Source: Leifsonia sp. 466MF (GTDB lineage Bacteria > Actinomycetota > Actinomycetes > Actinomycetales > Microbacteriaceae). From it: a stretch of DNA of 64,000 nucleotides. The notes beneath the pieces were generated by a model. That model saw only the letters and a list, made by a program, of their open reading frames with translations, made no database searches and had not been told where the DNA came from. The translations under genes and the position numbers were made by a program. This document shows, piece by piece, positions 1 through 64,000 of the stretch (position 1 is the stretch's first letter; each line of letters begins with the position of its first letter). The stretch is taken from positions 682,001-746,000 of the forward strand of contig NZ_LT629696.1 of the NCBI RefSeq assembly GCF_900100265.1. Reading direction: 5' to 3'.

Positions 1-1
1 T

Positions 2-1057
2 GTGGACGGCGGTCTGCGTGCCGCAGCGAGTGCTGAGCCGTGGAACCACGACCGCACGCGCACGGCGCTGACCAGTCTGCTGACCGAACGCCAGCTCCAG
101 CAGTTCGAACGGGAGCACGAACTCGACTTCGCGTTCACCATCTCGGCGAACTCCCGCTTCCGCGTCAATCTCTATCAGCAGCGGGGTTCGTATGGTGGCG
201 CCTTCCGTCTCATCCCCACCGAGATCAAGCAACTCGGCGATCTCGGCGTGCCGGAGTCGGTCGGCCAGTTCGCCCAGCTGCCTCGCGGACTCGTCCTCGT
301 CACGGGCCCGACGGGTTCCGGGAAGTCGACGACTCTGGCCGCGCTGATCGACCTCGTCAACAGCACTCGCTCCGACCACATCGTGACCGTGGAGGATCCG
401 ATCGAGTTCATGCACGTGCACAAGAAGTCGATCGTCAACCAGCGCGAGGTCGGCCACGACACCCACAGCTTCAACAACGCACTGAAGCACGTGCTCCGGC
501 AGGACCCCGATGTCATCCTCATCGGCGAACTCCGCGATCTCGAGACGATCTCGGTCGCGCTGACGGCCGCCGAGACCGGCCACCTCGTCTTCGCCACCTT
601 GCACACGCAGGATGCGCCGCAGACGATCGACCGCGTCATCGATGTCTTCCCGCCGCACCAGCAGGATCAGGTGCGTGCGCAGCTCGCCGGTACCCTGCAG
701 GGCGTCGTTTCGCAGACACTGCTGAAGCGCGCGAGCGGTAAGGGGCGGGTGGTCGCGACAGAGATCCTCATCATGACGCCTGCGATCGCGAACGTGATCC
801 GCGAGGGCAAGACGTACCAGATCGCCTCCATGATGCAGGCCGGCCGCGAGTCCGGAATGCGCACCATGGATCAGCATCTGGCCGAACTCGTGAATGCGGG
901 CGTCATCACGCGTCGCGCTGCCGTGGACAAGGCGCACGACAAGGAGGGCATCGCTCGTCTCATCCAGCGGGTCGACTCGCCGACCGAGGCCTCGGCGATG
1001 GCGATCGCCGCGAGCGGCCCGGACTTCGGCGACAGCTACTCCGGGACGGTGGGCTGA
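2..1057 (+). CDS. pilT: Type IV pilus retraction ATPase PilT, 5'-truncated by window edge
   Basis: Hexameric secretion ATPase that powers pilus retraction at the cytoplasmic face of the membrane. The visible 351 residues carry Walker A GPTGSGKS (about 102-109), the Asp/Walker B box VILIGELRD (171-179) and the His box HLVFATLHTQ (194-203), all typical of PilT. The reading frame is open from base 2. The first GTG falls inside what should be the N-terminal domain (the family begins with about 30-40 more residues ending in an R-x-DG motif; here only DGGL is seen), so the true start lies outside the window. Stop at 1055-1057 is followed after one base by pilC, so they are co-transcribed. PilB, the extension ATPase, is probably just upstream but is not visible. 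Confidence 0.93.
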   Translation: MDGGLRAAASAEPWNHDRTRTALTSLLTERQLQQFEREHELDFAFTISANSRFRVNLYQQRGSYGGAFRLIPTEIKQLGDLGVPESVGQFAQLPRGLVLVTGPTGSGKSTTLAALIDLVNSTRSDHIVTVEDPIEFMHVHKKSIVNQREVGHDTHSFNNALKHVLRQDPDVILIGELRDLETISVALTAAETGHLVFATLHTQDAPQTIDRVIDVFPPHQQDQVRAQLAGTLQGVVSQTLLKRASGKGRVVATEILIMTPAIANVIREGKTYQIASMMQAGRESGMRTMDQHLAELVNAGVITRRAAVDKAHDKEGIARLIQRVDSPTEASAMAIAASGPDFGDSYSGTVG

Positions 1058-1058
1058 C

Positions 1059-2288
1059 GTGGCGGTCACGACGCCGTACGCGTACCGAGGCCGGAACGCG
1101 GCGGGAAAGATCGTCAAGGGCCGAGTGGATGCGACCAGCGAGGCGGCGGTCGCATCCCGTCTCCGCACCATGGGCCTCTCGCCGGTCTCGATTCAGGAGG
1201 CCGCCGAAGGTACGGGGCTGAATCGGGAGATCCGACTCTCTGCCGGTTCGGGCGTGAAACTCAAAGAACTCGCCGTGATGAGTCGCCAGATGGCGACCAT
1301 GATCTCGTCCGGCCTCTCACTCCTCCGCACGTTGAACATCATCGCGGAGCAGACGTCGAACAAGAAGTTCAACGCCGTGCTCTCGGATGTGCGCGATCAG
1401 GTGGAGAGCGGCGTCGCCATCTCAGACGCCATGCGCCGGCACGCAGACGTGTTCCCGCCCCTGATGATCAACATGGTGCGCGCGGGCGAGACCGGCGGCT
1501 TTCTCGATGGCGCCCTCGAGGCGATCGCCGAGAATTTCGAGAAGGAGGTCAAACTCCGGTCGGCCATCAAGTCGGCGATGACCTATCCCGTGATCGTCTT
1601 CTGCATGACGATCCTCGGTGTGACGGCCATGCTGCTCTTCGTCGTCCCGATCTTCGAGAAGATGTTCGCGGGACTCGGCAAGCCGCTTCCGCTGCCCACG
1701 TTGATCCTGGTGCAGATCTCTCATGCGATGGTGTTCGTCGTCCCGGTGCTCGCGGTGGCCGGTATCGTGTTCGCCTTCTGGTGGCCGAAGCACAAGAACG
1801 ACGAGGCCGTCCGGAAGAGACTCGACCCGTTCAAGCTCCGGATGCCGGTCTTCGGATCGTTGATGAAACGCATCGCCATCGCCCGCTTCAGCCGCAACTT
1901 CGCAAACATGATCAGCGCCGGCGTTCCGATCCTTCAGGCTCTCCGGATCGTGGGAGAGACGAGCGGCAACTACGTCATCCAGAAGGCCCTCACCGAGGTC
2001 GGCGAGGGCGTTCGGCAGGGCGAGTCGATTGCGAGCCCGATGAGCAGGCAGCCGGTTTTTCCATCCATGGTGACGCAGATGGTGGCCGTGGGCGAGGACG
2101 CCGGCTCTCTCGAGACGATGCTGGACAAGGTCGCTGACTTCTACGAGCAGGAAGTCGAGGCGACGACGGAGCAGCTCACGGCGATGATCGAACCGCTGAT
2201 GATCGCCTTCCTCGGCGTCGTCATCGGTGGCATGGTGGTCGCCCTCTATCTGCCCATCTTCAGCATCGCCTCGGCCGTCGGCGGCTGA
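1059..2288 (+). CDS. pilC: Type IV pilus inner-membrane platform protein PilC
   Basis: Polytopic platform protein (T2SSF/GspF family) that couples the pilus ATPases to pilin assembly. The 409 residues hold two repeated T2SSF domains, each starting near a 'LAVMSRQMATMISSGLSLL' / 'IARFSRNFANMISAGVPIL' stretch, and hydrophobic segments around residues 170-195, 225-245 and 375-400. The frame is open further upstream (to 894) but that part is arginine-rich antisense-like sequence lying over pilT. The GTG at 1059, one base after the pilT stop, gives the normal PilC N-terminus (VAVTTPYAYRGRNAAGKIVKG). Followed by a 177-nt gap with inverted repeats before the pilin. Confidence 0.95.
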   Translation: MAVTTPYAYRGRNAAGKIVKGRVDATSEAAVASRLRTMGLSPVSIQEAAEGTGLNREIRLSAGSGVKLKELAVMSRQMATMISSGLSLLRTLNIIAEQTSNKKFNAVLSDVRDQVESGVAISDAMRRHADVFPPLMINMVRAGETGGFLDGALEAIAENFEKEVKLRSAIKSAMTYPVIVFCMTILGVTAMLLFVVPIFEKMFAGLGKPLPLPTLILVQISHAMVFVVPVLAVAGIVFAFWWPKHKNDEAVRKRLDPFKLRMPVFGSLMKRIAIARFSRNFANMISAGVPILQALRIVGETSGNYVIQKALTEVGEGVRQGESIASPMSRQPVFPSMVTQMVAVGEDAGSLETMLDKVADFYEQEVEATTEQLTAMIEPLMIAFLGVVIGGMVVALYLPIFSIASAVGG

Positions 2289-2308
2289 CCCTCCGCCGGG
2301 GGCCACCC

Positions 2309-2322
2309 GGGCGAAAACGCCC
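2309..2322 (+). terminator. Short hairpin after pilC
   Basis: GGGCG-AAAA-CGCCC forms a perfect 5-bp stem with a 4-nt loop 20 bases after the pilC stop. No T-tract follows, so it may be an mRNA 3'-end or processing stem that lets the pilin be expressed at a different level, rather than a true terminator. Confidence 0.35.
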
Positions 2323-2394
2323 CTGTACTGGGGGAGGAAAAGCCCGGAAAACCCCTCTGACGGGGGATATTTCTCCAAATCTGCCGGGAAATAT
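2320..2394 (+). promoter_or_regulatory. Cluster of palindromes upstream of the pilin gene
   Basis: Two similar elements, CCCC-TGTACT-GGGG (2320-2333) and CCCC-TCTGAC-GGGG (2352-2365), sit exactly 32 bp apart (about three helical turns). They are followed by a perfect 7-bp inverted repeat ATATTTC (2367-2373) / GAAATAT (2388-2394). Phased repeats in front of the major pilin suggest a regulator binding region or a structured leader; no protein can be assigned. Confidence 0.4.
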
Positions 2395-2465
2395 GGTCAT
2401 CTCCGTAGCGGTACATCGCTGGCCGCTCTCCCCGCATCCACCCACCCGACCGATTGGACACCGCA

Positions 2466-2891
2466 ATGTACTTCCGTCTCATGGGCAAGCTGAACGCTCG
2501 CCGCCAGGGGCTGCTCGAGGAGGACGAGAAGGGCTTCACCCTGATCGAGCTTCTCGTGGTGGTCATCATCATCGGCATCCTCGCCGCCATCGCCATCCCG
2601 ATCTACATCGGGGTTCAGAACAACGCGAAGGACTCGGCAACCAAGTCCGATCTGGCCAACGCCAAGACCGCGTATGTCGCCTACTACACCGACAAGGGCA
2701 GCTCGGCGACTGCTCCGACCATCGACGTGTCCGGCCTCGGCACCTACGGCTTCACCAGCAGCGACTCGACGAGCGGCTGGGCGCTCAAGTCGGGCTCCAC
2801 TGCGACCACGTTCTGCATCTCGGCTCAGAGCCCCAATGGCACGTTCCACGTAACCGACTCTCTCGGCCCCACAAGCGGCGCGTGCTCGTAA
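2466..2891 (+). CDS. Type IV major pilin (prepilin)
   Basis: Structural subunit of the pilus fibre. 141 residues with a class III prepilin signal: a short charged leader ending EDEKG, then FTLIELLVVVIIIGILAAIAIPIYI, with cleavage after Gly23 and the conserved Glu at +5. The mature C-terminal part (about 118 residues) is Ser/Thr-rich with two cysteines near the end (FCISAQS and GACS) that could form the usual D-region disulphide. Start: ATG 2466 chosen; an in-frame TTG at 2454 and an ATG at 2484 are alternatives, and no strong Shine-Dalgarno decides. Small size and its own upstream regulatory region fit a highly expressed pilin. Confidence 0.9.
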   Translation: MYFRLMGKLNARRQGLLEEDEKGFTLIELLVVVIIIGILAAIAIPIYIGVQNNAKDSATKSDLANAKTAYVAYYTDKGSSATAPTIDVSGLGTYGFTSSDSTSGWALKSGSTATTFCISAQSPNGTFHVTDSLGPTSGACS

Positions 2892-3007
2892 GCCCGATCA
2901 CCGTCTGACAGCGGGGCGTTGCCGATCGGCGGCGCCCCGCTTCTGCTCTTTCAAACCACCCCTGACCAACCATCCACTCCCGGACCCGAGCCGGGGAGGT
3001 GAAATCC

Positions 3008-4387
3008 GTGAACCGCATTCAGATCCTTCTCCGTGATGATGATGCCCGCGACCGCGGGTTCACCCTCATCGAGGTGCTCGTCGCGATGATGGTCTTCGCG
3101 ATCATCTCGGTCGTCGTCGCGTACTCGCTGACCCTTTCGATGACGCTCACGCGCAACAGCCGCGCGGGCGAGGTCGCGGCCAATCTGGCGGCGCAGCAGA
3201 TCGACATCGCTCGGAGCACCCCGGACGTGTTCGACGTCACCGGTGGCGCCGTCACGCAGACGATCGACGGCACCACCTACACGATCACCAAGTCCGTCGG
3301 CTGGGTCAACAGCACGGGCACCGCATCCGACTGCGGCAGCGGTGGAGGCATCCTGCAGAACAAGACGCTGAACGTCTCGGTCTCGTGGGGAGGCCGCAGC
3401 CCTGTGCAGGCGAGCACGCTGCTCGCCCCGGCCGGGCCTATCAACGACCCGACCACGGGGACCATCATCGTCCACGTCGTCACGGCGTCCGGAGCGGCTC
3501 TCAGCGGGGTCCCGGTCGCCGCCAAGCCGGACACCACCGTCTCGCCCAACTCCGCCGCCGCCGTCCCCACGGCCCCGGATCCGACGGATGCGGATGGCTG
3601 CAGTTACGTGCTGAAGGTCGTCCCGGGCACCTATGTCGTCACGGTCGGCAAGGCGGGCGACGGTCGAATCAGCAGCAAGCAGGTGCAAGCGCCGTCGGCG
3701 CAGACCACCGTGACCGCCGGTCAGTCGTCTGTCGTCGATGTCCAATACGACGCAGCCGCCACGCCCGTGCTGACGCTCGCTCCGGGCGCGCCGCTCGGAA
3801 CGCTGTTCCCCTCCACCCTGCCGATGACCTACGCCCCGCAGGGCGACGCGTACTCGCCGACCGTCACACCGGTGACGACTTCTGGGGTCACTACCGCAAC
3901 GACGCCGCTGTTCCCGTACGTCTCCGGCTATTCGGTCTTCGCCGGAAAGTACGTGCCGACGGGTGGAGGTCAGCCCGCGTGTCTGTCGGTGGATCCCGGG
4001 CAGTGGGTCAACCCCAATGCCTCGGGCAATGTCGGACAGCGTCCGGCAGCCGTCTCCGTCTCGCCGGGTTCCACGGGAACAGTCGCCATGCCGCTTGTCA
4101 CGATCACGACATCGAGCAAGTGGCTCGTAGCGGTCAGCGCTGTGGCCGCGGCGACCATCGGAGACCCCGGATGCGCGACAGGGATGAGTCTCGCGTTTCC
4201 GCAGTCGGCGGGCGGAAGCGCGACGATCGCGCTTCCGTACGGCACCTGGAAGCTGTATGCGCTCAGCAACAAGACCGATGCGCTTACCAGCTCGGCCCTG
4301 GTCGACAAATCCAAGATCGCTCTGCCCGCAGGCAGCCCCGCATTCACCGACGCGAACATCTTCACGCTCGACCCGAGGCAGCCATGA
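3008..4387 (+). CDS. Pilin-like minor subunit with prepilin signal (PilV-like) and large ectodomain
   Basis: 459 residues. The N-terminus has a prepilin signal (DRG then FTLIEVLVAMMVFAIISVVVAY, Glu at +5), so it should be processed by the peptidase encoded downstream and enter the pilus base or tip. Residues of about 150-240 (GTIIVHVVTASGAALSGVPV ... LKVVPGTYVVTV) look like a carboxypeptidase-regulatory-like beta-sandwich. The rest is Thr/Pro/Ala-rich beta structure without catalytic motifs. Start: GTG 3008 sits 8 nt after GGGGAGG (2993-2999); the earlier GTG 2999 overlaps that site. The stop overlaps the next ATG (ATGA), implying coupled translation. Confidence 0.8.
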   Translation: MNRIQILLRDDDARDRGFTLIEVLVAMMVFAIISVVVAYSLTLSMTLTRNSRAGEVAANLAAQQIDIARSTPDVFDVTGGAVTQTIDGTTYTITKSVGWVNSTGTASDCGSGGGILQNKTLNVSVSWGGRSPVQASTLLAPAGPINDPTTGTIIVHVVTASGAALSGVPVAAKPDTTVSPNSAAAVPTAPDPTDADGCSYVLKVVPGTYVVTVGKAGDGRISSKQVQAPSAQTTVTAGQSSVVDVQYDAAATPVLTLAPGAPLGTLFPSTLPMTYAPQGDAYSPTVTPVTTSGVTTATTPLFPYVSGYSVFAGKYVPTGGGQPACLSVDPGQWVNPNASGNVGQRPAAVSVSPGSTGTVAMPLVTITTSSKWLVAVSAVAAATIGDPGCATGMSLAFPQSAGGSATIALPYGTWKLYALSNKTDALTSSALVDKSKIALPAGSPAFTDANIFTLDPRQP

Positions 4388-5043
4388 CCGCCTACGAGAC
4401 GCGGTCCCGTTCCGAGGACGCAGGGCTGTCGCTCATCGAGCTGCTCATCGCGATCATGCTGACCGGCCTGATCATGACGCTCGGCGTGTGGATGTTCGTG
4501 GCGGGGACGCACAGCGTGAGCCTTGCCCAGTCGATCGACGGTGGCACTCGGCAGGCGTCGAACGGAATGAACGAGGTCGCCCGGATGATCCGCGCGGCCA
4601 CGCCGAACCCCGTCGTCGCTCCTACGCCCGGCCAGCCGCTCAACGCGCCGGCTGTGATCGCGGCGTCCGCTTCGAGCGTGCAGTTCTTCGCCTATGTCAA
4701 CCTGACGGGTTCGGAAAGCCCCGTGCGGGTGACCTTCGACGTCAACAATGGCATCCTTCGCGAGACGCAGGCTCCTGCAACCTCGACAACGGCCGGTGCC
4801 AACGGCCACTGGGACTTCGGCGCCACCGGGACTCCGCGCAACCTGTGCAACTCCATTCCCGAGGGTGTGAGCGTCTTCCGCTACTTCAACAAGGCGGGCG
4901 CTGAACTGCTTCCAGCCAACCTGTCGACCGACACCCAGCGTGCCGCGATCGCGTCCATCCAGGTGACCATCACCATCCAGCCGACCGGGGCCGCCAATGC
5001 GGTCACCGTGACGAACACCATCGGCATGGCGAACATCGGATAG
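4384..5043 (+). CDS. Pilin-like minor subunit (PilW-like)
   Basis: 219 residues with a prepilin signal: EDAG then LSLIELLIAIMLTGLIMTLGVWMFV, Glu at +5 after cleavage at Gly14. The globular part has no recognised motif. ATG overlaps the previous stop by ATGA. A much longer open frame runs upstream over the preceding gene but is a shadow; the ATG at 4384 gives the canonical minor pilin N-terminus. Likely forms a tip-priming complex with the two neighbouring subunits, as PilV/PilW/PilX do in better-studied systems (inference from family). Confidence 0.8.
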   Translation: MTAYETRSRSEDAGLSLIELLIAIMLTGLIMTLGVWMFVAGTHSVSLAQSIDGGTRQASNGMNEVARMIRAATPNPVVAPTPGQPLNAPAVIAASASSVQFFAYVNLTGSESPVRVTFDVNNGILRETQAPATSTTAGANGHWDFGATGTPRNLCNSIPEGVSVFRYFNKAGAELLPANLSTDTQRAAIASIQVTITIQPTGAANAVTVTNTIGMANIG

Positions 5044-5052
5044 GACAGACCG

Positions 5053-6945
5053 ATGCGCAGACTCCGTACCCGACTCCGGCTCGTCCGGGCCTCCGGCGAC
5101 CGTGGCGTCGCGTTGGCGATGGTCGTCGGCATCGCCAGCGTGCTCCTGCTGCTCATCTCGCTCACCATGACGTTCTCCGTCTCTGGCCTGATCCGCTCCA
5201 ATCACGACGCCGATTGGGACGCGGCGATGTCCGCTGCGTTCGCCGGTGTTGCGGACTATCAGGGCCGGCTGACGAATGACCCCAGCTACCAGCAATACGG
5301 CAACCCGGCGTCGAAATTCACAATCGCAAACGGCTCACAAGCGTCTGTCACGATGCCGCCCACGAGCCGCGCGAACCCCGCATTCGACGTACGACCAACC
5401 TCATTGGGGGGCGTCTGGGCACCTGTTCCGCTCACCGACGGCCTTCCCGCTAACGCCTCCTTCCGCTACGAGGTCGACAACTCGAAGTACGCCAGCAATG
5501 GCATCCTGCATCTGCGGGCCACAGGCCGGGTGGATACGGTGACGCGCAGCGTCGTCGCGAACATCAAACAGACGGGATTCACGAACTACGTCTACTTCAC
5601 CGACTACGAAGAGCTCGACCCCACGCTGAACAACGTCAATTGCACAGTGGCCTACGCCTGGGCGGCGACGCGGTCTTCCAGCTGCTTGATCAACTTCATC
5701 GCGGGCGACACCTTCGACGGGCAGGTGCACTCGAACGACACCCTCAACATCTGCGGTGGGACGTTCAAACAGAAGGTGACCACTGCCAACCCGAACCCGA
5801 TCTCGGGAAAGCTCTACACGCAGAGCAACTGCTCCGGCGGCGCGCAGACGCCGACCTTCTCGGCGGGAGCACCGGTCAACGCGGCGCAGATCACCATGCC
5901 ACCGCCGCAAGCGCAGCTCGATCAGGTGCGCACGGACATCCCGTCGAAGGTCCCGAGCCCCGGATGTCTGTACACGGGGCCGACCAAGATCACGTTCTCG
6001 GTCAGTGGTTCGACCGCCTACATGACAGTGAGGTCGCCGTGGACGAAGAAGACGCAGCTCTCCAATGCAGCGGCGACGGCGGGCACGACCCCGGCGTTCT
6101 GCGGGACGCCGGGGGACCCGACCAAAACGGTCAGCCAGAATGACGGGACCTTGTCGGGAGTTGCAGGACAGACCATCGCAATCGGCCCGACCTCACAGCT
6201 GTACAACAACCTCGCGTACGTCCAGGCTGTGCCGAGTGACACCGCGAATGCGAACTACTGGCCCGCGACATCGTCCCCGAACGGAAACTCCTTCGGGTGT
6301 GTCGGAGCGGACCTGAAGGCCGCAGGGAACGGCCTGGGGTACCCCGTCGCGAACGAGATCGTCCCATCGATCGCGTCATACGGCTGCCGCGCAGGCGACG
6401 TCTTCGTCGAGGGCACGATGCACAGTGCCCTAACGATCAACGCCGAGCACTTCGCGTGGATCACCGGAAAGCTCGTCTACCAGGACTCGGCGAACGACAT
6501 CCTCGGCCTGGTGGGTGCGGGCGCCGTCTGGGTCTGGAACCCGATCGTCTGCACGAACCCCACGCCTTTCCCGACGACCAGCGGTTCGAGCTGCAGCTCT
6601 CGGAAGGCATACCTCACCTTCGAGGCGACCTCGAGCAGCACGAACTGCGCTCGGACCATCAACGCGGCCATCCTCTCCAACAATCACAGCTTCGAAGTGC
6701 ACAATTACGACGCCGGGATCTTCATCGGCTACCTCTGCGTGACGGGGTCGATCGCCCAGGAGTTCCGCGGGCCCGTCGGCCAAGGCTCGGGCAGCAGCGG
6801 CTTCTTGAAGAGATACAGCTACGACACACGGTTGTTGAACTCACCACCACCGAAATTCCCGACGCCGCGGACGACTTCGTACGACGTGAACACCGAGATC
6901 GAGGTCAAGACCGCCTTCGGATCGGACGGAGCACCGCTGCCGTGA
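5053..6945 (+). CDS. Large PilX-like pilus-associated surface protein
   Basis: 630 residues. After an Arg-rich cytoplasmic stretch comes one hydrophobic helix (VALAMVVGIASVLLLLISLTMTFSVSGLI) placed like a pilin N-terminal helix but without the G|FTLIE signature or Glu at +5, so processing is uncertain. The ectodomain is Ser/Thr/Asn-rich with many cysteines and contains DTFDGQVHSNDTLNICGG, a motif typical of long PilX-like proteins in actinobacterial pilus loci (recalled, not searched). It starts 9 nt after the previous stop and its own stop overlaps the prepilin peptidase start (GTGA). Could act as adhesin or tip subunit; function is inferred from position only. Confidence 0.72.
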   Translation: MRRLRTRLRLVRASGDRGVALAMVVGIASVLLLLISLTMTFSVSGLIRSNHDADWDAAMSAAFAGVADYQGRLTNDPSYQQYGNPASKFTIANGSQASVTMPPTSRANPAFDVRPTSLGGVWAPVPLTDGLPANASFRYEVDNSKYASNGILHLRATGRVDTVTRSVVANIKQTGFTNYVYFTDYEELDPTLNNVNCTVAYAWAATRSSSCLINFIAGDTFDGQVHSNDTLNICGGTFKQKVTTANPNPISGKLYTQSNCSGGAQTPTFSAGAPVNAAQITMPPPQAQLDQVRTDIPSKVPSPGCLYTGPTKITFSVSGSTAYMTVRSPWTKKTQLSNAAATAGTTPAFCGTPGDPTKTVSQNDGTLSGVAGQTIAIGPTSQLYNNLAYVQAVPSDTANANYWPATSSPNGNSFGCVGADLKAAGNGLGYPVANEIVPSIASYGCRAGDVFVEGTMHSALTINAEHFAWITGKLVYQDSANDILGLVGAGAVWVWNPIVCTNPTPFPTTSGSSCSSRKAYLTFEATSSSTNCARTINAAILSNNHSFEVHNYDAGIFIGYLCVTGSIAQEFRGPVGQGSGSSGFLKRYSYDTRLLNSPPPKFPTPRTTSYDVNTEIEVKTAFGSDGAPLP

Positions 6946-7787
6946 ACATCTCGCTCTTCGTCTACACGCTTGTCGCCGTCGCCGTCTTCGGGGCGCTCAT
7001 CGGTTCGTTCCTGAATGTCGTCGTCTACCGCGTTCCCGCTGGACGATCGATCGTCTCCCCGCCGAGCGCGTGCGGGAGTTGTGGCACGGAGATCCGGCCA
7101 TACGACAACATCCCGGTGCTGTCCTGGCTCGTCCTCCGGGGACGCTGTCGCGACTGCCGCAGCGCGATCTCGGTGCGCTACCCGGCGGTGGAGGCGGTGA
7201 CAGCCGCGGCGTTCGCGTTCGTGGCCTGGTGGTTCTGGGCGGGACCGGCCGCGCCTGCGCGCCCGGATGGAGCAGTGCTGGCGGCCGGTCTGCTGACCGC
7301 GACGGCGTTCCTCTTCCTGGTTGCGATCAGCATCGCACTGGCGCTCATCGATCTGGACACACATCGCCTGCCCAACTCGATCGTTCTTCCGGCCTACCCG
7401 ATCGCGCTGCTCTTGCTCGGCGGGGCAGCGATCATCGGCGGAGACCCGTTCGCGCTGGCCCGCGCAGCCATAGGGGGAGCCGGCCTGTTCGTGTTCTACC
7501 TCGTGCTCGCGCTGGTGCGCCCGGACGGGATGGGCTTCGGTGACGTGAAACTGGCGGGCGTGCTCGGAATCTTCCTCGGCTTCCTCGGCTGGGCTCCCCT
7601 CCTCGTCGGTGCGTTTGCTGCCTTCGTGTTGGGCGGCGTCTTCGGTCTCGTCCTCCTCGTCACCGGGCGCGCTCGCCGCGGTACGGGAATCCCCTTCGGA
7701 CCTTGGATGCTCGCCGGAGCGTGGCTCGGCATCCTTGCGGGTCCGGTCATCGGCAGTGCCTATCTGGCCCTGCTCGGACTCACCTAG
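6942..7787 (+). CDS. pilD: Prepilin peptidase / N-methyltransferase PilD
   Basis: Membrane aspartyl protease (A24A) that cleaves prepilin leaders and methylates the new N-terminus. 281 residues. N-terminal domain has two CxxC pairs, C44/C47 and C69/C72, for zinc. Catalytic aspartates lie in LIDLDTHRLPN (about 137-139) and in GFGD (D201, GMGFGDVKLAG). Several membrane helices fill the C-terminal half. Start: GTG 6942 overlaps the upstream TGA; the longer upstream frame is a shadow. Co-location with three substrates supports the assignment. Confidence 0.95.
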   Translation: MNISLFVYTLVAVAVFGALIGSFLNVVVYRVPAGRSIVSPPSACGSCGTEIRPYDNIPVLSWLVLRGRCRDCRSAISVRYPAVEAVTAAAFAFVAWWFWAGPAAPARPDGAVLAAGLLTATAFLFLVAISIALALIDLDTHRLPNSIVLPAYPIALLLLGGAAIIGGDPFALARAAIGGAGLFVFYLVLALVRPDGMGFGDVKLAGVLGIFLGFLGWAPLLVGAFAAFVLGGVFGLVLLVTGRARRGTGIPFGPWMLAGAWLGILAGPVIGSAYLALLGLT

Positions 7788-7815
7788 ACAACTCGATCAC
7801 GAAAAGGAGGATCGG

Positions 7816-8865
7816 ATGGCCACCAGCATCGTCGGAATCGACATCGGGAGCACGACCATTCGTGCCGTCGAGCTCGCAGACCCTGGCAAGCCGAAGCCCA
7901 CTCTTCTGCGGCATCACGCGGTCCCGATCCCGGAGGGAGCCGCGGCCCGCGGAGAAGTGCTCGAGCCGAACACCATTGCGGCCGGACTCCGTCAGCTCTG
8001 GCAGCAGGGCGGATTCAAGAGCAAGGAGGTCGTGCTCGGTATGGGCAACCAGCGGGTCCTTGCGCGTGACCTCACCGTTCCACGCATGTCGCAGACCCGG
8101 ATCCGGGAGAGCCTCCCCTTCCTGGTTCAGGACATGCTTCCGGTGCCCGTGGCCGATGCCCTCCTCGACTTCTACCCCATTTCCGAGGGCATGGGGGAGG
8201 CGGGACCCGTCGTCAACGGTCTCCTGATTGCGGCCGTGAAAGAGGCGGTCGACGCGAACGTCAAGGCGGCTCAGCTCGCCGGGCTCATTCCCGTGGAGGT
8301 CGATCTGTTGCCGTTCGCTCTCACTCGCGCGATGCTCTCGCGACCGGGAGTCGCCGGCACAGCGGCGCTCGTCGACATCGGCGCCAACACGACGAGTGTC
8401 GTCGTCGCGACCGACGGCGTGCCCCAGTTCGTACGAATCATCCCCGCCGGTGGCGCGGAACTCACCCAGGCGCTTCGCTCGGGGCTCGATGTCTCCGCAG
8501 GAGAGGCCGAGCGCATCAAAGCCGAAACGGGGCTCGCCCGCCAGGTGACCTCGCTCGAGGAGCAGCAGGCGGTGGAGATCGTCTACCGGGTGACCGGTGA
8601 ACTCCTGACCAGCCTGCGAAACACGATCAGCTATTTCGTCAACACTCGGCCAAGCACTCCTGTCGAGCGCATTCTGCTGACCGGTGGCGGTTCGCAGCTT
8701 CCCGGGATGGTGGAGGCGCTGGGCGAGATGACCCGGATCCCCGTTTCACCCGGAGATCCGTTCCATTCCGTCACGCTGTCCCGGCATCTCGACGCCGCCC
8801 AGTTGCGGCAGAACCGCTCGGCGCTGTCCGCGGCGCTGGGTCTCGCACTTGGGAGCGCAGCATGA
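7816..8865 (+). CDS. pilM: Type IV pilus assembly protein PilM (actin-like ATPase)
   Basis: Cytoplasmic actin-like protein that binds the N-terminal tail of PilN and links the ATPase complex to the alignment subcomplex. 349 residues, with the phosphate-1 loop VGIDIGSTTIRAVEL at the N-terminus, ALVDIGANTTSVVV (phosphate 2) in the middle and ILLTGGGSQLPGM (adenosine motif) near the C-terminus. ATG 7816 has a strong ribosome binding site AAAAGGAGG (7802-7810). The longer upstream frame overlaps pilD in another frame and is rejected. Stop overlaps pilN ATG (ATGA). Confidence 0.93.
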   Translation: MATSIVGIDIGSTTIRAVELADPGKPKPTLLRHHAVPIPEGAAARGEVLEPNTIAAGLRQLWQQGGFKSKEVVLGMGNQRVLARDLTVPRMSQTRIRESLPFLVQDMLPVPVADALLDFYPISEGMGEAGPVVNGLLIAAVKEAVDANVKAAQLAGLIPVEVDLLPFALTRAMLSRPGVAGTAALVDIGANTTSVVVATDGVPQFVRIIPAGGAELTQALRSGLDVSAGEAERIKAETGLARQVTSLEEQQAVEIVYRVTGELLTSLRNTISYFVNTRPSTPVERILLTGGGSQLPGMVEALGEMTRIPVSPGDPFHSVTLSRHLDAAQLRQNRSALSAALGLALGSAA

Positions 8866-9650
8866 GCATCACCATCCGTCGCCCGGTCGAACCGCAGGAT
8901 TCTCCCGAATCGGAGGAGAAGGCATCCGGTGCAAAGACGCCGGGTCAGAGGAAGCCGATCTCGAAGAAGCCGAAGTCCGCCCTGCGTCAGCCCCAGGCCG
9001 GAGCAGGGGAGGGCCTGGTCGTCGGCGGCGACCCGCGGGTCGACCTCCTGCCCCCCGAGGTCCGCTCCGCCCGCCGCAACGCCCGCACCCGACGCGGGTT
9101 CGCATGGGGCGTCCTCGCGGTGTTCCTGGTGGTGGTGATGGCGAGCGGGGGAGCGTTCGGTCTGAACATCGTGGCGCAGGGACAGCTGCTCGTCGCGCAA
9201 GCGAGGACCAACGAACTACTGAGCGAGCAGCAGAAGTACACCGAGGTGCGGAACATCCAGAATCAGGTGGATGTGGCGGTCGCGGCGAAACAGGTAGGCG
9301 CATCCACCGAGGTGGCATGGCAGCCCTTCATTGCGGCTGTCGGCTCGGCGGAGCCGCCAGGACTGAGGATGAAGTCGGTGACCATCGACTCGGCGTCTCC
9401 GATTGCGGTCTACCAGCAATCGACCGATCCGCTGCAGGGGCCTCGGATCGCCACGGTCACGGTCGTCGCGCTGAGTAACACATTTCCGGATGTCCCTGGA
9501 TGGCTTCGTGCTGTTCTTCAGGTGAGGGGAGTCGTCGATGCGACGGCGGGAACGGTCAACCGAGACGACGGCGGCGTCTACACCTCCAGCATCACCATCC
9601 ATGTAGGCGAGGCGCTGTTCACGAAGCGGTTCGAGACGAAGGGCCAGTGA
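8862..9650 (+). CDS. pilN: Type IV pilus alignment protein PilN
   Basis: Bitopic membrane protein bridging cytoplasmic PilM and extracytoplasmic PilO. 262 residues: a long basic, disordered cytoplasmic tail (1-78) ending with VDLLPPE (60-66), equivalent to the INLLP motif that docks on PilM in other species. A transmembrane helix (about 80-104) and a coiled-coil plus ferredoxin-like extracytoplasmic domain follow. The tail before the motif is longer than usual (about 58 versus fewer than 10 residues). ATGA overlap with pilM. Confidence 0.85.
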   Translation: MSITIRRPVEPQDSPESEEKASGAKTPGQRKPISKKPKSALRQPQAGAGEGLVVGGDPRVDLLPPEVRSARRNARTRRGFAWGVLAVFLVVVMASGGAFGLNIVAQGQLLVAQARTNELLSEQQKYTEVRNIQNQVDVAVAAKQVGASTEVAWQPFIAAVGSAEPPGLRMKSVTIDSASPIAVYQQSTDPLQGPRIATVTVVALSNTFPDVPGWLRAVLQVRGVVDATAGTVNRDDGGVYTSSITIHVGEALFTKRFETKGQ

Positions 9651-9651
9651 G

Positions 9652-10368
9652 ATGGACAAGACCAGGCTCTGGATCATCGGATCCGTTCTCGCGATGGTCA
9701 TCATCGCCGGTCTCGGATGGGTGGTCGGAATTCAGCCGCAGCTCGACCAAGCGACGGCTGCGTCTGCCGAGACCTCCCAAGTGGACGGCGGCAACACCAT
9801 CAAGGCAGCCGTTCTGGCGAGGATGAGGAAGGACAGCGAAGATCTCCCGAAGCTCAAGAAAGAGCTGGCCGAGCTGGGTGCCGCAGTGCCGGCCATGGCA
9901 GACTGGCCATCGTTCGCGGATGAGCTGAATACCTTCGCTACAGCAAACGGAGTCACGATCATCGCGACGACGCAAACCGACGGTCAGCCCTATATCCTCC
10001 CCGACTCCCCGAAGCCGTCGGCTCCCGCTGCCGGACAACCAGCCGGCGCCGCGACTCCGACGCCGGTTCCGACCCCGACCCCGACTCCGACGGCCACGCC
10101 GGTTCCCGTCCACATCCCCGGCGCTCCGCCGCTGACGAAGCCGACCATCACGGCCGACAACTTCACCTTGATCCCGGTCTCGGTGACCGTGCGTGGCACG
10201 GAAGATCAGGTCCTCGGATTCGTCAACGCGGCACAGAACGGCACGCGACTCTTCCTCGTCAACGGAATAACGATCGACACCGCAGCATCCGGGGTGGGCT
10301 ACGACGCCAAGCTCAGTGGCTACATCTACGTGCTGACCTCGTCTGCGGACAAGAAGGCCAGCAAGTAG
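9652..10368 (+). CDS. pilO: Type IV pilus alignment protein PilO
   Basis: Partner of PilN. 238 residues: transmembrane helix 6-27, coiled coil (about 50-78), and a ferredoxin-like fold interrupted by a Pro/Thr-rich linker (about 119-163, repeated TPTP). The linker is unusual within PilO and may span peptidoglycan or act as a spacer. Starts one base after the pilN stop. Last gene of the pilus operon; no PilP or PilQ follows, consistent with absence of an outer membrane. Confidence 0.82.
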   Translation: MDKTRLWIIGSVLAMVIIAGLGWVVGIQPQLDQATAASAETSQVDGGNTIKAAVLARMRKDSEDLPKLKKELAELGAAVPAMADWPSFADELNTFATANGVTIIATTQTDGQPYILPDSPKPSAPAAGQPAGAATPTPVPTPTPTPTATPVPVHIPGAPPLTKPTITADNFTLIPVSVTVRGTEDQVLGFVNAAQNGTRLFLVNGITIDTAASGVGYDAKLSGYIYVLTSSADKKASK

Positions 10369-10404
10369 GGCGCTCACGGAACGGCCTCCCCGGTCTCGGC
10401 CACC

Positions 10405-10430
10405 CCCGTTGCTACAGTGGGCGCAACGGG
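10405..10430 (+). promoter_or_regulatory. Inverted repeat with -10-like TACAGT in its loop
   Basis: CCCGTTGC (10405-10412) and GCAACGGG (10423-10430) form a perfect 8-bp inverted repeat. The loop contains TACAGT (10413-10418) preceded by TGC, an extended -10-like element. It lies 27 nt before the next gene and may be its promoter and operator. No good -35 is visible. Confidence 0.35.
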
Positions 10431-10456
10431 CCCGCCGGGCCGATGGAGGAGCCAGG

Positions 10457-11599
10457 ATGAGCGACACGCCGGACGCGCCGAAGCGCGCGACCTACGAGCC
10501 GGGGCCGGACGACGCACGGCCGGAGTCCGAGCAGGCGGCCGCCGAGCAGGCCGGCACGCCCGCGACCGCACCCGCCGCGTCCGCCGCCGCAGAGCCCGCC
10601 ACCGACACGGGGGCACAGGTCGTCGAGCCGCCGTCGAATCCCGTTTCGGCCCGTGGTCACCTTAACCGTCCCGCAGACGACGCCGAGCAGGAGGCGGCCC
10701 CCGTGGCCGCCGCGCCGGCCGAGCCGCAGCGTCCCGCCGCGATCGCCGAGCCGGAGCCTGTCGTCGCGAGCGATGACGATGTCGCGGCCGCCATCGCCCG
10801 TAACAGCCCGCAGCCGGGAGCGACCGCCGCGGGCGACGCGACGGTCGACACCGCCTCACCTGTCGAGTCGGCCACTCCGGTGATCGTCGCAGCCGAGGCC
10901 GCCACTCTGAGTCAGGGCGACACCGCAACGACCGCGTATGGCAGCGTCCCGCCGGGCGCACCGGCCGCGGCCGCGACCACCGCCCCCGGCCCGCAGCCGG
11001 TCGCCCCGATCTACCTCACGCGCCCCGAGCCGCCGAAGAAGAAGAGCAACCGCGGCGTCGGCATCCTCATCGCCCTCGTCGGCACCGTCGCGTTCGCCAT
11101 CCTGTGGGCCGGCGCCGTGCTCATCGTCGGGTCGCTGCTGACGCCGAGCAACGAGTTCGGCCCGGCGCTCCTCGAGTTCTTCACGGGTGGTCGCGCGTTC
11201 GGGATCCGCGGTTGGGCGCCCGTCGTGGCGTTCTTCATCGGGATGGTCGTGCTCATCCAGATCCTGAACCGCGCGCGCTGGTGGGCCTACATCCTGGGCG
11301 GCCTGTTCGTCGCGGTGTTCGTGTACTTCGTCTACATCGGCGCCGGCCTGATCGATGCCCAGTACTGGCTCCGCAACTCCGACGAGTTCGCCATCCTCAT
11401 GCGGAGCGCCTGGGTGAGCCCCCTCGCTGTGCTCGCCGGCGTGATCGCCCGCGAGGTGTCGATCTGGACGGGCGCGTGGCTCGCCGCCCGCGGCCGCAAG
11501 CTGAAGGCGCGCAACGCCGAGGCGCAGGCCGACTACGAGCAGCAGGTCGCCGACGCCCAGAACCAGGCCGTCGCCGCCTACGCGCAGCAGGGGTACTGA
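10457..11599 (+). CDS. Membrane protein with long Ala/Pro/Glu-rich N-terminal region
   Basis: 380 residues, no family recognised. About the first 195 residues are low complexity (Ala, Pro, Glu, Thr) and probably disordered. Then a basic KKKSNR stretch and four predicted transmembrane helices (GVGILIALVGTVAFAILWAGAVLIV, VVAFFIGMVVLIQIL, WWAYILGGLFVAVFVYFVYIGAGLI, SPLAVLAGVIAREVSIWTGAWLAA). The last 45 residues are a charged Ala/Gln helix ending AQQGY that could be a coiled coil. ATG 10457 is preceded by GGAGGAGCCAGG. Forms a pair with the next membrane gene, 22 nt downstream, which converges on the secretion ATPase; a role in envelope organisation is possible but unproven. Confidence 0.7.
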   Translation: MSDTPDAPKRATYEPGPDDARPESEQAAAEQAGTPATAPAASAAAEPATDTGAQVVEPPSNPVSARGHLNRPADDAEQEAAPVAAAPAEPQRPAAIAEPEPVVASDDDVAAAIARNSPQPGATAAGDATVDTASPVESATPVIVAAEAATLSQGDTATTAYGSVPPGAPAAAATTAPGPQPVAPIYLTRPEPPKKKSNRGVGILIALVGTVAFAILWAGAVLIVGSLLTPSNEFGPALLEFFTGGRAFGIRGWAPVVAFFIGMVVLIQILNRARWWAYILGGLFVAVFVYFVYIGAGLIDAQYWLRNSDEFAILMRSAWVSPLAVLAGVIAREVSIWTGAWLAARGRKLKARNAEAQADYEQQVADAQNQAVAAYAQQGY

Positions 11600-11621
11600 C
11601 CGGGAGGGCCCGCAGCCGACC

Positions 11622-12116
11622 ATGCGTGACGAGCGCGTCTACGCAACCGTCGTCGCCTTCTTCGCGACGGGGCTGTACCTCGCTCTGGTCGTCGCCGCGT
11701 TCGGCCTGGTCTCCCTCGCGACCGACAGCGATGTCGTCGCCGACCCGGACGTCGGGCCGCTGGTCGGCCCCGTCATGGTGGTGGCGTCGGCGGTCATGCT
11801 GCTCGTGTTCCTCATCGTGCTCGGGACGCGCGTCCCGGCCGAACGCCAGCGGGTCTCGCCCGGTGTCGCGTTCGGCGTCGGAGTCGCCTGCTATGCCGTG
11901 TTCATCGCGGCGGGCGGTATCGCCGGTGCGGCAGGCGACCCGAACGACCCGTTCCACTACTTCCTGTTCGCGTTCGCCCAGCTCCTGCGCTGGCCCGCCA
12001 TCACGATCGCGGTCCTGGCGTTCGCGGTGACGCTGCTCTACCAGCTGGTGCTCGTCGGACGCTTCCGCCAGCGCGGGCGTCCGCGCTGGCCGTGGGAGGG
12101 CGACGACGAGGACTAG
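11622..12116 (+). CDS. Small four-helix membrane protein, unknown function
   Basis: 164 residues with four hydrophobic segments (about 8-32, 48-70, 85-106, 116-146) and short charged ends. No catalytic motif. It follows the previous membrane gene by 22 nt, probably in one transcript, and ends 15 nt before the convergent secretion ATPase gene, so the two 3' ends nearly meet. No function can be assigned from sequence. Confidence 0.7.
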   Translation: MRDERVYATVVAFFATGLYLALVVAAFGLVSLATDSDVVADPDVGPLVGPVMVVASAVMLLVFLIVLGTRVPAERQRVSPGVAFGVGVACYAVFIAAGGIAGAAGDPNDPFHYFLFAFAQLLRWPAITIAVLAFAVTLLYQLVLVGRFRQRGRPRWPWEGDDED

Positions 12117-12131
12117 GCCTGCCCGACCGGG

Positions 12132-15100
12132 TCAGACACGGACGCGCGCCGGGAGGGACGCATCCACCAGCGGCACCTGAACCCGCGTGAAGCCGCCCTT
12201 CTGGATGAACACACCGCGTCCCGGAGGGAACTCGGACCGGTTCAGGCGCGGCAGCGGCGTCTTCAGCAGGATGTCGCCCTCGACCGAGTCCGGCTGCAGC
12301 AGCAGCCCGCGCCGGCCGTTCTTCACCTCGCCGAGCAGCGGCCATGACGTGCCCCACGCGCTCGACTCCGCCTCCGCGACGAGCAGGTGATCGCTGCGCC
12401 GGATGGCGCGGATCAGCTCCACGATGGGGGAGTCGGCGGGCGTCTGCAGGAAGTCGCCGATGCTCTCGACGAACACCGCGATCCGCCCCTCGGTGTCCGG
12501 GTCGGCGATGGCGACGGCGAGGTCCTTCGCGAGCTCGGCGGCGTCCGCCTGCGTGAGCGCGCGGTCCGTCCACAGGCTCGACCCGGAGAGCGGAGACCGG
12601 GCGCTTCCCACGTAGTACAGCCGCGTCTCGGCGTCGAAGCGCGCCACCGCATCCGCCACCGCCGCCAACGCGGTCGTGCGACCGCTGGCCGGGGGACCGG
12701 CGACGAGCAGCGTCCCTGATGGCTCGAAACCGAGCGGGCCGAGGTCGATGTCGCCGATGCCGAGCACGGGCTGTCCGCCGACGCTGTCCGGAAGGGACGC
12801 GGGGTCCAGCTCCTTCGGCATCGAGCCGACCACGGGCGCCTCCGGGATGCCGGCGCGCTCCATCGCCTCGGCGAGACGGCGGACGGCCTCCGACTGGTCC
12901 GCGACGGCGCGCGAACCGCCAAGCACGGCGATCTGCGTCTCGTAGCCGTCGACGATCGCGCGGCCGGGAGGGGACGCGGGCGAGAGGATATCGCTGGGCA
13001 CGTCGAGCATCCCGTACCCGTCGTCCGCCAGCCGCAGCACCACGCGGCGCTGTACGAGCGAGCCGATCGCGGTGGGGACGGCGCCGGCACGGTCGCCGGT
13101 CAGCGCCACGTGCATCCCGAGGCGTCGGCCGTCGGCCAGCAGGTCGCGGAACACGTCGTACCACTGCGACCGCCCGGCCGGGATCTCGAAGTCCTCGCGG
13201 AAGCTGGGGAAGCCGTCGACGAGAAGCAGGATGCGCGGCTCCTCCTGGCGGCCGGTCAGCGACCGGTACTCGGTGATGTTGGACGCGTTGGCTTCGGCGA
13301 AGCGCGGGCCGCGGTCCTCGAGCGTCTCCTTCAGCATCCGGAACAGCCGGATGATGCGCTCCGGGTCGTCGCCGGGGATGATCGAGCCGACGTGCGGGAG
13401 CTTCTCCAGCATCCGCAGGCTTCCCGCGCCGAAGTCCAGGCCGTAGACGTGCACCGGGCCGCCGCGCGGAGTGATCGCGGCGGCGGAGGCGAGGGTGCGG
13501 AGCGCCGTGGACTTGCCGGAGCCGCCGGTGCCGTAGACGGCAAGGTTGCCGTCGACATCGGGCTGGAAGTAGACCGGGCGCTGCTCCTGGCGGTCGGGGA
13601 TGTCGGCGACACCGAGCAGCAGTTCCGCGTCGGTGCGCTGCCGCAGCAGCCCGAGGTCGTAGGCGGTGGCGAGCTCGTCGAGCCACGGACGGCGGGGAGC
13701 CGGGATGTGCGCGGCCGACTGCGCGCGCACGATCGCGGCGACCATCCGCTGCTGGTCCGTGGGGCCGAGGTCGCGCTCCGGCTCCTCGGCGGGCCGCTCC
13801 TCCTCCCAGCGCACCTCGCCGCCGAAGCGGAGCTCGGCGACCTCGACGCCCGCCCGCTCGGGCTCGCGGGTGGTCCAGCCGCCGGCGTAGGCCGACTGGA
13901 ACCGCACGAGACGGCCCGGCCCGGTCTTCGCCATGCCGCGGCCGGGGATGCTCGGGTCGAAATGTGCGGCGTCGGCGACGCCGACCACGTCCTGGCTGTC
14001 GGACTCGTCCGCCATGCGCAGCGCGATGCGGAGGTTGGTGTTGGCGCGGAGGTTGTCCTTGATGACACCCGCCGGCCGCTGCGTCGCCATGATGAGGTGG
14101 ATGCCGAGCGAGCGTCCGCGCTGGGCGATGTCGACGACGCCGTCGACGAACTCCGGCACCTCGCCGACCAGCGCGGCGAACTCGTCGATGACGAGCACGA
14201 GCGCGGGCGGACTGTCCGGATCGCCGCGCTTCTCCAGCTCCAGCAGGTCCTTCGCCTTCTTCCGGTTGAGCAGGTGCTCACGGTAGTGCAGCTCGGCGCG
14301 GAGGCTGGTGAGCGCACGGCGCACCAGGTGCGGGCTCAGGTCGGTGACGAGGCCCACGCAGTGCGGGAGGCTGACGCAGTCGGCGAACGCGGACCCGCCC
14401 TTGTAGTCCACGAACAGGAAGGTGACGCGGTCGGGGCTGTACTCGGCGGCCATCCCGAGCACCCACGCCTGCAGGAACTCGCTCTTGCCGGCGCCGGTGG
14501 TGCCCCCGACGAGCGCGTGGGGTCCCTGCGTGCGCAGGTCGAGGTGCATGGCATCGACGCCGGCCGACCCGATGGTCGCGCGCAGCGTGCCGGGGCGGCG
14601 TCGCGTGGGCTTCGCGCCGGCGGTGCGGTCGTGGATGGAGGCGTTCTGCCGCCAGCGGTCGACCACCGCACTCGACGACTCGGCCAGCTCGTGTCCGAGC
14701 AGCGTCACCAGCGACACGGAGCGCGGCAGGTCGCTGGCGTCGGCGACGAGGGCTCCGGCGTCGATGACGGGGGCCATCCGCTTGGCGTAGTCGAGCGCGG
14801 TCGCGGCGCTGACCGGCTCGGTGACGACGTCCTCCACCGTCTCGCCGATGCGGACGAAACCGGCCCGCGCGCGGTGCGGCTGGTCGGTGTGCTGAAGGAA
14901 CGTGCGGCAGACGGCCGGGAGCCGGTCGACGTCGTCCGAGATCCACACAGGGAAGACGCCGGCGTCGGCCGCCGCCTCGGCGAGCTGCACGAGGCGGGCG
15001 CGGTCGACGGCGACGTCGTCGGAGATGACGACGATCACCGCGGGGACCGGCGATGGCGTCCCGTTGCTGGTCTGCGAGCGTCCGACCTCCGCGCCGCGCT

Positions 15101-16646
15101 CGAGGGCGGCGCTCTCCTGCTCCATGGCACCACGCCGCTGCGGGCCGGCCTTCGCGGCCGCGAGGCGTTCCTCGACGAGGCCCTCGAGCGAGCTCAGCAC
15201 GCCGGCGGCCGAGGATGCGCTGTCGGCGAGGTGAGCGCCGGCCAGCGGGCTGTGCGGGGACGAGGTGTGCGGCATCCACTTCAGCCAGCCGAGCTCGCGC
15301 GACCACCGCGGTGAGACGAGGGCGGCGACCGCCAGCTCGGAGGGGGAGTGCAGGGCGGTGAGCTGGACGAGCACCGAGTTCACCGATCCCGCGACGAGGT
15401 CCGCCGGTCCGGCGATGCCGAGCGCCCCGGACTCGTACAGGTTGTCGAGCACCGGGACGTCCTCGACCAGGGCGTTGTCGGCGATGACCGTGTCGAGGCG
15501 CTCCTGGAACTCGACGATCAGCTCGCCCCGGTCGACGGCCTGCACGGTGTTGCGCGACCGCATGGTGCCCCGGCCCAGCTGCAGGTTGAGGAACGACCAG
15601 TGCTCCGGGCGCCGCGTCCAGAGCAGCGGACCGCGGCGGACCGCCTCGGCGAGGGCGTCCGCGGTGGTCGGCGTCTCCGCCTGGCGCAGCTCGACCTCCG
15701 TGGTGCGCTCCTGCTCCAGCTTGCTGGAGAGCGCCTCGAGCCGCTGCTCGAACAGCGCGATCTGCTTCTTGAGCTTCCGCTTGCCGCGGGTGCGGCCGCT
15801 GATGTAGTTGCCGACGAGCATCACCGGCGACAGCAGCACGAAGAGCAGGCTGGTCGGGTTGTGCGTCAGGAAGAACATCGCACCGCCGAGAAGCAGCGGC
15901 GTGATCATGGCGAGCAGGGGGAAGGGCGGGTCGTCCTTCTCGCCGGGCACCTCGGGCGCCTGGAAGACCTGCCCGGAGTATCGCCGCTCGACGCGCGGCG
16001 ACCGGTTGAAGAACACCGGGCCCGCGGTGGGCGGAGCCGCCGGCAGCTCGGACCCCGACTTCACCTCGAGCTCCACCTCGGTGTCGCCGAGCAGCAGCGT
16101 CTCCGACCGCCGCACGGTGAACCGGGTCACCAGCCCGCCGTCGACGACGACACCGTTCGCCGAGCCCAGGTCGACGACCTCGACGCCGTCGCCCGCCTCG
16201 AACCGCACGTGACGCTTCGAGACGAGGGGATCCTGCAGAACGATGTCGCACGACTCGTCGCGACCGAGCACAGTGGTCCCGGCGCGCAGCGGGAACTCCG
16301 TGCCCTCCTGCGGACCGCTGAGCACCCGGAGCGTCGCGACGACCGGCACGTCGCCGAGTTCGGGGGAGACGTAGTGGAGGCCGGCGTCGGCCAGCGCGAC
16401 CGTCGCACCGCTGCCGATCCACGCCTCCCCGACCGGGGCGTCCGGCGGCAGGACGAGCGGATCGGCCTGTCCGGGAAGCTGGGCGCGGAGCGTCAGCGCG
16501 CCTGGCGCGGCGACCGGTCCGGTGCGCCGCGGATCGATCCGCGCCACGGTCGAGGCGACCTCGGCGATGCTGGCGGCGGCGTCGGCGGTGACGACGATGT
16601 CATCGCTGCTGCCGGACGGGCGGGCGAGAGTCAGTTTCAGTCGCAC
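12132..16646 (-). CDS. Type VII secretion FtsK/SpoIIIE ATPase with FHA domain (EssC/EccC-like)
   Basis: Membrane-anchored ATPase that drives export of WXG100-type substrates. About 1504 residues: an N-terminal ubiquitin-like region, an FHA domain (about 105-195; GRDESCD, SKRHVRFE, LGSANG), two transmembrane helices (about 242-283), then three tandem FtsK/SpoIIIE ATPase domains. ATPase 1 has GGTTGAGKS (714-722) and VLVIDEF (817-823); ATPase 2 has GTGGSGKS (1039-1046) and LLLVDGF; ATPase 3 has the altered GPPASGRT (1317-1324) and VFVESIGDF, so it is probably not a normal hydrolase. The one-chain architecture with FHA resembles firmicute EssC more than split mycobacterial EccCa/EccCb. Start: GTG 16646, preceded on this strand by TATGGT and 6 nt, fits leaderless translation; the open frame extends to 16718 but that part lacks similarity. 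Confidence 0.92.
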   Translation of the reverse strand: MRLKLTLARPSGSSDDIVVTADAAASIAEVASTVARIDPRRTGPVAAPGALTLRAQLPGQADPLVLPPDAPVGEAWIGSGATVALADAGLHYVSPELGDVPVVATLRVLSGPQEGTEFPLRAGTTVLGRDESCDIVLQDPLVSKRHVRFEAGDGVEVVDLGSANGVVVDGGLVTRFTVRRSETLLLGDTEVELEVKSGSELPAAPPTAGPVFFNRSPRVERRYSGQVFQAPEVPGEKDDPPFPLLAMITPLLLGGAMFFLTHNPTSLLFVLLSPVMLVGNYISGRTRGKRKLKKQIALFEQRLEALSSKLEQERTTEVELRQAETPTTADALAEAVRRGPLLWTRRPEHWSFLNLQLGRGTMRSRNTVQAVDRGELIVEFQERLDTVIADNALVEDVPVLDNLYESGALGIAGPADLVAGSVNSVLVQLTALHSPSELAVAALVSPRWSRELGWLKWMPHTSSPHSPLAGAHLADSASSAAGVLSSLEGLVEERLAAAKAGPQRRGAMEQESAALERGAEVGRSQTSNGTPSPVPAVIVVISDDVAVDRARLVQLAEAAADAGVFPVWISDDVDRLPAVCRTFLQHTDQPHRARAGFVRIGETVEDVVTEPVSAATALDYAKRMAPVIDAGALVADASDLPRSVSLVTLLGHELAESSSAVVDRWRQNASIHDRTAGAKPTRRRPGTLRATIGSAGVDAMHLDLRTQGPHALVGGTTGAGKSEFLQAWVLGMAAEYSPDRVTFLFVDYKGGSAFADCVSLPHCVGLVTDLSPHLVRRALTSLRAELHYREHLLNRKKAKDLLELEKRGDPDSPPALVLVIDEFAALVGEVPEFVDGVVDIAQRGRSLGIHLIMATQRPAGVIKDNLRANTNLRIALRMADESDSQDVVGVADAAHFDPSIPGRGMAKTGPGRLVRFQSAYAGGWTTREPERAGVEVAELRFGGEVRWEEERPAEEPERDLGPTDQQRMVAAIVRAQSAAHIPAPRRPWLDELATAYDLGLLRQRTDAELLLGVADIPDRQEQRPVYFQPDVDGNLAVYGTGGSGKSTALRTLASAAAITPRGGPVHVYGLDFGAGSLRMLEKLPHVGSIIPGDDPERIIRLFRMLKETLEDRGPRFAEANASNITEYRSLTGRQEEPRILLLVDGFPSFREDFEIPAGRSQWYDVFRDLLADGRRLGMHVALTGDRAGAVPTAIGSLVQRRVVLRLADDGYGMLDVPSDILSPASPPGRAIVDGYETQIAVLGGSRAVADQSEAVRRLAEAMERAGIPEAPVVGSMPKELDPASLPDSVGGQPVLGIGDIDLGPLGFEPSGTLLVAGPPASGRTTALAAVADAVARFDAETRLYYVGSARSPLSGSSLWTDRALTQADAAELAKDLAVAIADPDTEGRIAVFVESIGDFLQTPADSPIVELIRAIRRSDHLLVAEAESSAWGTSWPLLGEVKNGRRGLLLQPDSVEGDILLKTPLPRLNRSEFPPGRGVFIQKGGFTRVQVPLVDASLPARVRV

Positions 16647-16680
16647 TTCAGCACCATACCCATCTCCTCGCCCGCACGTG

Positions 16681-16700
16681 GATGGGGACCGCTCCCCATC
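16681..16700 (+). promoter_or_regulatory. Palindrome ATGGGGA-CCGC-TCCCCAT in the T7SS divergent promoter region
   Basis: A perfect 8-bp inverted repeat (GATGGGGA, 4-nt centre, TCCCCATC) lies between the leftward ATPase gene and the rightward WXG100-like gene. A -10-like TACGTT (16722-16727) starts 22 nt after the core palindrome, so the palindrome covers the -35 region of the rightward promoter. The same core recurs at 20477-20494 in front of the second WXG100 gene. Probable binding site of a regulator shared by the island. Confidence 0.7.
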
Positions 16701-16783
16701 GCTTCCCCGCTGGTCCACCGGTACGTTGCTGAAGACAGGATGACCGGAGGACTCCGGCGGTCGCCACCGGAAGGGGAGGAACA

Positions 16784-17086
16784 GTGTCCGATCTCGTACT
16801 CAAGCTGGACGAGCTGGTGCAGCTGCGCGATGACCTCGACGCCGTCGTGCGCGAGTTCCAGAACGCCGACGACTTCAGCGACTCCGTCGCCGAGGCGACC
16901 GGGCACGACGACCTGCACAGCCACGTCCGCGACTTCGCCCACAAGTGGAACGAGAAGCGCAAGGAGATGACCGAGAACGTGAAGAACGTGCAGCAGGTCA
17001 TCGCCGCAGTGGCGGACAACTTCGTGAAGGTGGACGGCGACCTCGCCAAGGCGCTGGACGAGAAGAAGGGTGCGGACCACAAGTGA
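16784..17086 (+). CDS. WXG100-like small helical protein (putative T7SS substrate/partner)
   Basis: Exactly 100 residues, all helical: two amphipathic helices separated around residues 36-43 (EATGHDD), with Trp55 in HKWNEKR rather than a strict W-x-G turn. The C-terminus FVKVDGDLAKALDEKK recalls the Y/F-x-x-x-D/E export signal placed after the second helix in WXG100 proteins (F76, D80). GTG 16784 has GGGGAGGAACA directly upstream. Its stop overlaps the start of the next gene (GTGA), and it sits next to the secretion ATPase. Likely a heterodimer partner or chaperone for the following large protein; the family call rests on length, fold pattern and context. Confidence 0.7.
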   Translation: MSDLVLKLDELVQLRDDLDAVVREFQNADDFSDSVAEATGHDDLHSHVRDFAHKWNEKRKEMTENVKNVQQVIAAVADNFVKVDGDLAKALDEKKGADHK

Positions 17087-18441
17087 GCGACAAGGAGTTC
17101 CAGCCGCTGACCGGCGACCCCGACGTCCTGGAGGCGAAGGCCCGGCACTACGAGTCGATCGGCGAGGCGATCCAGCGCTCCGTGAAGGAGCTCAACAAGA
17201 TCCACGACCTCGACGGCTACAAGTCCCAGGCCGTATCGAAGCTGCAGGAGATGTCGAAGGACACCGCAGAAGACATCAACAAGGCCAAGGACCGCTACTC
17301 GAAGACGGCGAACGCGCTGATCACGTACGCCGCCCAGTTGCGCGAGGCGCAGGACGACGCCGACAAGGCCATCGCGCTGATCGAGCAGAAGCAGAGCGCG
17401 GCGGATGCGGCGCACAAGGCGGCGACGACCGCCCACACCGACGCGCAGAAGGCGAAGCCGGAGGACGCCGCGACCGCGGGCAAGTCGGCCGACAAGGCCG
17501 ACGATGCCGCCCGCGACGCCAACGCAGCCCTGCAGGCGGCGCACCAGGCCTGGTACGACGCCCGCGACAAGAAGAACCGCGCGGCCGAGAAGGCGGTCGA
17601 CGCGATCGTCGACGTCGTCGACCACCACAACAACGGCCTGAAGAACCCGGGCTTCTGGGACAAGGTGATGGATGTCATCGAGACCATCGGCGACATCGCC
17701 GGGGTCCTGGCGATCTTCCTCTCCTGGGTTCCGATCCTCGGACAGGTGCTGGTCGTGATCGCGCTGGTCGCATCCATCATCAAGCTGGTCGATGCCGTCG
17801 TGAAGTTCGCGAACGGCGAGGGCACGTTCCTCGACATCATCGGAGCCGCCGTCGGCGTCGCGCTGAGCCTCTTCGGCGGACGCATCTTCGCGTTCCTCGG
17901 AAAGGCCGCGCGCATCAAGGCGCTGGCCCGTGCTCCGCGGCTGGTCGGCGGTGTGCGCACCAGCCCGAACGCCATGCTCAAGATGCAGATCGGCAAGCGC
18001 TTGATGAAGTCGGCGACGAAGAAGCTCTTCGAGAAGCCGCTCAACGACGTCAACCCGGTCAAGATCTGGCAGGCCGCCGGCGAGTCGGCCGCCGGCCAGC
18101 GCGCCGCGTACAAGGCCCTGGTGACGGATGGCGCCGACAAGGCGAAGGCGATGCGGACGCTGCTCGGCATCGACCAGAACGTCGTGCGGGCCGTCTCGCA
18201 TGACGTCGGCGCCCGCGAGGTGAACCCGCTCACCGTCGTCGCCGCGTACCACCAGGGCACCGCGCTGATCAACAAGGGCATCGAGCTGGTCAACGCTCCG
18301 GGCAAGGTGGACGAGATCGCCAACAAGTTCGACGGCGGCAACCACACCGATCTGCCCAAGATCCCCAGCATCGACCTGCAGAAGTTCGCGCTCGGCCAGG
18401 CGGACAAGTATGTTCCGACCTACAAGAGCAACAACGGCTGA
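17083..18441 (+). CDS. Putative T7SS-associated large helical protein with membrane segments
   Basis: 452 residues. The first ~90 residues (LTGDPDVLEAKARHYESIGEAIQRS...) resemble the helical T7SS targeting region found before toxin domains. Residues 90-190 are an Ala/Lys/Asp-rich coiled coil. Two hydrophobic stretches (about 203-240 and 250-274) could be membrane-inserting helices. The C-terminal ~175 residues are basic and helical without a known toxin motif. Translationally coupled to the WXG100-like gene (GTGA). It could be an exported pore-forming or effector protein, or a membrane component of the machine; no immunity gene is evident unless it is one of the two small genes that follow. 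Confidence 0.65.
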   Translation: MSDKEFQPLTGDPDVLEAKARHYESIGEAIQRSVKELNKIHDLDGYKSQAVSKLQEMSKDTAEDINKAKDRYSKTANALITYAAQLREAQDDADKAIALIEQKQSAADAAHKAATTAHTDAQKAKPEDAATAGKSADKADDAARDANAALQAAHQAWYDARDKKNRAAEKAVDAIVDVVDHHNNGLKNPGFWDKVMDVIETIGDIAGVLAIFLSWVPILGQVLVVIALVASIIKLVDAVVKFANGEGTFLDIIGAAVGVALSLFGGRIFAFLGKAARIKALARAPRLVGGVRTSPNAMLKMQIGKRLMKSATKKLFEKPLNDVNPVKIWQAAGESAAGQRAAYKALVTDGADKAKAMRTLLGIDQNVVRAVSHDVGAREVNPLTVVAAYHQGTALINKGIELVNAPGKVDEIANKFDGGNHTDLPKIPSIDLQKFALGQADKYVPTYKSNNG

Positions 18442-18456
18442 GGAGGCTGACCCGGT

Positions 18457-19077
18457 ATGACGCTGCGCCCGCGCGACATCGTCGACTTCACGTTCGAGGC
18501 CCCGGAGGGTTGGTACGACGTCGAGCTGCTGAACGAGGACCCTCGAGGGGACTGGCCGGAGCGATTCGCGGCCACCCTGGACGCGGGTGCGCAGGCGGCC
18601 GGCCTGACGGCCCAGCTCCGCGCCCTGCAGCAGGTGCTGCACGCCGAGGACCCGACCGGCGCCACCCGCGCGCGGGTGTACATCCCGATCCCGTCGGCGG
18701 GCGTCTTGAACGCCTACCAGACCTTCGAGCTGCTGCAGCTCGAGGTCGACGACAGCCCGGAGAGCTACCTCGCGGCGACCGACGCGGATGCGGCCGAACG
18801 CCGCCCCGGCTACGAGACCCTCGGCTACCGCTCCTGGCGCACGGCCCACGCGGTCGGCGAGCTCGTCGGCTTCACGCACCTGACGGCCCTCGCCGACGAC
18901 GACGCGGGCGACGCCCTCCTGGAGCAGCGGGTGGTCTTCGCGATCTTCCCGGTCGGGTCCGCACAGGCGTTCCACACCGTGTTCCGATCGGGATTCATCG
19001 GCGGCTTCGACGACATGGTCACTGACACGCAGGCCATCGCCGACTCGCTGCGCGTCACTCTGGGGGAGTTCGCATGA
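18457..19077 (+). CDS. Small globular protein of the T7SS island (first of pair)
   Basis: 206 residues, no signal peptide or transmembrane helix. It begins with a beta-rich segment (FTFEAPEGWYDVELLNED) and ends with IADSLRVTLGEFA, a layout like DcrB/PsbP/LpqN-type folds that have a 'W...' strand and a terminal helix, but the match is only by eye. A GAGGAGG site lies 10 nt before the ATG. It follows the large helical protein by 15 nt and overlaps the next gene by ATGA. Could be a chaperone, adaptor (EspG-like role) or immunity protein; unproven. Confidence 0.6.
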   Translation: MTLRPRDIVDFTFEAPEGWYDVELLNEDPRGDWPERFAATLDAGAQAAGLTAQLRALQQVLHAEDPTGATRARVYIPIPSAGVLNAYQTFELLQLEVDDSPESYLAATDADAAERRPGYETLGYRSWRTAHAVGELVGFTHLTALADDDAGDALLEQRVVFAIFPVGSAQAFHTVFRSGFIGGFDDMVTDTQAIADSLRVTLGEFA

Positions 19078-19685
19078 CCGACGCACGTCTGACCTCACTC
19101 GACGATGAGCTCACCATCGTCTTCCCGGGCACGTGGGTGATGATCCCGCTGCACGACGAGGAGGCGGCCTCCCGGCGCATCGCGCGCCTCGTGACCGAGC
19201 GGGTCGGTCGCGCCGACCGGCTGGCGCGCGTCCGGCGCACGGCGAAGACCGAGCTGGAGCACCTGGTCGCCCTGGCGGACGCGACCTCGGCTTTCGCCCT
19301 CGCGCTCTCCATGGAGATCCTCCCGGGGGTGCCGTTCCCCGCCTCCATCGTGCTGTCGCGCGAGGAGTGGCCGACGACACCCGGACCGGACGACGACACC
19401 GCCACGCACCTGCAGCGCTGCTTCCCGGACGACGACGCGTTCGAGTTCTCCATCGGGCCGGTGCGACGTCGATCGCAGGTCCGGCAGACGACCTACGACG
19501 AGCAGTCCGCTCCCGAACTGGTGGCCGACTACCGGTTCGCGGTTCCGGACGGCTCGCGTCTCATCCACGCGCGCATCAACGCGCCGATGGCGACGGCTCC
19601 GGAGCTCTACCTGGAGTTGTTCGACGCGATGATCGACTCGATCAGCTTCCGCGCGCCTCTCGTGCAGCCGGCCTCCGCCCGCTGA
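19074..19685 (+). CDS. Small globular protein of the T7SS island (second of pair)
   Basis: 203 residues, soluble. Same overall layout as its upstream neighbour: an N-terminal strand region with a Trp (IVFPGTWVMIPL), a long middle, and the ending LYLELFDAMIDSISF. It may be a distant paralogue. Start overlaps the previous stop (ATGA). Its last 44 bases overlap, on the opposite strand, the 3' end of the convergent membrane-protein gene, in a stretch built of 15-bp repeats. Function unknown; operon position suggests it serves the WXG100-like/large-protein pair. Confidence 0.6.
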   Translation: MTDARLTSLDDELTIVFPGTWVMIPLHDEEAASRRIARLVTERVGRADRLARVRRTAKTELEHLVALADATSAFALALSMEILPGVPFPASIVLSREEWPTTPGPDDDTATHLQRCFPDDDAFEFSIGPVRRRSQVRQTTYDEQSAPELVADYRFAVPDGSRLIHARINAPMATAPELYLELFDAMIDSISFRAPLVQPASAR

Positions 19686-20430
19686 CCTTCCGTCCGCTCA
19701 CCTTCCGCCCGCTCACCCGGCGGCGGTACTCGCGGACGATCAGCATGACGGTGGTCACCACGAGCGCCGCCGTCACAACGGTCCAGACGACCGCGCCGAT
19801 CGGGCCGACCGGCCAGAACAGCCAGCCGGCGACGAGGAACGACGCGAGACCGTAGGGGATGCCGGCGACCAGCACAGCGCGTCCCGGTCGCCAGCCGAGG
19901 AACATGATCTCGGTCCAGAACGCCGTCCAGGGCGTCATCCGGACCGGGAGCAGCGACAGTGCCGTCTTGCCGACCGTCACCGGCCCGATGACGTTGCGCG
20001 ACCATCCCGTGCTCGACAGCCGCTCGCCCGCATACGACGGTCGCAGGCTGCGGACCACGTACGTCCACGACAGCACGGCGAGCGAGACCGATCCGAGCGC
20101 GAGCGCGACGAACGCGTACCCGAGAAGCGGGACGAGCACGACGAGGGCGAACACGAGGAACAGCACGATGATCACGGTGTCGCCGCCCGTGACGAACTCG
20201 CGGGAGCTGAAGTCGGGGTTCGTGCTCCAGAGACCGAAGGGCAGGGCGGCGGGGAGAGCCACCGTGACCGCCCCGAGCACCGTCCACACCAGGGCCACCA
20301 GCAGGTATCCGAGAGGGCGGAGCGCGCGCTCGGCCTGCGACGGCGGTGTCGAGGAGCGGTCCGAACGCGACCTGGTTCCGCGTGCAGCGGCGGAGTTCGG
20401 GTTCGGCTTCATCGGGCTGTACGACGGCAT
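19642..20430 (-). CDS. Membrane protein divergent from the second WXG100 gene
   Basis: 262 residues with about five hydrophobic segments: RPLGYLLVALVWTVLGAVTVAL, VIIVLFLVFALVVLVPLLGYAFVALALGSVSLAVLSW (two), AVLVAGIPYGLASFLVAGWLFW and GAVVWTVVTAALVVTTVMLIV. It ends with a basic tail of repeated VSGRK units. A longer upstream frame exists but ATG 20430 is preceded by TAGCGT and 7 nt, matching the leaderless pattern seen for neighbours; ATG 20412 is an alternative. The promoter region shares the ATGGGGA/TCCCCAT palindrome with the WXG100 gene. Candidate membrane component of the secretion system, by context only. Confidence 0.65.
   Translation of the reverse strand: MPSYSPMKPNPNSAAARGTRSRSDRSSTPPSQAERALRPLGYLLVALVWTVLGAVTVALPAALPFGLWSTNPDFSSREFVTGGDTVIIVLFLVFALVVLVPLLGYAFVALALGSVSLAVLSWTYVVRSLRPSYAGERLSSTGWSRNVIGPVTVGKTALSLLPVRMTPWTAFWTEIMFLGWRPGRAVLVAGIPYGLASFLVAGWLFWPVGPIGAVVWTVVTAALVVTTVMLIVREYRRRVSGRKVSGRKVSGRRPAAREARGS
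19672..19715. repeat. 15-bp tandem repeat at convergent 3' ends
   Basis: CCTTCCGYCCGCTCA occurs at 19686-19700 and 19701-19715, with a degenerate copy at 19672-19685. On the minus strand it encodes the VSGRK repeats of the membrane protein tail; on the plus strand it includes the stop of the facing gene. Confidence 0.6.
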
Positions 20431-20476
20431 GGCAGCCACGCTATCCCGCTGGCCCGGCGAGCGTGAACTCCGACGG

Positions 20477-20494
20477 ATGGGGAGTGCTCCCCAT
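20477..20494 (+). promoter_or_regulatory. Second copy of palindrome ATGGGGA-GTGC-TCCCCAT
   Basis: Identical 7-bp arms and 4-nt spacing to the element at 16682-16699, again between divergent genes and again 22-23 nt upstream of a -10-like hexamer (TAGGTG, 20518-20523) of the rightward WXG100 gene. Conservation of arms, centre length and promoter position argues for a real operator. Confidence 0.7.
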
Positions 20495-20583
20495 TCCGTC
20501 CTCTCCGCAGGCCTGGTTAGGTGGACGTAGCTGGTCGGCCCCGGGGGTACGGCCTCTTTCGAACCGAAGGGATAAGGACCGTC

Positions 20584-20880
20584 ATGGCCAACATGAACGT
20601 CACGTACGGCGAGATGACCGATGCCGCCAACCGCCTCATCGCGGGCAAGGACGACATCACCGCGAAGCTCCACGAGCTGCAGAACCTGGTGAACGGGCTC
20701 GTGAACGGGGGCTTCGTCACCGACCAGGCGTCCGGCGCCTTCCACACCTCGTACGAGCAGTTCACCAAGGGCACCACCGAGGCGGTGAACGGACTCGACG
20801 GGATGTCGCAGTTCCTCACCAAGGCGGCCGACGCCCTGCAGAACGTCGACAGCGAGCTCGCCAAGGGCATCGGCGGCTGA
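20584..20880 (+). CDS. WXG100 family protein (ESAT-6-like)
   Basis: 98 residues, two amphipathic helices with the turn GGFVTDQASGAFHTSY around residues 41-56. The usual Trp of W-x-G is replaced by Phe (GFV), a variation also expected in actinobacterial members (recalled). The C-terminus DALQNVDSELAKGIGG carries a weak export-signal-like pattern. ATG 20584 follows an AAGGA site. A strong terminator lies 20 nt after the stop, so it is probably expressed as a single highly produced mRNA. Likely the main substrate of the neighbouring EssC-type ATPase. Confidence 0.85.
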   Translation: MANMNVTYGEMTDAANRLIAGKDDITAKLHELQNLVNGLVNGGFVTDQASGAFHTSYEQFTKGTTEAVNGLDGMSQFLTKAADALQNVDSELAKGIGG

Positions 20881-20900
20881 GCCGAACCCACACGACAGCG

Positions 20901-20937
20901 GAGCGCGGGTACCCCGAACGGGTGCCCGCGCTCTTCT
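20901..20937 (+). terminator. Terminator after the WXG100 gene
   Basis: GAGCGCGGGTACCC (20901-20914) pairs with GGGTGCCCGCGCTC (20920-20933), 14 bp with one G-U, loop CGAAC, followed by TTCT. Separates the WXG100 unit from the downstream paralogous pair. Confidence 0.75.
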
Positions 20938-20998
20938 GCGTCCCGCCCCTAAGCTGACTGTCGGCCGATCGGTATCCGGCCGGTATGGGGGAGTCCAC

Positions 20999-22045
20999 GT
21001 GAGCACCGAGTCCGAAGCCGCGCCCGCGAAGCGCACCGTCCGCGTCCGCTGGTTCTGGTGGGTCCTCGCCGCCGCTGCCGTGCTGTGCACGGCCGTCGGC
21101 GCCTTCTTCTCCGTCACCACCGTCGCGGCGGCGCAGAGCATGCCGCGCACCGTGGTCGCGCGCTATCTCGACGCCCTCGTGCACGGCCATGCCCGGGAGG
21201 CGATGACGCTGGGCGGGATCACTCCGCGATCCGGCGACATCCTGTTGACCCAGAAGGCCTACGCCACCGCGACCGACCGCATCACCTCGTTCACGCTCGG
21301 GGCCCCGGTCACCCGCAAAGGCGTGACGACGGTGGATGCGACGGTCGAGCAGGGCGATCGCCCGTACCACCGCTCCTTCCGCGTCGTGCGCGCGGGTGGC
21401 CTGCCGTTCCTCCCGCTGTGGAAGCTGGCACCCGTGACGCCGGACACCGTCGAGGTCGAGACCGCGGGGCCCAGCGGCCTGAGCTTCACCATCGCGGGTG
21501 TCACGCCGTCGAGCGATGACGCTGTTGCGAAGCTGCGCGCCCTCCCCGGCAGCTACCCGGTGAAGGTCAGCTCGTCGAGCGCCGATTACTCCGCGAAGAG
21601 CGGTGTCGCCATCTCGCATCCGGTCGGCAGCGTCGTCACTCCGACGCAGTTCGCCGCCGAGCTCTCCGAAACGGGCTACGCGGATGCGAAGAAGGCCGTC
21701 GAGGACTGGCTGGACGCCTGCCTCGCCACGCAGGACGCCGCTCCGGCGAACTGCCCGTTCCTGGTGAAGGACGAGACGGCGAACGGCGTCCGGCTGAGCG
21801 ACCTGCGGTGGGCGCTGGTGACGCGCCCCGAGGTCGACATGTACGGAGACTGGCACGACGGAGGGTGGGACGTCCGCGGCTCCGGCGGCTCGGTCACGGC
21901 GACGGCGAAGGTGACCAGGCTCGCCGACGGCGCCACCGGGCAGGTCTCGACCGGCGACATCCCGTTCGCGTACTCGGGCACGGTCACCTTCACCGGCGAC
22001 GGTGCGGTCTTCACGCCGGCGCGGGGCGACGGGTCCCAGGGCTGA
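20999..22045 (+). CDS. Membrane-anchored extracytoplasmic protein, paralogue 1
   Basis: 348 residues: short basic cytoplasmic N-terminus, one transmembrane helix (FWWVLAAAAVLCTAVGAFFSV, about 18-38), and a secreted domain. The domain opens with RTVVARYLDALVHGHAREAMTLGGI, which resembles the helix pair of NTF2-like domains, continues with GDILLT, and later has a cysteine pair C-x10-C (LDACLA ... CPFLV). The next gene has the same motifs in the same order. GTG 20999 is preceded by GGGGGAG and 5 nt. Located just beyond the WXG100 gene; may be an envelope component or a surface protein. No enzyme motif seen. Confidence 0.7.
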   Translation: MSTESEAAPAKRTVRVRWFWWVLAAAAVLCTAVGAFFSVTTVAAAQSMPRTVVARYLDALVHGHAREAMTLGGITPRSGDILLTQKAYATATDRITSFTLGAPVTRKGVTTVDATVEQGDRPYHRSFRVVRAGGLPFLPLWKLAPVTPDTVEVETAGPSGLSFTIAGVTPSSDDAVAKLRALPGSYPVKVSSSSADYSAKSGVAISHPVGSVVTPTQFAAELSETGYADAKKAVEDWLDACLATQDAAPANCPFLVKDETANGVRLSDLRWALVTRPEVDMYGDWHDGGWDVRGSGGSVTATAKVTRLADGATGQVSTGDIPFAYSGTVTFTGDGAVFTPARGDGSQG

Positions 22046-22047
22046 GC

Positions 22048-23070
22048 GTGGAGAAGTCGACACGGACGGCGCTGTGGCTGGGCGCCACGGCGGTGGTACT
22101 CGCCACGCTCGCGGGCGCCGTGATGTCGGTCGGGACGATCGGCATGGCGCAGGAGCTGCCGCGCACGCTGGTCGCGCGGTACCTGACCGCGCTCGAGCAC
22201 GGCAAGGCGGAGCAGGCGATGCGCATCGCCGGGATCCACCGCTCGGCCGGGGATATCCTGCTGACCGACACGGCGTATGCCAAGGCCACGCATCGCATCA
22301 CGTCGTTCACCGTCGGCCACCCGGTGACCCGGTCGGGCCGCACGACCGTTGAGGCCGTCCTCACACAGGGCGACCAGGAGCAGCGCCGTACGTTCGCGTT
22401 CGAGCGGACCGGCGGGCTCCCCGGCGTCCCGCTCTGGCGCATGGCGAAGGTCGCACCGGACACGGTCTCGTTCGAGGTGCAGGCGCCGGACGGGATGACC
22501 TACTCCATCGCCGGCATCAGGCCCGTGAAGCAGGCGCTGCGCACGATCGTCACATTCCGCGCTCTCCCGGGCAGCTACCCCATGAGCTTCACGTCGCCCA
22601 ACGCCGCCTACCGGATCTGGGATGCGGACGTGGCATCCAGCCCGTCCGACCGGACGAAGACCACCCGCTTCCCGGCCCAGCTCTCGTCCGATGGCGACAC
22701 CGCCGCGCGCGCCGCCGTCGACGCGTGGCTGGACGCGTGCCTCGCGACGACCGTTCCCGATCCGGCCGGATGCCCGTTCGTCGTGGACGACACGACAGAC
22801 GACGGCTACACGGTGAGCGGCGTCCAGTGGAAGCTGGACCAACGCCCCTTCGTCGCGGTCGACTCCTCGTGGGCGCACGGCGGATGGATGGTGTCGAGCG
22901 ACGAGGGGACCGTCGAGGCCTCCGGAACGGTGACGAGCCCCACGGACGGCTCGACCGGCCCGGCGTCGACGGATCCGTTCTCGTTCCAGTACTTCGGATC
23001 CGTGACGTTCGGCCCGGACGGCGCCCCCGTGTTCACGCCCCAGTACGAGGACGGGACGACCCAGGGCTGA
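22048..23070 (+). CDS. Membrane-anchored extracytoplasmic protein, paralogue 2
   Basis: 340 residues and a clear tandem paralogue of the preceding gene: TM helix (ALWLGATAVVLATLAGAVMSVG), RTLVARYLTALEHGKAEQAMRIAGI, GDILLT, FRALPGSYP, and the same C-x10-C pair (LDACLA ... CPFVV). The two also share the ending GSVTF/GTVTF...VFTP. GTG 22048 lies 2 nt after the previous stop; the longer frame upstream is a shadow. Tandem duplication followed by divergence (roughly 35-40% identity by eye) suggests a heteromeric complex or diversified surface function. Confidence 0.7.
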   Translation: MEKSTRTALWLGATAVVLATLAGAVMSVGTIGMAQELPRTLVARYLTALEHGKAEQAMRIAGIHRSAGDILLTDTAYAKATHRITSFTVGHPVTRSGRTTVEAVLTQGDQEQRRTFAFERTGGLPGVPLWRMAKVAPDTVSFEVQAPDGMTYSIAGIRPVKQALRTIVTFRALPGSYPMSFTSPNAAYRIWDADVASSPSDRTKTTRFPAQLSSDGDTAARAAVDAWLDACLATTVPDPAGCPFVVDDTTDDGYTVSGVQWKLDQRPFVAVDSSWAHGGWMVSSDEGTVEASGTVTSPTDGSTGPASTDPFSFQYFGSVTFGPDGAPVFTPQYEDGTTQG

Positions 23071-23128
23071 CGGGTGCCGCAGTGGGTTTCGCCCTGCGCG
23101 GACACCGGCCGCCCGCACCCGTGCTCAT

Positions 23129-23157
23129 TTGACCGACCGGCCCCCGGCGGATAGTAT
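23129..23157 (+). promoter_or_regulatory. Promoter of the rpsL-rpsG-fusA-tuf operon
   Basis: TTGACC (23129-23134), 17-nt spacer, TAGTAT (23152-23157): close to the sigma-A-type consensus. The likely start site falls at GGTGTG (about 23164). The rplM promoter has the same two hexamers. Confidence 0.75.
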
Positions 23158-23182
23158 TTATCGGGTGTGCGCTCTGTCGCGC

Positions 23183-23219
23183 GCTTGCTTCGTGCCCGGT
23201 TTCCGGGCCAGGAGCGAGC
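23183..23219 (+). promoter_or_regulatory. Structured rpsL mRNA leader hairpin
   Basis: GCCCGG (23194-23199) and CCGGGC (23203-23208) pair with a TTT loop. Flanking GCTTGCT and AGCGAGC sequences can extend the stem with an internal loop. It could mediate ribosomal-protein autoregulation or mRNA stability; no known motif was recognised. Confidence 0.5.
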
Positions 23220-23429
23220 GGGTTGGCACGTACTCATCCGATGGGCAGGGAGACCGCACGGGACCCCCGCCCCCACGGCATATCGGCCGGCTCTGCCGTC
23301 CGATTCCCCCAAGTGCCGTTCCACCCGACGACAGCCTCCATCGTTCCGATGACGGGCGCGAAGCCGGTGGGTGGCTCATGGGGAAGAAGCAACAACTGTC
23401 ACCGTGCAGTCCATAAAAGGAGAAGTTCA

Positions 23430-23804
23430 GTGCCAACCATTCAGCAGTTGGTCCGTAAGGGCCGGACGCCGAAGGTCACCAAGACCAAGGCTCCCGCCCT
23501 TAAGGCCAACCCGCAGCAGCGCGGCGTGTGCACGCGTGTGTACACCACCACCCCCAAGAAGCCGAACTCGGCGCTCCGCAAGGTCGCCCGTGTGAAGCTG
23601 TCGAACGGGACCGAGGTCACCGCTTACATCCCCGGTGAGGGCCACAACCTGCAGGAGCACTCGATGGTGCTCGTCCGCGGCGGTCGTGTGAAGGACCTCC
23701 CGGGTGTCCGCTACAAGATCGTTCGTGGCGCCCTGGACACCCAGGCCGTGAAGAACCGCAAGCAGGCTCGCAGCCGTTACGGCGCGAAGATGGAGAAGAA
23801 GTAA
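23430..23804 (+). CDS. rpsL: 30S ribosomal protein S12
   Basis: Decoding-centre protein of the small subunit, target of streptomycin-resistance mutations. 124 residues, the normal length. The [13 protein letters not shown] and [12 protein letters not shown] signatures are intact, with Lys at the PKKPNSA (K43-type) and GRVKDLPG (K88-type) positions, so no classical high-level resistance substitution is present. GTG 23430 follows AAAAGGAGAA; the longer frame upstream is a shadow of the leader. Its stop overlaps the rpsG start (TAATG). Confidence 0.98.
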
Positions 23805-24274
23805 TGCCTCGCAAGGGTCCCGCTCCGAAGCGCCCCGTCGTCGCCGACCCCGTGTACGGCGCGCCGGTCGTCAGCCAGCTCGTCAACAAGATCCTCCTCG
23901 ACGGCAAGAAGGGCCTCGCCGAGCGCATCGTCTACGACGCGCTCGAGGGTGTCGCCACCAAGTCCGGCCAGGACGCGGTCACCACGCTGAAGAAGGCTCT
24001 CGACAACATCCGTCCGACCCTCGAGGTCCGCTCCCGCCGTGTCGGTGGCTCGACCTACCAGGTGCCGGTCGAGGTCAAGCCGCACCGCGCGAACACGCTC
24101 GCGCTCCGCTGGCTCACCAGCTACGCCAAGGGTCGTCGCGAGAAGACGATGACCGAGCGTCTCCAGAACGAGATCCTGGACGCGTCCAACGGTCTCGGCG
24201 CCGCTGTCAAGCGTCGCGAGGACACGCACAAGATGGCCGAGTCGAACAAGGCCTTCGCCCACTACCGCTGGTAA
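23804..24274 (+). CDS. rpsG: 30S ribosomal protein S7
   Basis: Primary binder of the 3' domain of 16S rRNA; also the usual autoregulator of str operons in enterobacteria. 156 residues, [10 protein letters not shown] start, [12 protein letters not shown] and [10 protein letters not shown] motifs, ending AFAHYRW. Translation coupled to rpsL (TAATG). Followed by a 99-nt gap with a 12-bp hairpin before fusA. Confidence 0.98.
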
Positions 24275-24299
24275 GCACCGCACCGCGGTAATAAATCTG

Positions 24300-24341
24300 G
24301 CCGTCCGGGCGTTATACCTCATAGTGCCGCGCCCGGACGGC
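24300..24341 (+). promoter_or_regulatory. 12-bp perfect hairpin between rpsG and fusA
   Basis: GCCGTCCGGGCG (24300-24311) and its exact complement CGCCCGGACGGC (24330-24341) flank an 18-nt loop. No T-tract follows, so attenuation, RNA processing or 3'-end protection is more likely than full termination. Confidence 0.6.
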
Positions 24342-24373
24342 ACCCCTCACTTTCAACAATTCGGAGGAACCCT

Positions 24374-26488
24374 GTGGCACAGGACGTGCTCACCGACCTG
24401 AACAAGGTCCGCAACATCGGCATCATGGCCCACATCGATGCCGGCAAGACCACTACGACCGAGCGCATCCTGTTCTACACGGGCGTCAACCACAAGATCG
24501 GCGAGACGCACGATGGCGCCTCGACCACCGACTGGATGGAGCAGGAGAAGGAGCGCGGCATCACCATCACGTCCGCGGCCGTGACCTGTTTCTGGAACAA
24601 GAACCAGATCAACATCATCGACACGCCCGGTCACGTGGACTTCACCGTCGAGGTGGAGCGTTCGCTCCGCGTCCTCGACGGCGCCGTCGCCGTGTTCGAC
24701 GCGAAGGAGGGCGTCGAGCCCCAGTCGGAGACCGTGTGGCGTCAGGCCGACAAGTACGTCGTCCCGCGCATCTGCTTCGTCAACAAGATGGACAAGCTCG
24801 GCGCCGACTTCTACTTCACCGTCGACACCATCATCTCGCGCCTCGGCGCCAAGCCGCTGGTGATGCAGCTCCCGATCGGTTCCGAGTCCGACTTCGTCGG
24901 CGTCGTCGACCTGATCGAGATGCGTGCGCTGGTCTGGCCCGGCGACGCCAAGGGTGATGTCACCATGGGCGCCAAGTACGAGGTCCAGGAGATCCCCGCC
25001 GACCTCCAGGCCAAGGCCGAGGAGTACCGCGCGAAGCTCATCGAGACCGTCGCCGAGAGCGACGACGTGCTGCTCGAGAAGTTCTTCGGCGGCGAGGAGA
25101 TCACCGTTCCGGAGATCAAGGCGGCCATCCGCAAGCTCACCGTGAACAACGAGATCTACCCGGTCCTGTGCGGTTCGGCGTTCAAGAACCGCGGTGTGCA
25201 GCCGATGCTCGACGCCGTGATCGACTACCTCCCGTCGCCGCTCGATGTGCCCGCCATCGAGGCGCACAACCCGCGCGACGAGGAGCAGGTCATCCTGCGC
25301 CACGCCGACGCCACCGAGCCGTTCTCCGCCCTGGCCTTCAAGGTCGCGGTGCACCCGTTCTTCGGTCGCCTCACCTACGTGCGCGTCTACTCGGGCCGCA
25401 TCGACTCCGGCGCCCAGGTCATCAACTCGACCAAGGGCAAGAAGGAGCGCATCGGCAAGATCTTCCAGATGCACGCCAACAAGGAGAACCCGGTCGACTT
25501 CGTCACCGCCGGCAACATCTACGCGGTGATCGGCCTCAAGGACACCACCACCGGTGACACCCTGAGCGACCCGGACAACCAGGTCGTGCTCGAGTCGATG
25601 ACCTTCCCGGAGCCGGTGATCGAGGTCGCCATCGAGCCGAAGACCAAGGCCGACCAGGAGAAGCTGGGCACCGCGATCCAGAAGCTGGCCGAAGAGGACC
25701 CGACGTTCCGCACCGAGCAGAACCAGGAGACCGGCCAGACCGTCATCAAGGGCATGGGCGAGCTCCACCTCGACATCCTCGTCGACCGCATGAAGCGCGA
25801 GTTCAACGTCGAGGCGAACGTCGGCAAGCCCCAGGTGGCCTACCGCGAGACCATCCGCCGCACGGTGGAGAAGTACGACTACACCCACAAGAAGCAGACC
25901 GGTGGTTCCGGTCAGTTCGCTAAGGTGCAGATCAGCCTGGAGCCCATGGAGGTCACCCCGGAGACCTCGTACGAGTTCGTGAACGCCGTCACCGGCGGTC
26001 GCGTCCCGCGCGAGTACATCCCCTCGGTGGACGCGGGAATCCAGGACGCGATGCAGGTCGGCGTTCTCGCCGGCTTCCCGACGGTGGGCGTCAAGGCGAC
26101 GCTCCTCGACGGTGCAGCGCACGACGTCGACTCCTCGGAGATGGCGTTCAAGATCGCCGGCTCGATGGCCTACAAGGAGGCCGCTCGGAAGGCGAACCCG
26201 GTGCTCCTCGAGCCGCTCATGGCGGTCGAGGTGCGTACGCCGGAGGAGTACATGGGCGACGTCATCGGCGACCTGAACTCCCGTCGCGGGCAGATCCAGT
26301 CCATGGAGGACGCCAGCGGTGTCAAGGTGGTGCGTGCCAACGTCCCGCTGTCGGAGATGTTCGGTTACATCGGTGACCTGCGGTCGAAGACCTCGGGCCG
26401 CGCGGTGTACTCGATGCAGTTCGACAGCTACGCGGAGGTCCCGAAGGCTGTGGCCGACGAGATCGTCCAGAAGAGCAAGGGCGAGTGA
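24374..26488 (+). CDS. fusA: Elongation factor G
   Basis: Translocation GTPase. 704 residues with G1 [10 protein letters not shown]3 DTPGHVDF, G4 NKMD and the EF-G domains II-V complete. GTG 24374 is preceded by GGAGGAACC. Third gene of the str operon, 116 nt before tuf. No fusidic-acid resistance claim can be made from sequence alone. Confidence 0.98.
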
Positions 26489-26539
26489 CCTCGGGTCTCA
26501 AGCCTTCGGCAACATCCCGTAACATAAGAAACCAATCCC

Positions 26540-26579
26540 GTAGAGCTTCCGGTCGAAATCCATCGACCGGCGCCTCTAC
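26540..26579 (+). promoter_or_regulatory. Hairpin with symmetric internal loop in the fusA-tuf gap
   Basis: Outer arms GTAGAG (26540-26545) / CTCTAC (26574-26579), 3-nt internal loops on both sides, inner arms CCGGTCGA (26549-26556) / TCGACCGG (26563-26570), 6-nt apical loop. The tuf ribosome binding site follows. Probable leader structure modulating tuf expression or mRNA processing. Confidence 0.6.
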
Positions 26580-26604
26580 ACGAGAGTCCTGAGGAGGACC
26601 CACA

Positions 26605-27798
<1,194 letters not shown>

Positions 27799-27819
27799 GT
27801 CCTTCGACTTCACTCGTGA

Positions 27820-27850
27820 GAGGGTCGGGCCTTCGGGTCCGGCCCTCTTT
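27820..27850 (+). terminator. Terminator of the str operon
   Basis: GAGGGTCGGGCC (27820-27831), TTCG tetraloop, GGTCCGGCCCTC (27836-27847), then TTT. Twelve pairs with two G-U; a classic intrinsic terminator for a high-GC genome. Confidence 0.88.
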
Positions 27851-27955
27851 CGCGTTCCTGGCTATCCGCTCCGATCGCTTTACCTGAGGGCGATGGAGTC
27901 GCAGAATGGACGCACCGTTTCAACCGGACGGTTCCGTTCGACGAGAGGAGCGCCT

Positions 27956-28030
27956 ATGGATTCCCACAGCCTCGCAAACCAGCCCACATCGCTGACAGGT
28001 TCTCGTAACGGAAGTTCGGGGGCCGCATAG
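27956..28030 (+). CDS. Possible 24-residue small protein
   Basis: ATG 27956 is preceded by GAGAGGAG and a 5-nt spacer, an excellent ribosome binding site in an otherwise empty region. The product would be MDSHSLANQPTSLTGSRNGS followed by SGAA, hydrophilic and without recognised features. It may be a leader peptide or chance. Two hairpins follow its stop. Confidence 0.25.
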   Translation: MDSHSLANQPTSLTGSRNGSSGAA

Positions 28031-28049
28031 CGGTCGTGGACAATCAGTT

Positions 28050-28073
28050 GAGTAGCGGCGCGAGGCGCTACTC
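28050..28073 (+). terminator. Hairpin GAGTAGCG/CGCTACTC downstream of tuf
   Basis: Perfect 8-bp inverted repeat (28050-28057, 28066-28073) with an 8-nt loop, immediately followed by a second stem GAGCGGGG (28074-28081) / CCCCGCTC (28096-28103). Tandem stems between opposite-strand genes fit a bidirectional terminator; no T-tract. Confidence 0.4.
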
Positions 28074-28135
28074 GAGCGGGGTCGGCTAGGGTCGGCCCCG
28101 CTCCGCTATGTGTGGCGTCCGCTCGCTGGATGTCG

Positions 28136-28288
28136 TCACGGCAGGGTGAAGCGGCGGGGATCCAGGTCGTACTCCAGCTCGATCCCGGAATTCAGCCGCA
28201 CGATGAGCGTGCACGAGTCCACCTGCTCGCCGCGATCGGGCCGCGACTGAGCGTGGGCCGACCGGGCTTCCTCATCTTCATCTCGCAT
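28136..28288 (-). CDS. Small hypothetical protein (50 residues)
   Basis: Acidic/charged N-terminal half (MRDEDEEARSAHAQSRPDRG) followed by a beta-like segment DSCTLIVRLNSGIELEYDLD. On this strand AAGGAG lies 7 nt before the ATG at 28288, which favours this start over the one at 28342. Downstream of, and in the same direction as, the Vsr-like gene. Function unknown. Confidence 0.45.
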   Translation of the reverse strand: MRDEDEEARSAHAQSRPDRGEQVDSCTLIVRLNSGIELEYDLDPRRFTLP

Positions 28289-28418
28289 CCCCCTGCTCCT
28301 TCCGCTGCGCAATCGCGGCTGGTGACGAGCGTGCAAGCACATGGTGCATCACAGCGGCCCGCTCTGGCTACGGATGGTTTCCCGACGCCGCGACCCTGCT
28401 CGAGAACGACGGGTCGGC

Positions 28419-29339
28419 TTAGCCGCGAATCCCCGGGATCGTGCACCGCGGGGCGAGTGGCACGCCGGCGGCCTCAAGTGCAACGCGCATACGGTCCGGT
28501 CGCGACCCCGTCTTCCATCCCCAGCGGGTGATGCGCAGGCCCATCGATTGAATCAGCCGCTCACGCTCGCTCTGAGCTCCCAGGACTTCCGCGGTGGTTC
28601 TTCCGTTCTTCAGCGCCGGGTGGATGTACTTGACTGCGCCGTCCGCCTCGCCCACGAGCCCGAGTTCCGGCCAGACGAAGTCGAGGCGCGCTCGAAAGCC
28701 GAGCAGATCGCCGATGCTCACCTGGAGGTCAGGTGCGGGCGCTCCGACCAGACCCATGCTGACCCGGCTCACCGACTCCAGTGGCGACTCCGCGCGCCCG
28801 TCTGCGAACGCGGCGACCGCACGCGCGCGGCGGGCGCCCGCCGCCGACGGTAGACTCTTCGCGGCCTCGACGAGCTCCGTACGCGTTGTCTTCGATTCAC
28901 GCCCGGCTCGGTCAGAGCGGGCGAGCACGAAATCTGCCATCACGACCGCATCCATGAGCGACGCGCTCGCCGCGAGGTCCGCCACAGTGCGCGTCAGAGT
29001 CGTGGCGTGGAGACCGCGAACCTCGGTGGTCGTCACGGTATCGCCGCGCAGGTGGCCCACGATGCCGCGCTCGGTATCCTCCGCGGCCGCGCGAGTGAGG
29101 ATATGGATCTCTCTCGGGGCTGGACCGAGAAGCGGCAATCCGTGAACGAGCGCCGCCGACCAATGGGAGAAGACGGGAGGACGTGGGCGGAGCGCGGCGA
29201 AGAGTCGAAGCCGCGCGAGGGCTTCATCGATCGAACGATGGCGGTCGATCTGCTGCAGTGTCGCAAATTGGCCGGGTTCCACGGCGCGGAGAGACGTTCG
29301 CAGGAGGCCGGGACGAGCGGATCGCTGGGTGTTGCTCAT
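28419..29339 (-). CDS. AbiEi/Vsr-like hypothetical protein
   Basis: 306 residues. The N-terminal half has a helix-turn-helix-like region and the HWSAALVHGLPLL...IHI...HLRGDTVTTTEVRGLHATTLTRTVADLA pattern found in AbiEi-type antitoxin-like proteins. The C-terminal part (FRARLDFVWPELGLVGEADGAVKY) looks like a Vsr/DUF559 endonuclease-type fold, with an Asp and Glu that could bind metal. Such proteins are common singletons in Microbacteriaceae (recalled). It has no partner toxin here. It interrupts the region between the str and S10 operons and has lower-GC flanks, suggesting an acquired gene. Confidence 0.6.
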   Translation of the reverse strand: MSNTQRSARPGLLRTSLRAVEPGQFATLQQIDRHRSIDEALARLRLFAALRPRPPVFSHWSAALVHGLPLLGPAPREIHILTRAAAEDTERGIVGHLRGDTVTTTEVRGLHATTLTRTVADLAASASLMDAVVMADFVLARSDRAGRESKTTRTELVEAAKSLPSAAGARRARAVAAFADGRAESPLESVSRVSMGLVGAPAPDLQVSIGDLLGFRARLDFVWPELGLVGEADGAVKYIHPALKNGRTTAEVLGAQSERERLIQSMGLRITRWGWKTGSRPDRMRVALEAAGVPLAPRCTIPGIRG

Positions 29340-29773
29340 GCACCGAGTCTTCGGTGGTCGGAGCCTCTGGATGTCGCCAAGGCGTACTCTGTGGAGAACG
29401 AATTCTCCACAGGCCGACGCCGCGACACGCCCGGGTTGCAGGTTGGGCCGCGATCTGGCAAACTTGTCTAGTTCAACATTCCGGAACGAGCGCGTCTACG
29501 CGCGCTTCGACCGGATCACTGCCAGGCAGTGCATAGCCCGTTGCACCGTGTTCATTCGCGGTTTTGGCGACGTGAGGTTAGGCCGCAGGCAGCAGGACAC
29601 GCTCAATTCGAACACCCACGAGTCCAGGGGCTAACTCTGTGCCTGTGACAGGTTCGATCACGAGTTGACAGAAGAATAGTGGCGTTCCACCGCGTACGTC
29701 GCCCGCGTCCAATGCGAAGAACGGCTCGAGAGAGCCGTCTCGTACGACGCCATAACAAGAGAGAGAGTCAGAC
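29340..29773 (+). other. Region between the Vsr-like gene and rpsJ
   Basis: 434 nt without a credible gene. It contains a 24-bp palindromic element (29389-29412), a GCGCGT/ACGCGC stem (about 29488-29501), and a consensus -35 TTGACA at 29665-29670 for which no matching -10 is evident. The rpsJ promoter and S10 leader must lie here. Confidence 0.55.
29389..29412. promoter_or_regulatory. Palindrome CTGTGGAGAA-CGAA-TTCTCCACAG
   Basis: Perfect 10-bp inverted repeat with a 4-nt centre, 50 nt upstream of the leftward Vsr-like gene. Could be an operator or a repeat associated with that gene family. Confidence 0.5.
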
Positions 29774-30082
29774 ATGGCGGGACAGAAGATCCGCATTCGG
29801 CTTAAGTCGTATGACCACGAGGTCATCGACACCTCGGCGCGCAAGATCGTCGACACGGTGACCCGTGCCGGCGCGACCGTCGTCGGCCCGGTGCCGCTTC
29901 CCACCGAGAAGAACGTGGTGGTCGTCATCCGTTCGCCCCACAAGTACAAGGACAGCCGCGAGCACTTCGAGATGCGCACGCACAAGCGGCTGATCGACAT
30001 CATCGACCCGACGCCGAAGGCCGTCGACTCGCTCATGCGTCTCGACCTGCCCGCCGACGTCAACATCGAGATCAAGCTCTAA
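29774..30082 (+). CDS. rpsJ: 30S ribosomal protein S10
   Basis: First gene of the S10 operon; also the NusE antitermination factor. 102 residues, [19 protein letters not shown] start and [28 protein letters not shown] end, full length. ATG 29774 is preceded by AAGAGAGAG rather than a strong GGAGG site. Confidence 0.98.
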
Positions 30083-30096
30083 GGGGGAGTGCCACC

Positions 30097-30756
30097 ATGT
30101 CCAACGCTGACACGAAGACTTCCAAGGGCCTCCTCGGCAAGAAGCTCGGAATGACCCAGGTCTGGGACGAGAACAACAAGCTCATCCCCGTGACCGTCAT
30201 CGAGATCACGCCGAACGTCGTGACCCAGGTCCGCACCCCCGAGGCCGACGGCTACAACGCCGTCCAGATCGCGTACGGCCAGATCGACCCGCGCAAGGTC
30301 AACAAGCCGTCCGCCGGCCACTTCGACAAGGCGGGCGTCACCCCGCGTCGTCACCTCACCGAGGTCCGCACCGCCGACGCCGCCGAGTACGCGGCCGGCC
30401 AGGAGCTCACCGTCGACGGAACCTTCGAGGTCGGCCAGCTGGTCGACGTCGTCGGGACCTCGAAGGGTAAGGGCTTCGCCGGTGTGATGAAGCGCCACAA
30501 CTTCCAGGGCGTCTCCGCTTCGCACGGTGCGCACCGCAACCACCGCAAGCCGGGCTCCATCGGCGCCTCCTCGACCCCGAGCCGTGTCTTCAAGGGCATG
30601 CGCATGGCCGGTCGCATGGGTGGCGAGCGCGTCACCGTCCTGAACCTCAAGGTGCAGGGCATCGACGCCGAGAAGGGCCTGCTGCTGGTCAAGGGCGCCG
30701 TTCCCGGCGCTCGTGGCCGCATCGTTTTCGTCCGCAACGCAGTGAAGGGGGCCTAA
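30097..30756 (+). CDS. rplC: 50S ribosomal protein L3
   Basis: Peptidyl-transferase-centre protein. 219 residues with the [14 protein letters not shown] region and [17 protein letters not shown] motif (here [12 protein letters not shown]). Gln for methylation in the FQGVSASHG loop is present. 14 nt after rpsJ. Confidence 0.98.
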
Positions 30757-30761
30757 GGTAA

Positions 30762-31412
30762 ATGGCTACCTCGATTGACGTCGTCGACCTCAAGGGCAAG
30801 AAGGCCGGCTCCATCGAGCTTCCCGACGCCCTGTTCGACGTTCAGACCAACATCCCGCTGATCCACCAGGTCGTCACCGCCCAGCTCGCCGCGGCGCGCC
30901 AGGGCACGCACAAGACCAAGGGTCGTGGCGAGGTCTCCGGCGCCGGCCGCAAGCCGTTCAAGCAGAAGGGCACCGGTCGCGCCCGCCAGGGTTCCATCCG
31001 CGCACCGCAGATGACCGGTGGTGGCATCGTCCACGGACCGACGCCGCGCAGCTACGCTCAGCGCACCCCGAAGAAGATGATCGCCGCTGCTCTGCTCGGT
31101 GCCCTCTCGGACCGCGCCCGCGGCAGCCGCCTCCACGCCGTCCAGGCCTTCACGACCGGTGACGCTCCGTCCACCAAGGCCGTCGTCGACCTGCTGAGCG
31201 GCATCGCGACCTCGAAGCACGTCCTCGTCGTGCTCGAGCGTGACGACGAGCTCGCCTTCAAGAGCGTCCGCAACGTGCCGACCGTGCACGTGCTGACGTA
31301 CGACCAGCTGAACGCCTACGACGTCCTGGTGAGCGACGACATCGTCTTCTCGCAGGCGGCGCTCGAGGGCTTCATCGCCGCCAAGAGCAACAAGGAAGAG
31401 GTGAACGCGTAA
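30762..31412 (+). CDS. rplD: 50S ribosomal protein L4
   Basis: Exit-tunnel protein. 216 residues with the extended loop [31 protein letters not shown], intact at macrolide-resistance positions. It is the S10 operon autoregulator in gammaproteobacteria; that role is unknown here. Ends TAATG into rplW. Confidence 0.97.
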
Positions 31413-31708
31413 TGGCCGTCAACAAGGACCCGCGCGACGTCATCATCGCCCCGGTCGTCTCTGAGAAGAGCTACGGCCTGATCGACGAGGGCAAGTACAC
31501 CTTCCTCGTCGACACGCGTTCGAACAAGACCGAGATCAAGCTCGCCATCGAGTCGATCTTCAAGGTCGAGGTCGCGTCGGTGAACACCCTGAACCGTCAG
31601 GGCAAGACCCGCCGCACCCGCTTCGGCACCGGCAAGCGCAAGGACACCAAGCGCGCCATCGTCACGCTGAAGTCCGGTTCCATCGACATCTTCACGGCCG
31701 TCGGCTGA
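31412..31708 (+). CDS. rplW: 50S ribosomal protein L23
   Basis: Exit-site protein and docking point for trigger factor and SRP. 98 residues, [26 protein letters not shown] start, [23 protein letters not shown]. One-base overlap with rplD (TAATG). Confidence 0.97.
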
Positions 31709-31732
31709 GCGAAGGACTAGAGGAAAACAGAC

Positions 31733-32572
31733 ATGGCAATTCGTAACTACAAGCCCACGACCCCCGGTCGTCGCGGCTCCTCGGTCGCCGACTTCGCCGA
31801 GATCACCCGCTCGACGCCGGAGAAGTCCCTTCTCCGTCCGCTGTCGAAGACCGGTGGCCGCAACAACCAGGGCCGCATCACGACCCGTCACATCGGTGGT
31901 GGCCACAAGCGCCAGTACCGCGTGATCGACTTCCGTCGCAACGACAAGGACGGCGTCAACGCCAAGGTCGCCCACATCGAGTACGACCCCAACCGCACGG
32001 CGCGCATCGCGCTGCTGCACTTCGTGGACGGCACCAAGCGCTACATCCTGGCGCCCGCCGGCCTGAAGCAGGGCGACGTCGTCGAGTCGGGTGCCGGCGC
32101 GGACATCAAGCCGGGCAACAACCTGCCGCTGCGCAACATCCCGACCGGTACCGTCGTGCACGCGATCGAGCTGAAGCCGGGCGGTGGCGCCAAGCTCGCC
32201 CGTTCGGCCGGTGCCTCGGTCCGCCTCGTCGCGAAGGACGGCCCCTACGCCCAGCTGCGCCTCCCCTCGGGTGAGGTCCGCAACGTCGACGCGCGCTGCC
32301 GCGCCACCGTCGGCGAGGTCGGCAACGCCGAGCAGTCGAACATCAACTGGGGCAAGGCCGGCCGCATGCGCTGGAAGGGCGTCCGCCCGACCGTGCGTGG
32401 TGTCGCGATGAACCCGATCGACCACCCGCACGGTGGTGGTGAGGGCAAGACCTCCGGTGGTCGCCACCCGGTCAGCCCGTGGGGTCAGAAGGAAGGCCGT
32501 ACGCGCCACCCCAACAAGGAAAGCGACAAGCTCATCGTCCGCCGTCGCAACGCCGGCAAGAAGCGCAAGTAG
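31733..32572 (+). CDS. rplB: 50S ribosomal protein L2
   Basis: Essential for subunit joining and peptidyl transfer. 279 residues with the conserved C-terminal [17 protein letters not shown] loop containing the critical His. Normal length. AGAGGA site before the ATG. Confidence 0.98.
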
Positions 32573-32584
32573 GAGTTCGAGAAG

Positions 32585-32866
32585 ATGCCACGCAGTCTCA
32601 AGAAGGGCCCCTTCGTCGACGAGCACCTGTTTCGCAAGGTGGTCGCCGCGAACGAGGCCAACAGCAAGAACGTGATCAAGACCTGGTCGCGCCGCTCGAT
32701 GATCGTCCCGGCCATGCTGGGTCACACCATCGCGGTGCACGACGGTCGCAAGCACATCCCGGTGTTCGTCACCGAGACCATGGTCGGTCACAAGCTCGGC
32801 GAGTTTGCGCCGACCCGCACCTTCCGTGGACACGTGAAGGACGACAAGAAGGGTCGCCGCCGCTGA
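32585..32866 (+). CDS. rpsS: 30S ribosomal protein S19
   Basis: 93 residues, [15 protein letters not shown] start, [16 protein letters not shown] motif. Sits in the 30S head and contacts S13. 12 nt after rplB with GGAGTTCGAGAAG upstream. Confidence 0.98.
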
Positions 32867-32891
32867 TCGCGGTGGCGTAAGGAGGAGAGAA

Positions 32892-33284
32892 ATGGTGGAG
32901 TCGATCGCCCGCGTGCGACACATCCGCGTTACCCCCATGAAGGCCCGCCGCGTCGTCAACATGATCCGCGGCAAGCAGGCTCAGGAGGCCCTGGCCATCC
33001 TGAAGTTCGCCCCCCAGAGCGCGAGCGAGCCTGTCTACAAGCTCGTCGCCTCGGCCATCGCCAACGCGCGTGTCAAGGCCGACCAGAGCAACACCTACCT
33101 GGACGAGCAGGACCTGTACGTGAGCCGCGCCTTCGTGGACGAGGGGACCACCCTCAAGCGGTTCCAGCCGCGTGCACAGGGCCGGGCCTTCCGCATCAAC
33201 AAGCGCACCAGCCACATCACGGTCGTCCTCGCGACGCCGGACGAGGCCGAGGCCGCCCCCGTCAGCAAGAAGGCGAGCAAGTAA
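32892..33284 (+). CDS. rplV: 50S ribosomal protein L22
   Basis: Tunnel-lining protein. 130 residues; [23 protein letters not shown] start and the [24 protein letters not shown] beta-hairpin region are complete. The C-terminal tail APVSKKASK is slightly longer than usual. GGAGGAGAGAA before the ATG; TAATG overlap with rpsC. Confidence 0.97.
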
Positions 33285-34051
33285 TGGGTCAGAAAGTCAA
33301 TCCGTACGGCTTCCGTCTGGGGATCACCACCGACCACGTGTCGCGGTGGTTCTCCGACAGCACCAAGCCGGGTCAGCGTTACAGCGACTACCTCGCCGAG
33401 GACGTCAAGATCCGCCGTCTGCTTCAGACGTCGCTCGACCGCGCGGGCGTGTCCCGCATCGAGATCGAGCGCACCCGTGACCGCGTCCGCGTCGACATCC
33501 ACACCGCCCGCCCGGGCATCGTGATCGGTCGTCGTGGCGCCGAGGCCGAGCGCATCCGCGCCGACCTCGAGAAGCTCACGGGCAAGCAGATCCAGCTGAA
33601 CATCCTCGAGGTGAAGAACCCCGAGGCCGACGCCCAGCTCGTCGCGCAGGGCATCGCCGAGCAGCTCTCCGCCCGCGTGGCCTTCCGCCGCGCGATGCGC
33701 AAGGGTCTGCAGGGCGCGCAGCGTGCCGGCGCCAAGGGTGTCCGCATCCAGGTGTCCGGCCGTCTCGGCGGCGCCGAGATGAGCCGCTCCGAGTTCTACC
33801 GCGAGGGTCGTGTGCCGCTGCACACGCTCCGCGCCAACATCGACTACGGCTTCTACGAGGCCAAGACCACCTTCGGTCGCATCGGTGTGAAGGTGTGGAT
33901 CTACAAGGGCGACATCACGAACAAGGAACTGGCTCGCGAGCAGGCCAACCAGAAGCCGTCGCGCGAGCGCAACGACCGTCCGCGTCGCGGTGGCCGGGGC
34001 AACGCCCCCGAGACCGCTGGCGCGCCGGCCGCAGCAGGAGTTGAGGCATAA
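33284..34051 (+). CDS. rpsC: 30S ribosomal protein S3
   Basis: mRNA-entry protein. 255 residues, KH domain [20 protein letters not shown] present. Has a low-complexity C-terminal extension (about 220-255: [20 protein letters not shown] and so on), Arg/Gly then Ala-rich, typical of actinobacteria. Confidence 0.97.
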
Positions 34052-34053
34052 CC

Positions 34054-34473
34054 ATGTTGATCCCACGCAGAGTCAAGCACCGCAAGCAGCACCACCCCGG
34101 CCGTAGCGGCCAGGCGACCGGTGGCACGAAGGTCTCCTTCGGCGAGTTCGGCATCCAGGCCCTGACGCCCGCTTACGTGACCAACCGTCAGATCGAGTCC
34201 GCTCGTATCGCCATGACGCGTCACATCAAGCGTGGCGGCAAGGTGTGGATCAACATCTACCCCGACCGTCCGCTCACGAAGAAGCCGGCCGAGACCCGAA
34301 TGGGTTCCGGTAAGGGTTCGCCGGAGTGGTGGGTCGCCAACGTCAAGCCGGGTCGCGTCCTCTTCGAGGTCTCCGGAGTCTCCGAGCAGCTCGCTCGCGA
34401 GGCCATGACCCGTGCAATCCACAAGCTGCCCCTCAAGGCACGCATCATCAAGCGCGAGGAGGGCGACGCGTAA
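34054..34473 (+). CDS. rplP: 50S ribosomal protein L16
   Basis: A-site tRNA contact on 50S. 139 residues, [19 protein letters not shown] start, full length, [21 protein letters not shown] motif. Two bases after rpsC; ends TAATG into rpmC. Confidence 0.97.
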
Positions 34474-34802
34474 TGGCGATCGGATCCAAGGAGCTTGCCT
34501 CGAGCGAGCTCGACACTTTCGAAGACGAGCGTCTCGTCGACGAGCTGAAGAAGGCCAAGGAAGAGCTGTTCAACCTCCGCTTCCAGTCTGCCACCGGCCA
34601 GCTCGAGAGCCACGGCCGCCTGCGCGCCGTGAAGCGTGACATCGCTCGTATCTACACCGTGATCCGCGAGCGCGAGCTCGGGATCCGGGCTACCCCGGCC
34701 CCGACCGAGGCAGCGCCGGCCGAGAAGAAGAAGACCCGCGCCAAGAAGGCGGCCCCGGCCGCCGAGGCCGAGGTCGACACCACGAATGAGGAGGCCAAGT
34801 AA
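34473..34802 (+). CDS. rpmC: 50S ribosomal protein L29 with C-terminal extension
   Basis: 109 residues; the L29 core (about 10-72; [44 protein letters not shown]) is followed by about 30 extra residues rich in Ala/Lys/Glu ending [12 protein letters not shown]. The gene's 3' end is the first half of an 83-bp tandem duplication reaching into rpsQ. The stop overlaps the ATG of the chimeric mini-ORF. Confidence 0.95.
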
Positions 34803-34927
34803 TGGCTGAGACCACCAAGGCCGCGGCCGCGGAGTCGGCGGCCGCCGAGGCCGAGGTCGACACCACGAATGAGGAGGCCAAGTAATGGCTGAGACCACCA
34901 AGGCCGCGGCCGCGGAGTCGGCGGCCG
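34756..34927 (+). repeat. 83-bp tandem duplication across the rpmC/rpsQ junction
   Basis: Bases 34756-34844 are identical to 34839-34927 (period 83, 89 matching positions, no mismatch). Each copy carries the end of rpmC, a GAGGAGG ribosome binding site (34788-34794 and 34871-34877), a TAATG stop/start junction and the first codons of rpsQ. Confidence 0.92.
34802..34885 (+). CDS. 27-residue chimeric mini-ORF created by the duplication
   Basis: ATG 34802 begins like rpsQ ([14 protein letters not shown]), then runs into the duplicated rpmC tail ([13 protein letters not shown]) and stops at TAA 34883-34885. It has its own GAGGAGG site 7 nt upstream and TAATG overlaps at both ends, so ribosomes leaving rpmC should translate it before re-initiating at the true rpsQ start. 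Probably a by-product rather than a selected gene, but expression at ribosomal levels is expected. Confidence 0.55.
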
Positions 34928-35190
34928 ACGAGGCCCTCGTCCGCGGGTACCGCAAGGCCCGTCGCGGTTACGTCGTCAGCGACAAGATGGACAAGACCAT
35001 CGTCGTCGAGGTCGAGGACCGCGTGAAGCACCCCCTGTACGGCAAGGTCATCCGCCGCACCTCCAAGGTGAAGGCGCACGACGAGAACAACACCGCCGGC
35101 ATCGGCGACCTCGTTCTCATCAACGAGACCCGTCCCCTGAGCGCCAGCAAGCGCTGGCGCCTGGTTGAGATTCTGGAGAAGGCCAAGTGA
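34885..35190 (+). CDS. rpsQ: 30S ribosomal protein S17
   Basis: 101 residues; the core begins at [37 protein letters not shown], preceded by about 20 Ala/Glu-rich residues. The functional start is the second of two identical start regions (ATG 34885); the first copy at 34802 terminates early. GTGA overlap with rplN. Confidence 0.96.
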
Positions 35191-35555
35191 TCCAGCAGGA
35201 ATCCCGACTCAAGGTCGCCGACAACACCGGCGCCAAGGAGCTCCTCGCGATCCGCGTGCTCGGCGGCTCCAGCCGTCGCTACGCCGGCCTCGGCGATGTC
35301 ATCGTCGCCACGGTCAAGGACGCGATCCCGGGTGGGAACGTCAAGAAGGGCGACGTCGTCAAGGCGGTCGTCGTGCGTGTTCGCAAGAACACCCGCCGCC
35401 CGGACGGCTCCTACATCAAGTTCGACGAGAACGCCGCTGTCATCCTGAAGAACGACGGTGACCCCCGCGGCACGCGCATCTTCGGACCGGTCGGCCGCGA
35501 GCTCCGCGACAAGAAGTTCATGAAGATCATCTCGCTCGCACCGGAGGTGCTGTAA
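35187..35555 (+). CDS. rplN: 50S ribosomal protein L14
   Basis: 122 residues, [27 protein letters not shown] start, full length. GTG start overlapping the rpsQ stop. First gene of the classical spc operon, here continuous with S10. Confidence 0.98.
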
Positions 35556-35558
35556 CCC

Positions 35559-35918
35559 ATGGCGAACATCAAGAAGGGCGACCTGGTCCAGGTCATCTCG
35601 GGCCGTTCGCAGGCCCGCGGTGGTGACCGTGGCAAGCAGGGTCGCGTCATCGAGGTTCTCGTCGAGCAGAACCGTGTCATCGTCGAGGGCGTCAACTTCG
35701 TGACGAAGCACGTGCGCGTCGGCCAGACGCAGCGTGGCACGAAGACCGGCGGAATCGAGACCCACGAGGCCCCGATCCACGTCTCGAACGTGGCGCTGGT
35801 CGACCCCGAGACCAAGAAGCCGACCCGCGTCGGCTTCCGCGAAGAGAGTGTCACGAAGGACGGCGTCACCAAGACGGTCCGCGTTCGTTACGCCAAGAAG
35901 TCTGGTAAGGACCTGTAA
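35559..35918 (+). CDS. rplX: 50S ribosomal protein L24
   Basis: 119 residues with a KOW motif near the N-terminus ([30 protein letters not shown]). Assembly initiator of 50S. TAATG overlap with rplE. Confidence 0.97.
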
Positions 35919-36505
35919 TGACCGACACTGCAACCGCTGCTGGCAAAATCCAGCCGCGCCTGAAGCAGAAGTACAAGAACGAGATCTCCCAGCAGCTCCA
36001 GGGCGACTTCGGCTTCACCAACGTGCACCAGGTGCCCGGTCTGGTGAAGATCGTCGTCAACATGGGTGTCGGCGAGGCGGCTCGTGACGGCAAGGTGATC
36101 GACGGTGCGGTCAACGACCTCACCCTGATCACCGGTCAGAAGCCCCAGGTCACGAAGGCCCGCAAGTCCATCGCGCAGTTCAAGCTGCGCGAGGGTCAGC
36201 CGATCGGCGCGCACGTCACGCTGCGCGGCGACCGCATGTGGGAGTTCCTCGACCGTCTCCTCACGCTCGCGCTTCCGCGAATCCGCGACTTCCGCGGCCT
36301 CAGCGACAAGCAGTTCGACGGGAACGGCAACTACACGTTCGGTCTCACGGAGCAGTCGATGTTCCACGAGATCAACCAGGACCGCATCGACCGCGTCCGC
36401 GGCATGGACATCACTGTGGTGACCACCGCCAAGAACGACGACGAGGGCCGCGCACTGCTCAAGCAGCTCGGCTTCCCGTTCCGTTCCAACGACGCGGCCA
36501 ACTAG
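35918..36505 (+). CDS. rplE: 50S ribosomal protein L5
   Basis: 195 residues, 5S rRNA-binding protein; [40 protein letters not shown] and [12 protein letters not shown] motifs. The next gene should often be rpsN (S14), but it is absent; instead a 99-nt gap with a hairpin precedes rpsH. Confidence 0.97.
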
Positions 36506-36513
36506 GCCCACCT

Positions 36514-36539
36514 GCGGGCCGGCCGTCCGGCCGGCCCGC
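36514..36539 (+). promoter_or_regulatory. 11-bp hairpin between rplE and rpsH
   Basis: GCGGGCCGGCC (36514-36524), loop GTCC, GGCCGGCCCGC (36529-36539), followed by TTCC. Very stable stem inside the operon at the position where rpsN is found in other lineages. Confidence 0.6.
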
Positions 36540-36604
36540 TTCCACCACAGGTCGTCAGTCGTGTACCGGCTGAACGAAACCTGGTGACCGTAAGGAAAAC
36601 CGAA

Positions 36605-37003
36605 ATGACCATGACAGATCCGGTCGCAGACATGCTGACCAGACTGCGCAACGCGAACTCGGCTCACCACGACACCGTGTCGATGCCGCACTCGAAGCTC
36701 AAGGCCCACATCGCCGAGATCCTCACCAAGGAGGGCTACATCTCCGGCTGGGACGTCACCGACGCCCGCGTCGGCAAGACGCTGACCCTGCAGCTCAAGT
36801 TCGGACCGAACCGCGAGCGTTCCATCGCCGGTATCAAGCGCGTGTCGAAGCCCGGCCTTCGCGTCTACGCGAAGTCCACGGAGCTCCCCAAGGTGCTCGG
36901 CGGGCTCGGCGTCGCCATCCTGTCCACCTCCTCCGGTCTGCTCACGGACCGCCAGGCTGAGAAGAAGGGCGTGGGTGGGGAAGTCCTCGCCTACGTGTGG
37001 TAA
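36605..37003 (+). CDS. rpsH: 30S ribosomal protein S8
   Basis: 132 residues, [24 protein letters not shown] start, [24 protein letters not shown] end. ATG 36605 with AAGGAAAACCGAA upstream; the frame extends to 36584 but this start gives the family length. S8 is the spc autoregulator in E. coli. Confidence 0.97.
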
Positions 37004-37009
37004 TCCGCC

Positions 37010-37546
37010 ATGTCGCGTATTGGAAGACTGCCCATCGACATCCCGACCGGGGTCGATGTGAAGATCGACGGCCAGGCCGTCACCGTCAAGGGCCCGAAGG
37101 GTGAGCTCAGCCTCACCGTCGCTGAGCCCATCGAGGTCAAGCTGGAGGAGAACCAGGTCCTGGTTACCCGTCCGGACGACGAGCGCGCTTCGCGTTCGCT
37201 GCACGGCCTGACCCGCACCCTCATCAACAACCAGATCATCGGCGTCACCCAGGGCTACTCCAAGGGCCTGGAGATCGTCGGCACCGGTTACCGCGTCGTC
37301 CAGAAGGGCTCGGCCGTCGAGTTCGCGCTCGGCTTCTCGCACCCGGTGACCGTCGAGCCGCCGGCTGGCATCACGTTCACGGTCGAGGGCAACAACCGCC
37401 TGACCGTGGCCGGGATCGACAAGCAGGCCGTCGGTGAGGTCGCCGCGAACATCCGCAAGATCCGCAAGCCCGAGCCGTACAAGGGCAAGGGCGTGCGCTA
37501 CGCCGGCGAGGTCGTTCGTCGCAAGGCCGGAAAGGCTGGTAAGTAA
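37010..37546 (+). CDS. rplF: 50S ribosomal protein L6
   Basis: 178 residues, [31 protein letters not shown] start, [25 protein letters not shown] end; near the GTPase centre. 6 nt after rpsH. Confidence 0.98.
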
Positions 37547-37548
37547 TC

Positions 37549-37920
37549 ATGGCTCTGGGTACCAGAGGAAAGAGCAAGGCGGCCGCTCGCGACCGCCGTC
37601 ACACCCGCCTTCGCAAGAAGATCGAGGGCACCGCGGTCCGTCCGCGCCTGGTCGTGACCCGTTCGGCCCGCCACGTCTTCGTGCAGGTCGTCGACGACGC
37701 GCAGGGCCACACGCTGGCGTCCGCGTCGACCATGGAAGCGGACCTGCGCACCTTCGACGGTGACAAGACCGCCAAGGCCCGCAAGGTCGGAGAGCTCGTC
37801 GCCGAGCGCGCGAAGAGCGCCGGTGTCGACGCCGTCGTGTTCGACCGTGGAGGCAGCAAGTACGCGGGCCGCGTCGCCGCTGTCGCCGAGGGAGCTCGAG
37901 AGGGTGGACTGAACCTGTGA
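37549..37920 (+). CDS. rplR: 50S ribosomal protein L18
   Basis: 123 residues, [31 protein letters not shown] and the [26 protein letters not shown] end. Binds 5S rRNA with L5. Overlaps rpsE start (GTGA). Confidence 0.97.
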
Positions 37921-38630
37921 GCGACGAGAACAACAAGGAGCAGACCGTGGCCGATCAGGTAACGGACAGCGCGCAGCCGGTGGAGACCGCTGCGGGCACC
38001 GACAACAACACCCGGAGCGAGCGCGAGCCGCGCCGTGGTGGCCGCGAGCGCAACCCCAACCGCGACCGTGGCAGCCGTGACGCCGACAAGAGCCAGTTCC
38101 TGGAGCGCGTCGTCACCATCAACCGCGTCTCGAAGGTCGTGAAGGGTGGTCGTCGCTTCAGCTTCACCGCTCTCGTGGTCGTCGGCGACGGCAACGGCCT
38201 GGTGGGCGTCGGCTACGGCAAGGCCCGTGAGGTGCCGCTGGCGATCTCGAAGGGCGTCGAGGAGGCGAAGAAGAACTTCTTCCGCGTCCCGCGCGTCGGC
38301 AACACCATCCCGCACCCGGTGCAGGGTGAGGCCGCCGCCGGTGTCGTCCTCCTGCGTCCGGCCGCCGCCGGTACCGGTGTTATCGCCGGTGGTCCGGTGC
38401 GCGCCGTCCTGGAGTGCGCCGGCATCCACGACGTGCTGAGCAAGTCGCTCGGTTCGTCCAACACGATCAACATCGTGCACGCGACCGTCGAGGCGCTGAA
38501 GCAGCTCGAGGAGCCCCGCGCCGTCGCAGCTCGCCGTGGTCTCGACTACGACCAGGTCGCCCCGGCGCGCCTGCTTCGCACCGAGGCAGCGCTGGCCGAG
38601 GCCGCCGCGACCGCGAAGGCAGGTGCCTGA
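37917..38630 (+). CDS. rpsE: 30S ribosomal protein S5 with N-terminal extension
   Basis: 237 residues from GTG 37917. The core begins near residue 60 ([43 protein letters not shown]). The first ~55 residues are charged and disordered. An in-frame GTG at 37947 has a better-placed AAGGAG site (6 nt upstream), so the protein may instead be 227 residues. TGATG overlap with rpmD. Confidence 0.95.
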
Positions 38631-38815
38631 TGGCTGCGCGTCTGAAGATCACGCAGATCAAGTCGAAAGTGAGCGAGAAGCAGTACCAGCGCGACACGCT
38701 GCGCAGTCTGGGACTGAAGCGCATCGGTGACGTCGTCGTCCGCGAGGACAACCCGCAGAACCGTGGGTACGTCAACACCGTCGCTCACCTGGTGAAGGTC
38801 GAGGAGATTGACTAA
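38630..38815 (+). CDS. rpmD: 50S ribosomal protein L30
   Basis: 61 residues: [20 protein letters not shown] start, [30 protein letters not shown]. The longer frame upstream is a shadow of rpsE. Overlaps neighbours at both ends (TGATG, TAATG). Confidence 0.96.
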
Positions 38816-39507
38816 TGGCTGAAGAGAAGGCCACCACAGAGGCCGCTGAGAAGCCGGCCGCCAAGAAGCCCGCGACCAAGGCCGCGAGCACGAAGGCTGC
38901 CGCTGACAAGCCGGCCGCCGAGAAGACCAGCACCGCGAAGAAGGCTCCGGCCAAGAAGGCGTCGGCTCCGGCCGCTGCCGACAAGGCCGCCGCCTCCAGC
39001 ACGGACGACACCGTGGCCGCAAAGCCGGCCGCGAAGTCCTCCGCCAAGAAGGACGTCGCCGCCCCGCGCGAGCAGGTCCTGAAGGTGCACCACCTCCGCC
39101 CCGCCGCCGGCGCCAAGAAGGAGAAGACCCGCGTCGGACGCGGTGAGGGCTCCAAGGGTAAGACGGCCGGTCGCGGTACCAAGGGAACCAAGGCGCGCTA
39201 CCAGGTGCGTCCGGGCTTCCAGGGCGGCCAGCTTCCCCTGCACATGCGTGCGCCGAAGCTGCGCGGCTTCAAGAACCCGTTCCGCGTCGAGTACCAGGTC
39301 GTGAACCTGGAGAAGCTCGCCGAGCTGTACCCGTCGGGCGGTGACGTCACCGTCGCCGACCTGGTCGCCAAGGGTGCCGTTCGCAAGAACGAGAAGGTCA
39401 AGGTTCTCGGCAACGGGGACATTGCGGTTAAGCTGAACGTTGCGGTCGACAAGGTCTCCGGCTCTGCTGAGCAGAAGATCGTCGCCGCAGGTGGCTCCGT
39501 CAAGTAG
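38815..39507 (+). CDS. rplO: 50S ribosomal protein L15 with long Ala/Lys-rich N-terminal extension
   Basis: 230 residues versus about 147 for a typical L15. The core starts near residue 88 ([36 protein letters not shown]) and is complete. The first ~86 residues are PAAKK/KKAPAKK-type repeats resembling histone H1 tails. ATG 38815 overlaps the rpmD stop, so the extension is in the genuine reading frame, not a mis-called start. Confidence 0.95.
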
Positions 39508-39525
39508 TCATCCGCAGAGCAGCTG

Positions 39526-39557
39526 AGTCGGGTGGCCGGGGAACCGGCCACCCGACT
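39526..39557 (+). promoter_or_regulatory. 14-bp perfect hairpin between rplO and secY
   Basis: AGTCGGGTGGCCGG (39526-39539), loop GGAA, CCGGCCACCCGACT (39544-39557). No T-tract. Likely an attenuator or processing stem that lowers secY relative to the ribosomal genes. Confidence 0.7.
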
Positions 39558-39583
39558 GACTCTTAGGAAAGCAGGACGCAGGA

Positions 39584-40906
39584 TTGTTTAGCGCCGTTGG
39601 GCGGATCTTCCGCACCCCGGATCTTCGCCGGAAGATCTTCTTCACGCTGGGCATCATCGCCCTGTTCCGGCTGGGATCCTTCATCCCTGCGCCATTCGTC
39701 GATTTCGGCAACGTCCAGACATGTCTGAACGCTAATCAGGACACTTCCGGCCTGTATTCGCTGGTGAATCTGTTCTCCGGCGGTGCCCTCCTCAAGCTCT
39801 CGATCTTCGCGCTCGGCATCATGCCGTACATCACCGCGTCGATCATCGTGCAGCTGCTGCGCGTGGTCATCCCGCGCTTCGAGACCCTCTACAAGGAGGG
39901 CCAGGCCGGCCAGGCCAAGCTCACGCAGTACACGCGCTACCTCACCATCGCGCTGGGCGTCCTCCAGTCGACGACCCTCATCACCGTCGCCCGCAGCGGC
40001 GCGCTGTTCGGCACCACCGCCGTCTCCCAATGCACGCAGCTGATCACGGACGACTCCTGGTACGCGATCATGCTCATGGTCGTCACCATGACCGCCGGCA
40101 CGGGCCTCATCATGTGGATGGGCGAGCTCGTCACCGAGCGCGGCATCGGCAACGGCATGTCGCTCCTCATCTTCACCTCGATCGCCGCGCAGTTCCCGTC
40201 CTCCCTCTGGGCGGTCGGCCAGTCGCAGGGCATCGAGATCCTGCTGGTCGTGATCGCGATCGGGTTGCTCATCGTCATGGGCGTCGTCTTCGTCGAGCAG
40301 TCGCAGCGGCGCATCCCCGTGCAATACGCGAAACGCATGGTCGGGCGACGGACCTACGGCGGCAACAACACGTACATCCCGATCAAGGTCAACATGGCCG
40401 GCGTCGTACCCGTCATCTTCGCGTCGTCGCTGCTGTACCTGCCGGCGCTCATCGCCCAGTTCAACCAGCCGGCCGCCGGCAAGGCACCGGCGCCGTGGGT
40501 CACGTGGATCACGAACTACCTGACCAAGGGCGACCACCCGCTGTACATGCTGCTGTACTTCCTCCTGATCGTCGGGTTCACCTACTTCTACGTGGCGATC
40601 ACCTTCAACCCGGAGGAGGTCGCGGACAACATGAAGAAGTACGGCGGCTTCATCCCCGGCATCCGCGCGGGCCGTCCGACGGCCGAGTACCTCGATTACG
40701 TGCTCACGCGGGTGACCCTGCCCGGATCCTTCTATCTGGGCATCATCGCGCTGATCCCATTGGTCGCCTTCGCGTTGATCGGCGCAAGCCAGAACTTCAT
40801 GTTCGGCGGCACGTCCATCCTGATCATCGTCGGTGTCGGGCTGGAGACGGTCAAGCAGATCGACTCCCAGCTTCAGCAGCGGCATTACGAAGGGCTTCTG
40901 CGTTGA
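39584..40906 (+). CDS. secY: Preprotein translocase subunit SecY
   Basis: Central channel of the Sec translocon. 440 residues, ten membrane helices, starting [36 protein letters not shown]. The start codon is TTG (39584) with a weak GCAGGA site, which together with the upstream hairpin should limit synthesis. TTGA overlap with adk. Confidence 0.97.
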
Positions 40907-41523
40907 CCCGAATGCTGATCGTCGGACCCCCCGGAGCGGGCAAGGGCACTCAGGCCTCCCGCATCACCACCGCCTACGGGATCCCCGACATCTCCACGGG
41001 CGACATCTTCCGGGCCAACATCAAGAACGAGACGCCGCTCGGCAAGCAGGTCAAGGCCATCGTCGACGCGGGCGACTACGTCCCGGACACGCTCACCAAC
41101 CAGCTGGTCGCGGACCGGCTCGATGAGGAGGACGCCAAGAACGGCTTCCTGCTCGACGGGTACCCGCGGACGCTCGCGCAGGTCGACTACCTCGACGAGC
41201 TCCTCGCCGGCAAGGGGCAGAAGCTGGATGCGGTCATCCAGCTGACGGCCGACCAGGACGAGATCGTGCAGCGCCTGACCAAGCGGGCTCACGAACAGGG
41301 TCGAGCGGACGACTCGGAAGAGGCCATCCGCCACCGCCAGCAGGTGTACGTGCGCGAGACCTCGCCGCTGATCGACGTGTACCGCGAGCGCGGTCTCCTC
41401 GTGCCGGTCGACGGCCTGGGTGCGATGGACGAGGTCGCGGAGCGGATCACCTCCGCCCTCGCCGAGCGCGGCATCGTCCCGGTCGCGGGCGCAGGCGCGT
41501 CCACCGGCGAGTCCGTGGCCTAG
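40903..41523 (+). CDS. adk: Adenylate kinase
   Basis: Converts ATP + AMP to 2 ADP. 206 residues with P-loop [16 protein letters not shown], and DGYPRT motifs. The LID lacks the zinc cysteines and is short, giving a small variant. Start chosen at TTG 40903, overlapping the secY stop, giving the usual (M)[19 protein letters not shown] 40912 is the alternative. Confidence 0.95.
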
Positions 41524-41525
41524 AA

Positions 41526-42356
41526 GTGGTCTTCAAGAGGTCGATCTACAAGACGCCCGCTCAACTCCGCGACATGGTCGCGCCCGGGCGCGCGACGGCC
41601 GCGTCTCTCGAAGCGGTCGCGGCGGCGGTCGCTCCCGGCGTGTCCACCCTCGAGCTCGACGCGATCGCCGAGCGCGCGATCGTGGATGCGGGCGGTTCGT
41701 CGAACTTCCAGTTGGAGCCCGGCTACCATCACACGATCTGCGCGTCGGTGAACGACGAGGTGGTGCACGGGATCCCCGGTCAGCGCATTCTCGAGCCCGG
41801 CGACATCCTGTCGGTCGACAGCGGCGCGATCCTGGGGGGCTGGAACGGGGATGCGGCGCGCACTTTCGTGCTGCCCGATCCCGCGCATCCCGAACTCGTG
41901 GCCGAGCGCACCCGCCTCTCAGAGGTGACGGAGCAGTCGCTGTGGCGCGGTATCGCGACCCTGGCGTCCGCCCGCTACCTCAACGACGTGGGTGAGGCGA
42001 TCGAGGACTACATCTCGGCGCTGGGCGACTACGGCATCCTGACCGACTACATCGGCCACGGCATCGGGCGCCGCATGCACGAGGAGCCGCCGGTGTTCAA
42101 CTACCGCGTGCGCGCCAAGGGGCCGGAGGTGCGCCCTGGGCTCGTCGTCGCGATCGAGCCGATGGTCGTGCTCGGATCGCAGGAGACCTACGTCAAGGAC
42201 GACGGCTGGACCGTCGCGACGGAGGACGGCTCGGCGGCCGCCCACTGGGAGCACAGCGTCGCCGTCCACGCGGACGGCATCTGGGTGCTCACCGCGAGCG
42301 ACGGCGGGGCCGCCGGCCTCGCCCCGTTCGGTGTGACGCCGGTTCCGATCGCCTGA
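41526..42356 (+). CDS. map: Type I methionine aminopeptidase
   Basis: Removes initiator methionine. 276 residues, pita-bread fold with metal ligands in SVDSGA, WNGDAARTF, GHGIG, AIEPM and HWEHSVAV. GTG 41526, 2 nt after adk. Standard spc-operon position after adk. The C-terminus is about 15 residues longer than minimal enzymes. Confidence 0.96.
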   Translation: MVFKRSIYKTPAQLRDMVAPGRATAASLEAVAAAVAPGVSTLELDAIAERAIVDAGGSSNFQLEPGYHHTICASVNDEVVHGIPGQRILEPGDILSVDSGAILGGWNGDAARTFVLPDPAHPELVAERTRLSEVTEQSLWRGIATLASARYLNDVGEAIEDYISALGDYGILTDYIGHGIGRRMHEEPPVFNYRVRAKGPEVRPGLVVAIEPMVVLGSQETYVKDDGWTVATEDGSAAAHWEHSVAVHADGIWVLTASDGGAAGLAPFGVTPVPIA

Positions 42357-42410
42357 TGGGCGCCCGGATCACGGTGTTCGCCCAGAGCGGCGGAGGATCA
42401 TACACTCGGA

Positions 42411-42440
42411 TTGGCGGATTCGCGCCCTTTCCCATAAGAT
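42411..42440 (+). promoter_or_regulatory. infA promoter
   Basis: TTGGCG (42411-42416), 18-nt spacer, TAAGAT (42435-42440). Seven bases after the -10 lies TTGGTGTC, the same sequence at the same distance as in the rplM promoter. Confidence 0.6.
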
Positions 42441-42529
42441 AGATCCTTGGTGTCTTAGGCGCGTTCTCACGTGCCTTCCGCCGATCAACGCACGACCAGC
42501 AAACCACGACTTTTAGCGACAGTGAGGCT

Positions 42530-42751
42530 ATGGCCAAAAAAGACGGTGTCATCGAGATCGAAGGATCCGTGATCGAGGCTCTTCCCAACGCGATGTTCCG
42601 CGTGGAGTTGACGAACGGTCACAAGGTTCTTGCCCACATCTCCGGCAAGATGCGCCAGCACTACATCCGCATCCTCCCCGAGGACCGCGTGATCGTGGAG
42701 CTGAGCCCTTACGATCTGACCCGCGGCCGGATCGTCTACCGCTACAAGTAA
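42530..42751 (+). CDS. infA: Translation initiation factor IF-1
   Basis: 73 residues, S1/OB fold: [42 protein letters not shown]. Blocks the A site during initiation. Preceded by a 173-nt gap with its own promoter, so the alpha-type cluster can be transcribed separately from spc. Confidence 0.98.
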
Positions 42752-42833
42752 AGGTCTGCTGTAAGTAACGGCCCCACCCAACGGGTAGCCCCGGGTGAGG
42801 TACGAGGACAGCGAACAAAGGTAAGAAACACTT

Positions 42834-42947
42834 ATGAAGGTCAACCCCTCGGTCAAGAGGATCTGCGACAAGTGCAAGGTCATCCGCCGCAACGGCCGGG
42901 TCATGGTCATCTGCGAGAACCCGCGCCACAAGCAGCGCCAGGGCTGA
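42834..42947 (+). CDS. rpmJ: 50S ribosomal protein L36
   Basis: 37 residues: [20 protein letters not shown] then [17 protein letters not shown]. Zinc-ribbon ligands C11, C14, C27 and H32 are all present, so this is the zinc-binding (C+) form. It sits between infA and rpsM as usual. Confidence 0.97.
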
Positions 42948-43082
42948 ACGCAGTCATAACCGAATAGAAGAACAGGCGATGCCAGAACCCGCGTCCGGAG
43001 ACGGACACGGGGGACACCCTCGGAGGAGGCCGGGGCACCGGGATCGCTGCAGACCTCCACTCATCACAGGAGAAGCCAACAC

Positions 43083-43457
43083 ATGGCACGTCTAGCAGGC
43101 GTCGACATCCCGCGCGAGAAGCGCGTCGAGGTCGCACTCACCTACATCTATGGAGTCGGCCGCACCCGCGCCCTCCAGACTCTGCGCGAGACCGAGATCT
43201 CGGGCGACATCCGCGTCAAGGACCTGACCGACGAGCAGCTCGTCGCTCTCCGCGACTACATCGAGGGCAACTTCAAGGTGGAGGGTGACCTGCGCCGCGA
43301 GGTCGCCGCCGACATCCGCCGCAAGGTCGAGATCGGCAGCTACGAGGGTATCCGCCACCGTAAGGGCCTCCCGGTCCGCGGCCAGCGCACCAAGACCAAC
43401 GCTCGTACCCGCAAGGGTCCGAAGCGCACCGTGGCCGGCAAGAAGAAGGCGCGCTAA
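43083..43457 (+). CDS. rpsM: 30S ribosomal protein S13
   Basis: 124 residues, [30 protein letters not shown] start and [26 protein letters not shown] end. Preceded by a 135-nt gap, with CAGGAGAAGCC before the ATG. Confidence 0.98.
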
Positions 43458-43495
43458 GGCCCGCGGCCCCACGCTCTTAGGATTCAGGAGAAGAA

Positions 43496-43894
43496 ATGGC
43501 AGCACCCAAGTCGGCCGCTCGCAAGCCGCGCAAGAAGGAAAAGAAGAACATTGCTGTGGGCCAGGCCCACATCAAGAGCACGTTCAACAACACGATCGTC
43601 TCGATCACCGACACCACCGGTGCCGTGATCAGCTGGGCCTCGTCCGGCGGCGTCGGATTCAAGGGCTCCCGCAAGTCGACCCCGTTCGCGGCGCAGCTCG
43701 CCGCCGAGTCGGCCGCGCGTCAGGCGCAGGAGCACGGCATGAAGAAGGTCGACGTCTTCGTCAAGGGCCCGGGTTCGGGTCGCGAGACGGCGATCCGCTC
43801 CCTCCAGGCCGCCGGCCTCGAGGTCGGCTCGATCAACGACGTCACCCCGCAGGCGCACAACGGTTGCCGCCCGCCCAAGCGCCGTCGCGTCTGA
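43496..43894 (+). CDS. rpsK: 30S ribosomal protein S11
   Basis: 132 residues, complete, with [40 protein letters not shown] at the end. Platform protein near the mRNA exit. GGAGAAGAA upstream of the ATG. rpsD, found next in many bacteria, is absent here. Confidence 0.98.
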
Positions 43895-43913
43895 GTTCTC
43901 TTCTCGTCCGCCG

Positions 43914-43943
43914 CAGGCGGCGGTCCATTCGGGCCGCCGCCTG
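43914..43943 (+). promoter_or_regulatory. 13-bp hairpin between rpsK and rpoA
   Basis: CAGGCGGCGGTCC (43914-43926), loop ATTC, GGGCCGCCGCCTG (43931-43943), one G-U. No T-tract. Possible attenuation before rpoA. Confidence 0.6.
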
Positions 43944-44014
43944 ACGGCGTGACGAAACCCACCCCAGTAGAAGCGAATGTCATATAGCGGACATTCAGCC
44001 GAAAGGAATCAATA

Positions 44015-45013
44015 GTGCTCATTGCACAGCGTCCTACGCTCACCGAAGAGAACATCTCCGAGTTCCGCTCGCGGTTCGTCATCGAGCCCCTGGAGCCCGG
44101 CTTCGGATACACCCTCGGCAACTCCCTGCGCCGCACCCTCCTCTCCTCCATCCCCGGCGCGGCTGTCACCAGCATCCGCATCGACGGCGTGCTGCACGAG
44201 TTCAGCACCGTTCCGGGCGTCAAGGAGGACGTGACCGAGATCATCCTGAACATCAAGGGTCTGGTGGTCTCCAGCGAGCACGACGAGCCCATCACCGCGT
44301 ACCTCCGCAAGACCGGCGCCGGTCAGGTCACCGCCGCCGACATCTCGGCTCCGGCCGGTGTGGAGATCCACAACCCCGAGCTGGTCATCGCGACCCTCAA
44401 CGACAAGGCGAAGTTCGAGGTCGAGCTGACCATCGAGCGCGGCCGCGGCTACGTGTCGGCCCAGCAGAACCGCAACGAGTACAGCGAGGCGGGCCAGATC
44501 CCGATCGACTCGATCTACTCGCCCGTCCTGAAGGTCACCTACCGCGTCGAGGCCACCCGTGCCGGTGAGCGCACCGACTTCGACCGCCTCGTGGTCGACG
44601 TCGAGACCAAGCCCGCGATCAGCCCGCGCGACGCCATCGCCTCGGCCGGCCGCACGCTGGTCGAGCTGTTCGGTCTCGCTCGCGAGCTCAACAGCGCCGC
44701 AGAGGGCATCGAGATCGGCCCGGCTCCGGTCGACGCCGTCCTCAGCTCCGAGCTGTCGATGCCGATCGAGGACCTCGACCTCTCGGTCCGCTCGTACAAC
44801 TGCCTCAAGCGCGAGGGCATCAACACCGTGAGCGAGCTCGTCTCGCTGTCGGAGACGCAGCTCATGAACATCCGCAACTTCGGTCAGAAGTCGGTGGATG
44901 AGGTCAAGGACAAGCTGACGGAGATGGGTCTGTCGCTGAAGGACTCGGTCCCCGGGTTCGACGGCGCCCACTTCTACAGCGGTTACGACGAGGACGAGTC
45001 CACCACCATCTGA
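44015..45013 (+). CDS. rpoA: RNA polymerase alpha subunit
   Basis: 332 residues: N-terminal dimerisation/assembly domain (about 10-230) with [21 protein letters not shown], then flexible linker and C-terminal domain ([45 protein letters not shown]) for UP elements and activators. GTG 44015 follows GAAAGGAATCAATA. Confidence 0.98.
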
Positions 45014-45067
45014 GGCTCGTCGCCCGACTCAGCCATCAGACCTTTTCAACACTGGAGATAACCGATC

Positions 45068-45640
45068 ATGCCTAAGCCCACCAAGGGCCCCCGCCTCGGG
45101 GGCGGCCCGGCGCACGAGCGCCTCATGCTCGCCAACCTGGCCGCTGCGCTCTTCACGCACAAGAGCATCAAGACCACCGAGACGAAGGCCAAGCGCCTGC
45201 GTCCCGTGGCCGAGCGCCTGATCACGTTCGCGAAGCGCGGCGACCTGCACGCCCGCCGTCGCGTGCTCGCCGTGATCAGCGACAAGTCCGTCGTGCACGA
45301 GCTCTTCACCGAGATCGCGCCGCTGGTCGCCGAGCGTGAGGGCGGCTACACCCGCATCACGAAGCTCGGCTTCCGCAAGGGTGACAACGCGCCGATGGCG
45401 CAGATCGAGCTCGTGCTCGAGCCCGTCACCCCGAAGGTGAAGTCGTCCAAGACCACCGCCGCCCCCAAGGCTGCGCCGGTCGAGGAGACCCCCGCCGAGG
45501 AGACCGCGACCGAGGAGACCCCGGCCGAGGAGACCAGCACCGAGACCGCCGCCGCCGAGGCGGAGGTCGTCGAGGACGCGACCGCCGACGCCGACGCCGC
45601 CGGTGAGACCGACGCCGAGAGCGAGGCGGCGAAGGCGTAA
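45068..45640 (+). CDS. rplQ: 50S ribosomal protein L17 with acidic C-terminal extension
   Basis: 190 residues; the L17 core (1-123; [20 protein letters not shown]) is complete. Residues 124-190 are an extra Glu/Thr/Ala-rich, strongly acidic tail with repeated PAEET units. Last gene of the cluster, followed by a strong terminator. Confidence 0.96.
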
Positions 45641-45657
45641 CGCCCTCCCCTTTCCAC

Positions 45658-45693
45658 ACGAAGGCCCTGCATCCTCGGATGCGGGGCCTTCGT
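45658..45693 (+). terminator. Terminator after rplQ
   Basis: A 16-bp stem (45658-45673 with 45678-45693, core GAAGGCCC..GCATC / GATGCGGGGCCTTC), CTCG tetraloop, then CGTTCC. Strong intrinsic terminator ending the ribosomal cluster. Confidence 0.85.
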
Positions 45694-45707
45694 CGTTCCC
45701 GCCGTCT

Positions 45708-45760
45708 GTGGGTCGCAACACGCCGTTATGGCGACCGCAAAACGGCGTGTTGCGACCCAC
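45708..45760. repeat. Long palindromic element with 20-bp perfect arms
   Basis: GTGGGTCGCAACACGCCGTT (45708-45727) and its exact reverse complement (45741-45760) flank a 13-nt loop. It lies 15 nt after the rplQ terminator and is not T-tailed. The form (conserved arm, short variable loop, intergenic) suggests a dispersed REP-like repeat. Confidence 0.75.
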
Positions 45761-45803
45761 GGATGCCGGGCGGGGGCGGGAGGCGAGGCTCTAGGGTGAA
45801 GGG

Positions 45804-46829
45804 ATGACCGACGACACTCTGAGCCCGCTCCGCGAGCGGGTCGCCGCGCCGCCGACCTACCGCCCGCAGCATCCCCTCATCGCCGAGTGGCGCCCCGCGA
45901 CGGCGGCCGATGTGGATGCGGTGCACGAGGTGTATCGCGCGATCGCCGCCCAGGACCACCCCAACTACGTCACGACACGCGAAGAGGTCGAGGAGGAACT
46001 GGGCTACAGCTTCATCGACCTGGAAGCCGACTCGCTGCTGGCCGTCACCGGCGACGGACGGGTCGTCGCCGTCGGCATCGTGATGGAACCGCCGCGGCAG
46101 GAGACGCTGGTGCGTGAGTTCATGAACGGCGGCGTGCATCCCGAGTTCCGCGGCCAGGGGATCGGACGTGAGCTGCTGGCGTGGCAGCGTGCCCGGGGCG
46201 AGCAGAAGCTGGCCGCGTCGGACAAGGCGCTGCCGGGCTGGCTGGTGGGTTACGCCGACCGGCGCGCGCCGGATCGCGAGCGGCTGCTCCTCGCCGGCGG
46301 GTTCGAGGTGGCCCGGTACTTCCGGACGATGGAACGCGACCTGCGCGACCCCATCCCCGAGGTGGCGCCGACGATCGATGTGCGGATCGTCCCGTACACG
46401 AGCGAGCTGGCCGCCGCCGTCCATGCGGCGCGCGATGACGCGTTCCGGGACCACTGGGGCAGCCAGCCGCTGAGCGACGAGCAGTTCGACGGACTGGTGT
46501 CGGGAGTGTTCGTCGCCGAGCTCTCGTTCGTCGCGCTCGCGGGCGACGAGGTCGCCGGCGTCCTGCTCACGGATGTGAACGAGGACGACTGGCCCGGACA
46601 GGGCTTCACGGGCGCGTACGTGTCCACCGTCGCCGTGACGCGGCCGTACCGGGGGAGACGCATCGCGCCGTCGCTGCTGCGAGCGGTGCTCGAGGCGTGC
46701 GCTCAGCGCGGCTGGGACAAGGTGGTCCTCGACGTCGACGCCGAGAATCCCACCGGTGCGCTAGGGCTCTACACGGGGATGGGGTTCGTGACGACGCAGG
46801 CCGAGACGGGGCTCGTGCGTGCCTACTGA
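45804..46829 (+). CDS. GNAT-family N-acetyltransferase with two GNAT domains
   Basis: 341 residues. The N-terminal GNAT domain spans about 28-170 (VHPEFRGQGIGRELLAWQRA), the C-terminal domain about 185-341 (VSTVAVTRPYRGRRIAPSLLRAVL; VLDVDAENPTGALGLYTGMGF). The layout is like mycothiol synthase MshD, but the substrate is not determined. TAGGGT lies 6 nt before ATG 45804, suggesting leaderless translation, although GAAGGG could also act as a ribosome binding site. Its end overlaps the truA start. Confidence 0.8.
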   Translation: MTDDTLSPLRERVAAPPTYRPQHPLIAEWRPATAADVDAVHEVYRAIAAQDHPNYVTTREEVEEELGYSFIDLEADSLLAVTGDGRVVAVGIVMEPPRQETLVREFMNGGVHPEFRGQGIGRELLAWQRARGEQKLAASDKALPGWLVGYADRRAPDRERLLLAGGFEVARYFRTMERDLRDPIPEVAPTIDVRIVPYTSELAAAVHAARDDAFRDHWGSQPLSDEQFDGLVSGVFVAELSFVALAGDEVAGVLLTDVNEDDWPGQGFTGAYVSTVAVTRPYRGRRIAPSLLRAVLEACAQRGWDKVVLDVDAENPTGALGLYTGMGFVTTQAETGLVRAY

Positions 46830-47703
46830 TCCTGTGGCCGCCGATCAGGTGCGGCGGTACCGCCTCGACATCGCCTACCAGGGCACGGACTTCAACGGCT
46901 GGGGACGTCAGCCCGGGCTGCGGACGGTGCAGGGGACGTTGGAGGACGCCCTCGCGACGATCTTCCGGCGGGCGGGGGAGCCGCCGCTCCTGACCGTCGC
47001 GGGTCGAACGGATGCCGGGGTGCACGCCGTCGGGCAGGTCGCCCACGTCGATCTGTCCCCGGCACAGGAGGCGGTCCTCCGGAAGCCACACGGGAAACGT
47101 CCGCCGCTATCCGCCGAGGAGGCGCTCGGCCGGCGGCTGAACGGCATCCTGGGCCCGGTGTCCGACGTCGTCGTGCTGTTCGCGACCGTCGCGCCCGACG
47201 GGTTCGACGCGCGTTTCTCGGCCCTCTGGCGACGCTACGAGTACCGCGTCGCCGACCGCGCGGCCCTCCGTGACCCGCTGCAGCGCCACCGGACCGCCTG
47301 GGTGTCAGCCGACCTCGACGTGGATGCGATGGACATGGCTGCCCACGGACTCCTCGGGCTCCACGACTTCGCCAGCTACTGCAAGGCCCGTGAAGGCGCC
47401 ACGACCATCCGCACTCTCCAGGCGTTCAGCTGGCGTCGCGACGACGACGGCGTGCTCGTCGCCGAGCTCACGGCCGACGCGTTCTGCCACAGCATGGTGC
47501 GTGCGCTGGTCGGGGCATGCGTCGAGGTCGGTGAGGGCAAGCTCGACGCAGGCGACCTCGTGGCGCTGCGCGACGAGAAGCAGCGCACCAGCGCCTTCAA
47601 GGTGATGCCCGCCCGCGGCCTCACGCTGATGGAGGTCGGCTACCCCGAGGGAGCGGAACTGGCCCTCCGCGCGGAGCGAACGCGCGCGATGCGCGAGCTG
47701 TGA
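46819..47703 (+). CDS. truA: tRNA pseudouridine(38-40) synthase TruA
   Basis: 294 residues; catalytic Asp in GRTDAGVHAVGQVAHVD, plus RRYEYRV and FCHSMVRALVGACVEVG motifs. Modifies U38-U40 in anticodon stems. GTG 46819 overlaps the GNAT gene by 11 nt; GTG 46834 is a possible shorter start. Normally followed by rplM, but four other genes intervene here. Confidence 0.95.
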   Translation: MPTDPVAADQVRRYRLDIAYQGTDFNGWGRQPGLRTVQGTLEDALATIFRRAGEPPLLTVAGRTDAGVHAVGQVAHVDLSPAQEAVLRKPHGKRPPLSAEEALGRRLNGILGPVSDVVVLFATVAPDGFDARFSALWRRYEYRVADRAALRDPLQRHRTAWVSADLDVDAMDMAAHGLLGLHDFASYCKAREGATTIRTLQAFSWRRDDDGVLVAELTADAFCHSMVRALVGACVEVGEGKLDAGDLVALRDEKQRTSAFKVMPARGLTLMEVGYPEGAELALRAERTRAMREL

Positions 47704-47710
47704 GAGCCGC

Positions 47711-48346
47711 TCACCTCACGAGCCCGTTCTCGTAGGCGAACGCCACCAGTTGCACGCGCGACGCCAGCCTGAGCTTGGCGAGGATGCTGCGGACGTGCGA
47801 CTTGACGGTCGCCTCGGAGATGAACGCCGTCCGGCCGATCTCGCCGTTGCTGAGGCCTCGGGCGGCGAGGAGGAACACCTCCTTCTCGCGGACCGACAGG
47901 GCGTCGATCGCCTCCGGGCGGCGGCGGGCCAGCGTGCGGAACAGGTCCGTGGTCGCCTTCGGTGCGATGACCGAATGACCATCGTGCACGGTGCGGATCG
48001 CCGCCAGGATGAACTCCGGCGTCGCATCTTTCAGCACGAAGCCGTCCGCTCCCGCTCGAAGCGCCGCGGCGACCGCCTCGTCGCGTTCGAAGGTCGTGAG
48101 GACGACGATGCGGGGGAGTGGTTCCGCGTTTTCCCGCCGGATGCCCTCTGTCGCTGCGATGCCATCCAGCACCGGCATCCGGATGTCCATGAGCAGCACA
48201 TCCGGTCGTGCCGAGCGGGCCAGTTGCATCGCCTGCAGGCCGTCCGGGGCGCTGCCTGCGAACTCGAGATCGGGTTGCGACTCGATCATCATCTGCAGCC
48301 CCGTGCAGAACAGCGGCTGGTCGTCGGCGATCGCGACCCGGATCAT
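47711..48346 (-). CDS. LuxR/NarL-family response regulator
   Basis: 211 residues: receiver domain with IADDQ acidic pocket, phospho-acceptor Asp54 (LLMDIRMP), Thr in LTTF and Lys in VLKDA; C-terminal LuxR helix-turn-helix (LSVREKEVFLLAARGLSNGEIGRTAFISEATVKSHVRSILAKL). ATG overlaps the upstream kinase stop (ATGA). The long frame continuing upstream is a shadow over the kinase gene. It converges on truA with 7 nt between. Confidence 0.94.
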   Translation of the reverse strand: MIRVAIADDQPLFCTGLQMMIESQPDLEFAGSAPDGLQAMQLARSARPDVLLMDIRMPVLDGIAATEGIRRENAEPLPRIVVLTTFERDEAVAAALRAGADGFVLKDATPEFILAAIRTVHDGHSVIAPKATTDLFRTLARRRPEAIDALSVREKEVFLLAARGLSNGEIGRTAFISEATVKSHVRSILAKLRLASRVQLVAFAYENGLVR

Positions 48347-49554
48347 GCGGTCACCGCATTCCGGCCGGTCGCCGGGATGTAGGCCGTCACGAGATACCCG
48401 CCCGGCTGGTCCTCGTCCTCGCCGGCGTCGAGCCAGCCTCCGGCGAACCGGGCGCGCTCGCGCATCCCGATGAGGCCGCGGCCCGCTGGGTTGGGCGGAG
48501 GGGCATCCCGAGGAACCGAGGGCCGGGATGCCAGGGACAGGGCGATGCCGTCTTCTCGCTCGTCCAACGCCAGCCGCGCGCGTGCACCGGTGCCAGCGTG
48601 CTTGAGCGCGTTGGTGAGGCCCTCCTGGACGATCCGGTAGACGGCGAGTTCCTGTGCCGCGCTGAGTACCACGGCGCCGCCGAACCGCTCGACGGAGATC
48701 ACGAGGCCGGCGTCGGACATCCGCTCCACCAGGTCGTCGAGATCGGTCACGCCGGGATGCACGGGTCCGTCGGGACTGCCGACGAGGGTCTCGATCAGCA
48801 CCCGGACCTCGGTCAACGACGCTCGCGCGGTGTCTGCAATGGTCGCGAGCGAGGGCGCGACGGATTCGGGGCGCTCGTCCACGAGCAGGCGAGCGCCGTC
48901 CGCCTGGGCGAGGATGACCGACAGGGAGTGCGCCATGATGTCGTGCACGTCCTGGGCGATGCGCTCCCTCTCGCCGGCGACCATCGTCTCGACCTCCGCG
49001 ACGCGGAGTTCGGCCGTCGTGCGCGCGAGCTCCTCCTCGCTCCACCGCGTGCGCATCCAGACGCCGATGAGGGTGCCGATGACCCAGGCGAACGCCGCCG
49101 CTCCGGCGCAGACGACGAAGAATGTCACTCGGATCGCAGCATCGGTGTGCCCGATCCCCTGGGCCCAGGACAGGAGGCCCGCAACGGACACTCCCGCCCC
49201 GACGGCGAAGGCGAGGGCGACGACCCGCATGCGACCGTGCACCGTGGCGGCCACGACGACGATGATGACGGCATAACCGAGGTAGATGGCCGCGTTCTGG
49301 AAGATCCCCGCCGGGAAGAGGAGTTGCCCGATGAGCACCGCGGTCCCGGTCGCCATGGCCGCGACAGGACTGAGCCGGGAGAGCCCGATGGCGCACGCGA
49401 GCACGAGCAGCGCGGCCCAGAACGGAACGGTGGCGCGGAGGGCGGACGGCAGGAGCTGGTTGCGGCCCGCTTCCGTCAGCGCCCAGAACACGAAGAACGT
49501 CACGGCGAGGGCGGGCTCCAACAGCCACCGGCTGCGCGTCAGGATCGGACTCAT
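48343..49554 (-). CDS. Sensor histidine kinase (HisKA_3 / DesK-NarX type)
   Basis: 403 residues: about five N-terminal membrane helices (10-170) with no large extracytoplasmic loop; HisKA_3 dimerisation domain with His204 in RERIAQDVHDIMAHSLSVIL; HATPase N-box QEGLTNALKHA and G-box GRGLIGMRERA. Pairs with the following response regulator. Signal unknown; the membrane-embedded sensor suggests envelope stress. On this strand TAGCGT sits 7 nt before the ATG, consistent with a leaderless mRNA. Confidence 0.92.
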   Translation of the reverse strand: MSPILTRSRWLLEPALAVTFFVFWALTEAGRNQLLPSALRATVPFWAALLVLACAIGLSRLSPVAAMATGTAVLIGQLLFPAGIFQNAAIYLGYAVIIVVVAATVHGRMRVVALAFAVGAGVSVAGLLSWAQGIGHTDAAIRVTFFVVCAGAAAFAWVIGTLIGVWMRTRWSEEELARTTAELRVAEVETMVAGERERIAQDVHDIMAHSLSVILAQADGARLLVDERPESVAPSLATIADTARASLTEVRVLIETLVGSPDGPVHPGVTDLDDLVERMSDAGLVISVERFGGAVVLSAAQELAVYRIVQEGLTNALKHAGTGARARLALDEREDGIALSLASRPSVPRDAPPPNPAGRGLIGMRERARFAGGWLDAGEDEDQPGGYLVTAYIPATGRNAVTA

Positions 49555-49606
49555 ACGGGCAACGCTAGGGTGAGGCCGCCGATTGTGCGCGTGATCGGGC
49601 GAGGTT

Positions 49607-50476
49607 TCAGCCCTGGGGCTGAGTGCGGGTCAGCCCGCCCTGGAGGGTCTGGTCTCCGATCACCGACAGCAGGCGCAGCTTCTCCGCGGACTCGCTGCCG
49701 GGTATCGCTGTGTAGACGAGCAGCGAGTGCGCGTGACCCGGGTCGACGAGCTGCTGGCAATGCAGTTCGAGTTCCCCGACCTCCGGGTGAGTGAAATGCT
49801 TGACCTCCTTCGGCCGGAGCCCGACCTCGTGCGCCGCCCAGAGCGTCCGGAACTCGGCACTGCGGTCGAGGACGTAGTCCGCCAGAGCGGCCGCCCGCGA
49901 GCCGGGACCGCGCGCTGTCACGACCTCGCGCAGGCCGGAGGCGAACATCCGGCTCAGGAAGTCGTGGTCGCGAGGGGCGTACAGGCTGCGCGAACCCGGG
50001 TCGGTGAACCATCGCACTCCCAGGCTGCGCTCCGGCCCGCGGAGCGACGCCGTATCGCCGGTCAAGGCCACGCCCATCCTGCTCTGCCGCAGCGTCTCTC
50101 CCACTTCGGTCACGATCTCGGCCGGGGTGTCGTCGAGCCGATCGAGCACGCGCAGCAGGCCGGGGCTCACGTGCTCGCTCTCCGAGCCCTGCGCGGGCGG
50201 GGTGTGGCCGGCGAGACGGAACAGGTGATCGCGCTCCGCGTGGGAGAGATGCAGCCCCTGAGCGATCGAGGCGAGCATCTGCTCGGACGGCTGGGGACCT
50301 CGCTCCCGCTCCAGCCGGGCGTAGTAGTCGACCGACATGTGCGCCAGGGCGGCCACCTCCTCGCGCCGCAGCCCGGACGTGCGGCGGCGGCTGCCGCGCG
50401 GGAGGCCCACGTCCTCCGGCTGGAGCAGGTCGCGCCGGGTCCGGAGGAATTCGGCGAGTCCGATACGGTCGATCAC
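49607..50476 (-). CDS. MmyB-family helix-turn-helix regulator
   Basis: 289 residues: XRE-type HTH in the first ~75 residues (RRTSGLRREEVAALAHMSVDYYARLERERG), then an MmyB-like ligand-binding domain (about 105-270; GVRWFTDPGSRSLY, FRTLWAAHEVG, FTHPEVGELELHCQQL). Such regulators often repress an adjacent divergently transcribed oxidoreductase, as found here. GTG 50476 is preceded by TAGACA and 6 nt (leaderless-like); the 12-bp palindrome at 50503-50535 covers its -35. Confidence 0.9.
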   Translation of the reverse strand: MIDRIGLAEFLRTRRDLLQPEDVGLPRGSRRRTSGLRREEVAALAHMSVDYYARLERERGPQPSEQMLASIAQGLHLSHAERDHLFRLAGHTPPAQGSESEHVSPGLLRVLDRLDDTPAEIVTEVGETLRQSRMGVALTGDTASLRGPERSLGVRWFTDPGSRSLYAPRDHDFLSRMFASGLREVVTARGPGSRAAALADYVLDRSAEFRTLWAAHEVGLRPKEVKHFTHPEVGELELHCQQLVDPGHAHSLLVYTAIPGSESAEKLRLLSVIGDQTLQGGLTRTQPQG

Positions 50477-50502
50477 CCCTCATGTCTACCGCCTGGCGCT
50501 CT

Positions 50503-50535
50503 CCGTAACCACGGATCGCCGGGCCGTGGCTACGG
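50503..50535. promoter_or_regulatory. Probable operator between the MmyB regulator and SDR gene
   Basis: CCGTAACCACGG (50503-50514) and CCGTGGCTACGG (50524-50535) form a 12-bp inverted repeat with one mismatch and a 9-nt centre, in the divergent promoter region. Expected binding site of the MmyB-type regulator. Confidence 0.65.
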
Positions 50536-50581
50536 ATGGCCCGAGCGTTCAGGGTGGAGTCACCGAACGAAGGAGAACACC

Positions 50582-51520
50582 GTGGCACGCACGATCGACA
50601 TCGACATCCCCCCGCTCACCGGCAGACGGGCCGTCGTCACCGGGGCCAGCGACGGCATGGGGACGATCATCGCGGCACGGCTTGCGCAGGCGGGCGCGGA
50701 GGTCGTCATGCCGGTGCGCGACCGAGCCAAGGGAGCTGCAGTTGCGGATCGGATCCGCTCCACCGTCCCGGACGCGCGGCTGGTGCTTCGTGACCTCGAC
50801 CTGGCCTCGCTCGACTCGGTCGCCGCGTTCGGCGAGGGGATGCGAGCGGACGGGCAGCCGGTCCACATCCTCATCAACAACGCCGGGCTGATGACGCCTC
50901 CGGAGCGCCGCACCACCGTCGACGGCTTCGAGCTGCAGTGGGGCACCAACCACCTCGGCCACGTCGCGCTCGTGGGAGCCCTCTTCCCGCTGCTCCAGGA
51001 GGCGCGGGCGCGGGTCACATCGCAGGTGAGCGTCGTCGCGAGGAGCGGCGCGATCGACTGGCACGACCTCGGCGCCGAGCGGCCGTATCGCGCCCAAGCG
51101 GCATACCGTTCCTCGAAGATCGCGCTCGGCCTGTTCGGGCTGGAGCTCGATCGGCGGAGCGCGGCGGCCGGATGGGGCATCAGCAGCAACCTCGCGCATC
51201 CCGGGGTCGCTCCCACCAACCTGCTCGCAGCGCAGCCGGGGTACGGGCGCGCGGCGGACACCGGGGCGGTCCGCATGATCCGCTGGCTGTCCGCCCGCGG
51301 CCTCCTGGTCGGCACCCCGGAGACGGCCGCGCTTCCCGCGCTGCTCGCGGCGACGGGGCCGCATGCGGAAGGAGGCAGGATGTACGGCCCGAGCGGACCC
51401 GGGCACCTGGGGGGTGCTCCGGCGGAGCAGACACCGTATCCGCCGCTCCGCGATGCCGCGGAGGCCGCCCGGGTGTGGGAGGTCTCCGAGCAGCAGGCGG
51501 GCATCTCCCTCCCGGTTTGA
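50582..51520 (+). CDS. Short-chain dehydrogenase/reductase
   Basis: 312 residues: Rossmann motif TGASDGMG (about 20-27), NNAG, and catalytic Y-x3-K as AYRSSKIA, with a Ser around SVVARSG. NADP-type by similarity to other classical SDRs, substrate unknown. GTG 50582 has AAGGAG 7-8 nt upstream. Divergent from the MmyB regulator, which probably controls it. Its stop codon lies within the -35 of the rplM promoter. Confidence 0.88.
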   Translation: MARTIDIDIPPLTGRRAVVTGASDGMGTIIAARLAQAGAEVVMPVRDRAKGAAVADRIRSTVPDARLVLRDLDLASLDSVAAFGEGMRADGQPVHILINNAGLMTPPERRTTVDGFELQWGTNHLGHVALVGALFPLLQEARARVTSQVSVVARSGAIDWHDLGAERPYRAQAAYRSSKIALGLFGLELDRRSAAAGWGISSNLAHPGVAPTNLLAAQPGYGRAADTGAVRMIRWLSARGLLVGTPETAALPALLAATGPHAEGGRMYGPSGPGHLGGAPAEQTPYPPLRDAAEAARVWEVSEQQAGISLPV

Positions 51521-51546
51521 CCGGGCGTGTCCGGCTCCCGTAGTAT
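51517..51546 (+). promoter_or_regulatory. rplM-rpsI promoter
   Basis: TTGACC (51517-51522), 18-nt spacer, TAGTAT (51541-51546); both hexamers equal those of the rpsL promoter. The -35 overlaps the SDR stop codon. Confidence 0.72.
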
Positions 51547-51557
51547 TGACCTTTGGT

Positions 51558-51579
51558 GTCCGGGCCCCTGCGGCCGGAC
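51558..51579 (+). promoter_or_regulatory. Hairpin in rplM leader
   Basis: GTCCGG (51558-51563) pairs with CCGGAC (51574-51579) at the very 5' end of the ~130-nt rplM leader. L13 leaders are known autoregulatory RNAs in other phyla; whether this is one is not established. Confidence 0.4.
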
Positions 51580-51687
51580 GCACGAACGTGAGCCCTCCAC
51601 CGGTCCGGTTCGACGCCATCGCGAGCGAACCACCAACGGAGTGGGATTCACGAACACCTCCGTTCGAGACAGAAAGCAGCCACTACT

Positions 51688-52134
51688 GTGACGCGCACCT
51701 ATTCCCCGAAGGCAGACGAGATCCAGCGCGACTGGGTCGTCATCGACGCGACCGATGTCGTGCTCGGCCGTCTCGCCAGCCACACCGCCGCCCTCCTCCG
51801 CGGCAAGCACAAGCCGACCTTCGCCCCGCACATGGACAGCGGTGACTTCGTCATCATCGTCAACGCCGACAAGGTCGCGCTGACCGGTCAGAAGGCTCTG
51901 CAGAAGAAGGCCTACCGCCACTCGGGCTACCCGGGCGGACTGAAGGCGACCACGTACTCGGAGCTCCTCGAGAAGAACCCGGTGCGCGCCGTCGAGAAGG
52001 CCGTCCGCGGAATGCTGCCGAAGAACTCCATCGGCCGCGCCCAGCTCCGCAAGCTGAAGGTCTACACCGGAAGCGAGCACCCGCACGCCGCCCAGCAGCC
52101 GAAGCCGTACACGCTCGGCCAGGTCGCCCAGTAA
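51688..52134 (+). CDS. rplM: 50S ribosomal protein L13
   Basis: 148 residues, [52 protein letters not shown] start, complete. GTG 51688. Heads the L13-S9 operon, here separated from truA by an inserted four-gene block. Confidence 0.97.
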
Positions 52135-52186
52135 GCGCGACGACGCAGACCTTCACGACTTAAAGAGACAAAGGATTATCACCACC

Positions 52187-52684
52187 GTGGCGAAGATCGC
52201 AGACAGCATCGACTCGGCCCAGGCCGAGAACGTCGAGTCCTACTCGACCGAGACCCCGGCCTCCGAGGCCCCGGCCGCCCCGCGCGCCGTCCTCTCCGTT
52301 CCCGGCGCGGCCGTCGGCCGCCGCAAGGAGGCCATCGCGCGCGTGCGCCTGGTCCCGGGTTCCGGCACCATCACGGTCAACGGCCGTGAGTTCGCCGACT
52401 ACTTCCCGAACAAGCTGCACCAGCAGCTCATCAACGACCCGTTCAAGGTGCTCGACCTCATCGGCTCCTACGACGTGGTCGCCCGCATCACCGGCGGTGG
52501 CCCCTCGGGTCAGGCGGGCGCACTGCGCCTCGCCATCGCGCGCGCTCTCAACGAGATCGACCGCGACAACAACCGCCCGACCCTGAAGAAGGCCGGCTTC
52601 CTCACCCGTGACGCCCGCGTCACCGAGCGCAAGAAGGCCGGTCTCAAGAAGGCCCGCAAGGCGTCGCAGTTCTCCAAGCGCTAA
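52187..52684 (+). CDS. rpsI: 30S ribosomal protein S9 with N-terminal extension
   Basis: 165 residues; the core starts near residue 40 ([29 protein letters not shown]) and ends in the tRNA-contacting ...RKASQFSKR tail. The first ~38 residues are acidic and Ala/Pro-rich. GTG 52187; AAAGGATTATCACC upstream. Confidence 0.96.
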
Positions 52685-52711
52685 CGCTCGCCAGCGTTTA
52701 GGCTTCGGTCC

Positions 52712-54073
52712 ATGCCACGCCTCTTCGGAACCGACGGCGTTCGCGGTCTCGCGAACGGCAGTCTCACCGCCGACCTGGCGCTCGGCCTTGCGCAGTCAGC
52801 TGCTGCTGTACTGACGCAAGGCCGAAGCGCCGAGGCGCGCCGCGCCGCCGGCAAGCGCCCAACGGCCATCGTCGCCCGCGACCCCCGTGTCTCGGGCGAG
52901 TTCCTCTCCGCCGCCGTCGCGGCCGGGCTCGCCAGCTCGGGCATCGACGTGTACGACGCGGGAGTCATCCCCACGCCGGCAGCGGCCTTCCTCATCGCCG
53001 ACTTCGACGCAGACTTCGGTGTGATGGTCTCGGCCTCGCACAACCCGGCCCCCGACAACGGGATCAAGATCTTCGCCCGCGGCGGCACCAAGCTCCCCGA
53101 CGTCGTCGAGGACCGCATCGAGCAGCACCTCGACCTCGAGAAGCTGACCCCGACCGGCGCCGACGTCGGCCGCATCCGACGCTTCGCCGACGCGGAGGAC
53201 CGCTACGTCCTCCACCTCCTCGGCAGCCTCCCGCACCGCCTCGACGGCATCCACGTCGTCCTCGACTGCGCTCACGGCGCAGCGGCGGGAATCTCGCCGG
53301 AGGTGTTCACCGACGCGGGAGCGCGAGTGACCGTCATCGGCGACGCGCCGGACGGCATGAACATCAACGACGGTGTCGGCTCCACGCACCTCGACAACCT
53401 CGCGAAGGCCGTGCTCGCGGCCGGCGCCGACGTCGGCATCGCCCACGACGGCGACGCGGACCGCTGCCTCGCGATCGACGCCGACGGCAACGTCGTCGAC
53501 GGCGACCAGATCATGGCGATCCTCGCGGTCGGCATGAAGGAGCGCGGCAAGCTGCGCGACGACACCCTCGTCGCTACGGTGATGAGCAACCTGGGCCTGA
53601 AGCTCGCCATGCGCGACCACGGCATCCGGATGGTCGAGACCGCGGTCGGCGACCGGTATGTGCTCGAGGAGATGAACGAGCACGACTACTCCCTCGGCGG
53701 AGAGCAGTCCGGCCACGTCATCATGCGCGAGTTCGCGACGACGGGTGACGGCATCCTCACCGGGCTCCACCTCCTCAGCGAGATGGCACGCCAGGGCAAG
53801 ACACTGGCGGAGCTCGCCCGCGTGATGACCGTGTACCCGCAGGTGATGGTGAACGTGAAGAACGTCGACCACCACGCGGTCCACACCGACGAGGGACTCC
53901 GCACGGCCGTTCAGACGGCGGAGAGTGCACTCGGCGACACCGGGCGCGTGCTGCTGCGCCCGTCCGGCACCGAGCCGCTCGTCCGCGTCATGGTCGAGGC
54001 CGCGGATCAGGTCACGGCGGAGCGTCTGGCGAACGAGCTCGCGGATGTCGTGCGGGAGCGGCTGGCTCTCTAG
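52712..54073 (+). CDS. glmM: Phosphoglucosamine mutase
   Basis: Interconverts glucosamine-6-P and glucosamine-1-P for UDP-GlcNAc and peptidoglycan. 453 residues; phosphoserine loop [13 protein letters not shown] (Ser109), metal loop DGDADRC and sugar loop GEQSGH present. TAGGCT ends 7 nt before ATG 52712, so translation is probably leaderless although the gene directly follows rpsI. Confidence 0.96.
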
Positions 54074-54110
54074 CCGTTCAGCGCGTCTCGCGCGTCAGCA
54101 CTCTCGCGCG

Positions 54111-54419
54111 TCAGCGCGTCTCGTGCGCCCGGCGTGCCGCGAGGAAGTCCGCCACGGAGTAGGCGCGCGAGCGGTCGGGCAGCATCTCGGTGCCGTACAG
54201 TCCCGCCATCAGGGTGCCCGGGTCGACGTCGAGCGCCGTGGCGATACGGACGATGGTGTGCAGCTCGGAGTTCGCCTCGCCGCGCTCCACCCGCCCGTAG
54301 TTCGTCACGTGCATGTCGGCCAGGTTGGCGATGTCCTCCTGGCTCATCCCGAGCGCGATGCGTGCCTCACGAACCCGCTGCCCGAAGAGCTCGGCGGCGC
54401 GAGAACGTGGTGCTGGCAT
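54111..54419 (-). CDS. XRE-family helix-turn-helix regulator
   Basis: 102 residues: HTH at about 13-66 (RVREARIALGMSQEDIANLADMHVTNYGRVERGEANSELHTIVRIATALDVDP) and a short C-terminal tail. TAAGCA sits 6 nt before the ATG (leaderless-like). Three GCATGC sites surround its promoter and start, suggesting self-regulation. Target genes unknown; coaA lies upstream in the same orientation. Confidence 0.85.
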   Translation of the reverse strand: MPAPRSRAAELFGQRVREARIALGMSQEDIANLADMHVTNYGRVERGEANSELHTIVRIATALDVDPGTLMAGLYGTEMLPDRSRAYSVADFLAARRAHETR

Positions 54420-54481
54420 GCCTCATGCTTACGGGTCGTATGCATGCATGGCCAGAGCACCACGACCTCATTTATGCATGC
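54416..54481. promoter_or_regulatory. Three GCATGC sites around the XRE regulator promoter
   Basis: GCATGC at 54416-54421, 54442-54447 and 54476-54481; the last two are part of a direct repeat TATGCATGC 34 bp apart (54439-54447, 54473-54481). The middle site falls between the inferred -10 and -35. Candidate operators. Confidence 0.5.
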
Positions 54482-54500
54482 CTGAGGTTTAGAAGCCAGA

Positions 54501-55439
54501 TCAGAGCTTGCGCAGCAGGACGGAGCTCACCGCGTGATCGGCATCCTTCCGCAGCACCAGCTTGGCGCGCGAGCGTGTCGGCCGGATGTTCTGGAGCAGG
54601 TTCGGCTCGTTGATCGCCGTCCAGATGGATGCGGCCCGCGCTCGCGCCTCATCCTCCGTCAGCTGCGCATAGCGGTGGAAGTACGACTTCGGATTGGCGA
54701 ACGCACCGCGCTGCAGCTTCAGGAAGCGCTCCTCATACCAGTGCGCGATGTCGCGGGTGCGCGCATCCACGTAGACGCTGAAGTCGAACAGGTCGCTCAC
54801 GGCGAGCCGGTTGCCGCCGCCCGCCGGCTGCAGCACGTTGAGGCCCTCGACGATGAGGACGTCCGGGCGCCGCACGACGATCTCCGCATCCGGAACGATG
54901 TCGTAGCTCAGGTGCGAGTAGAAGGGGGCCCGGACCTCCGGGGCGCCGCTCTTGATGGCCGTGACGAAACGCAACAGCGCCCGCCGGTCGTACGACTCCG
55001 GGAAGCCCTTGCGCTCCATCAGGCCGCGGCGCTCGAGTTCGGCGTTGGGAAGGAGGAAGCCGTCCGTGGTCACCAGCTCGACGCGCGGGGTGTCGTCCCA
55101 GCGCGACAGCAGCTCGCGCAGCAGGCGCGCGATGGTCGACTTGCCGACGGCGACCGAGCCCGCGACGCCGATGACGAACGGCGTGCTGGCCGCCCGCTCG
55201 CCGAGGAAGTCGCTCGTCACCCGATGGAGCTGCTTCGCGCCGCCCACGTACAGATTGAGGAGACGGCTGAGCGGGAGGTAGACCTCCGACACCTCGCGCA
55301 TGTCGAGCGGATCGCCGAGGCCGCGGAGCTGGACGATCTCCGTCTCCTGCAGCGGCAGTCTGGTGTTCTCCGCCAGTTCCGCCCAGTCGGCCCTGCTCAG
55401 CTCGACGAAGGGGGTGGAGGAGTCGCCGTTCGGAAGCAT
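54501..55439 (-). CDS. coaA: Type I pantothenate kinase
   Basis: First committed step of coenzyme A synthesis. 312 residues with Walker A GSVAVGKS (94-101), TTDGFLLPN, and [26 protein letters not shown] motifs. On this strand TAGAAT lies 9 nt before the ATG, implying a very short leader. Divergent from glmS. Confidence 0.96.
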
Positions 55440-55491
55440 AGGGCACCAATTCTAGGGGGCGCTCCGAGCCGGCTCCCACTTACGCCCACGA

Positions 55492-55497
55492 TAGACT
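55492..55497 (+). promoter_or_regulatory. -10 element of glmS (leaderless)
   Basis: TAGACT ends 7 nt before the glmS ATG and no Shine-Dalgarno is present, so transcription should begin at or beside the start codon. Confidence 0.55.
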
Positions 55498-55504
55498 CGG
55501 GTGC

Positions 55505-57355
55505 ATGTGTGGAATCGTGGGGTACGTCGGTACCGACAAGAGCCTCGAGGTGCTTCTCGGCGGCCTGAAGCGCCTGGAGTACCGCGGATACGACTCCGCG
55601 GGCATCGCCGTGATCGGCCCGGACGGCGCCCTCGGCACCGCCAAGAAGGCCGGGAAGCTCTCGGTGCTGACCGAAGACCTGCAGGAGCACCCCATCCCGA
55701 ACGGGCAGACCGGCATCGGTCACACCCGCTGGGCGACGCACGGCGGCCCGACCGACGTGAATGCGCACCCGCACCTGGGCGACGATGGTCGCCTGGCCGT
55801 CATCCACAACGGCATCATCGAGAACTTCGCAACGCTGAAGGACGAGCTGCTCGCCGACGGCTTCGCCTTCGAGTCCGAGACCGACACCGAGGTCGCAGCC
55901 GTGCTGCTGGGCCGCGAGTACCGCCGGACGGGCGACCTGCCCGAGGCGTTCCAGAGCGTCGTCTCACGCCTGGAGGGTGCCTTCACTCTCCTCGCGATGC
56001 ACCAGGACCAGCCGCACGTCGTCGTCGGCGCACGCCGCAACTCGCCGCTCGTCATCGGGCTCGGCGAGGGGGAGAACTTCCTCGGCTCGGACGTCGCCGC
56101 GTTCGTCGAGCACACCCGCAAGGCGATGGCGATCGGTCAGGACCAGATCGTCACCATCACGCCGGACAGCGTCACGGTCACCGACTTCGCCGGCGCGCCC
56201 GTCGAGGTCGAGCCGTTCGAGGTCGCGTGGGACGCCTCCGCCGCCGAGAAGGGCGGCTGGTCGTCGTTCATGGCGAAGGAGATCGCCGAAGAGCCGGATG
56301 CGGTGGCCAACACCCTCCGCGGCCGCCTCGTCGAGGGCGCCGTCCACATCCCCGAGCTCGACGCGCTCGGCGACGAGTACTTCGCCGGCATCGACCGCAT
56401 CACGATCATCGCCTGCGGCACTGCAGCGTACGCGGGCCTGGTGGGCAGCTACGCGATCGAGAAGTGGGCCCGCGTGCCCGTCACGGTCGAGCTGAGCCAC
56501 GAGTTCCGCTACCGCGAGCCCGTGCTGACCGACGGCACCCTGGTCATCTCGATCAGCCAGTCGGGCGAGACGATGGACACGCTGATGGCCGTCAAGTACG
56601 CCCGCGAGGGCGGCGCCAAGGCCATCTCGGTCTGCAACACGCAGGGCGCGACCATCCCGCGCGAGTCCGACGCCGCGCTGTACACGCACGCCGGCCCGGA
56701 GGTCGCCGTCGCGTCGACCAAGGCCTTCGTCGCCCAGATCACCGCTCTGTACCTGTTCGGCCTTCACCTGGCGCGCGTCCGCGGCACCCTGAGCGCGGCG
56801 CAGCAGCGCGACGCGATCGAGGAGCTGCAGGAGGTGCCCGCCAAGATCGCCACGGTGCTCGAGTCGCACGCCGAGATCGCGCAGCTGGCCAAGTGGATGT
56901 CGGACACCCGCGCGGTGCTGTTCCTCGGTCGTCACGTCGGCTACCCGATCGCGCTGGAAGGTGCGCTCAAGCTCAAGGAGCTCGCGTACATCCACGCCGA
57001 GGGCTTCGCTGCCGGTGAGCTGAAGCACGGACCGATCGCCCTGATCGAGCCGGGTCAGCCGGTGTTCGTCGTCGTGCCCAGCCCGCGCTGGTCGGACGAG
57101 CTGCACAAGAAGGTCGTCTCGAACATCCAGGAGATCCGCGCCCGCGGCGCCCGCGTCATCGCGATCGCCGAGGCCGGAGACGCCGCCGTGCTGCCGTTCG
57201 CCGACGAGGTCATCCGCATCCCGCTGGCCGCGCCCCTCTTCGAGCCGCTTCTCGCGGTCGTCCCGCTGCAGATCTTCGCCATGGAGCTGTCGGCGGCGAA
57301 GGGCCTCGACGTCGACCAGCCGCGCAACCTGGCCAAGTCCGTCACCGTCGAGTGA
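55505..57355 (+). CDS. glmS: Glutamine--fructose-6-phosphate aminotransferase (isomerizing)
   Basis: Makes glucosamine-6-P. 616 residues: class II glutaminase domain with nucleophile Cys2 (MCGIVGYVG) and GHTRWATHGGPTDVNAHPH; two SIS domains (about 295-430 and 465-605) with ISQSGETMDT and the ending LDVDQPRNLAKSVTVE. No glmS ribozyme or long leader is visible. Together with glmM it supplies the amino-sugar branch. Confidence 0.97.
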   Translation: MCGIVGYVGTDKSLEVLLGGLKRLEYRGYDSAGIAVIGPDGALGTAKKAGKLSVLTEDLQEHPIPNGQTGIGHTRWATHGGPTDVNAHPHLGDDGRLAVIHNGIIENFATLKDELLADGFAFESETDTEVAAVLLGREYRRTGDLPEAFQSVVSRLEGAFTLLAMHQDQPHVVVGARRNSPLVIGLGEGENFLGSDVAAFVEHTRKAMAIGQDQIVTITPDSVTVTDFAGAPVEVEPFEVAWDASAAEKGGWSSFMAKEIAEEPDAVANTLRGRLVEGAVHIPELDALGDEYFAGIDRITIIACGTAAYAGLVGSYAIEKWARVPVTVELSHEFRYREPVLTDGTLVISISQSGETMDTLMAVKYAREGGAKAISVCNTQGATIPRESDAALYTHAGPEVAVASTKAFVAQITALYLFGLHLARVRGTLSAAQQRDAIEELQEVPAKIATVLESHAEIAQLAKWMSDTRAVLFLGRHVGYPIALEGALKLKELAYIHAEGFAAGELKHGPIALIEPGQPVFVVVPSPRWSDELHKKVVSNIQEIRARGARVIAIAEAGDAAVLPFADEVIRIPLAAPLFEPLLAVVPLQIFAMELSAAKGLDVDQPRNLAKSVTVE

Positions 57356-57359
57356 CGCC

Positions 57360-57716
57360 GTGATCGCCGGCATCGGGGTCGACGTGGTCGATCTGGCCCG
57401 CTTCGAGCGGTCGATCGCCCGCACGCCGAAGCTGCGCGACCGGCTGTTCACCGAGGCGGAGCGCCTGCTTCCCGTGCACTCGCTCGCAGCCCGGTTCGCC
57501 GCGAAAGAGGCGCTGATCAAGGCGCTCGGCGGCTCTGAGGGCGTGCGCTGGCACGACATGGAGATCGTCCCCGACGAGGAGAGGAACCCCGGTTTCGTGT
57601 TGCACAACGTCGTCGAGGCGCAGGTCCGCGAGCGTGGCATCGTGCGCATCCACGTGTCGATGACGCATGACGCCGGCGTCGCGACGGCGTTCGTCGTGAC
57701 GGAGTGCGCGCCGTGA
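57360..57716 (+). CDS. acpS: Holo-[acyl-carrier-protein] synthase
   Basis: Transfers phosphopantetheine from CoA to apo-ACP. 118 residues with GIGVDVVDLARFER and FAAKEALIKALGG motifs. GTG 57360, 4 nt after glmS. Product of the CoA pathway begun by coaA nearby is its substrate. Confidence 0.94.
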   Translation: MIAGIGVDVVDLARFERSIARTPKLRDRLFTEAERLLPVHSLAARFAAKEALIKALGGSEGVRWHDMEIVPDEERNPGFVLHNVVEAQVRERGIVRIHVSMTHDAGVATAFVVTECAP

Positions 57717-58834
57717 CCGCGGTGTTCCGGGAGCGGGTCGTCGACCTGGATGCGGTGACGGCGAACGTCGCACGCCTGCGCGAGCTCGTCGGCACGCCGC
57801 ACGTCATGGCGGTCGTCAAGGCCGACGCGTACGGCCACGGCGCCGTCGAGTGCGCCCGTGCAGCGCTGGCCGGCGGGGCGGACTGGCTCGGAGTCGCCGA
57901 GATCTCCGAGGGCCTCGCGCTGCGGGAGGCCGGCATCACCGCGCCCGTGCTGGCGTGGCTGCACGACCCCGACGACGACTTCGCCGACGCCGTCCGCGCC
58001 GGTCTCGACCTCGGGATCTCGTCCCGCGTCCAGCTGGAGGCCGCAGCGGCCGCAGCCACGGGCGACCGGCCGGCCTTCGTCCAGCTCAAGATCGAGACCG
58101 GTCTGAGTCGCAACGGCGTCCCGGAGTCCGAGTGGGATGCGGTGGTCACGCGCGCACGCGAGCTCGAGGTCGCCGGGCTCGTCCGCGTCCGCGGCATCTT
58201 CTCGCACCTCTCCAACGCGTCGCCGGAGGACGACCGCGCCGCGATCGCCGCGTTCGAACGTGCGCTCGATCGCGCATCCGCCGTCGGACTCGATCCCGAG
58301 CTGCGGCACATCGCAGCCAGTGCGGCCGCCCTCTCACTGCCGGAGTCGCGGTTCGACCTCGTCCGCCTCGGCATCGCCGTGTACGGGCTGTCGCCCTTCG
58401 GCCGGGAGTCGGCCGTCGAGCTCGGGCTGCGTCCCGCGATGACGCTGCGCGGGCGGGTGGCCGCGGTCCGGCGCGTGCCCGCGGGCACAGGCGTCTCCTA
58501 CGACTACACGTACCGCACCGAGAAGGAGACGACGCTCGTCCTCGTCCCCCTCGGCTATGCGGAGGGCATCCCGCGTCATGCGTCCAACCGCGGTCCCGTC
58601 GCGATCGGCGGCCGCACGTTCCGGATCAGCGGGCGCGTCGCCATGGACCAGTTCGTGGTCGACGTCGGCGACCTGGACGTGGCGGTCGGCGACGAGGTCG
58701 TCCTGTTCGGCGACCCCGCGAGCGGTGTGCCGGGGGCGGACGACTGGGCCGAGGCCGCCGACACCATCAACTACGAGATCGTCACGCGTCTCGGCGGACG
58801 GCTGAGACGGAGCTACACCGGAGGCGGCCGATGA
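57713..58834 (+). CDS. alr: Alanine racemase
   Basis: PLP enzyme making D-alanine for peptidoglycan. 373 residues; PLP Lys in AVVKADAYGHG, catalytic Tyr region GVSYDYTY, and AMDQFVVDVGD. GTG 57713 overlaps the acpS stop (GTGA); GTG 57704 is an alternative. Overlaps tsaE (ATGA). Confidence 0.95.
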   Translation: MTAVFRERVVDLDAVTANVARLRELVGTPHVMAVVKADAYGHGAVECARAALAGGADWLGVAEISEGLALREAGITAPVLAWLHDPDDDFADAVRAGLDLGISSRVQLEAAAAAATGDRPAFVQLKIETGLSRNGVPESEWDAVVTRARELEVAGLVRVRGIFSHLSNASPEDDRAAIAAFERALDRASAVGLDPELRHIAASAAALSLPESRFDLVRLGIAVYGLSPFGRESAVELGLRPAMTLRGRVAAVRRVPAGTGVSYDYTYRTEKETTLVLVPLGYAEGIPRHASNRGPVAIGGRTFRISGRVAMDQFVVDVGDLDVAVGDEVVLFGDPASGVPGADDWAEAADTINYEIVTRLGGRLRRSYTGGGR

Positions 58835-59364
58835 CGGACGCGCTGCAGGTGCCCGCCGTCCGGCGGGTCGCAACGGCGGACGAGATGCACGAACTCGGCC
58901 GGGATCTCGCTGGCGTCCTCCGAGCGGGCGACCTCGTCATCCTGTCCGGTCCGCTCGGGGCGGGCAAGACGACGCTGACGCGCGGGATCGGCGAAGCGCT
59001 GGACGTGCGCGGCCCGGTGACCAGCCCCACGTTCGTGCTCGCCCGGACGCATCCCAGTCTCTCCGGCGGCGCGCCGCTCGTCCACGTCGACGCGTACCGC
59101 CTGTCGAGCGCGCTGGAGCTCGACGACCTCGACATCGACTTCGCGCGCTCGGTCGTGGTGGTGGAGTGGGGCGCCGGGATGCTCGACGGCGTCGCCGAGT
59201 CGTGGCTCGAGGTCGCGATCGAGCGGCCGACCGGAGCGGCGGAGGGCGCGGCCGTAGACGCCGATGCCGTCGACGAGACGGACGAACCGCGTACCGTCAC
59301 GCTGACCGGGTTCGGTCCGCGCTGGGTGCCGCTCGCGGGCTCCTCGTCCGCCGATCCCGCTTAG
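58831..59364 (+). CDS. tsaE: tRNA t6A biosynthesis ATPase TsaE
   Basis: 177 residues with Walker A GPLGAGKTT, SPTFVLARTH and the HVDAYRL motif. Partner of TsaB and TsaD in threonylcarbamoyl-adenosine formation at tRNA position 37. Has an Ala/Asp-rich insertion near residues 130-150. The longer upstream frame is a shadow of alr. Confidence 0.94.
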   Translation: MTDALQVPAVRRVATADEMHELGRDLAGVLRAGDLVILSGPLGAGKTTLTRGIGEALDVRGPVTSPTFVLARTHPSLSGGAPLVHVDAYRLSSALELDDLDIDFARSVVVVEWGAGMLDGVAESWLEVAIERPTGAAEGAAVDADAVDETDEPRTVTLTGFGPRWVPLAGSSSADPA

Positions 59365-59373
59365 GCTGGATGC

Positions 59374-59994
59374 ATGCTGCTCGCCATCGACACGTCCGCC
59401 GGGACCAGCGTCGCCGTCGTCGACCGGGAGGGCGGGGTGCTCTCGGAGATCATCGAGACCGACACCATGCGTCACGCGGAGGTGATCGGCACTCTGATCG
59501 ATGAGGCGCTGACCGTGGCCGGCATCGAGGTGCGCGCTCTGTCGGGCGTCGTCGCCGGGATGGGGCCGGGCCCGTTCACGGGACTCCGGGTCGGCATCGC
59601 CGCGGCGAAGGCGTTCGCGATCGGCGCGGGCAAGCCGCTCGTCCCCGTCGTCAGCCATGACGCCGTCGCCTACGACCGCTACGCGTCCGGGCACGAGGGT
59701 CCGCTGCTGATCGTCACCGACGCCCGGCGCCGCGAACGCTACTGGACCGCCTACTCGGGCGTCGACGGGTTCGGTCTCCCGATCCGCCTCGACGGGCCGG
59801 GCCTCGCCCGCCCGGACGAGCTGCCGCATCCCGATATCGCGCGAGTCGACGCCGACGTCGTACCCGCCGGGCGGCTCGGCATGATCGCCGAGCTGCGCTA
59901 CGCGAACCGGCTGCCCATGGACCCCGACGTCGCCCTCTACCTGCGCTCGCCGGATGTGACGCCGTCCGCCGGGCCGAAGCGGGTGACGGCGTGA
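59374..59994 (+). CDS. tsaB: tRNA t6A biosynthesis protein TsaB
   Basis: 206 residues, actin-like fold: [37 protein letters not shown]. Scaffold that dimerises with TsaD. TAGGCT lies 6 nt before the ATG, so an internal leaderless promoter is likely even though the gene follows tsaE by 9 nt. Overlaps rimI (GTGA). Confidence 0.94.
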
Positions 59995-60491
59995 CCGATC
60001 CCGCCCGCACCGTGCACCAGCTGCGCCGCGCCGAGCCCGCCGACGTGCCCGCGATCATGGAGCTGGAGCGCAGCGTCTTCGAGAACGACGCGTGGTCGGA
60101 GCGATCCATGCGCTCGGAGGTCGCCGGCGAGCACGGCTACTACCTCGTCGCGTTCGCACCGGAGTCGCCCGACCGCCTCGCCGGATATGCCGGACTCCTC
60201 GCCCCGCGCGGGGGAGGGGAGGGCGACATCCAGACCATCGCGGTCGCCCCGCACGCTCGCCGCCGCGGGCTGGGACGTCAGCTCATGCTCGCCCTGATCG
60301 CCGAGGCGCGGAAACGCGGCGCCCGCGAGGTGTTCCTCGAAGTGCGCGCCGACAACCAGGGCGCCCAGACCCTCTACCGCGACCTCGGTTTCGAAGAGAT
60401 CGGCGTGCGCCCGAAGTACTACCAGCCGGACGGTGTGGATGCGATCGTGATGCGTCTCGCCGTCCCCAGCCCGGAGACCACCGTCGCATGA
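59991..60491 (+). CDS. rimI: Ribosomal protein S18-alanine N-acetyltransferase RimI
   Basis: 166 residues, GNAT fold: [24 protein letters not shown] (acetyl-CoA loop) and [30 protein letters not shown]. Conserved neighbour of tsaB/tsaD. Overlaps tsaD by ATGA. Confidence 0.92.
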
Positions 60492-61591
60492 CCAGTGCAG
60501 CATCCACTCGCCTCGATCCGGCGTCCGTGAAGGAGCCGCTCGTGCTCGGCATCGAGACGTCATGCGACGAGACCGGTGTGGGGATCGTCCGCGGCACGAC
60601 GCTGCTCGCCAACACGATCGCGTCGTCGATGGAGGAGCACGCCCGCTACGGCGGCGTCGTCCCGGAGGTCGCCGCCCGCGCACATCTGGAGGCCCTGGAA
60701 CCGACGCTGCGCACCGCCGTAGCGGACGCGGGGATCGAGCTGGCCGACGTCGACGCCATCGCTGTGACCAGCGGCCCCGGACTCTCGGGTGCGCTCATGG
60801 TCGGCGTCGGCGCGGCAAAGGCGCTCGCCGTCTCCCTCGGCAAGCCGCTGTATGCCGTCAACCACCTCGTCGGCCACGTCGGCGCCGATCTGCTCGACGC
60901 GCAGGGCGGCCCGGGTCATGCCGTCGAGCTGCCGACGATCGCCCTGCTCGTCTCGGGCGGCCACACCTCCCTGCTGCTCGTCCGCGACCTCGTCTCGGAC
61001 GTCGAGCTGCTCGGCGAGACCATCGACGACGCAGCCGGTGAGGCGTTCGACAAGGTCGCCCGCGTGCTCGGCCTGCCGTATCCCGGCGGCCCGCAGATCG
61101 ACCGCGTCGCCGCGGACGGCGACCCGAAGGCGATCCGCTTCCCGCGGGGGCTGACCCGGCCGAAGGACCTGGAGAAGCACCGGTACGACTTCTCCTTCTC
61201 CGGACTCAAGACCGCGGTCGCGCGCTGGGTCGAGCAGCGTCAGGATGCCGGGGAAGAGGTGCCGGTCGCCGATGTCGCTGCGTCGTTCCGGGAGGCGGTG
61301 GCGGACGTGCTGATCACGAAAGCGCTGGCCGCATGCCGCGATCACGACGTGCCCCGGCTGCTGCTCGGCGGCGGTGTCGTGGCGAACGCCCGGGTGCGCC
61401 AGCTCGCCATCGCGCGGGCGGCCGAAGCCGGTGTCGCGCTGCGCATCCCGGCACTTTCGCTGTGCACGGACAACGGCGCGATGATCGCGGCGCTGGGGGC
61501 GCAGCTGATCATGGCGGGCCACGGCCCGAGCGAGCTCACCTTCTCGGCGGACTCCACGCTCCCGGTGACGGAGATTCAGGTCACCGCCTGA
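60488..61591 (+). CDS. tsaD: tRNA N6-adenosine threonylcarbamoyltransferase TsaD
   Basis: 367 residues, ASKHA fold. [16 protein letters not shown] start, metal ligands His126 and His130 in [16 protein letters not shown], and a late [11 protein letters not shown] motif carrying the last ligand Asp. ATG 60488 overlaps rimI; the longer upstream frame is a shadow. Last gene of the t6A cluster. Confidence 0.96.
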
Positions 61592-61599
61592 GTGGTGCG

Positions 61600-61629
61600 T
61601 TGACACCCTCCCGGACCCCCTGCCACGAT
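61600..61629 (+). promoter_or_regulatory. Possible promoter of the proline-rich membrane protein gene
   Basis: Consensus TTGACA (61600-61605), 18-nt spacer, weak -10 CACGAT (61624-61629). Confidence 0.4.
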
Positions 61630-61713
61630 GGGTGTGATACAGCGTTCTCTCAGGAAATCCGTTTCCGCTGAGGCGCCGACCACCAGCTTCCCGCACCGAA
61701 GGAGATGGGTCTC

Positions 61714-62328
61714 ATGACCGACCCGAACGCCCCCGTCGAACCGACGGACCCGAACTCGCAGAACGGATCGGTCCCGCCGCCGCCGCCCGCCCCGCCCGCG
61801 TCCGACACGGGGGCCGTGCCGCCGCCCGCGCCGGGTTACGGTCAGCAGCCGCCGGCTCCGGACTACGGGCAGCAGCCGCCGGCTCCGGGATACGGCCAGC
61901 AGCCGCCGGCCCCGGGATACGGTCAGCAGCCGCCGGCCCCGGGGTACGGTCAGCAGTACCAGCAGCCCTACGGCCAGCAGCCGGGCCAGCCCCAGCAGCC
62001 GTACGGCCAGCCGGCGTACGGACAGCCCGCTCCCGGCTACACCCAGCCGTACGGGCAGCCCGCCGCCAAGTCGCCGATCCTGAGCATCCTGTCGCTCGTC
62101 GGCGGCATCCTCGGCATCGTGCTCAACATCGCCTGGGGCATCGGCTTCCTGTTCGGCATCGCGGCGGTCGTGCTCGGCTTCATCGGCCGCAACAAGGAGC
62201 CGCAAGCCAAGGGCTTCTGGCTCACCGGTATCATCCTCGGCTTCGTGAGCATCGCGATCGCGATCATCTACTGGATCTTCCTGGCGATCATCTTCGCGAG
62301 CATCGCGAACTACCAGGGCACCTACTGA
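61714..62328 (+). CDS. Proline/glutamine/tyrosine-rich membrane protein (DUF4190-like)
   Basis: 204 residues. First ~115 are Pro-rich with repeated PAPGYGQQP units; then three hydrophobic segments (ILSILSLVGGILGIVLNIA, FLFGIAAVVLGFIG, WLTGIILGFVSIAIAIIYWIFLAIIFASI). DUF4190-type layout, function unknown. ATG 61714 is 9 nt after AAGGAG; the in-frame ATG 61705 sits on that site and is rejected. Confidence 0.8.
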   Translation: MTDPNAPVEPTDPNSQNGSVPPPPPAPPASDTGAVPPPAPGYGQQPPAPDYGQQPPAPGYGQQPPAPGYGQQPPAPGYGQQYQQPYGQQPGQPQQPYGQPAYGQPAPGYTQPYGQPAAKSPILSILSLVGGILGIVLNIAWGIGFLFGIAAVVLGFIGRNKEPQAKGFWLTGIILGFVSIAIAIIYWIFLAIIFASIANYQGTY

Positions 62329-62348
62329 TCAGAGCCCTGTGAAGCGGT

Positions 62349-62377
62349 TCGCCGACGGCCTCAGAGCCGTTCGGCGA
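62349..62377. terminator. Hairpin at convergent gene ends
   Basis: TCGCCGACGGC (62349-62359) pairs with GCCGTTCGGCGA (62366-62377) with one bulged base. It overlaps the 3' end of the leftward methyltransferase gene; possible bidirectional terminator. Confidence 0.4.
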
Positions 62378-63548
62378 GCAGCGCCGTGTGCCGCCCGGCG
62401 ACCCTGGTGAGGATCAGGGTCGCCGGGCGGTCGCCGTTGAGGCCCAGCCGGCGGCGCAATGCGGCGGGGTCCACATCCACCCCCCGCTTCTTGATCTCGA
62501 GGGTGCCGATGCCGCGCTGACGGAGAGCCTTCTTCAGGTCCTTCTCGGCGTACGGGAGCGTTTCGAGAACGCGGAAGCCGGCCGCGAACGGGGTCTCAGC
62601 GGGCCGGTCGGTCGTGATGTAGGCGATCTGCTCCGAGAGCATCCTGCCGCCCAGCCTGCGTGCGAGATCGCCGATGAGGCGCGCGCGTATGACCGCGCCA
62701 TCCGGCTCGTAGAGGAACTCCCCGAGCGGACCGGTCTCCTCGTCGGGACTGTCGGCATCGGCGGTCAGTTCGTCCGCCCGATCGCCGCGGATCACAAGTG
62801 CGGCGCGGTGGATGCCGGGCCGGGCCAGCGCTCCGAACCAGAGGCCCAGCTCGACGACCTGTCCGTCGGCGGAGACCCACTGCGCCTCCGCCGTCGAGGG
62901 GATGAGGTCGCGGTCGAATCCCGGACCGAGCTTCAGGCCGACCGATCGGCCGGTGGCGAGCTCGTACGCGAAGCCGAGCGACGGCGTGTAGTCGTCGGGG
63001 TCGGTGAGGCGCTCCGTCTGCGTGTGCCCGGCGGTCCGTCGCGCCGGGTCGAGGAAGACGCCGTCGATCTCGCGCAGGTCGACGTCTTCCGCACGCCGCT
63101 GCTCGACCCGAGCGCTGGGGAACGGGGCCAGGTTGAAGGAGGCGATGGCCGCGGTGACCTCGTCGGCCTCGATCGCCAGGACGTCCAGCTCGAGGGCGGC
63201 GAGGGCGAGAGCGTCGCCGCCGATCCCGCAGCCGAGGTCGGCGACCCGGCGGATCCCCGCCGCGCGGAACCGTCCGGCATGCCGCGCGGCGACCGGCAGC
63301 CGGGTGGCCTGCTCCAGGCCGGCCTCGGTGAAGAGCATCTGCGACGCGAAGTCGCCGAACTTGGCCACGGCCTTGCGGCGCAGTTTCGACTGCGTGAGAA
63401 CGGCCGCGACCAGCGCGGGGGAGTGGCCCTGCTTGCGGAGGTCGCTGACGATCGCGAGCACGTCCCGCTCGCTGTTGTAGGGCGGAAGGGAGTCGAGCAG
63501 CCGCAGTCCCTCCGGGCTCAGGAGGGCGACCAGCTCGGAGCGTTCCAT
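62361..63548 (-). CDS. Class I SAM-dependent methyltransferase with THUMP-like C-terminus
   Basis: 395 residues. SAM site VADLGCGIGGDALALAA (about 102-118), acidic loop IEADEV, and the FLDPARR catalytic-type motif. The C-terminal region (about 290-395; EKDLKKALRQRGIGTLEIKKRGVDVDPAALRRRL) matches THUMP-like domain proteins of actinobacteria, suggesting an RNA substrate. TAGCGT is 7 nt before ATG 63548 (leaderless-like); the open frame reaches 63593 but that start is less likely. Confidence 0.8.
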   Translation of the reverse strand: MERSELVALLSPEGLRLLDSLPPYNSERDVLAIVSDLRKQGHSPALVAAVLTQSKLRRKAVAKFGDFASQMLFTEAGLEQATRLPVAARHAGRFRAAGIRRVADLGCGIGGDALALAALELDVLAIEADEVTAAIASFNLAPFPSARVEQRRAEDVDLREIDGVFLDPARRTAGHTQTERLTDPDDYTPSLGFAYELATGRSVGLKLGPGFDRDLIPSTAEAQWVSADGQVVELGLWFGALARPGIHRAALVIRGDRADELTADADSPDEETGPLGEFLYEPDGAVIRARLIGDLARRLGGRMLSEQIAYITTDRPAETPFAAGFRVLETLPYAEKDLKKALRQRGIGTLEIKKRGVDVDPAALRRRLGLNGDRPATLILTRVAGRHTALLAERL

Positions 63549-63598
63549 GCGCTCAACGCTACCCTGGACGTGCCGCCCCGCCCGGTCTGGCACTCACG

Positions 63599-63628
63599 TT
63601 GCGTGACTGCTAACGCACCCCCTAGACT
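63599..63628 (+). promoter_or_regulatory. groES promoter
   Basis: TTGCGT (63599-63604), 18-nt spacer, TAGACT (63623-63628), directly followed by the CIRCE-type operator. Confidence 0.6.
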
Positions 63629-63632
63629 CGTG

Positions 63633-63659
63633 TTAGCACTCTCAGTGCGAGTTTGCTAA
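63633..63659 (+). promoter_or_regulatory. CIRCE-type operator (HrcA binding site)
   Basis: TTAGCACTC (63633-63641, perfect), 9-nt spacer, GTTTGCTAA (63651-63659, 7 of 9 matches to GAGTGCTAA). Position just downstream of the -10 fits HrcA repression released by heat shock. Confidence 0.85.
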
Positions 63660-63703
63660 TCAGTCTTAGTAGAGACACTGTTCTTCACAGGAAAGGGGTC
63701 AAC

Positions 63704-64000
63704 GTGTCGGTCTCCATCAAGCCGCTCGAGGATCGCATCGTCATCAAGCAGGTCGAGGCTGAGCAGACCACTGCTTCCGGTCTGGTCATCCCCGACACCG
63801 CCAAGGAGAAGCCGCAGGAGGGCGAGGTCGTCGCGGTGGGCCCTGGTCGCATCGACGACAACGGCAACCGCATCCCGCTCGATGTCGCCGTCGGCGACAA
63901 GGTCATCTACTCGAAGTACGGCGGCACCGAGGTGAAGTTCGGCGGCGAGGACTACCTCGTCCTGTCGGCTCGCGACGTGCTCGCGGTCGTCGTCCGCTGA
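63704..64000 (+). CDS. groES: Co-chaperonin GroES
   Basis: 98 residues: [20 protein letters not shown], mobile loop [19 protein letters not shown], and [31 protein letters not shown] 63704 has AAAGGGG upstream; the in-frame TTG at 63653 lies inside the CIRCE element and is rejected. Stop is the last codon of the window; groEL or another gene may follow. Confidence 0.97.

Follow-up and report, generated by a model that had tools for sequence, protein, structure and literature searches.

The type VII secretion island of Leifsonia sp. 466MF as the probable motor-and-cargo arm of a split, T7SSd-related system

The window, which is the whole 64,000-nucleotide stretch of Leifsonia sp. 466MF that was analysed, is read with moderate confidence as carrying the motor-and-cargo arm of a T7SSd-related system, with a PFNA-type operon, which in this genus lies apart from the island, as its envelope and control arm. 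The two gene sets, their contiguity in relatives and their statistical association are established from genome sequences. Since many relatives keep both sets side by side, the parts that the island seemingly lacks probably lie elsewhere in the same genome.

The open reading frames of the island sit where the initial annotation placed them, and the island itself is confirmed: its FHA-EssC-type ATPase is intact and is accompanied by two divergent WXG100 proteins, an effector-like protein, a pair of soluble proteins that are paralogues, and several membrane proteins. The features are as follows.

10457..12116, plus strand: two membrane proteins of 380 and 164 aa, belonging to the pil/rpoC-rpsL interval and judged to lie outside the secretion system (neighbourhoods)
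12132..16646, minus strand: FHA-EssC-type ATPase, 1504 aa (Pfam, NCBIfam, solved relatives)
16377..16646, minus strand: N-terminal domain of the ATPase, predicted to be ubiquitin-like, YukD/EccD type (hhalign)
16784..17086, plus strand: WXGa, 100 aa, divergent partner protein of the WXG100 type (profile alignment with the WXGb family)
17083..18441, plus strand: effector-like substrate, 452 aa (PF21725; regional identities)
18457..19077, plus strand: s8, small soluble protein, 206 aa, proposed effector chaperone or adaptor (paralogous to the 19074 family)
19074..19685, plus strand: s3, small soluble protein, 203 aa, proposed effector chaperone or adaptor (paralogy with the s8 family)
19642..20430, minus strand: membrane protein, 262 aa, about four transmembrane segments, sporadic cassette member (relatives in six other T7SS loci)
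20584..20880, plus strand: WXGb, TsdA-type WXG100 protein, 98 aa (PF06013; identity to a T7SSd-type WXG protein)
20999..22045, plus strand: anchored ectodomain protein, lineage-restricted, not core (one transmembrane segment; occurrence)
22048..23070, plus strand: tandem paralogue of the 20999 ectodomain protein, not core (occurrence)

The detached PFNA-like locus is an eight-gene set at C1:2110377-2125045, about 1.4 Mb from the island. It encodes a PP2C, an FHA protein of 421 residues, a one-transmembrane Ser/Thr kinase, an FHA-like protein, a giant Ig/fn3 protein, MoxR, DUF58, and a TgpA-like transglutaminase with about eight hydrophobic segments. Pfam recognises the kinase, Ig/fn3, MoxR AAA, DUF58, and transglutaminase there, plus PP2C and FHA; the FHA-like protein has no Pfam FHA match, and its name is a reading of its N-terminus. 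The giant comprises 1757 residues and has a single anchor, an N-terminal transmembrane segment with none at the C-terminus.

Association of the two sets was counted at three scales. Among the 53 named loci that are well flanked (at least 9 kb on both sides of the ATPase), at least five of the eight modules lie beside the ATPase in 32, three or four in 8, and one or two in 3. In the 41 family neighbourhoods, 3-7 of the eight modules adjoin the ATPase in 15, and the set is present but detached in 14, this genome included; the last genes of one detached set, that of G074, are WXGa and effector-like ones. Neither arrangement is seen in the other 12, of which 10 belong to genomes in which no class-1 giant was seen, G057 has giant fragments at contig ends, and one, a second copy, shows a kinase gene on its own. 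Class-2 giants were set aside as evidence and counted separately from class-1 because they occur without the window-type ATPase. Among order-level genomes, the FHA-like protein occurs in 74 of the 88 with the ATPase versus 50 of the 209 without it, in tests uncorrected for phylogeny, and where both are present their genes lie within 25 kb of each other in 61 of 74 genomes. The protein is absent from 14 of the 88 ATPase genomes, and of the 50 genomes that have it without the window-type ATPase, 26 show another EssC-like match (E <= 1e-100) and 24 do not.

A rather unlikely alternative is that the island works by itself as a minimal T7SS, the PFNA-type operon being only a neighbouring signalling and cell-wall module, perhaps co-regulated, that stands outside the apparatus. 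It draws on the PFNA-like genes that occur without the ATPase, both in those 50 genomes, out of 124 that have the FHA-like protein, and in a second, paralogous locus of this genome, and on the 10 of 53 well-flanked loci with no modules nearby. Giants of the kind found in the paralogous locus are widespread in the family, and together with that locus this means that PFNA genes need not serve secretion. Against a merely neighbouring module stand the adjacent cases: in 32 of 80 named loci the ATPase gene is immediately preceded by the FHA-like gene, the two overlap by 4 bases in 18 of these 32, and this gene order recurs in genera of several families. The joint presence of both proteins in the great majority of ATPase genomes also argues against it.

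The initial annotation suggested a distinct actinobacterial variant, and this is upheld. The window-type ATPase is carried by 42 of 120 family genomes without accompanying T7SSa or T7SSb channel subunits (EccB in 3 of 42 ATPase genomes, EssB in 2 of 42). Any YukD/EccD-type match was found in 5 of these 42 genomes, and 37 have no PF08817 match at E <= 1e-3. Within the island, Pfam and NCBIfam were each run on ten proteins (11622 with NCBIfam only, 19642 with Pfam only), and models of EccB, EccD, EssB, and YukD match none of them; EccE and mycosin were covered solely by these scans of island proteins.

It was further proposed that the products of 10457, 11622, 19642, 20999, and 22048 replace the channel subunits, which would make the island self-sufficient. 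All five are membrane-borne or anchored and are encoded within the island or next to it, but none is generally conserved alongside the ATPase, and the proposal is very unlikely. The first two follow the pil/rpoC-rpsL interval of relatives: every locus in which 10457 is called also has pilM, rpoC, or fusA, except for one short contig (L199), and 11622 adjoins it in many of these. The 20999 protein, which has one transmembrane segment and is 48.6% identical to the 22048 protein, is found with its paralogue otherwise only in Leifsonia poae (L182), one of 120 other neighbourhoods. Relatives of 19642 occur in 6 of 120. Other genomes have a 6-transmembrane family in this position, but its equation with the 19642 family (P 0.018) was not accepted; at a guess, the 19642 product is an immunity protein. 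The detached PFNA-like genes are better candidates for the absent parts than these five membrane proteins.

By the initial annotation's own standard, homologues of eccB, eccD, eccE, mycP, essA, or essB elsewhere in the genome that co-occur with this ATPase would have told against it, and this holds only in part. EssB and YukD do exist, in a T7SSb-type locus at C1:238445-252997 with YukC/EssB (PF10140, 1.7e-62), YukD, WXG100, and a weak LXG match; the co-occurrence does not hold for EssB. Of 120 family genomes only 2 have it, both from the genus of this strain, as does 1 of 296 genomes of the phylum, and thus it does not accompany the window-type ATPase. No EccD-type YukD domain was found in this genome beyond the YukD of that locus. 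That the window ATPase borrows EssB, YukD, and other subunits from there is highly improbable: all these proteins are encoded in the same genome, but EssB in 2 of 120 family genomes contrasts with 42 of 120 for the ATPase, and the locus is already equipped with its own EssC. As a subunit supplier this second EssC locus was rejected, being genus-restricted in the samples. A 935-aa open reading frame at the locus is read as EsaA/Pip-like, and has only a sub-threshold ABC2_membrane match.

The ATPase has two transmembrane segments and FtsK-type NTPase domains, with Pfam matches to FtsK/SpoIIIE (7.5e-54) and FHA (7e-12), the latter domain bearing SKRH and SANG motifs. It is EssC-like, yet lies outside the curated NCBIfam EssC family (504 bits; cut-off 778 bits). 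In a quick tree of 64 rows the window-type ATPases form their own clade (support 100), apart from T7SSa, T7SSb, and a T7SSd-type locus. That it couples or translocates something other than an exported protein, as in a relic or a DNA-linked function, is suggested by its FtsK family membership but scarcely credible, given an intact reading frame with intact Walker A motifs at 715 and 1039, EccC (4nh0, 2e-97) and YukB (9qks, 4e-85) as the closest solved structures, and WXG genes in 42 of 53 well-flanked named loci.

Homology to more distant ATPases indicates that about aa 1-90 of the ATPase probably adopt a ubiquitin fold of the YukD type. In hhalign comparisons, 21 distant homologous N-termini score 35 against YukD (best null 15.6), and the window-type N-termini match this set at 98.2% and 2.9e-14. 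The window-type N-termini alone score 17.2 against YukD, not significant beside a best null of 17.0, and separate hhalign comparisons of this domain alone are marginal (P 0.005 in one). Single-sequence Pfam matches are weak: of 29 members, YukD hits 2 (best 0.046) and a UBX-like model hits 4 (best 0.025). The domain has no ubiquitin-like match by sequence in the PDB at E up to 10, and the YukD profile gives no significant single match over 151 whole ATPases (best domain E 0.18). Two T7SSd-type ATPase N-termini scanned singly have no Pfam match; against YukD, the T7SSd-type N-termini were compared only inside the set of 21. The clear YukD score came only from the more distant ATPase homologues.

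WXGb matches PF06013 at 3e-15 despite a missing W-x-G, in place of which stands SGAF, and shares 49% identity across 96 aa (E 9e-33) with the WXG protein that an order-level relative encodes in a T7SSd-type locus. The 100-aa WXGa is WXG100-like by profile, as its family aligns with the WXGb family at 90.9% and E 1e-6 (hhalign); alone it has no Pfam WXG100 match and an NCBIfam WXG100 match of merely 0.04. Its gene overlaps the effector-like gene by 4 bases and is kept next to it in relatives. The 452-aa effector-like protein matches T7SS_signal PF21725 (7e-9), and regional identities show that this domain and the hydrophobic segments (about 195-265) are conserved and the C-terminus highly variable.

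The s8 and s3 families are paralogous (hhalign 95.4%); the s8 gene is often kept 3' of the effector gene in relatives, and the s3 gene overlaps the s8 gene by 4 bases. Both are proposed as chaperones or adaptors of the effector. No named family was accepted for them, as Pfam gave none that was convincing. Sister operons have LpqN-like proteins at a similar place, with PF10738 in 6 of 20 scanned rows (best 2e-6) and a DcrB match in 1 of 20 (0.018); the link of s3 and s8 to the LpqN-like family is marginal (P 0.003-0.008).

From these parts we infer how the two arms might work together. The one-transmembrane kinase would phosphorylate a threonine partner, and the PP2C would reset the kinase. The FHA domains of the ATPase and of the 421-residue protein, and perhaps the FHA-like protein, would read the phospho-mark and license assembly, while MoxR and DUF58 would remodel the complex. 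The 1757-residue Ig/fn3 protein and the transglutaminase-like protein could form the envelope-spanning part. The ATPase, with the YukD-like domain built into its N-terminus, would export the effector-like protein along with the WXG pair, and s8 and s3 may shield the hydrophobic segment of the effector-like protein in the cytoplasm. No polytopic channel resembling EccD was found, which counts against the two-arm reading.

The detached locus closely resembles the bifidobacterial PFNA operon, as published, in its gene types. In the available sections of the bifidobacterial papers, that operon has the pkb2 kinase, an FN3 protein, a MoxR-type AAA, DUF58, and a transglutaminase, joined in certain species by prpC and fha, and the subjects are adhesion and cytokine binding (PMC8430577; PMC6803598). 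FtsK, WXG, and secretion are absent from the main text of PMC8430577 as far as it was available, and a literature search found no paper treating PFNA together with type VII secretion. T7SSd, for its part, is reported without a ubiquitin-like protein in the sections available (PMC11217815). A tentative and somewhat doubtful generalisation is that the PFNA cluster of Micrococcales and relatives is the phospho-regulated envelope arm of a separate T7SS subtype, with the giant Ig/fn3 protein as exit path, and that the ubiquitin-like subunit is fused to the ATPase N-terminus in T7SSd-type systems and this subtype alike. If true, it would join the bifidobacterial PFNA and type VII secretion literatures, explain the subunit reported absent from T7SSd, and supply a testable set of partner genes for the FHA-ATPase islands that many actinobacteria carry without a channel. 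It would also warn that a lone island can seem incomplete when the other half of the machine has moved.

T7SSb consists of EssC, EssA, EssB, EsaA, and EsaB, and T7SSa (ESX) of EccB-E and MycP. The island shares with T7SSb the FHA-EssC architecture on one chain, but has neither EssB nor free YukD, and its ATPase belongs to another clade. With T7SSa it shares a related, actinobacterial FtsK-type ATPase, and differs in the FHA domain of that ATPase and in the absence of any EccB (PF05108) match from this genome. EagR is a T6SS adaptor chaperone of the DUF1795/DcrB fold. Like such chaperones, s3 and s8 are small, soluble, and encoded next to a substrate that has hydrophobic segments; unlike them, they have no convincing Pfam family. 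A MOG1/PspB-like association of T6SS is listed in the available part of PMC3482391.

The closest likeness is to T7SSd, whose components are given as TsdA, TsdC, TsdD, TsdH, and TsdI in the available sections of its description (Garrett et al. 2024, PMC11217815). On that account both have an FHA-bearing TsxC ATPase, a TsdA-type WXG100, a one-transmembrane Ser/Thr kinase, and a large Ig-like envelope protein. The kinase of the detached locus is 29% identical to a TsdD-type kinase over the kinase domain, a generic domain, and the small one-transmembrane TsdH is seen in the T7SSd-type locus of an order-level relative. The giant was rejected as a TsdI orthologue, having no significant profile match to a TsdI-like protein; BLAST gave one weak match of 101 residues (E 0.003), which was disregarded. 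TsdI, as described in those sections, has an N-terminal signal or transmembrane segment and a C-terminal one, and the giant has only the former. In contrast to T7SSd, the window-type ATPase stands in its own clade and not in that of TsdC, the T7SSd-type ATPases grouping elsewhere in the quick tree, and its YukD-like domain is probably fused. Further additions are the PP2C, the FHA and FHA-like proteins, MoxR, DUF58, transglutaminase, and often RDD. The best reading is a new, T7SSd-related variant that is split in this genome.

All genes named in the initial annotation were found in the window, which spans 682001-746000 of C1, the single contig of a 4.14-Mb genome. The ATPase of the island is encoded as follows:

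12132-16646, minus strand: ATPase with FHA and FtsK/SpoIIIE domains

It has two canonical Walker A motifs and two TM segments, and its closest solved structures by sequence are EccC (4nh0), YukB (9qks), and EccC5. The protein is EssC-like yet falls outside the curated equivalog, because it scores 504 bits against the NCBIfam EssC model, which has a cut-off of 778. No EccB, EccD, EssB, or YukD model of Pfam or NCBIfam matched any scanned island protein, and the observation of a compact island with a one-piece ATPase and no recognised channel subunits stands.

The ATPase was counted in 42 of 120 family genomes at about 40% identity or more, some matches being fragmentary. Across 41 neighbourhoods (its own plus 40 from 39 other genomes, of which one carries two copies), the common block comprises the ATPase, two WXG-type genes (WXGa at 16784 and WXGb at 20584), an effector-like gene (17083), the small genes s8 (18457) and s3 (19074), and often a polytopic membrane protein. 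The results do not support a replacement of the channel by locally encoded membrane proteins. The gene at 10457 is accompanied by pilM, rpoC, or fusA in 12/12 family neighbourhoods and in 8/9 named public loci where it was called, the latter among the best 80 of at least 582 relatives. The ectodomain proteins at 20999-23070 are a tandem, anchored pair, 48.6% identical to each other, with a single relative outside this genome, in Leifsonia poae. Positions 1-10368, adjoining the island, hold what we take to be a type IV pilus-type cluster (assembly ATPase, inner-membrane protein, pilins, peptidase, a PilM-like protein, and two further genes); its synteny was seen in comparison with relatives.

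The cargo cassette has 4-base overlaps between WXGa and the effector-like gene and between 18457 and 19074. Profile comparison places WXGa with WXGb (90.9%, E 1e-6) and pairs the families of 18457 and 19074 (95.4%, E 2e-8). W-x-G, sought at residues 36-65 of the WXGb family, was absent in 88/88 members. In the effector-like protein a T7SS_signal domain is recognised, and no toxin domain. It was compared by region with 24 related proteins, some partial. Residues 1-110 are 27-59% identical in 23 relatives and 80% in L. poae; residues 271-360 reach at most 24% in the same 23 and 87% in L. poae. Against a genome of the same genus (G055), five regions from the N- to the C-terminus gave 54%, 41%, 58%, 23%, and 20%. 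These identities follow the pattern expected of a polymorphic substrate. At least two effector-like genes were called in 11/80 named loci (the best 80 of at least 582 relatives). The cassette position of 19642-20430 holds differing polytopic membrane protein families across genomes (cluster 16 in relatives), which would fit swapped immunity proteins. A sister operon type (L065, L061, L067, L240, L243, and other loci) has a different cassette, in which LpqN-like proteins accompany a WXG protein and a further, WXG-like protein that is Gly-rich in the one example inspected.

Eight modules resemble the content of the bifidobacterial PFNA operon: PP2C, an FHA protein, a kinase, an FHA-like protein, a giant protein, MoxR, DUF58, and a TgpA-like transglutaminase. 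The PFNA gene order and the phosphorylation of the MoxR protein by the PFNA kinase are given in PMC8430577; the operon is also covered by PMC6803598, with other background from PMC1779556 and PMC3482391. Three to seven modules adjoin the ATPase block in 15/41 neighbourhoods, often with an RDD protein, and the giant there has about 1750 residues. Module types were confirmed by Pfam in representatives, in which the FHA-like protein and a 6-TM protein had no Pfam match; "FHA-like" is a reading of the N-terminal motif.

In other genomes the set is detached. When the first 390 residues of a giant served as query, two giants turned up in Leifsonia sp. 466MF; the closer one (46%) belongs to a compact cluster, all on one strand, that includes all eight genes (C1:2110377-2125045). 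Giant loci retrieved for 13 further window-type genomes with a solitary ATPase block contain the giant, kinase, PP2C, and FHA protein in 13/13 and the FHA-like protein in 12/13; one of them (G074) continues past the transglutaminase gene with WXGa and effector-like genes. Neither an adjacent nor a detached set was seen in the remaining 12 of the 41 neighbourhoods. Ten are from genomes without a class-1 giant, the Ig/fn3 giant of the kind found with the ATPase arm, mostly with 40-48% ATPase identity; in one (G057) the giant is present as fragments at the ends of contigs; the last holds a second ATPase copy beside a lone kinase gene. A second, paralogous PFNA-like locus (C1:1878569-1898568) comprises RDD, transglutaminase, DUF58, MoxR, giant, kinase, PP2C, and FHA genes; no gene for the FHA-like protein or for a T7SS ATPase was called in it. 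Giants of this second kind are widespread in the family.

The public-genome scan analysed the best 80 of at least 582 confirmed relatives, which include Leifsonia poae (80%), Frigoribacterium, Humibacter, Microbacterium, Agromyces, Arthrobacter, Pseudarthrobacter, Promicromonospora, Cellulosimicrobium, Brachybacterium, Nocardioides, and Aeromicrobium, with gene starts from a codon-based gene caller. Among these 80, the gene directly upstream of the ATPase is FHA-like in 32 and RDD in 29, and 53 loci have at least 9 kb on each side of the ATPase. In the 53, at least five of the eight modules are present in 32, three or four in 8, one or two in 3, and none in 10; 42 carry WXG genes, 31 effector- or LXG-like genes, and 32 s-family or LpqN-like genes. 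At the order level (297 genomes; ATPase cut of at least 900 bits; four weak FHA-like matches of 44-52 bits excluded), the ATPase is present in 88, the FHA-like protein in 124, and both in 74, with the two at most 25 kb apart in 61 of the 74 (Fisher p = 2e-22 for the association, a test that ignores phylogeny). The ATPase occurs without the FHA-like protein in 14 genomes, one of which (G128) nevertheless retains MoxR, DUF58, transglutaminase, and PP2C genes next to the ATPase; the reverse holds in 50, 26 with another EssC-like match. In the family sample, a class-1 giant is present in 31/42 genomes with the ATPase versus 10/78 without it, phylogeny again being ignored.

The ATPases share an alignable segment ahead of the FHA domain. 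The distant and T7SSd-type N-termini (18 + 3 sequences) matched YukD/EccD domains with a profile probability of 85 and a score of 35.0, against a maximum of 15.6 for 119 slices of unrelated families; 141 pooled N-termini scored 26.0 (null maximum 14.8). For the window-type N-termini alone the score was 17.2 and the highest null 17.0; the ubiquitin-like assignment therefore depends on their being homologous to the distant set (98.2%, 2.9e-14). Single-sequence comparisons of this domain were weak or negative. T7SSd is described without a ubiquitin-like protein by Garrett et al. (PMC11217815), an absence that a domain fused to the ATPase would explain.

By the initial annotation's own account, known subunits encoded elsewhere in the genome and co-occurring phylogenetically with the ATPase would refute its reading. 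EssB and YukD are indeed encoded at C1:238445-252997, but EssB does not co-occur with the ATPase, being found in 2/120 family genomes (both of this genus) and 1/296 across the phylum sample. EccB is present in 12/120 family genomes and absent from this one, and YukD-type domains occur in 24/120. Among the 42 ATPase genomes, 37 lack both EccB and EssB, and 37 lack a YukD match. The C1:238445-252997 locus (L006, L007), outside the window, is T7SSb-type, with WXG100, YukD, YukC/EssB, EssC, an LXG match below threshold, and a 935-aa ORF read as EsaA/Pip-like; the rarity of EssB in both samples suggests transfer from Bacillota.

The main text of Garrett et al. (PMC11217815) has no MoxR, fibronectin, transglutaminase, Arthrobacter, or Microbacterium, and its supplements could include such loci. 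PFNA together with type VII secretion was not found in the literature searched; type VII secretion is co-mentioned with MoxR and DUF58 in work on Mycobacterium chelonae prophages and, elsewhere, with Microbacteriaceae. Further FHA-EssC-type ATPases of family genomes (L162-L181, about 31-37% identity), most with WXG proteins and their own neighbour sets and some beside PFNA-like genes, are probably further T7SS subtypes.

Three closely related genomes of another family of the order carry a locus assigned to T7SSd on gene content and order as in PMC11217815. In G199 the order is a WXG protein, a kinase, a one-TM ORF of 123 codons or more, a protein of 1800 residues that has Ig-like domains and a TM segment at either end, and the ATPase. 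All three loci gave matches to the WXG protein, kinase, and ATPase, and each is followed by an FHA protein. Among 64 ATPases placed in a quick tree, the 24 of the window type cluster together (support 100), separately from those of T7SSa, T7SSb, and T7SSd; the deeper branching order is unsure because of long branches and uneven composition. WXGb shares 49% identity with the T7SSd-type WXG protein, whereas the T7SSd-type giant has no detectable homology to that of the window-type system. How a substrate would cross the envelope is something we infer. On these comparisons, the best-supported reading is of a T7SSd-related variant, whose PFNA-type and ATPase arms would have come apart in this genus.
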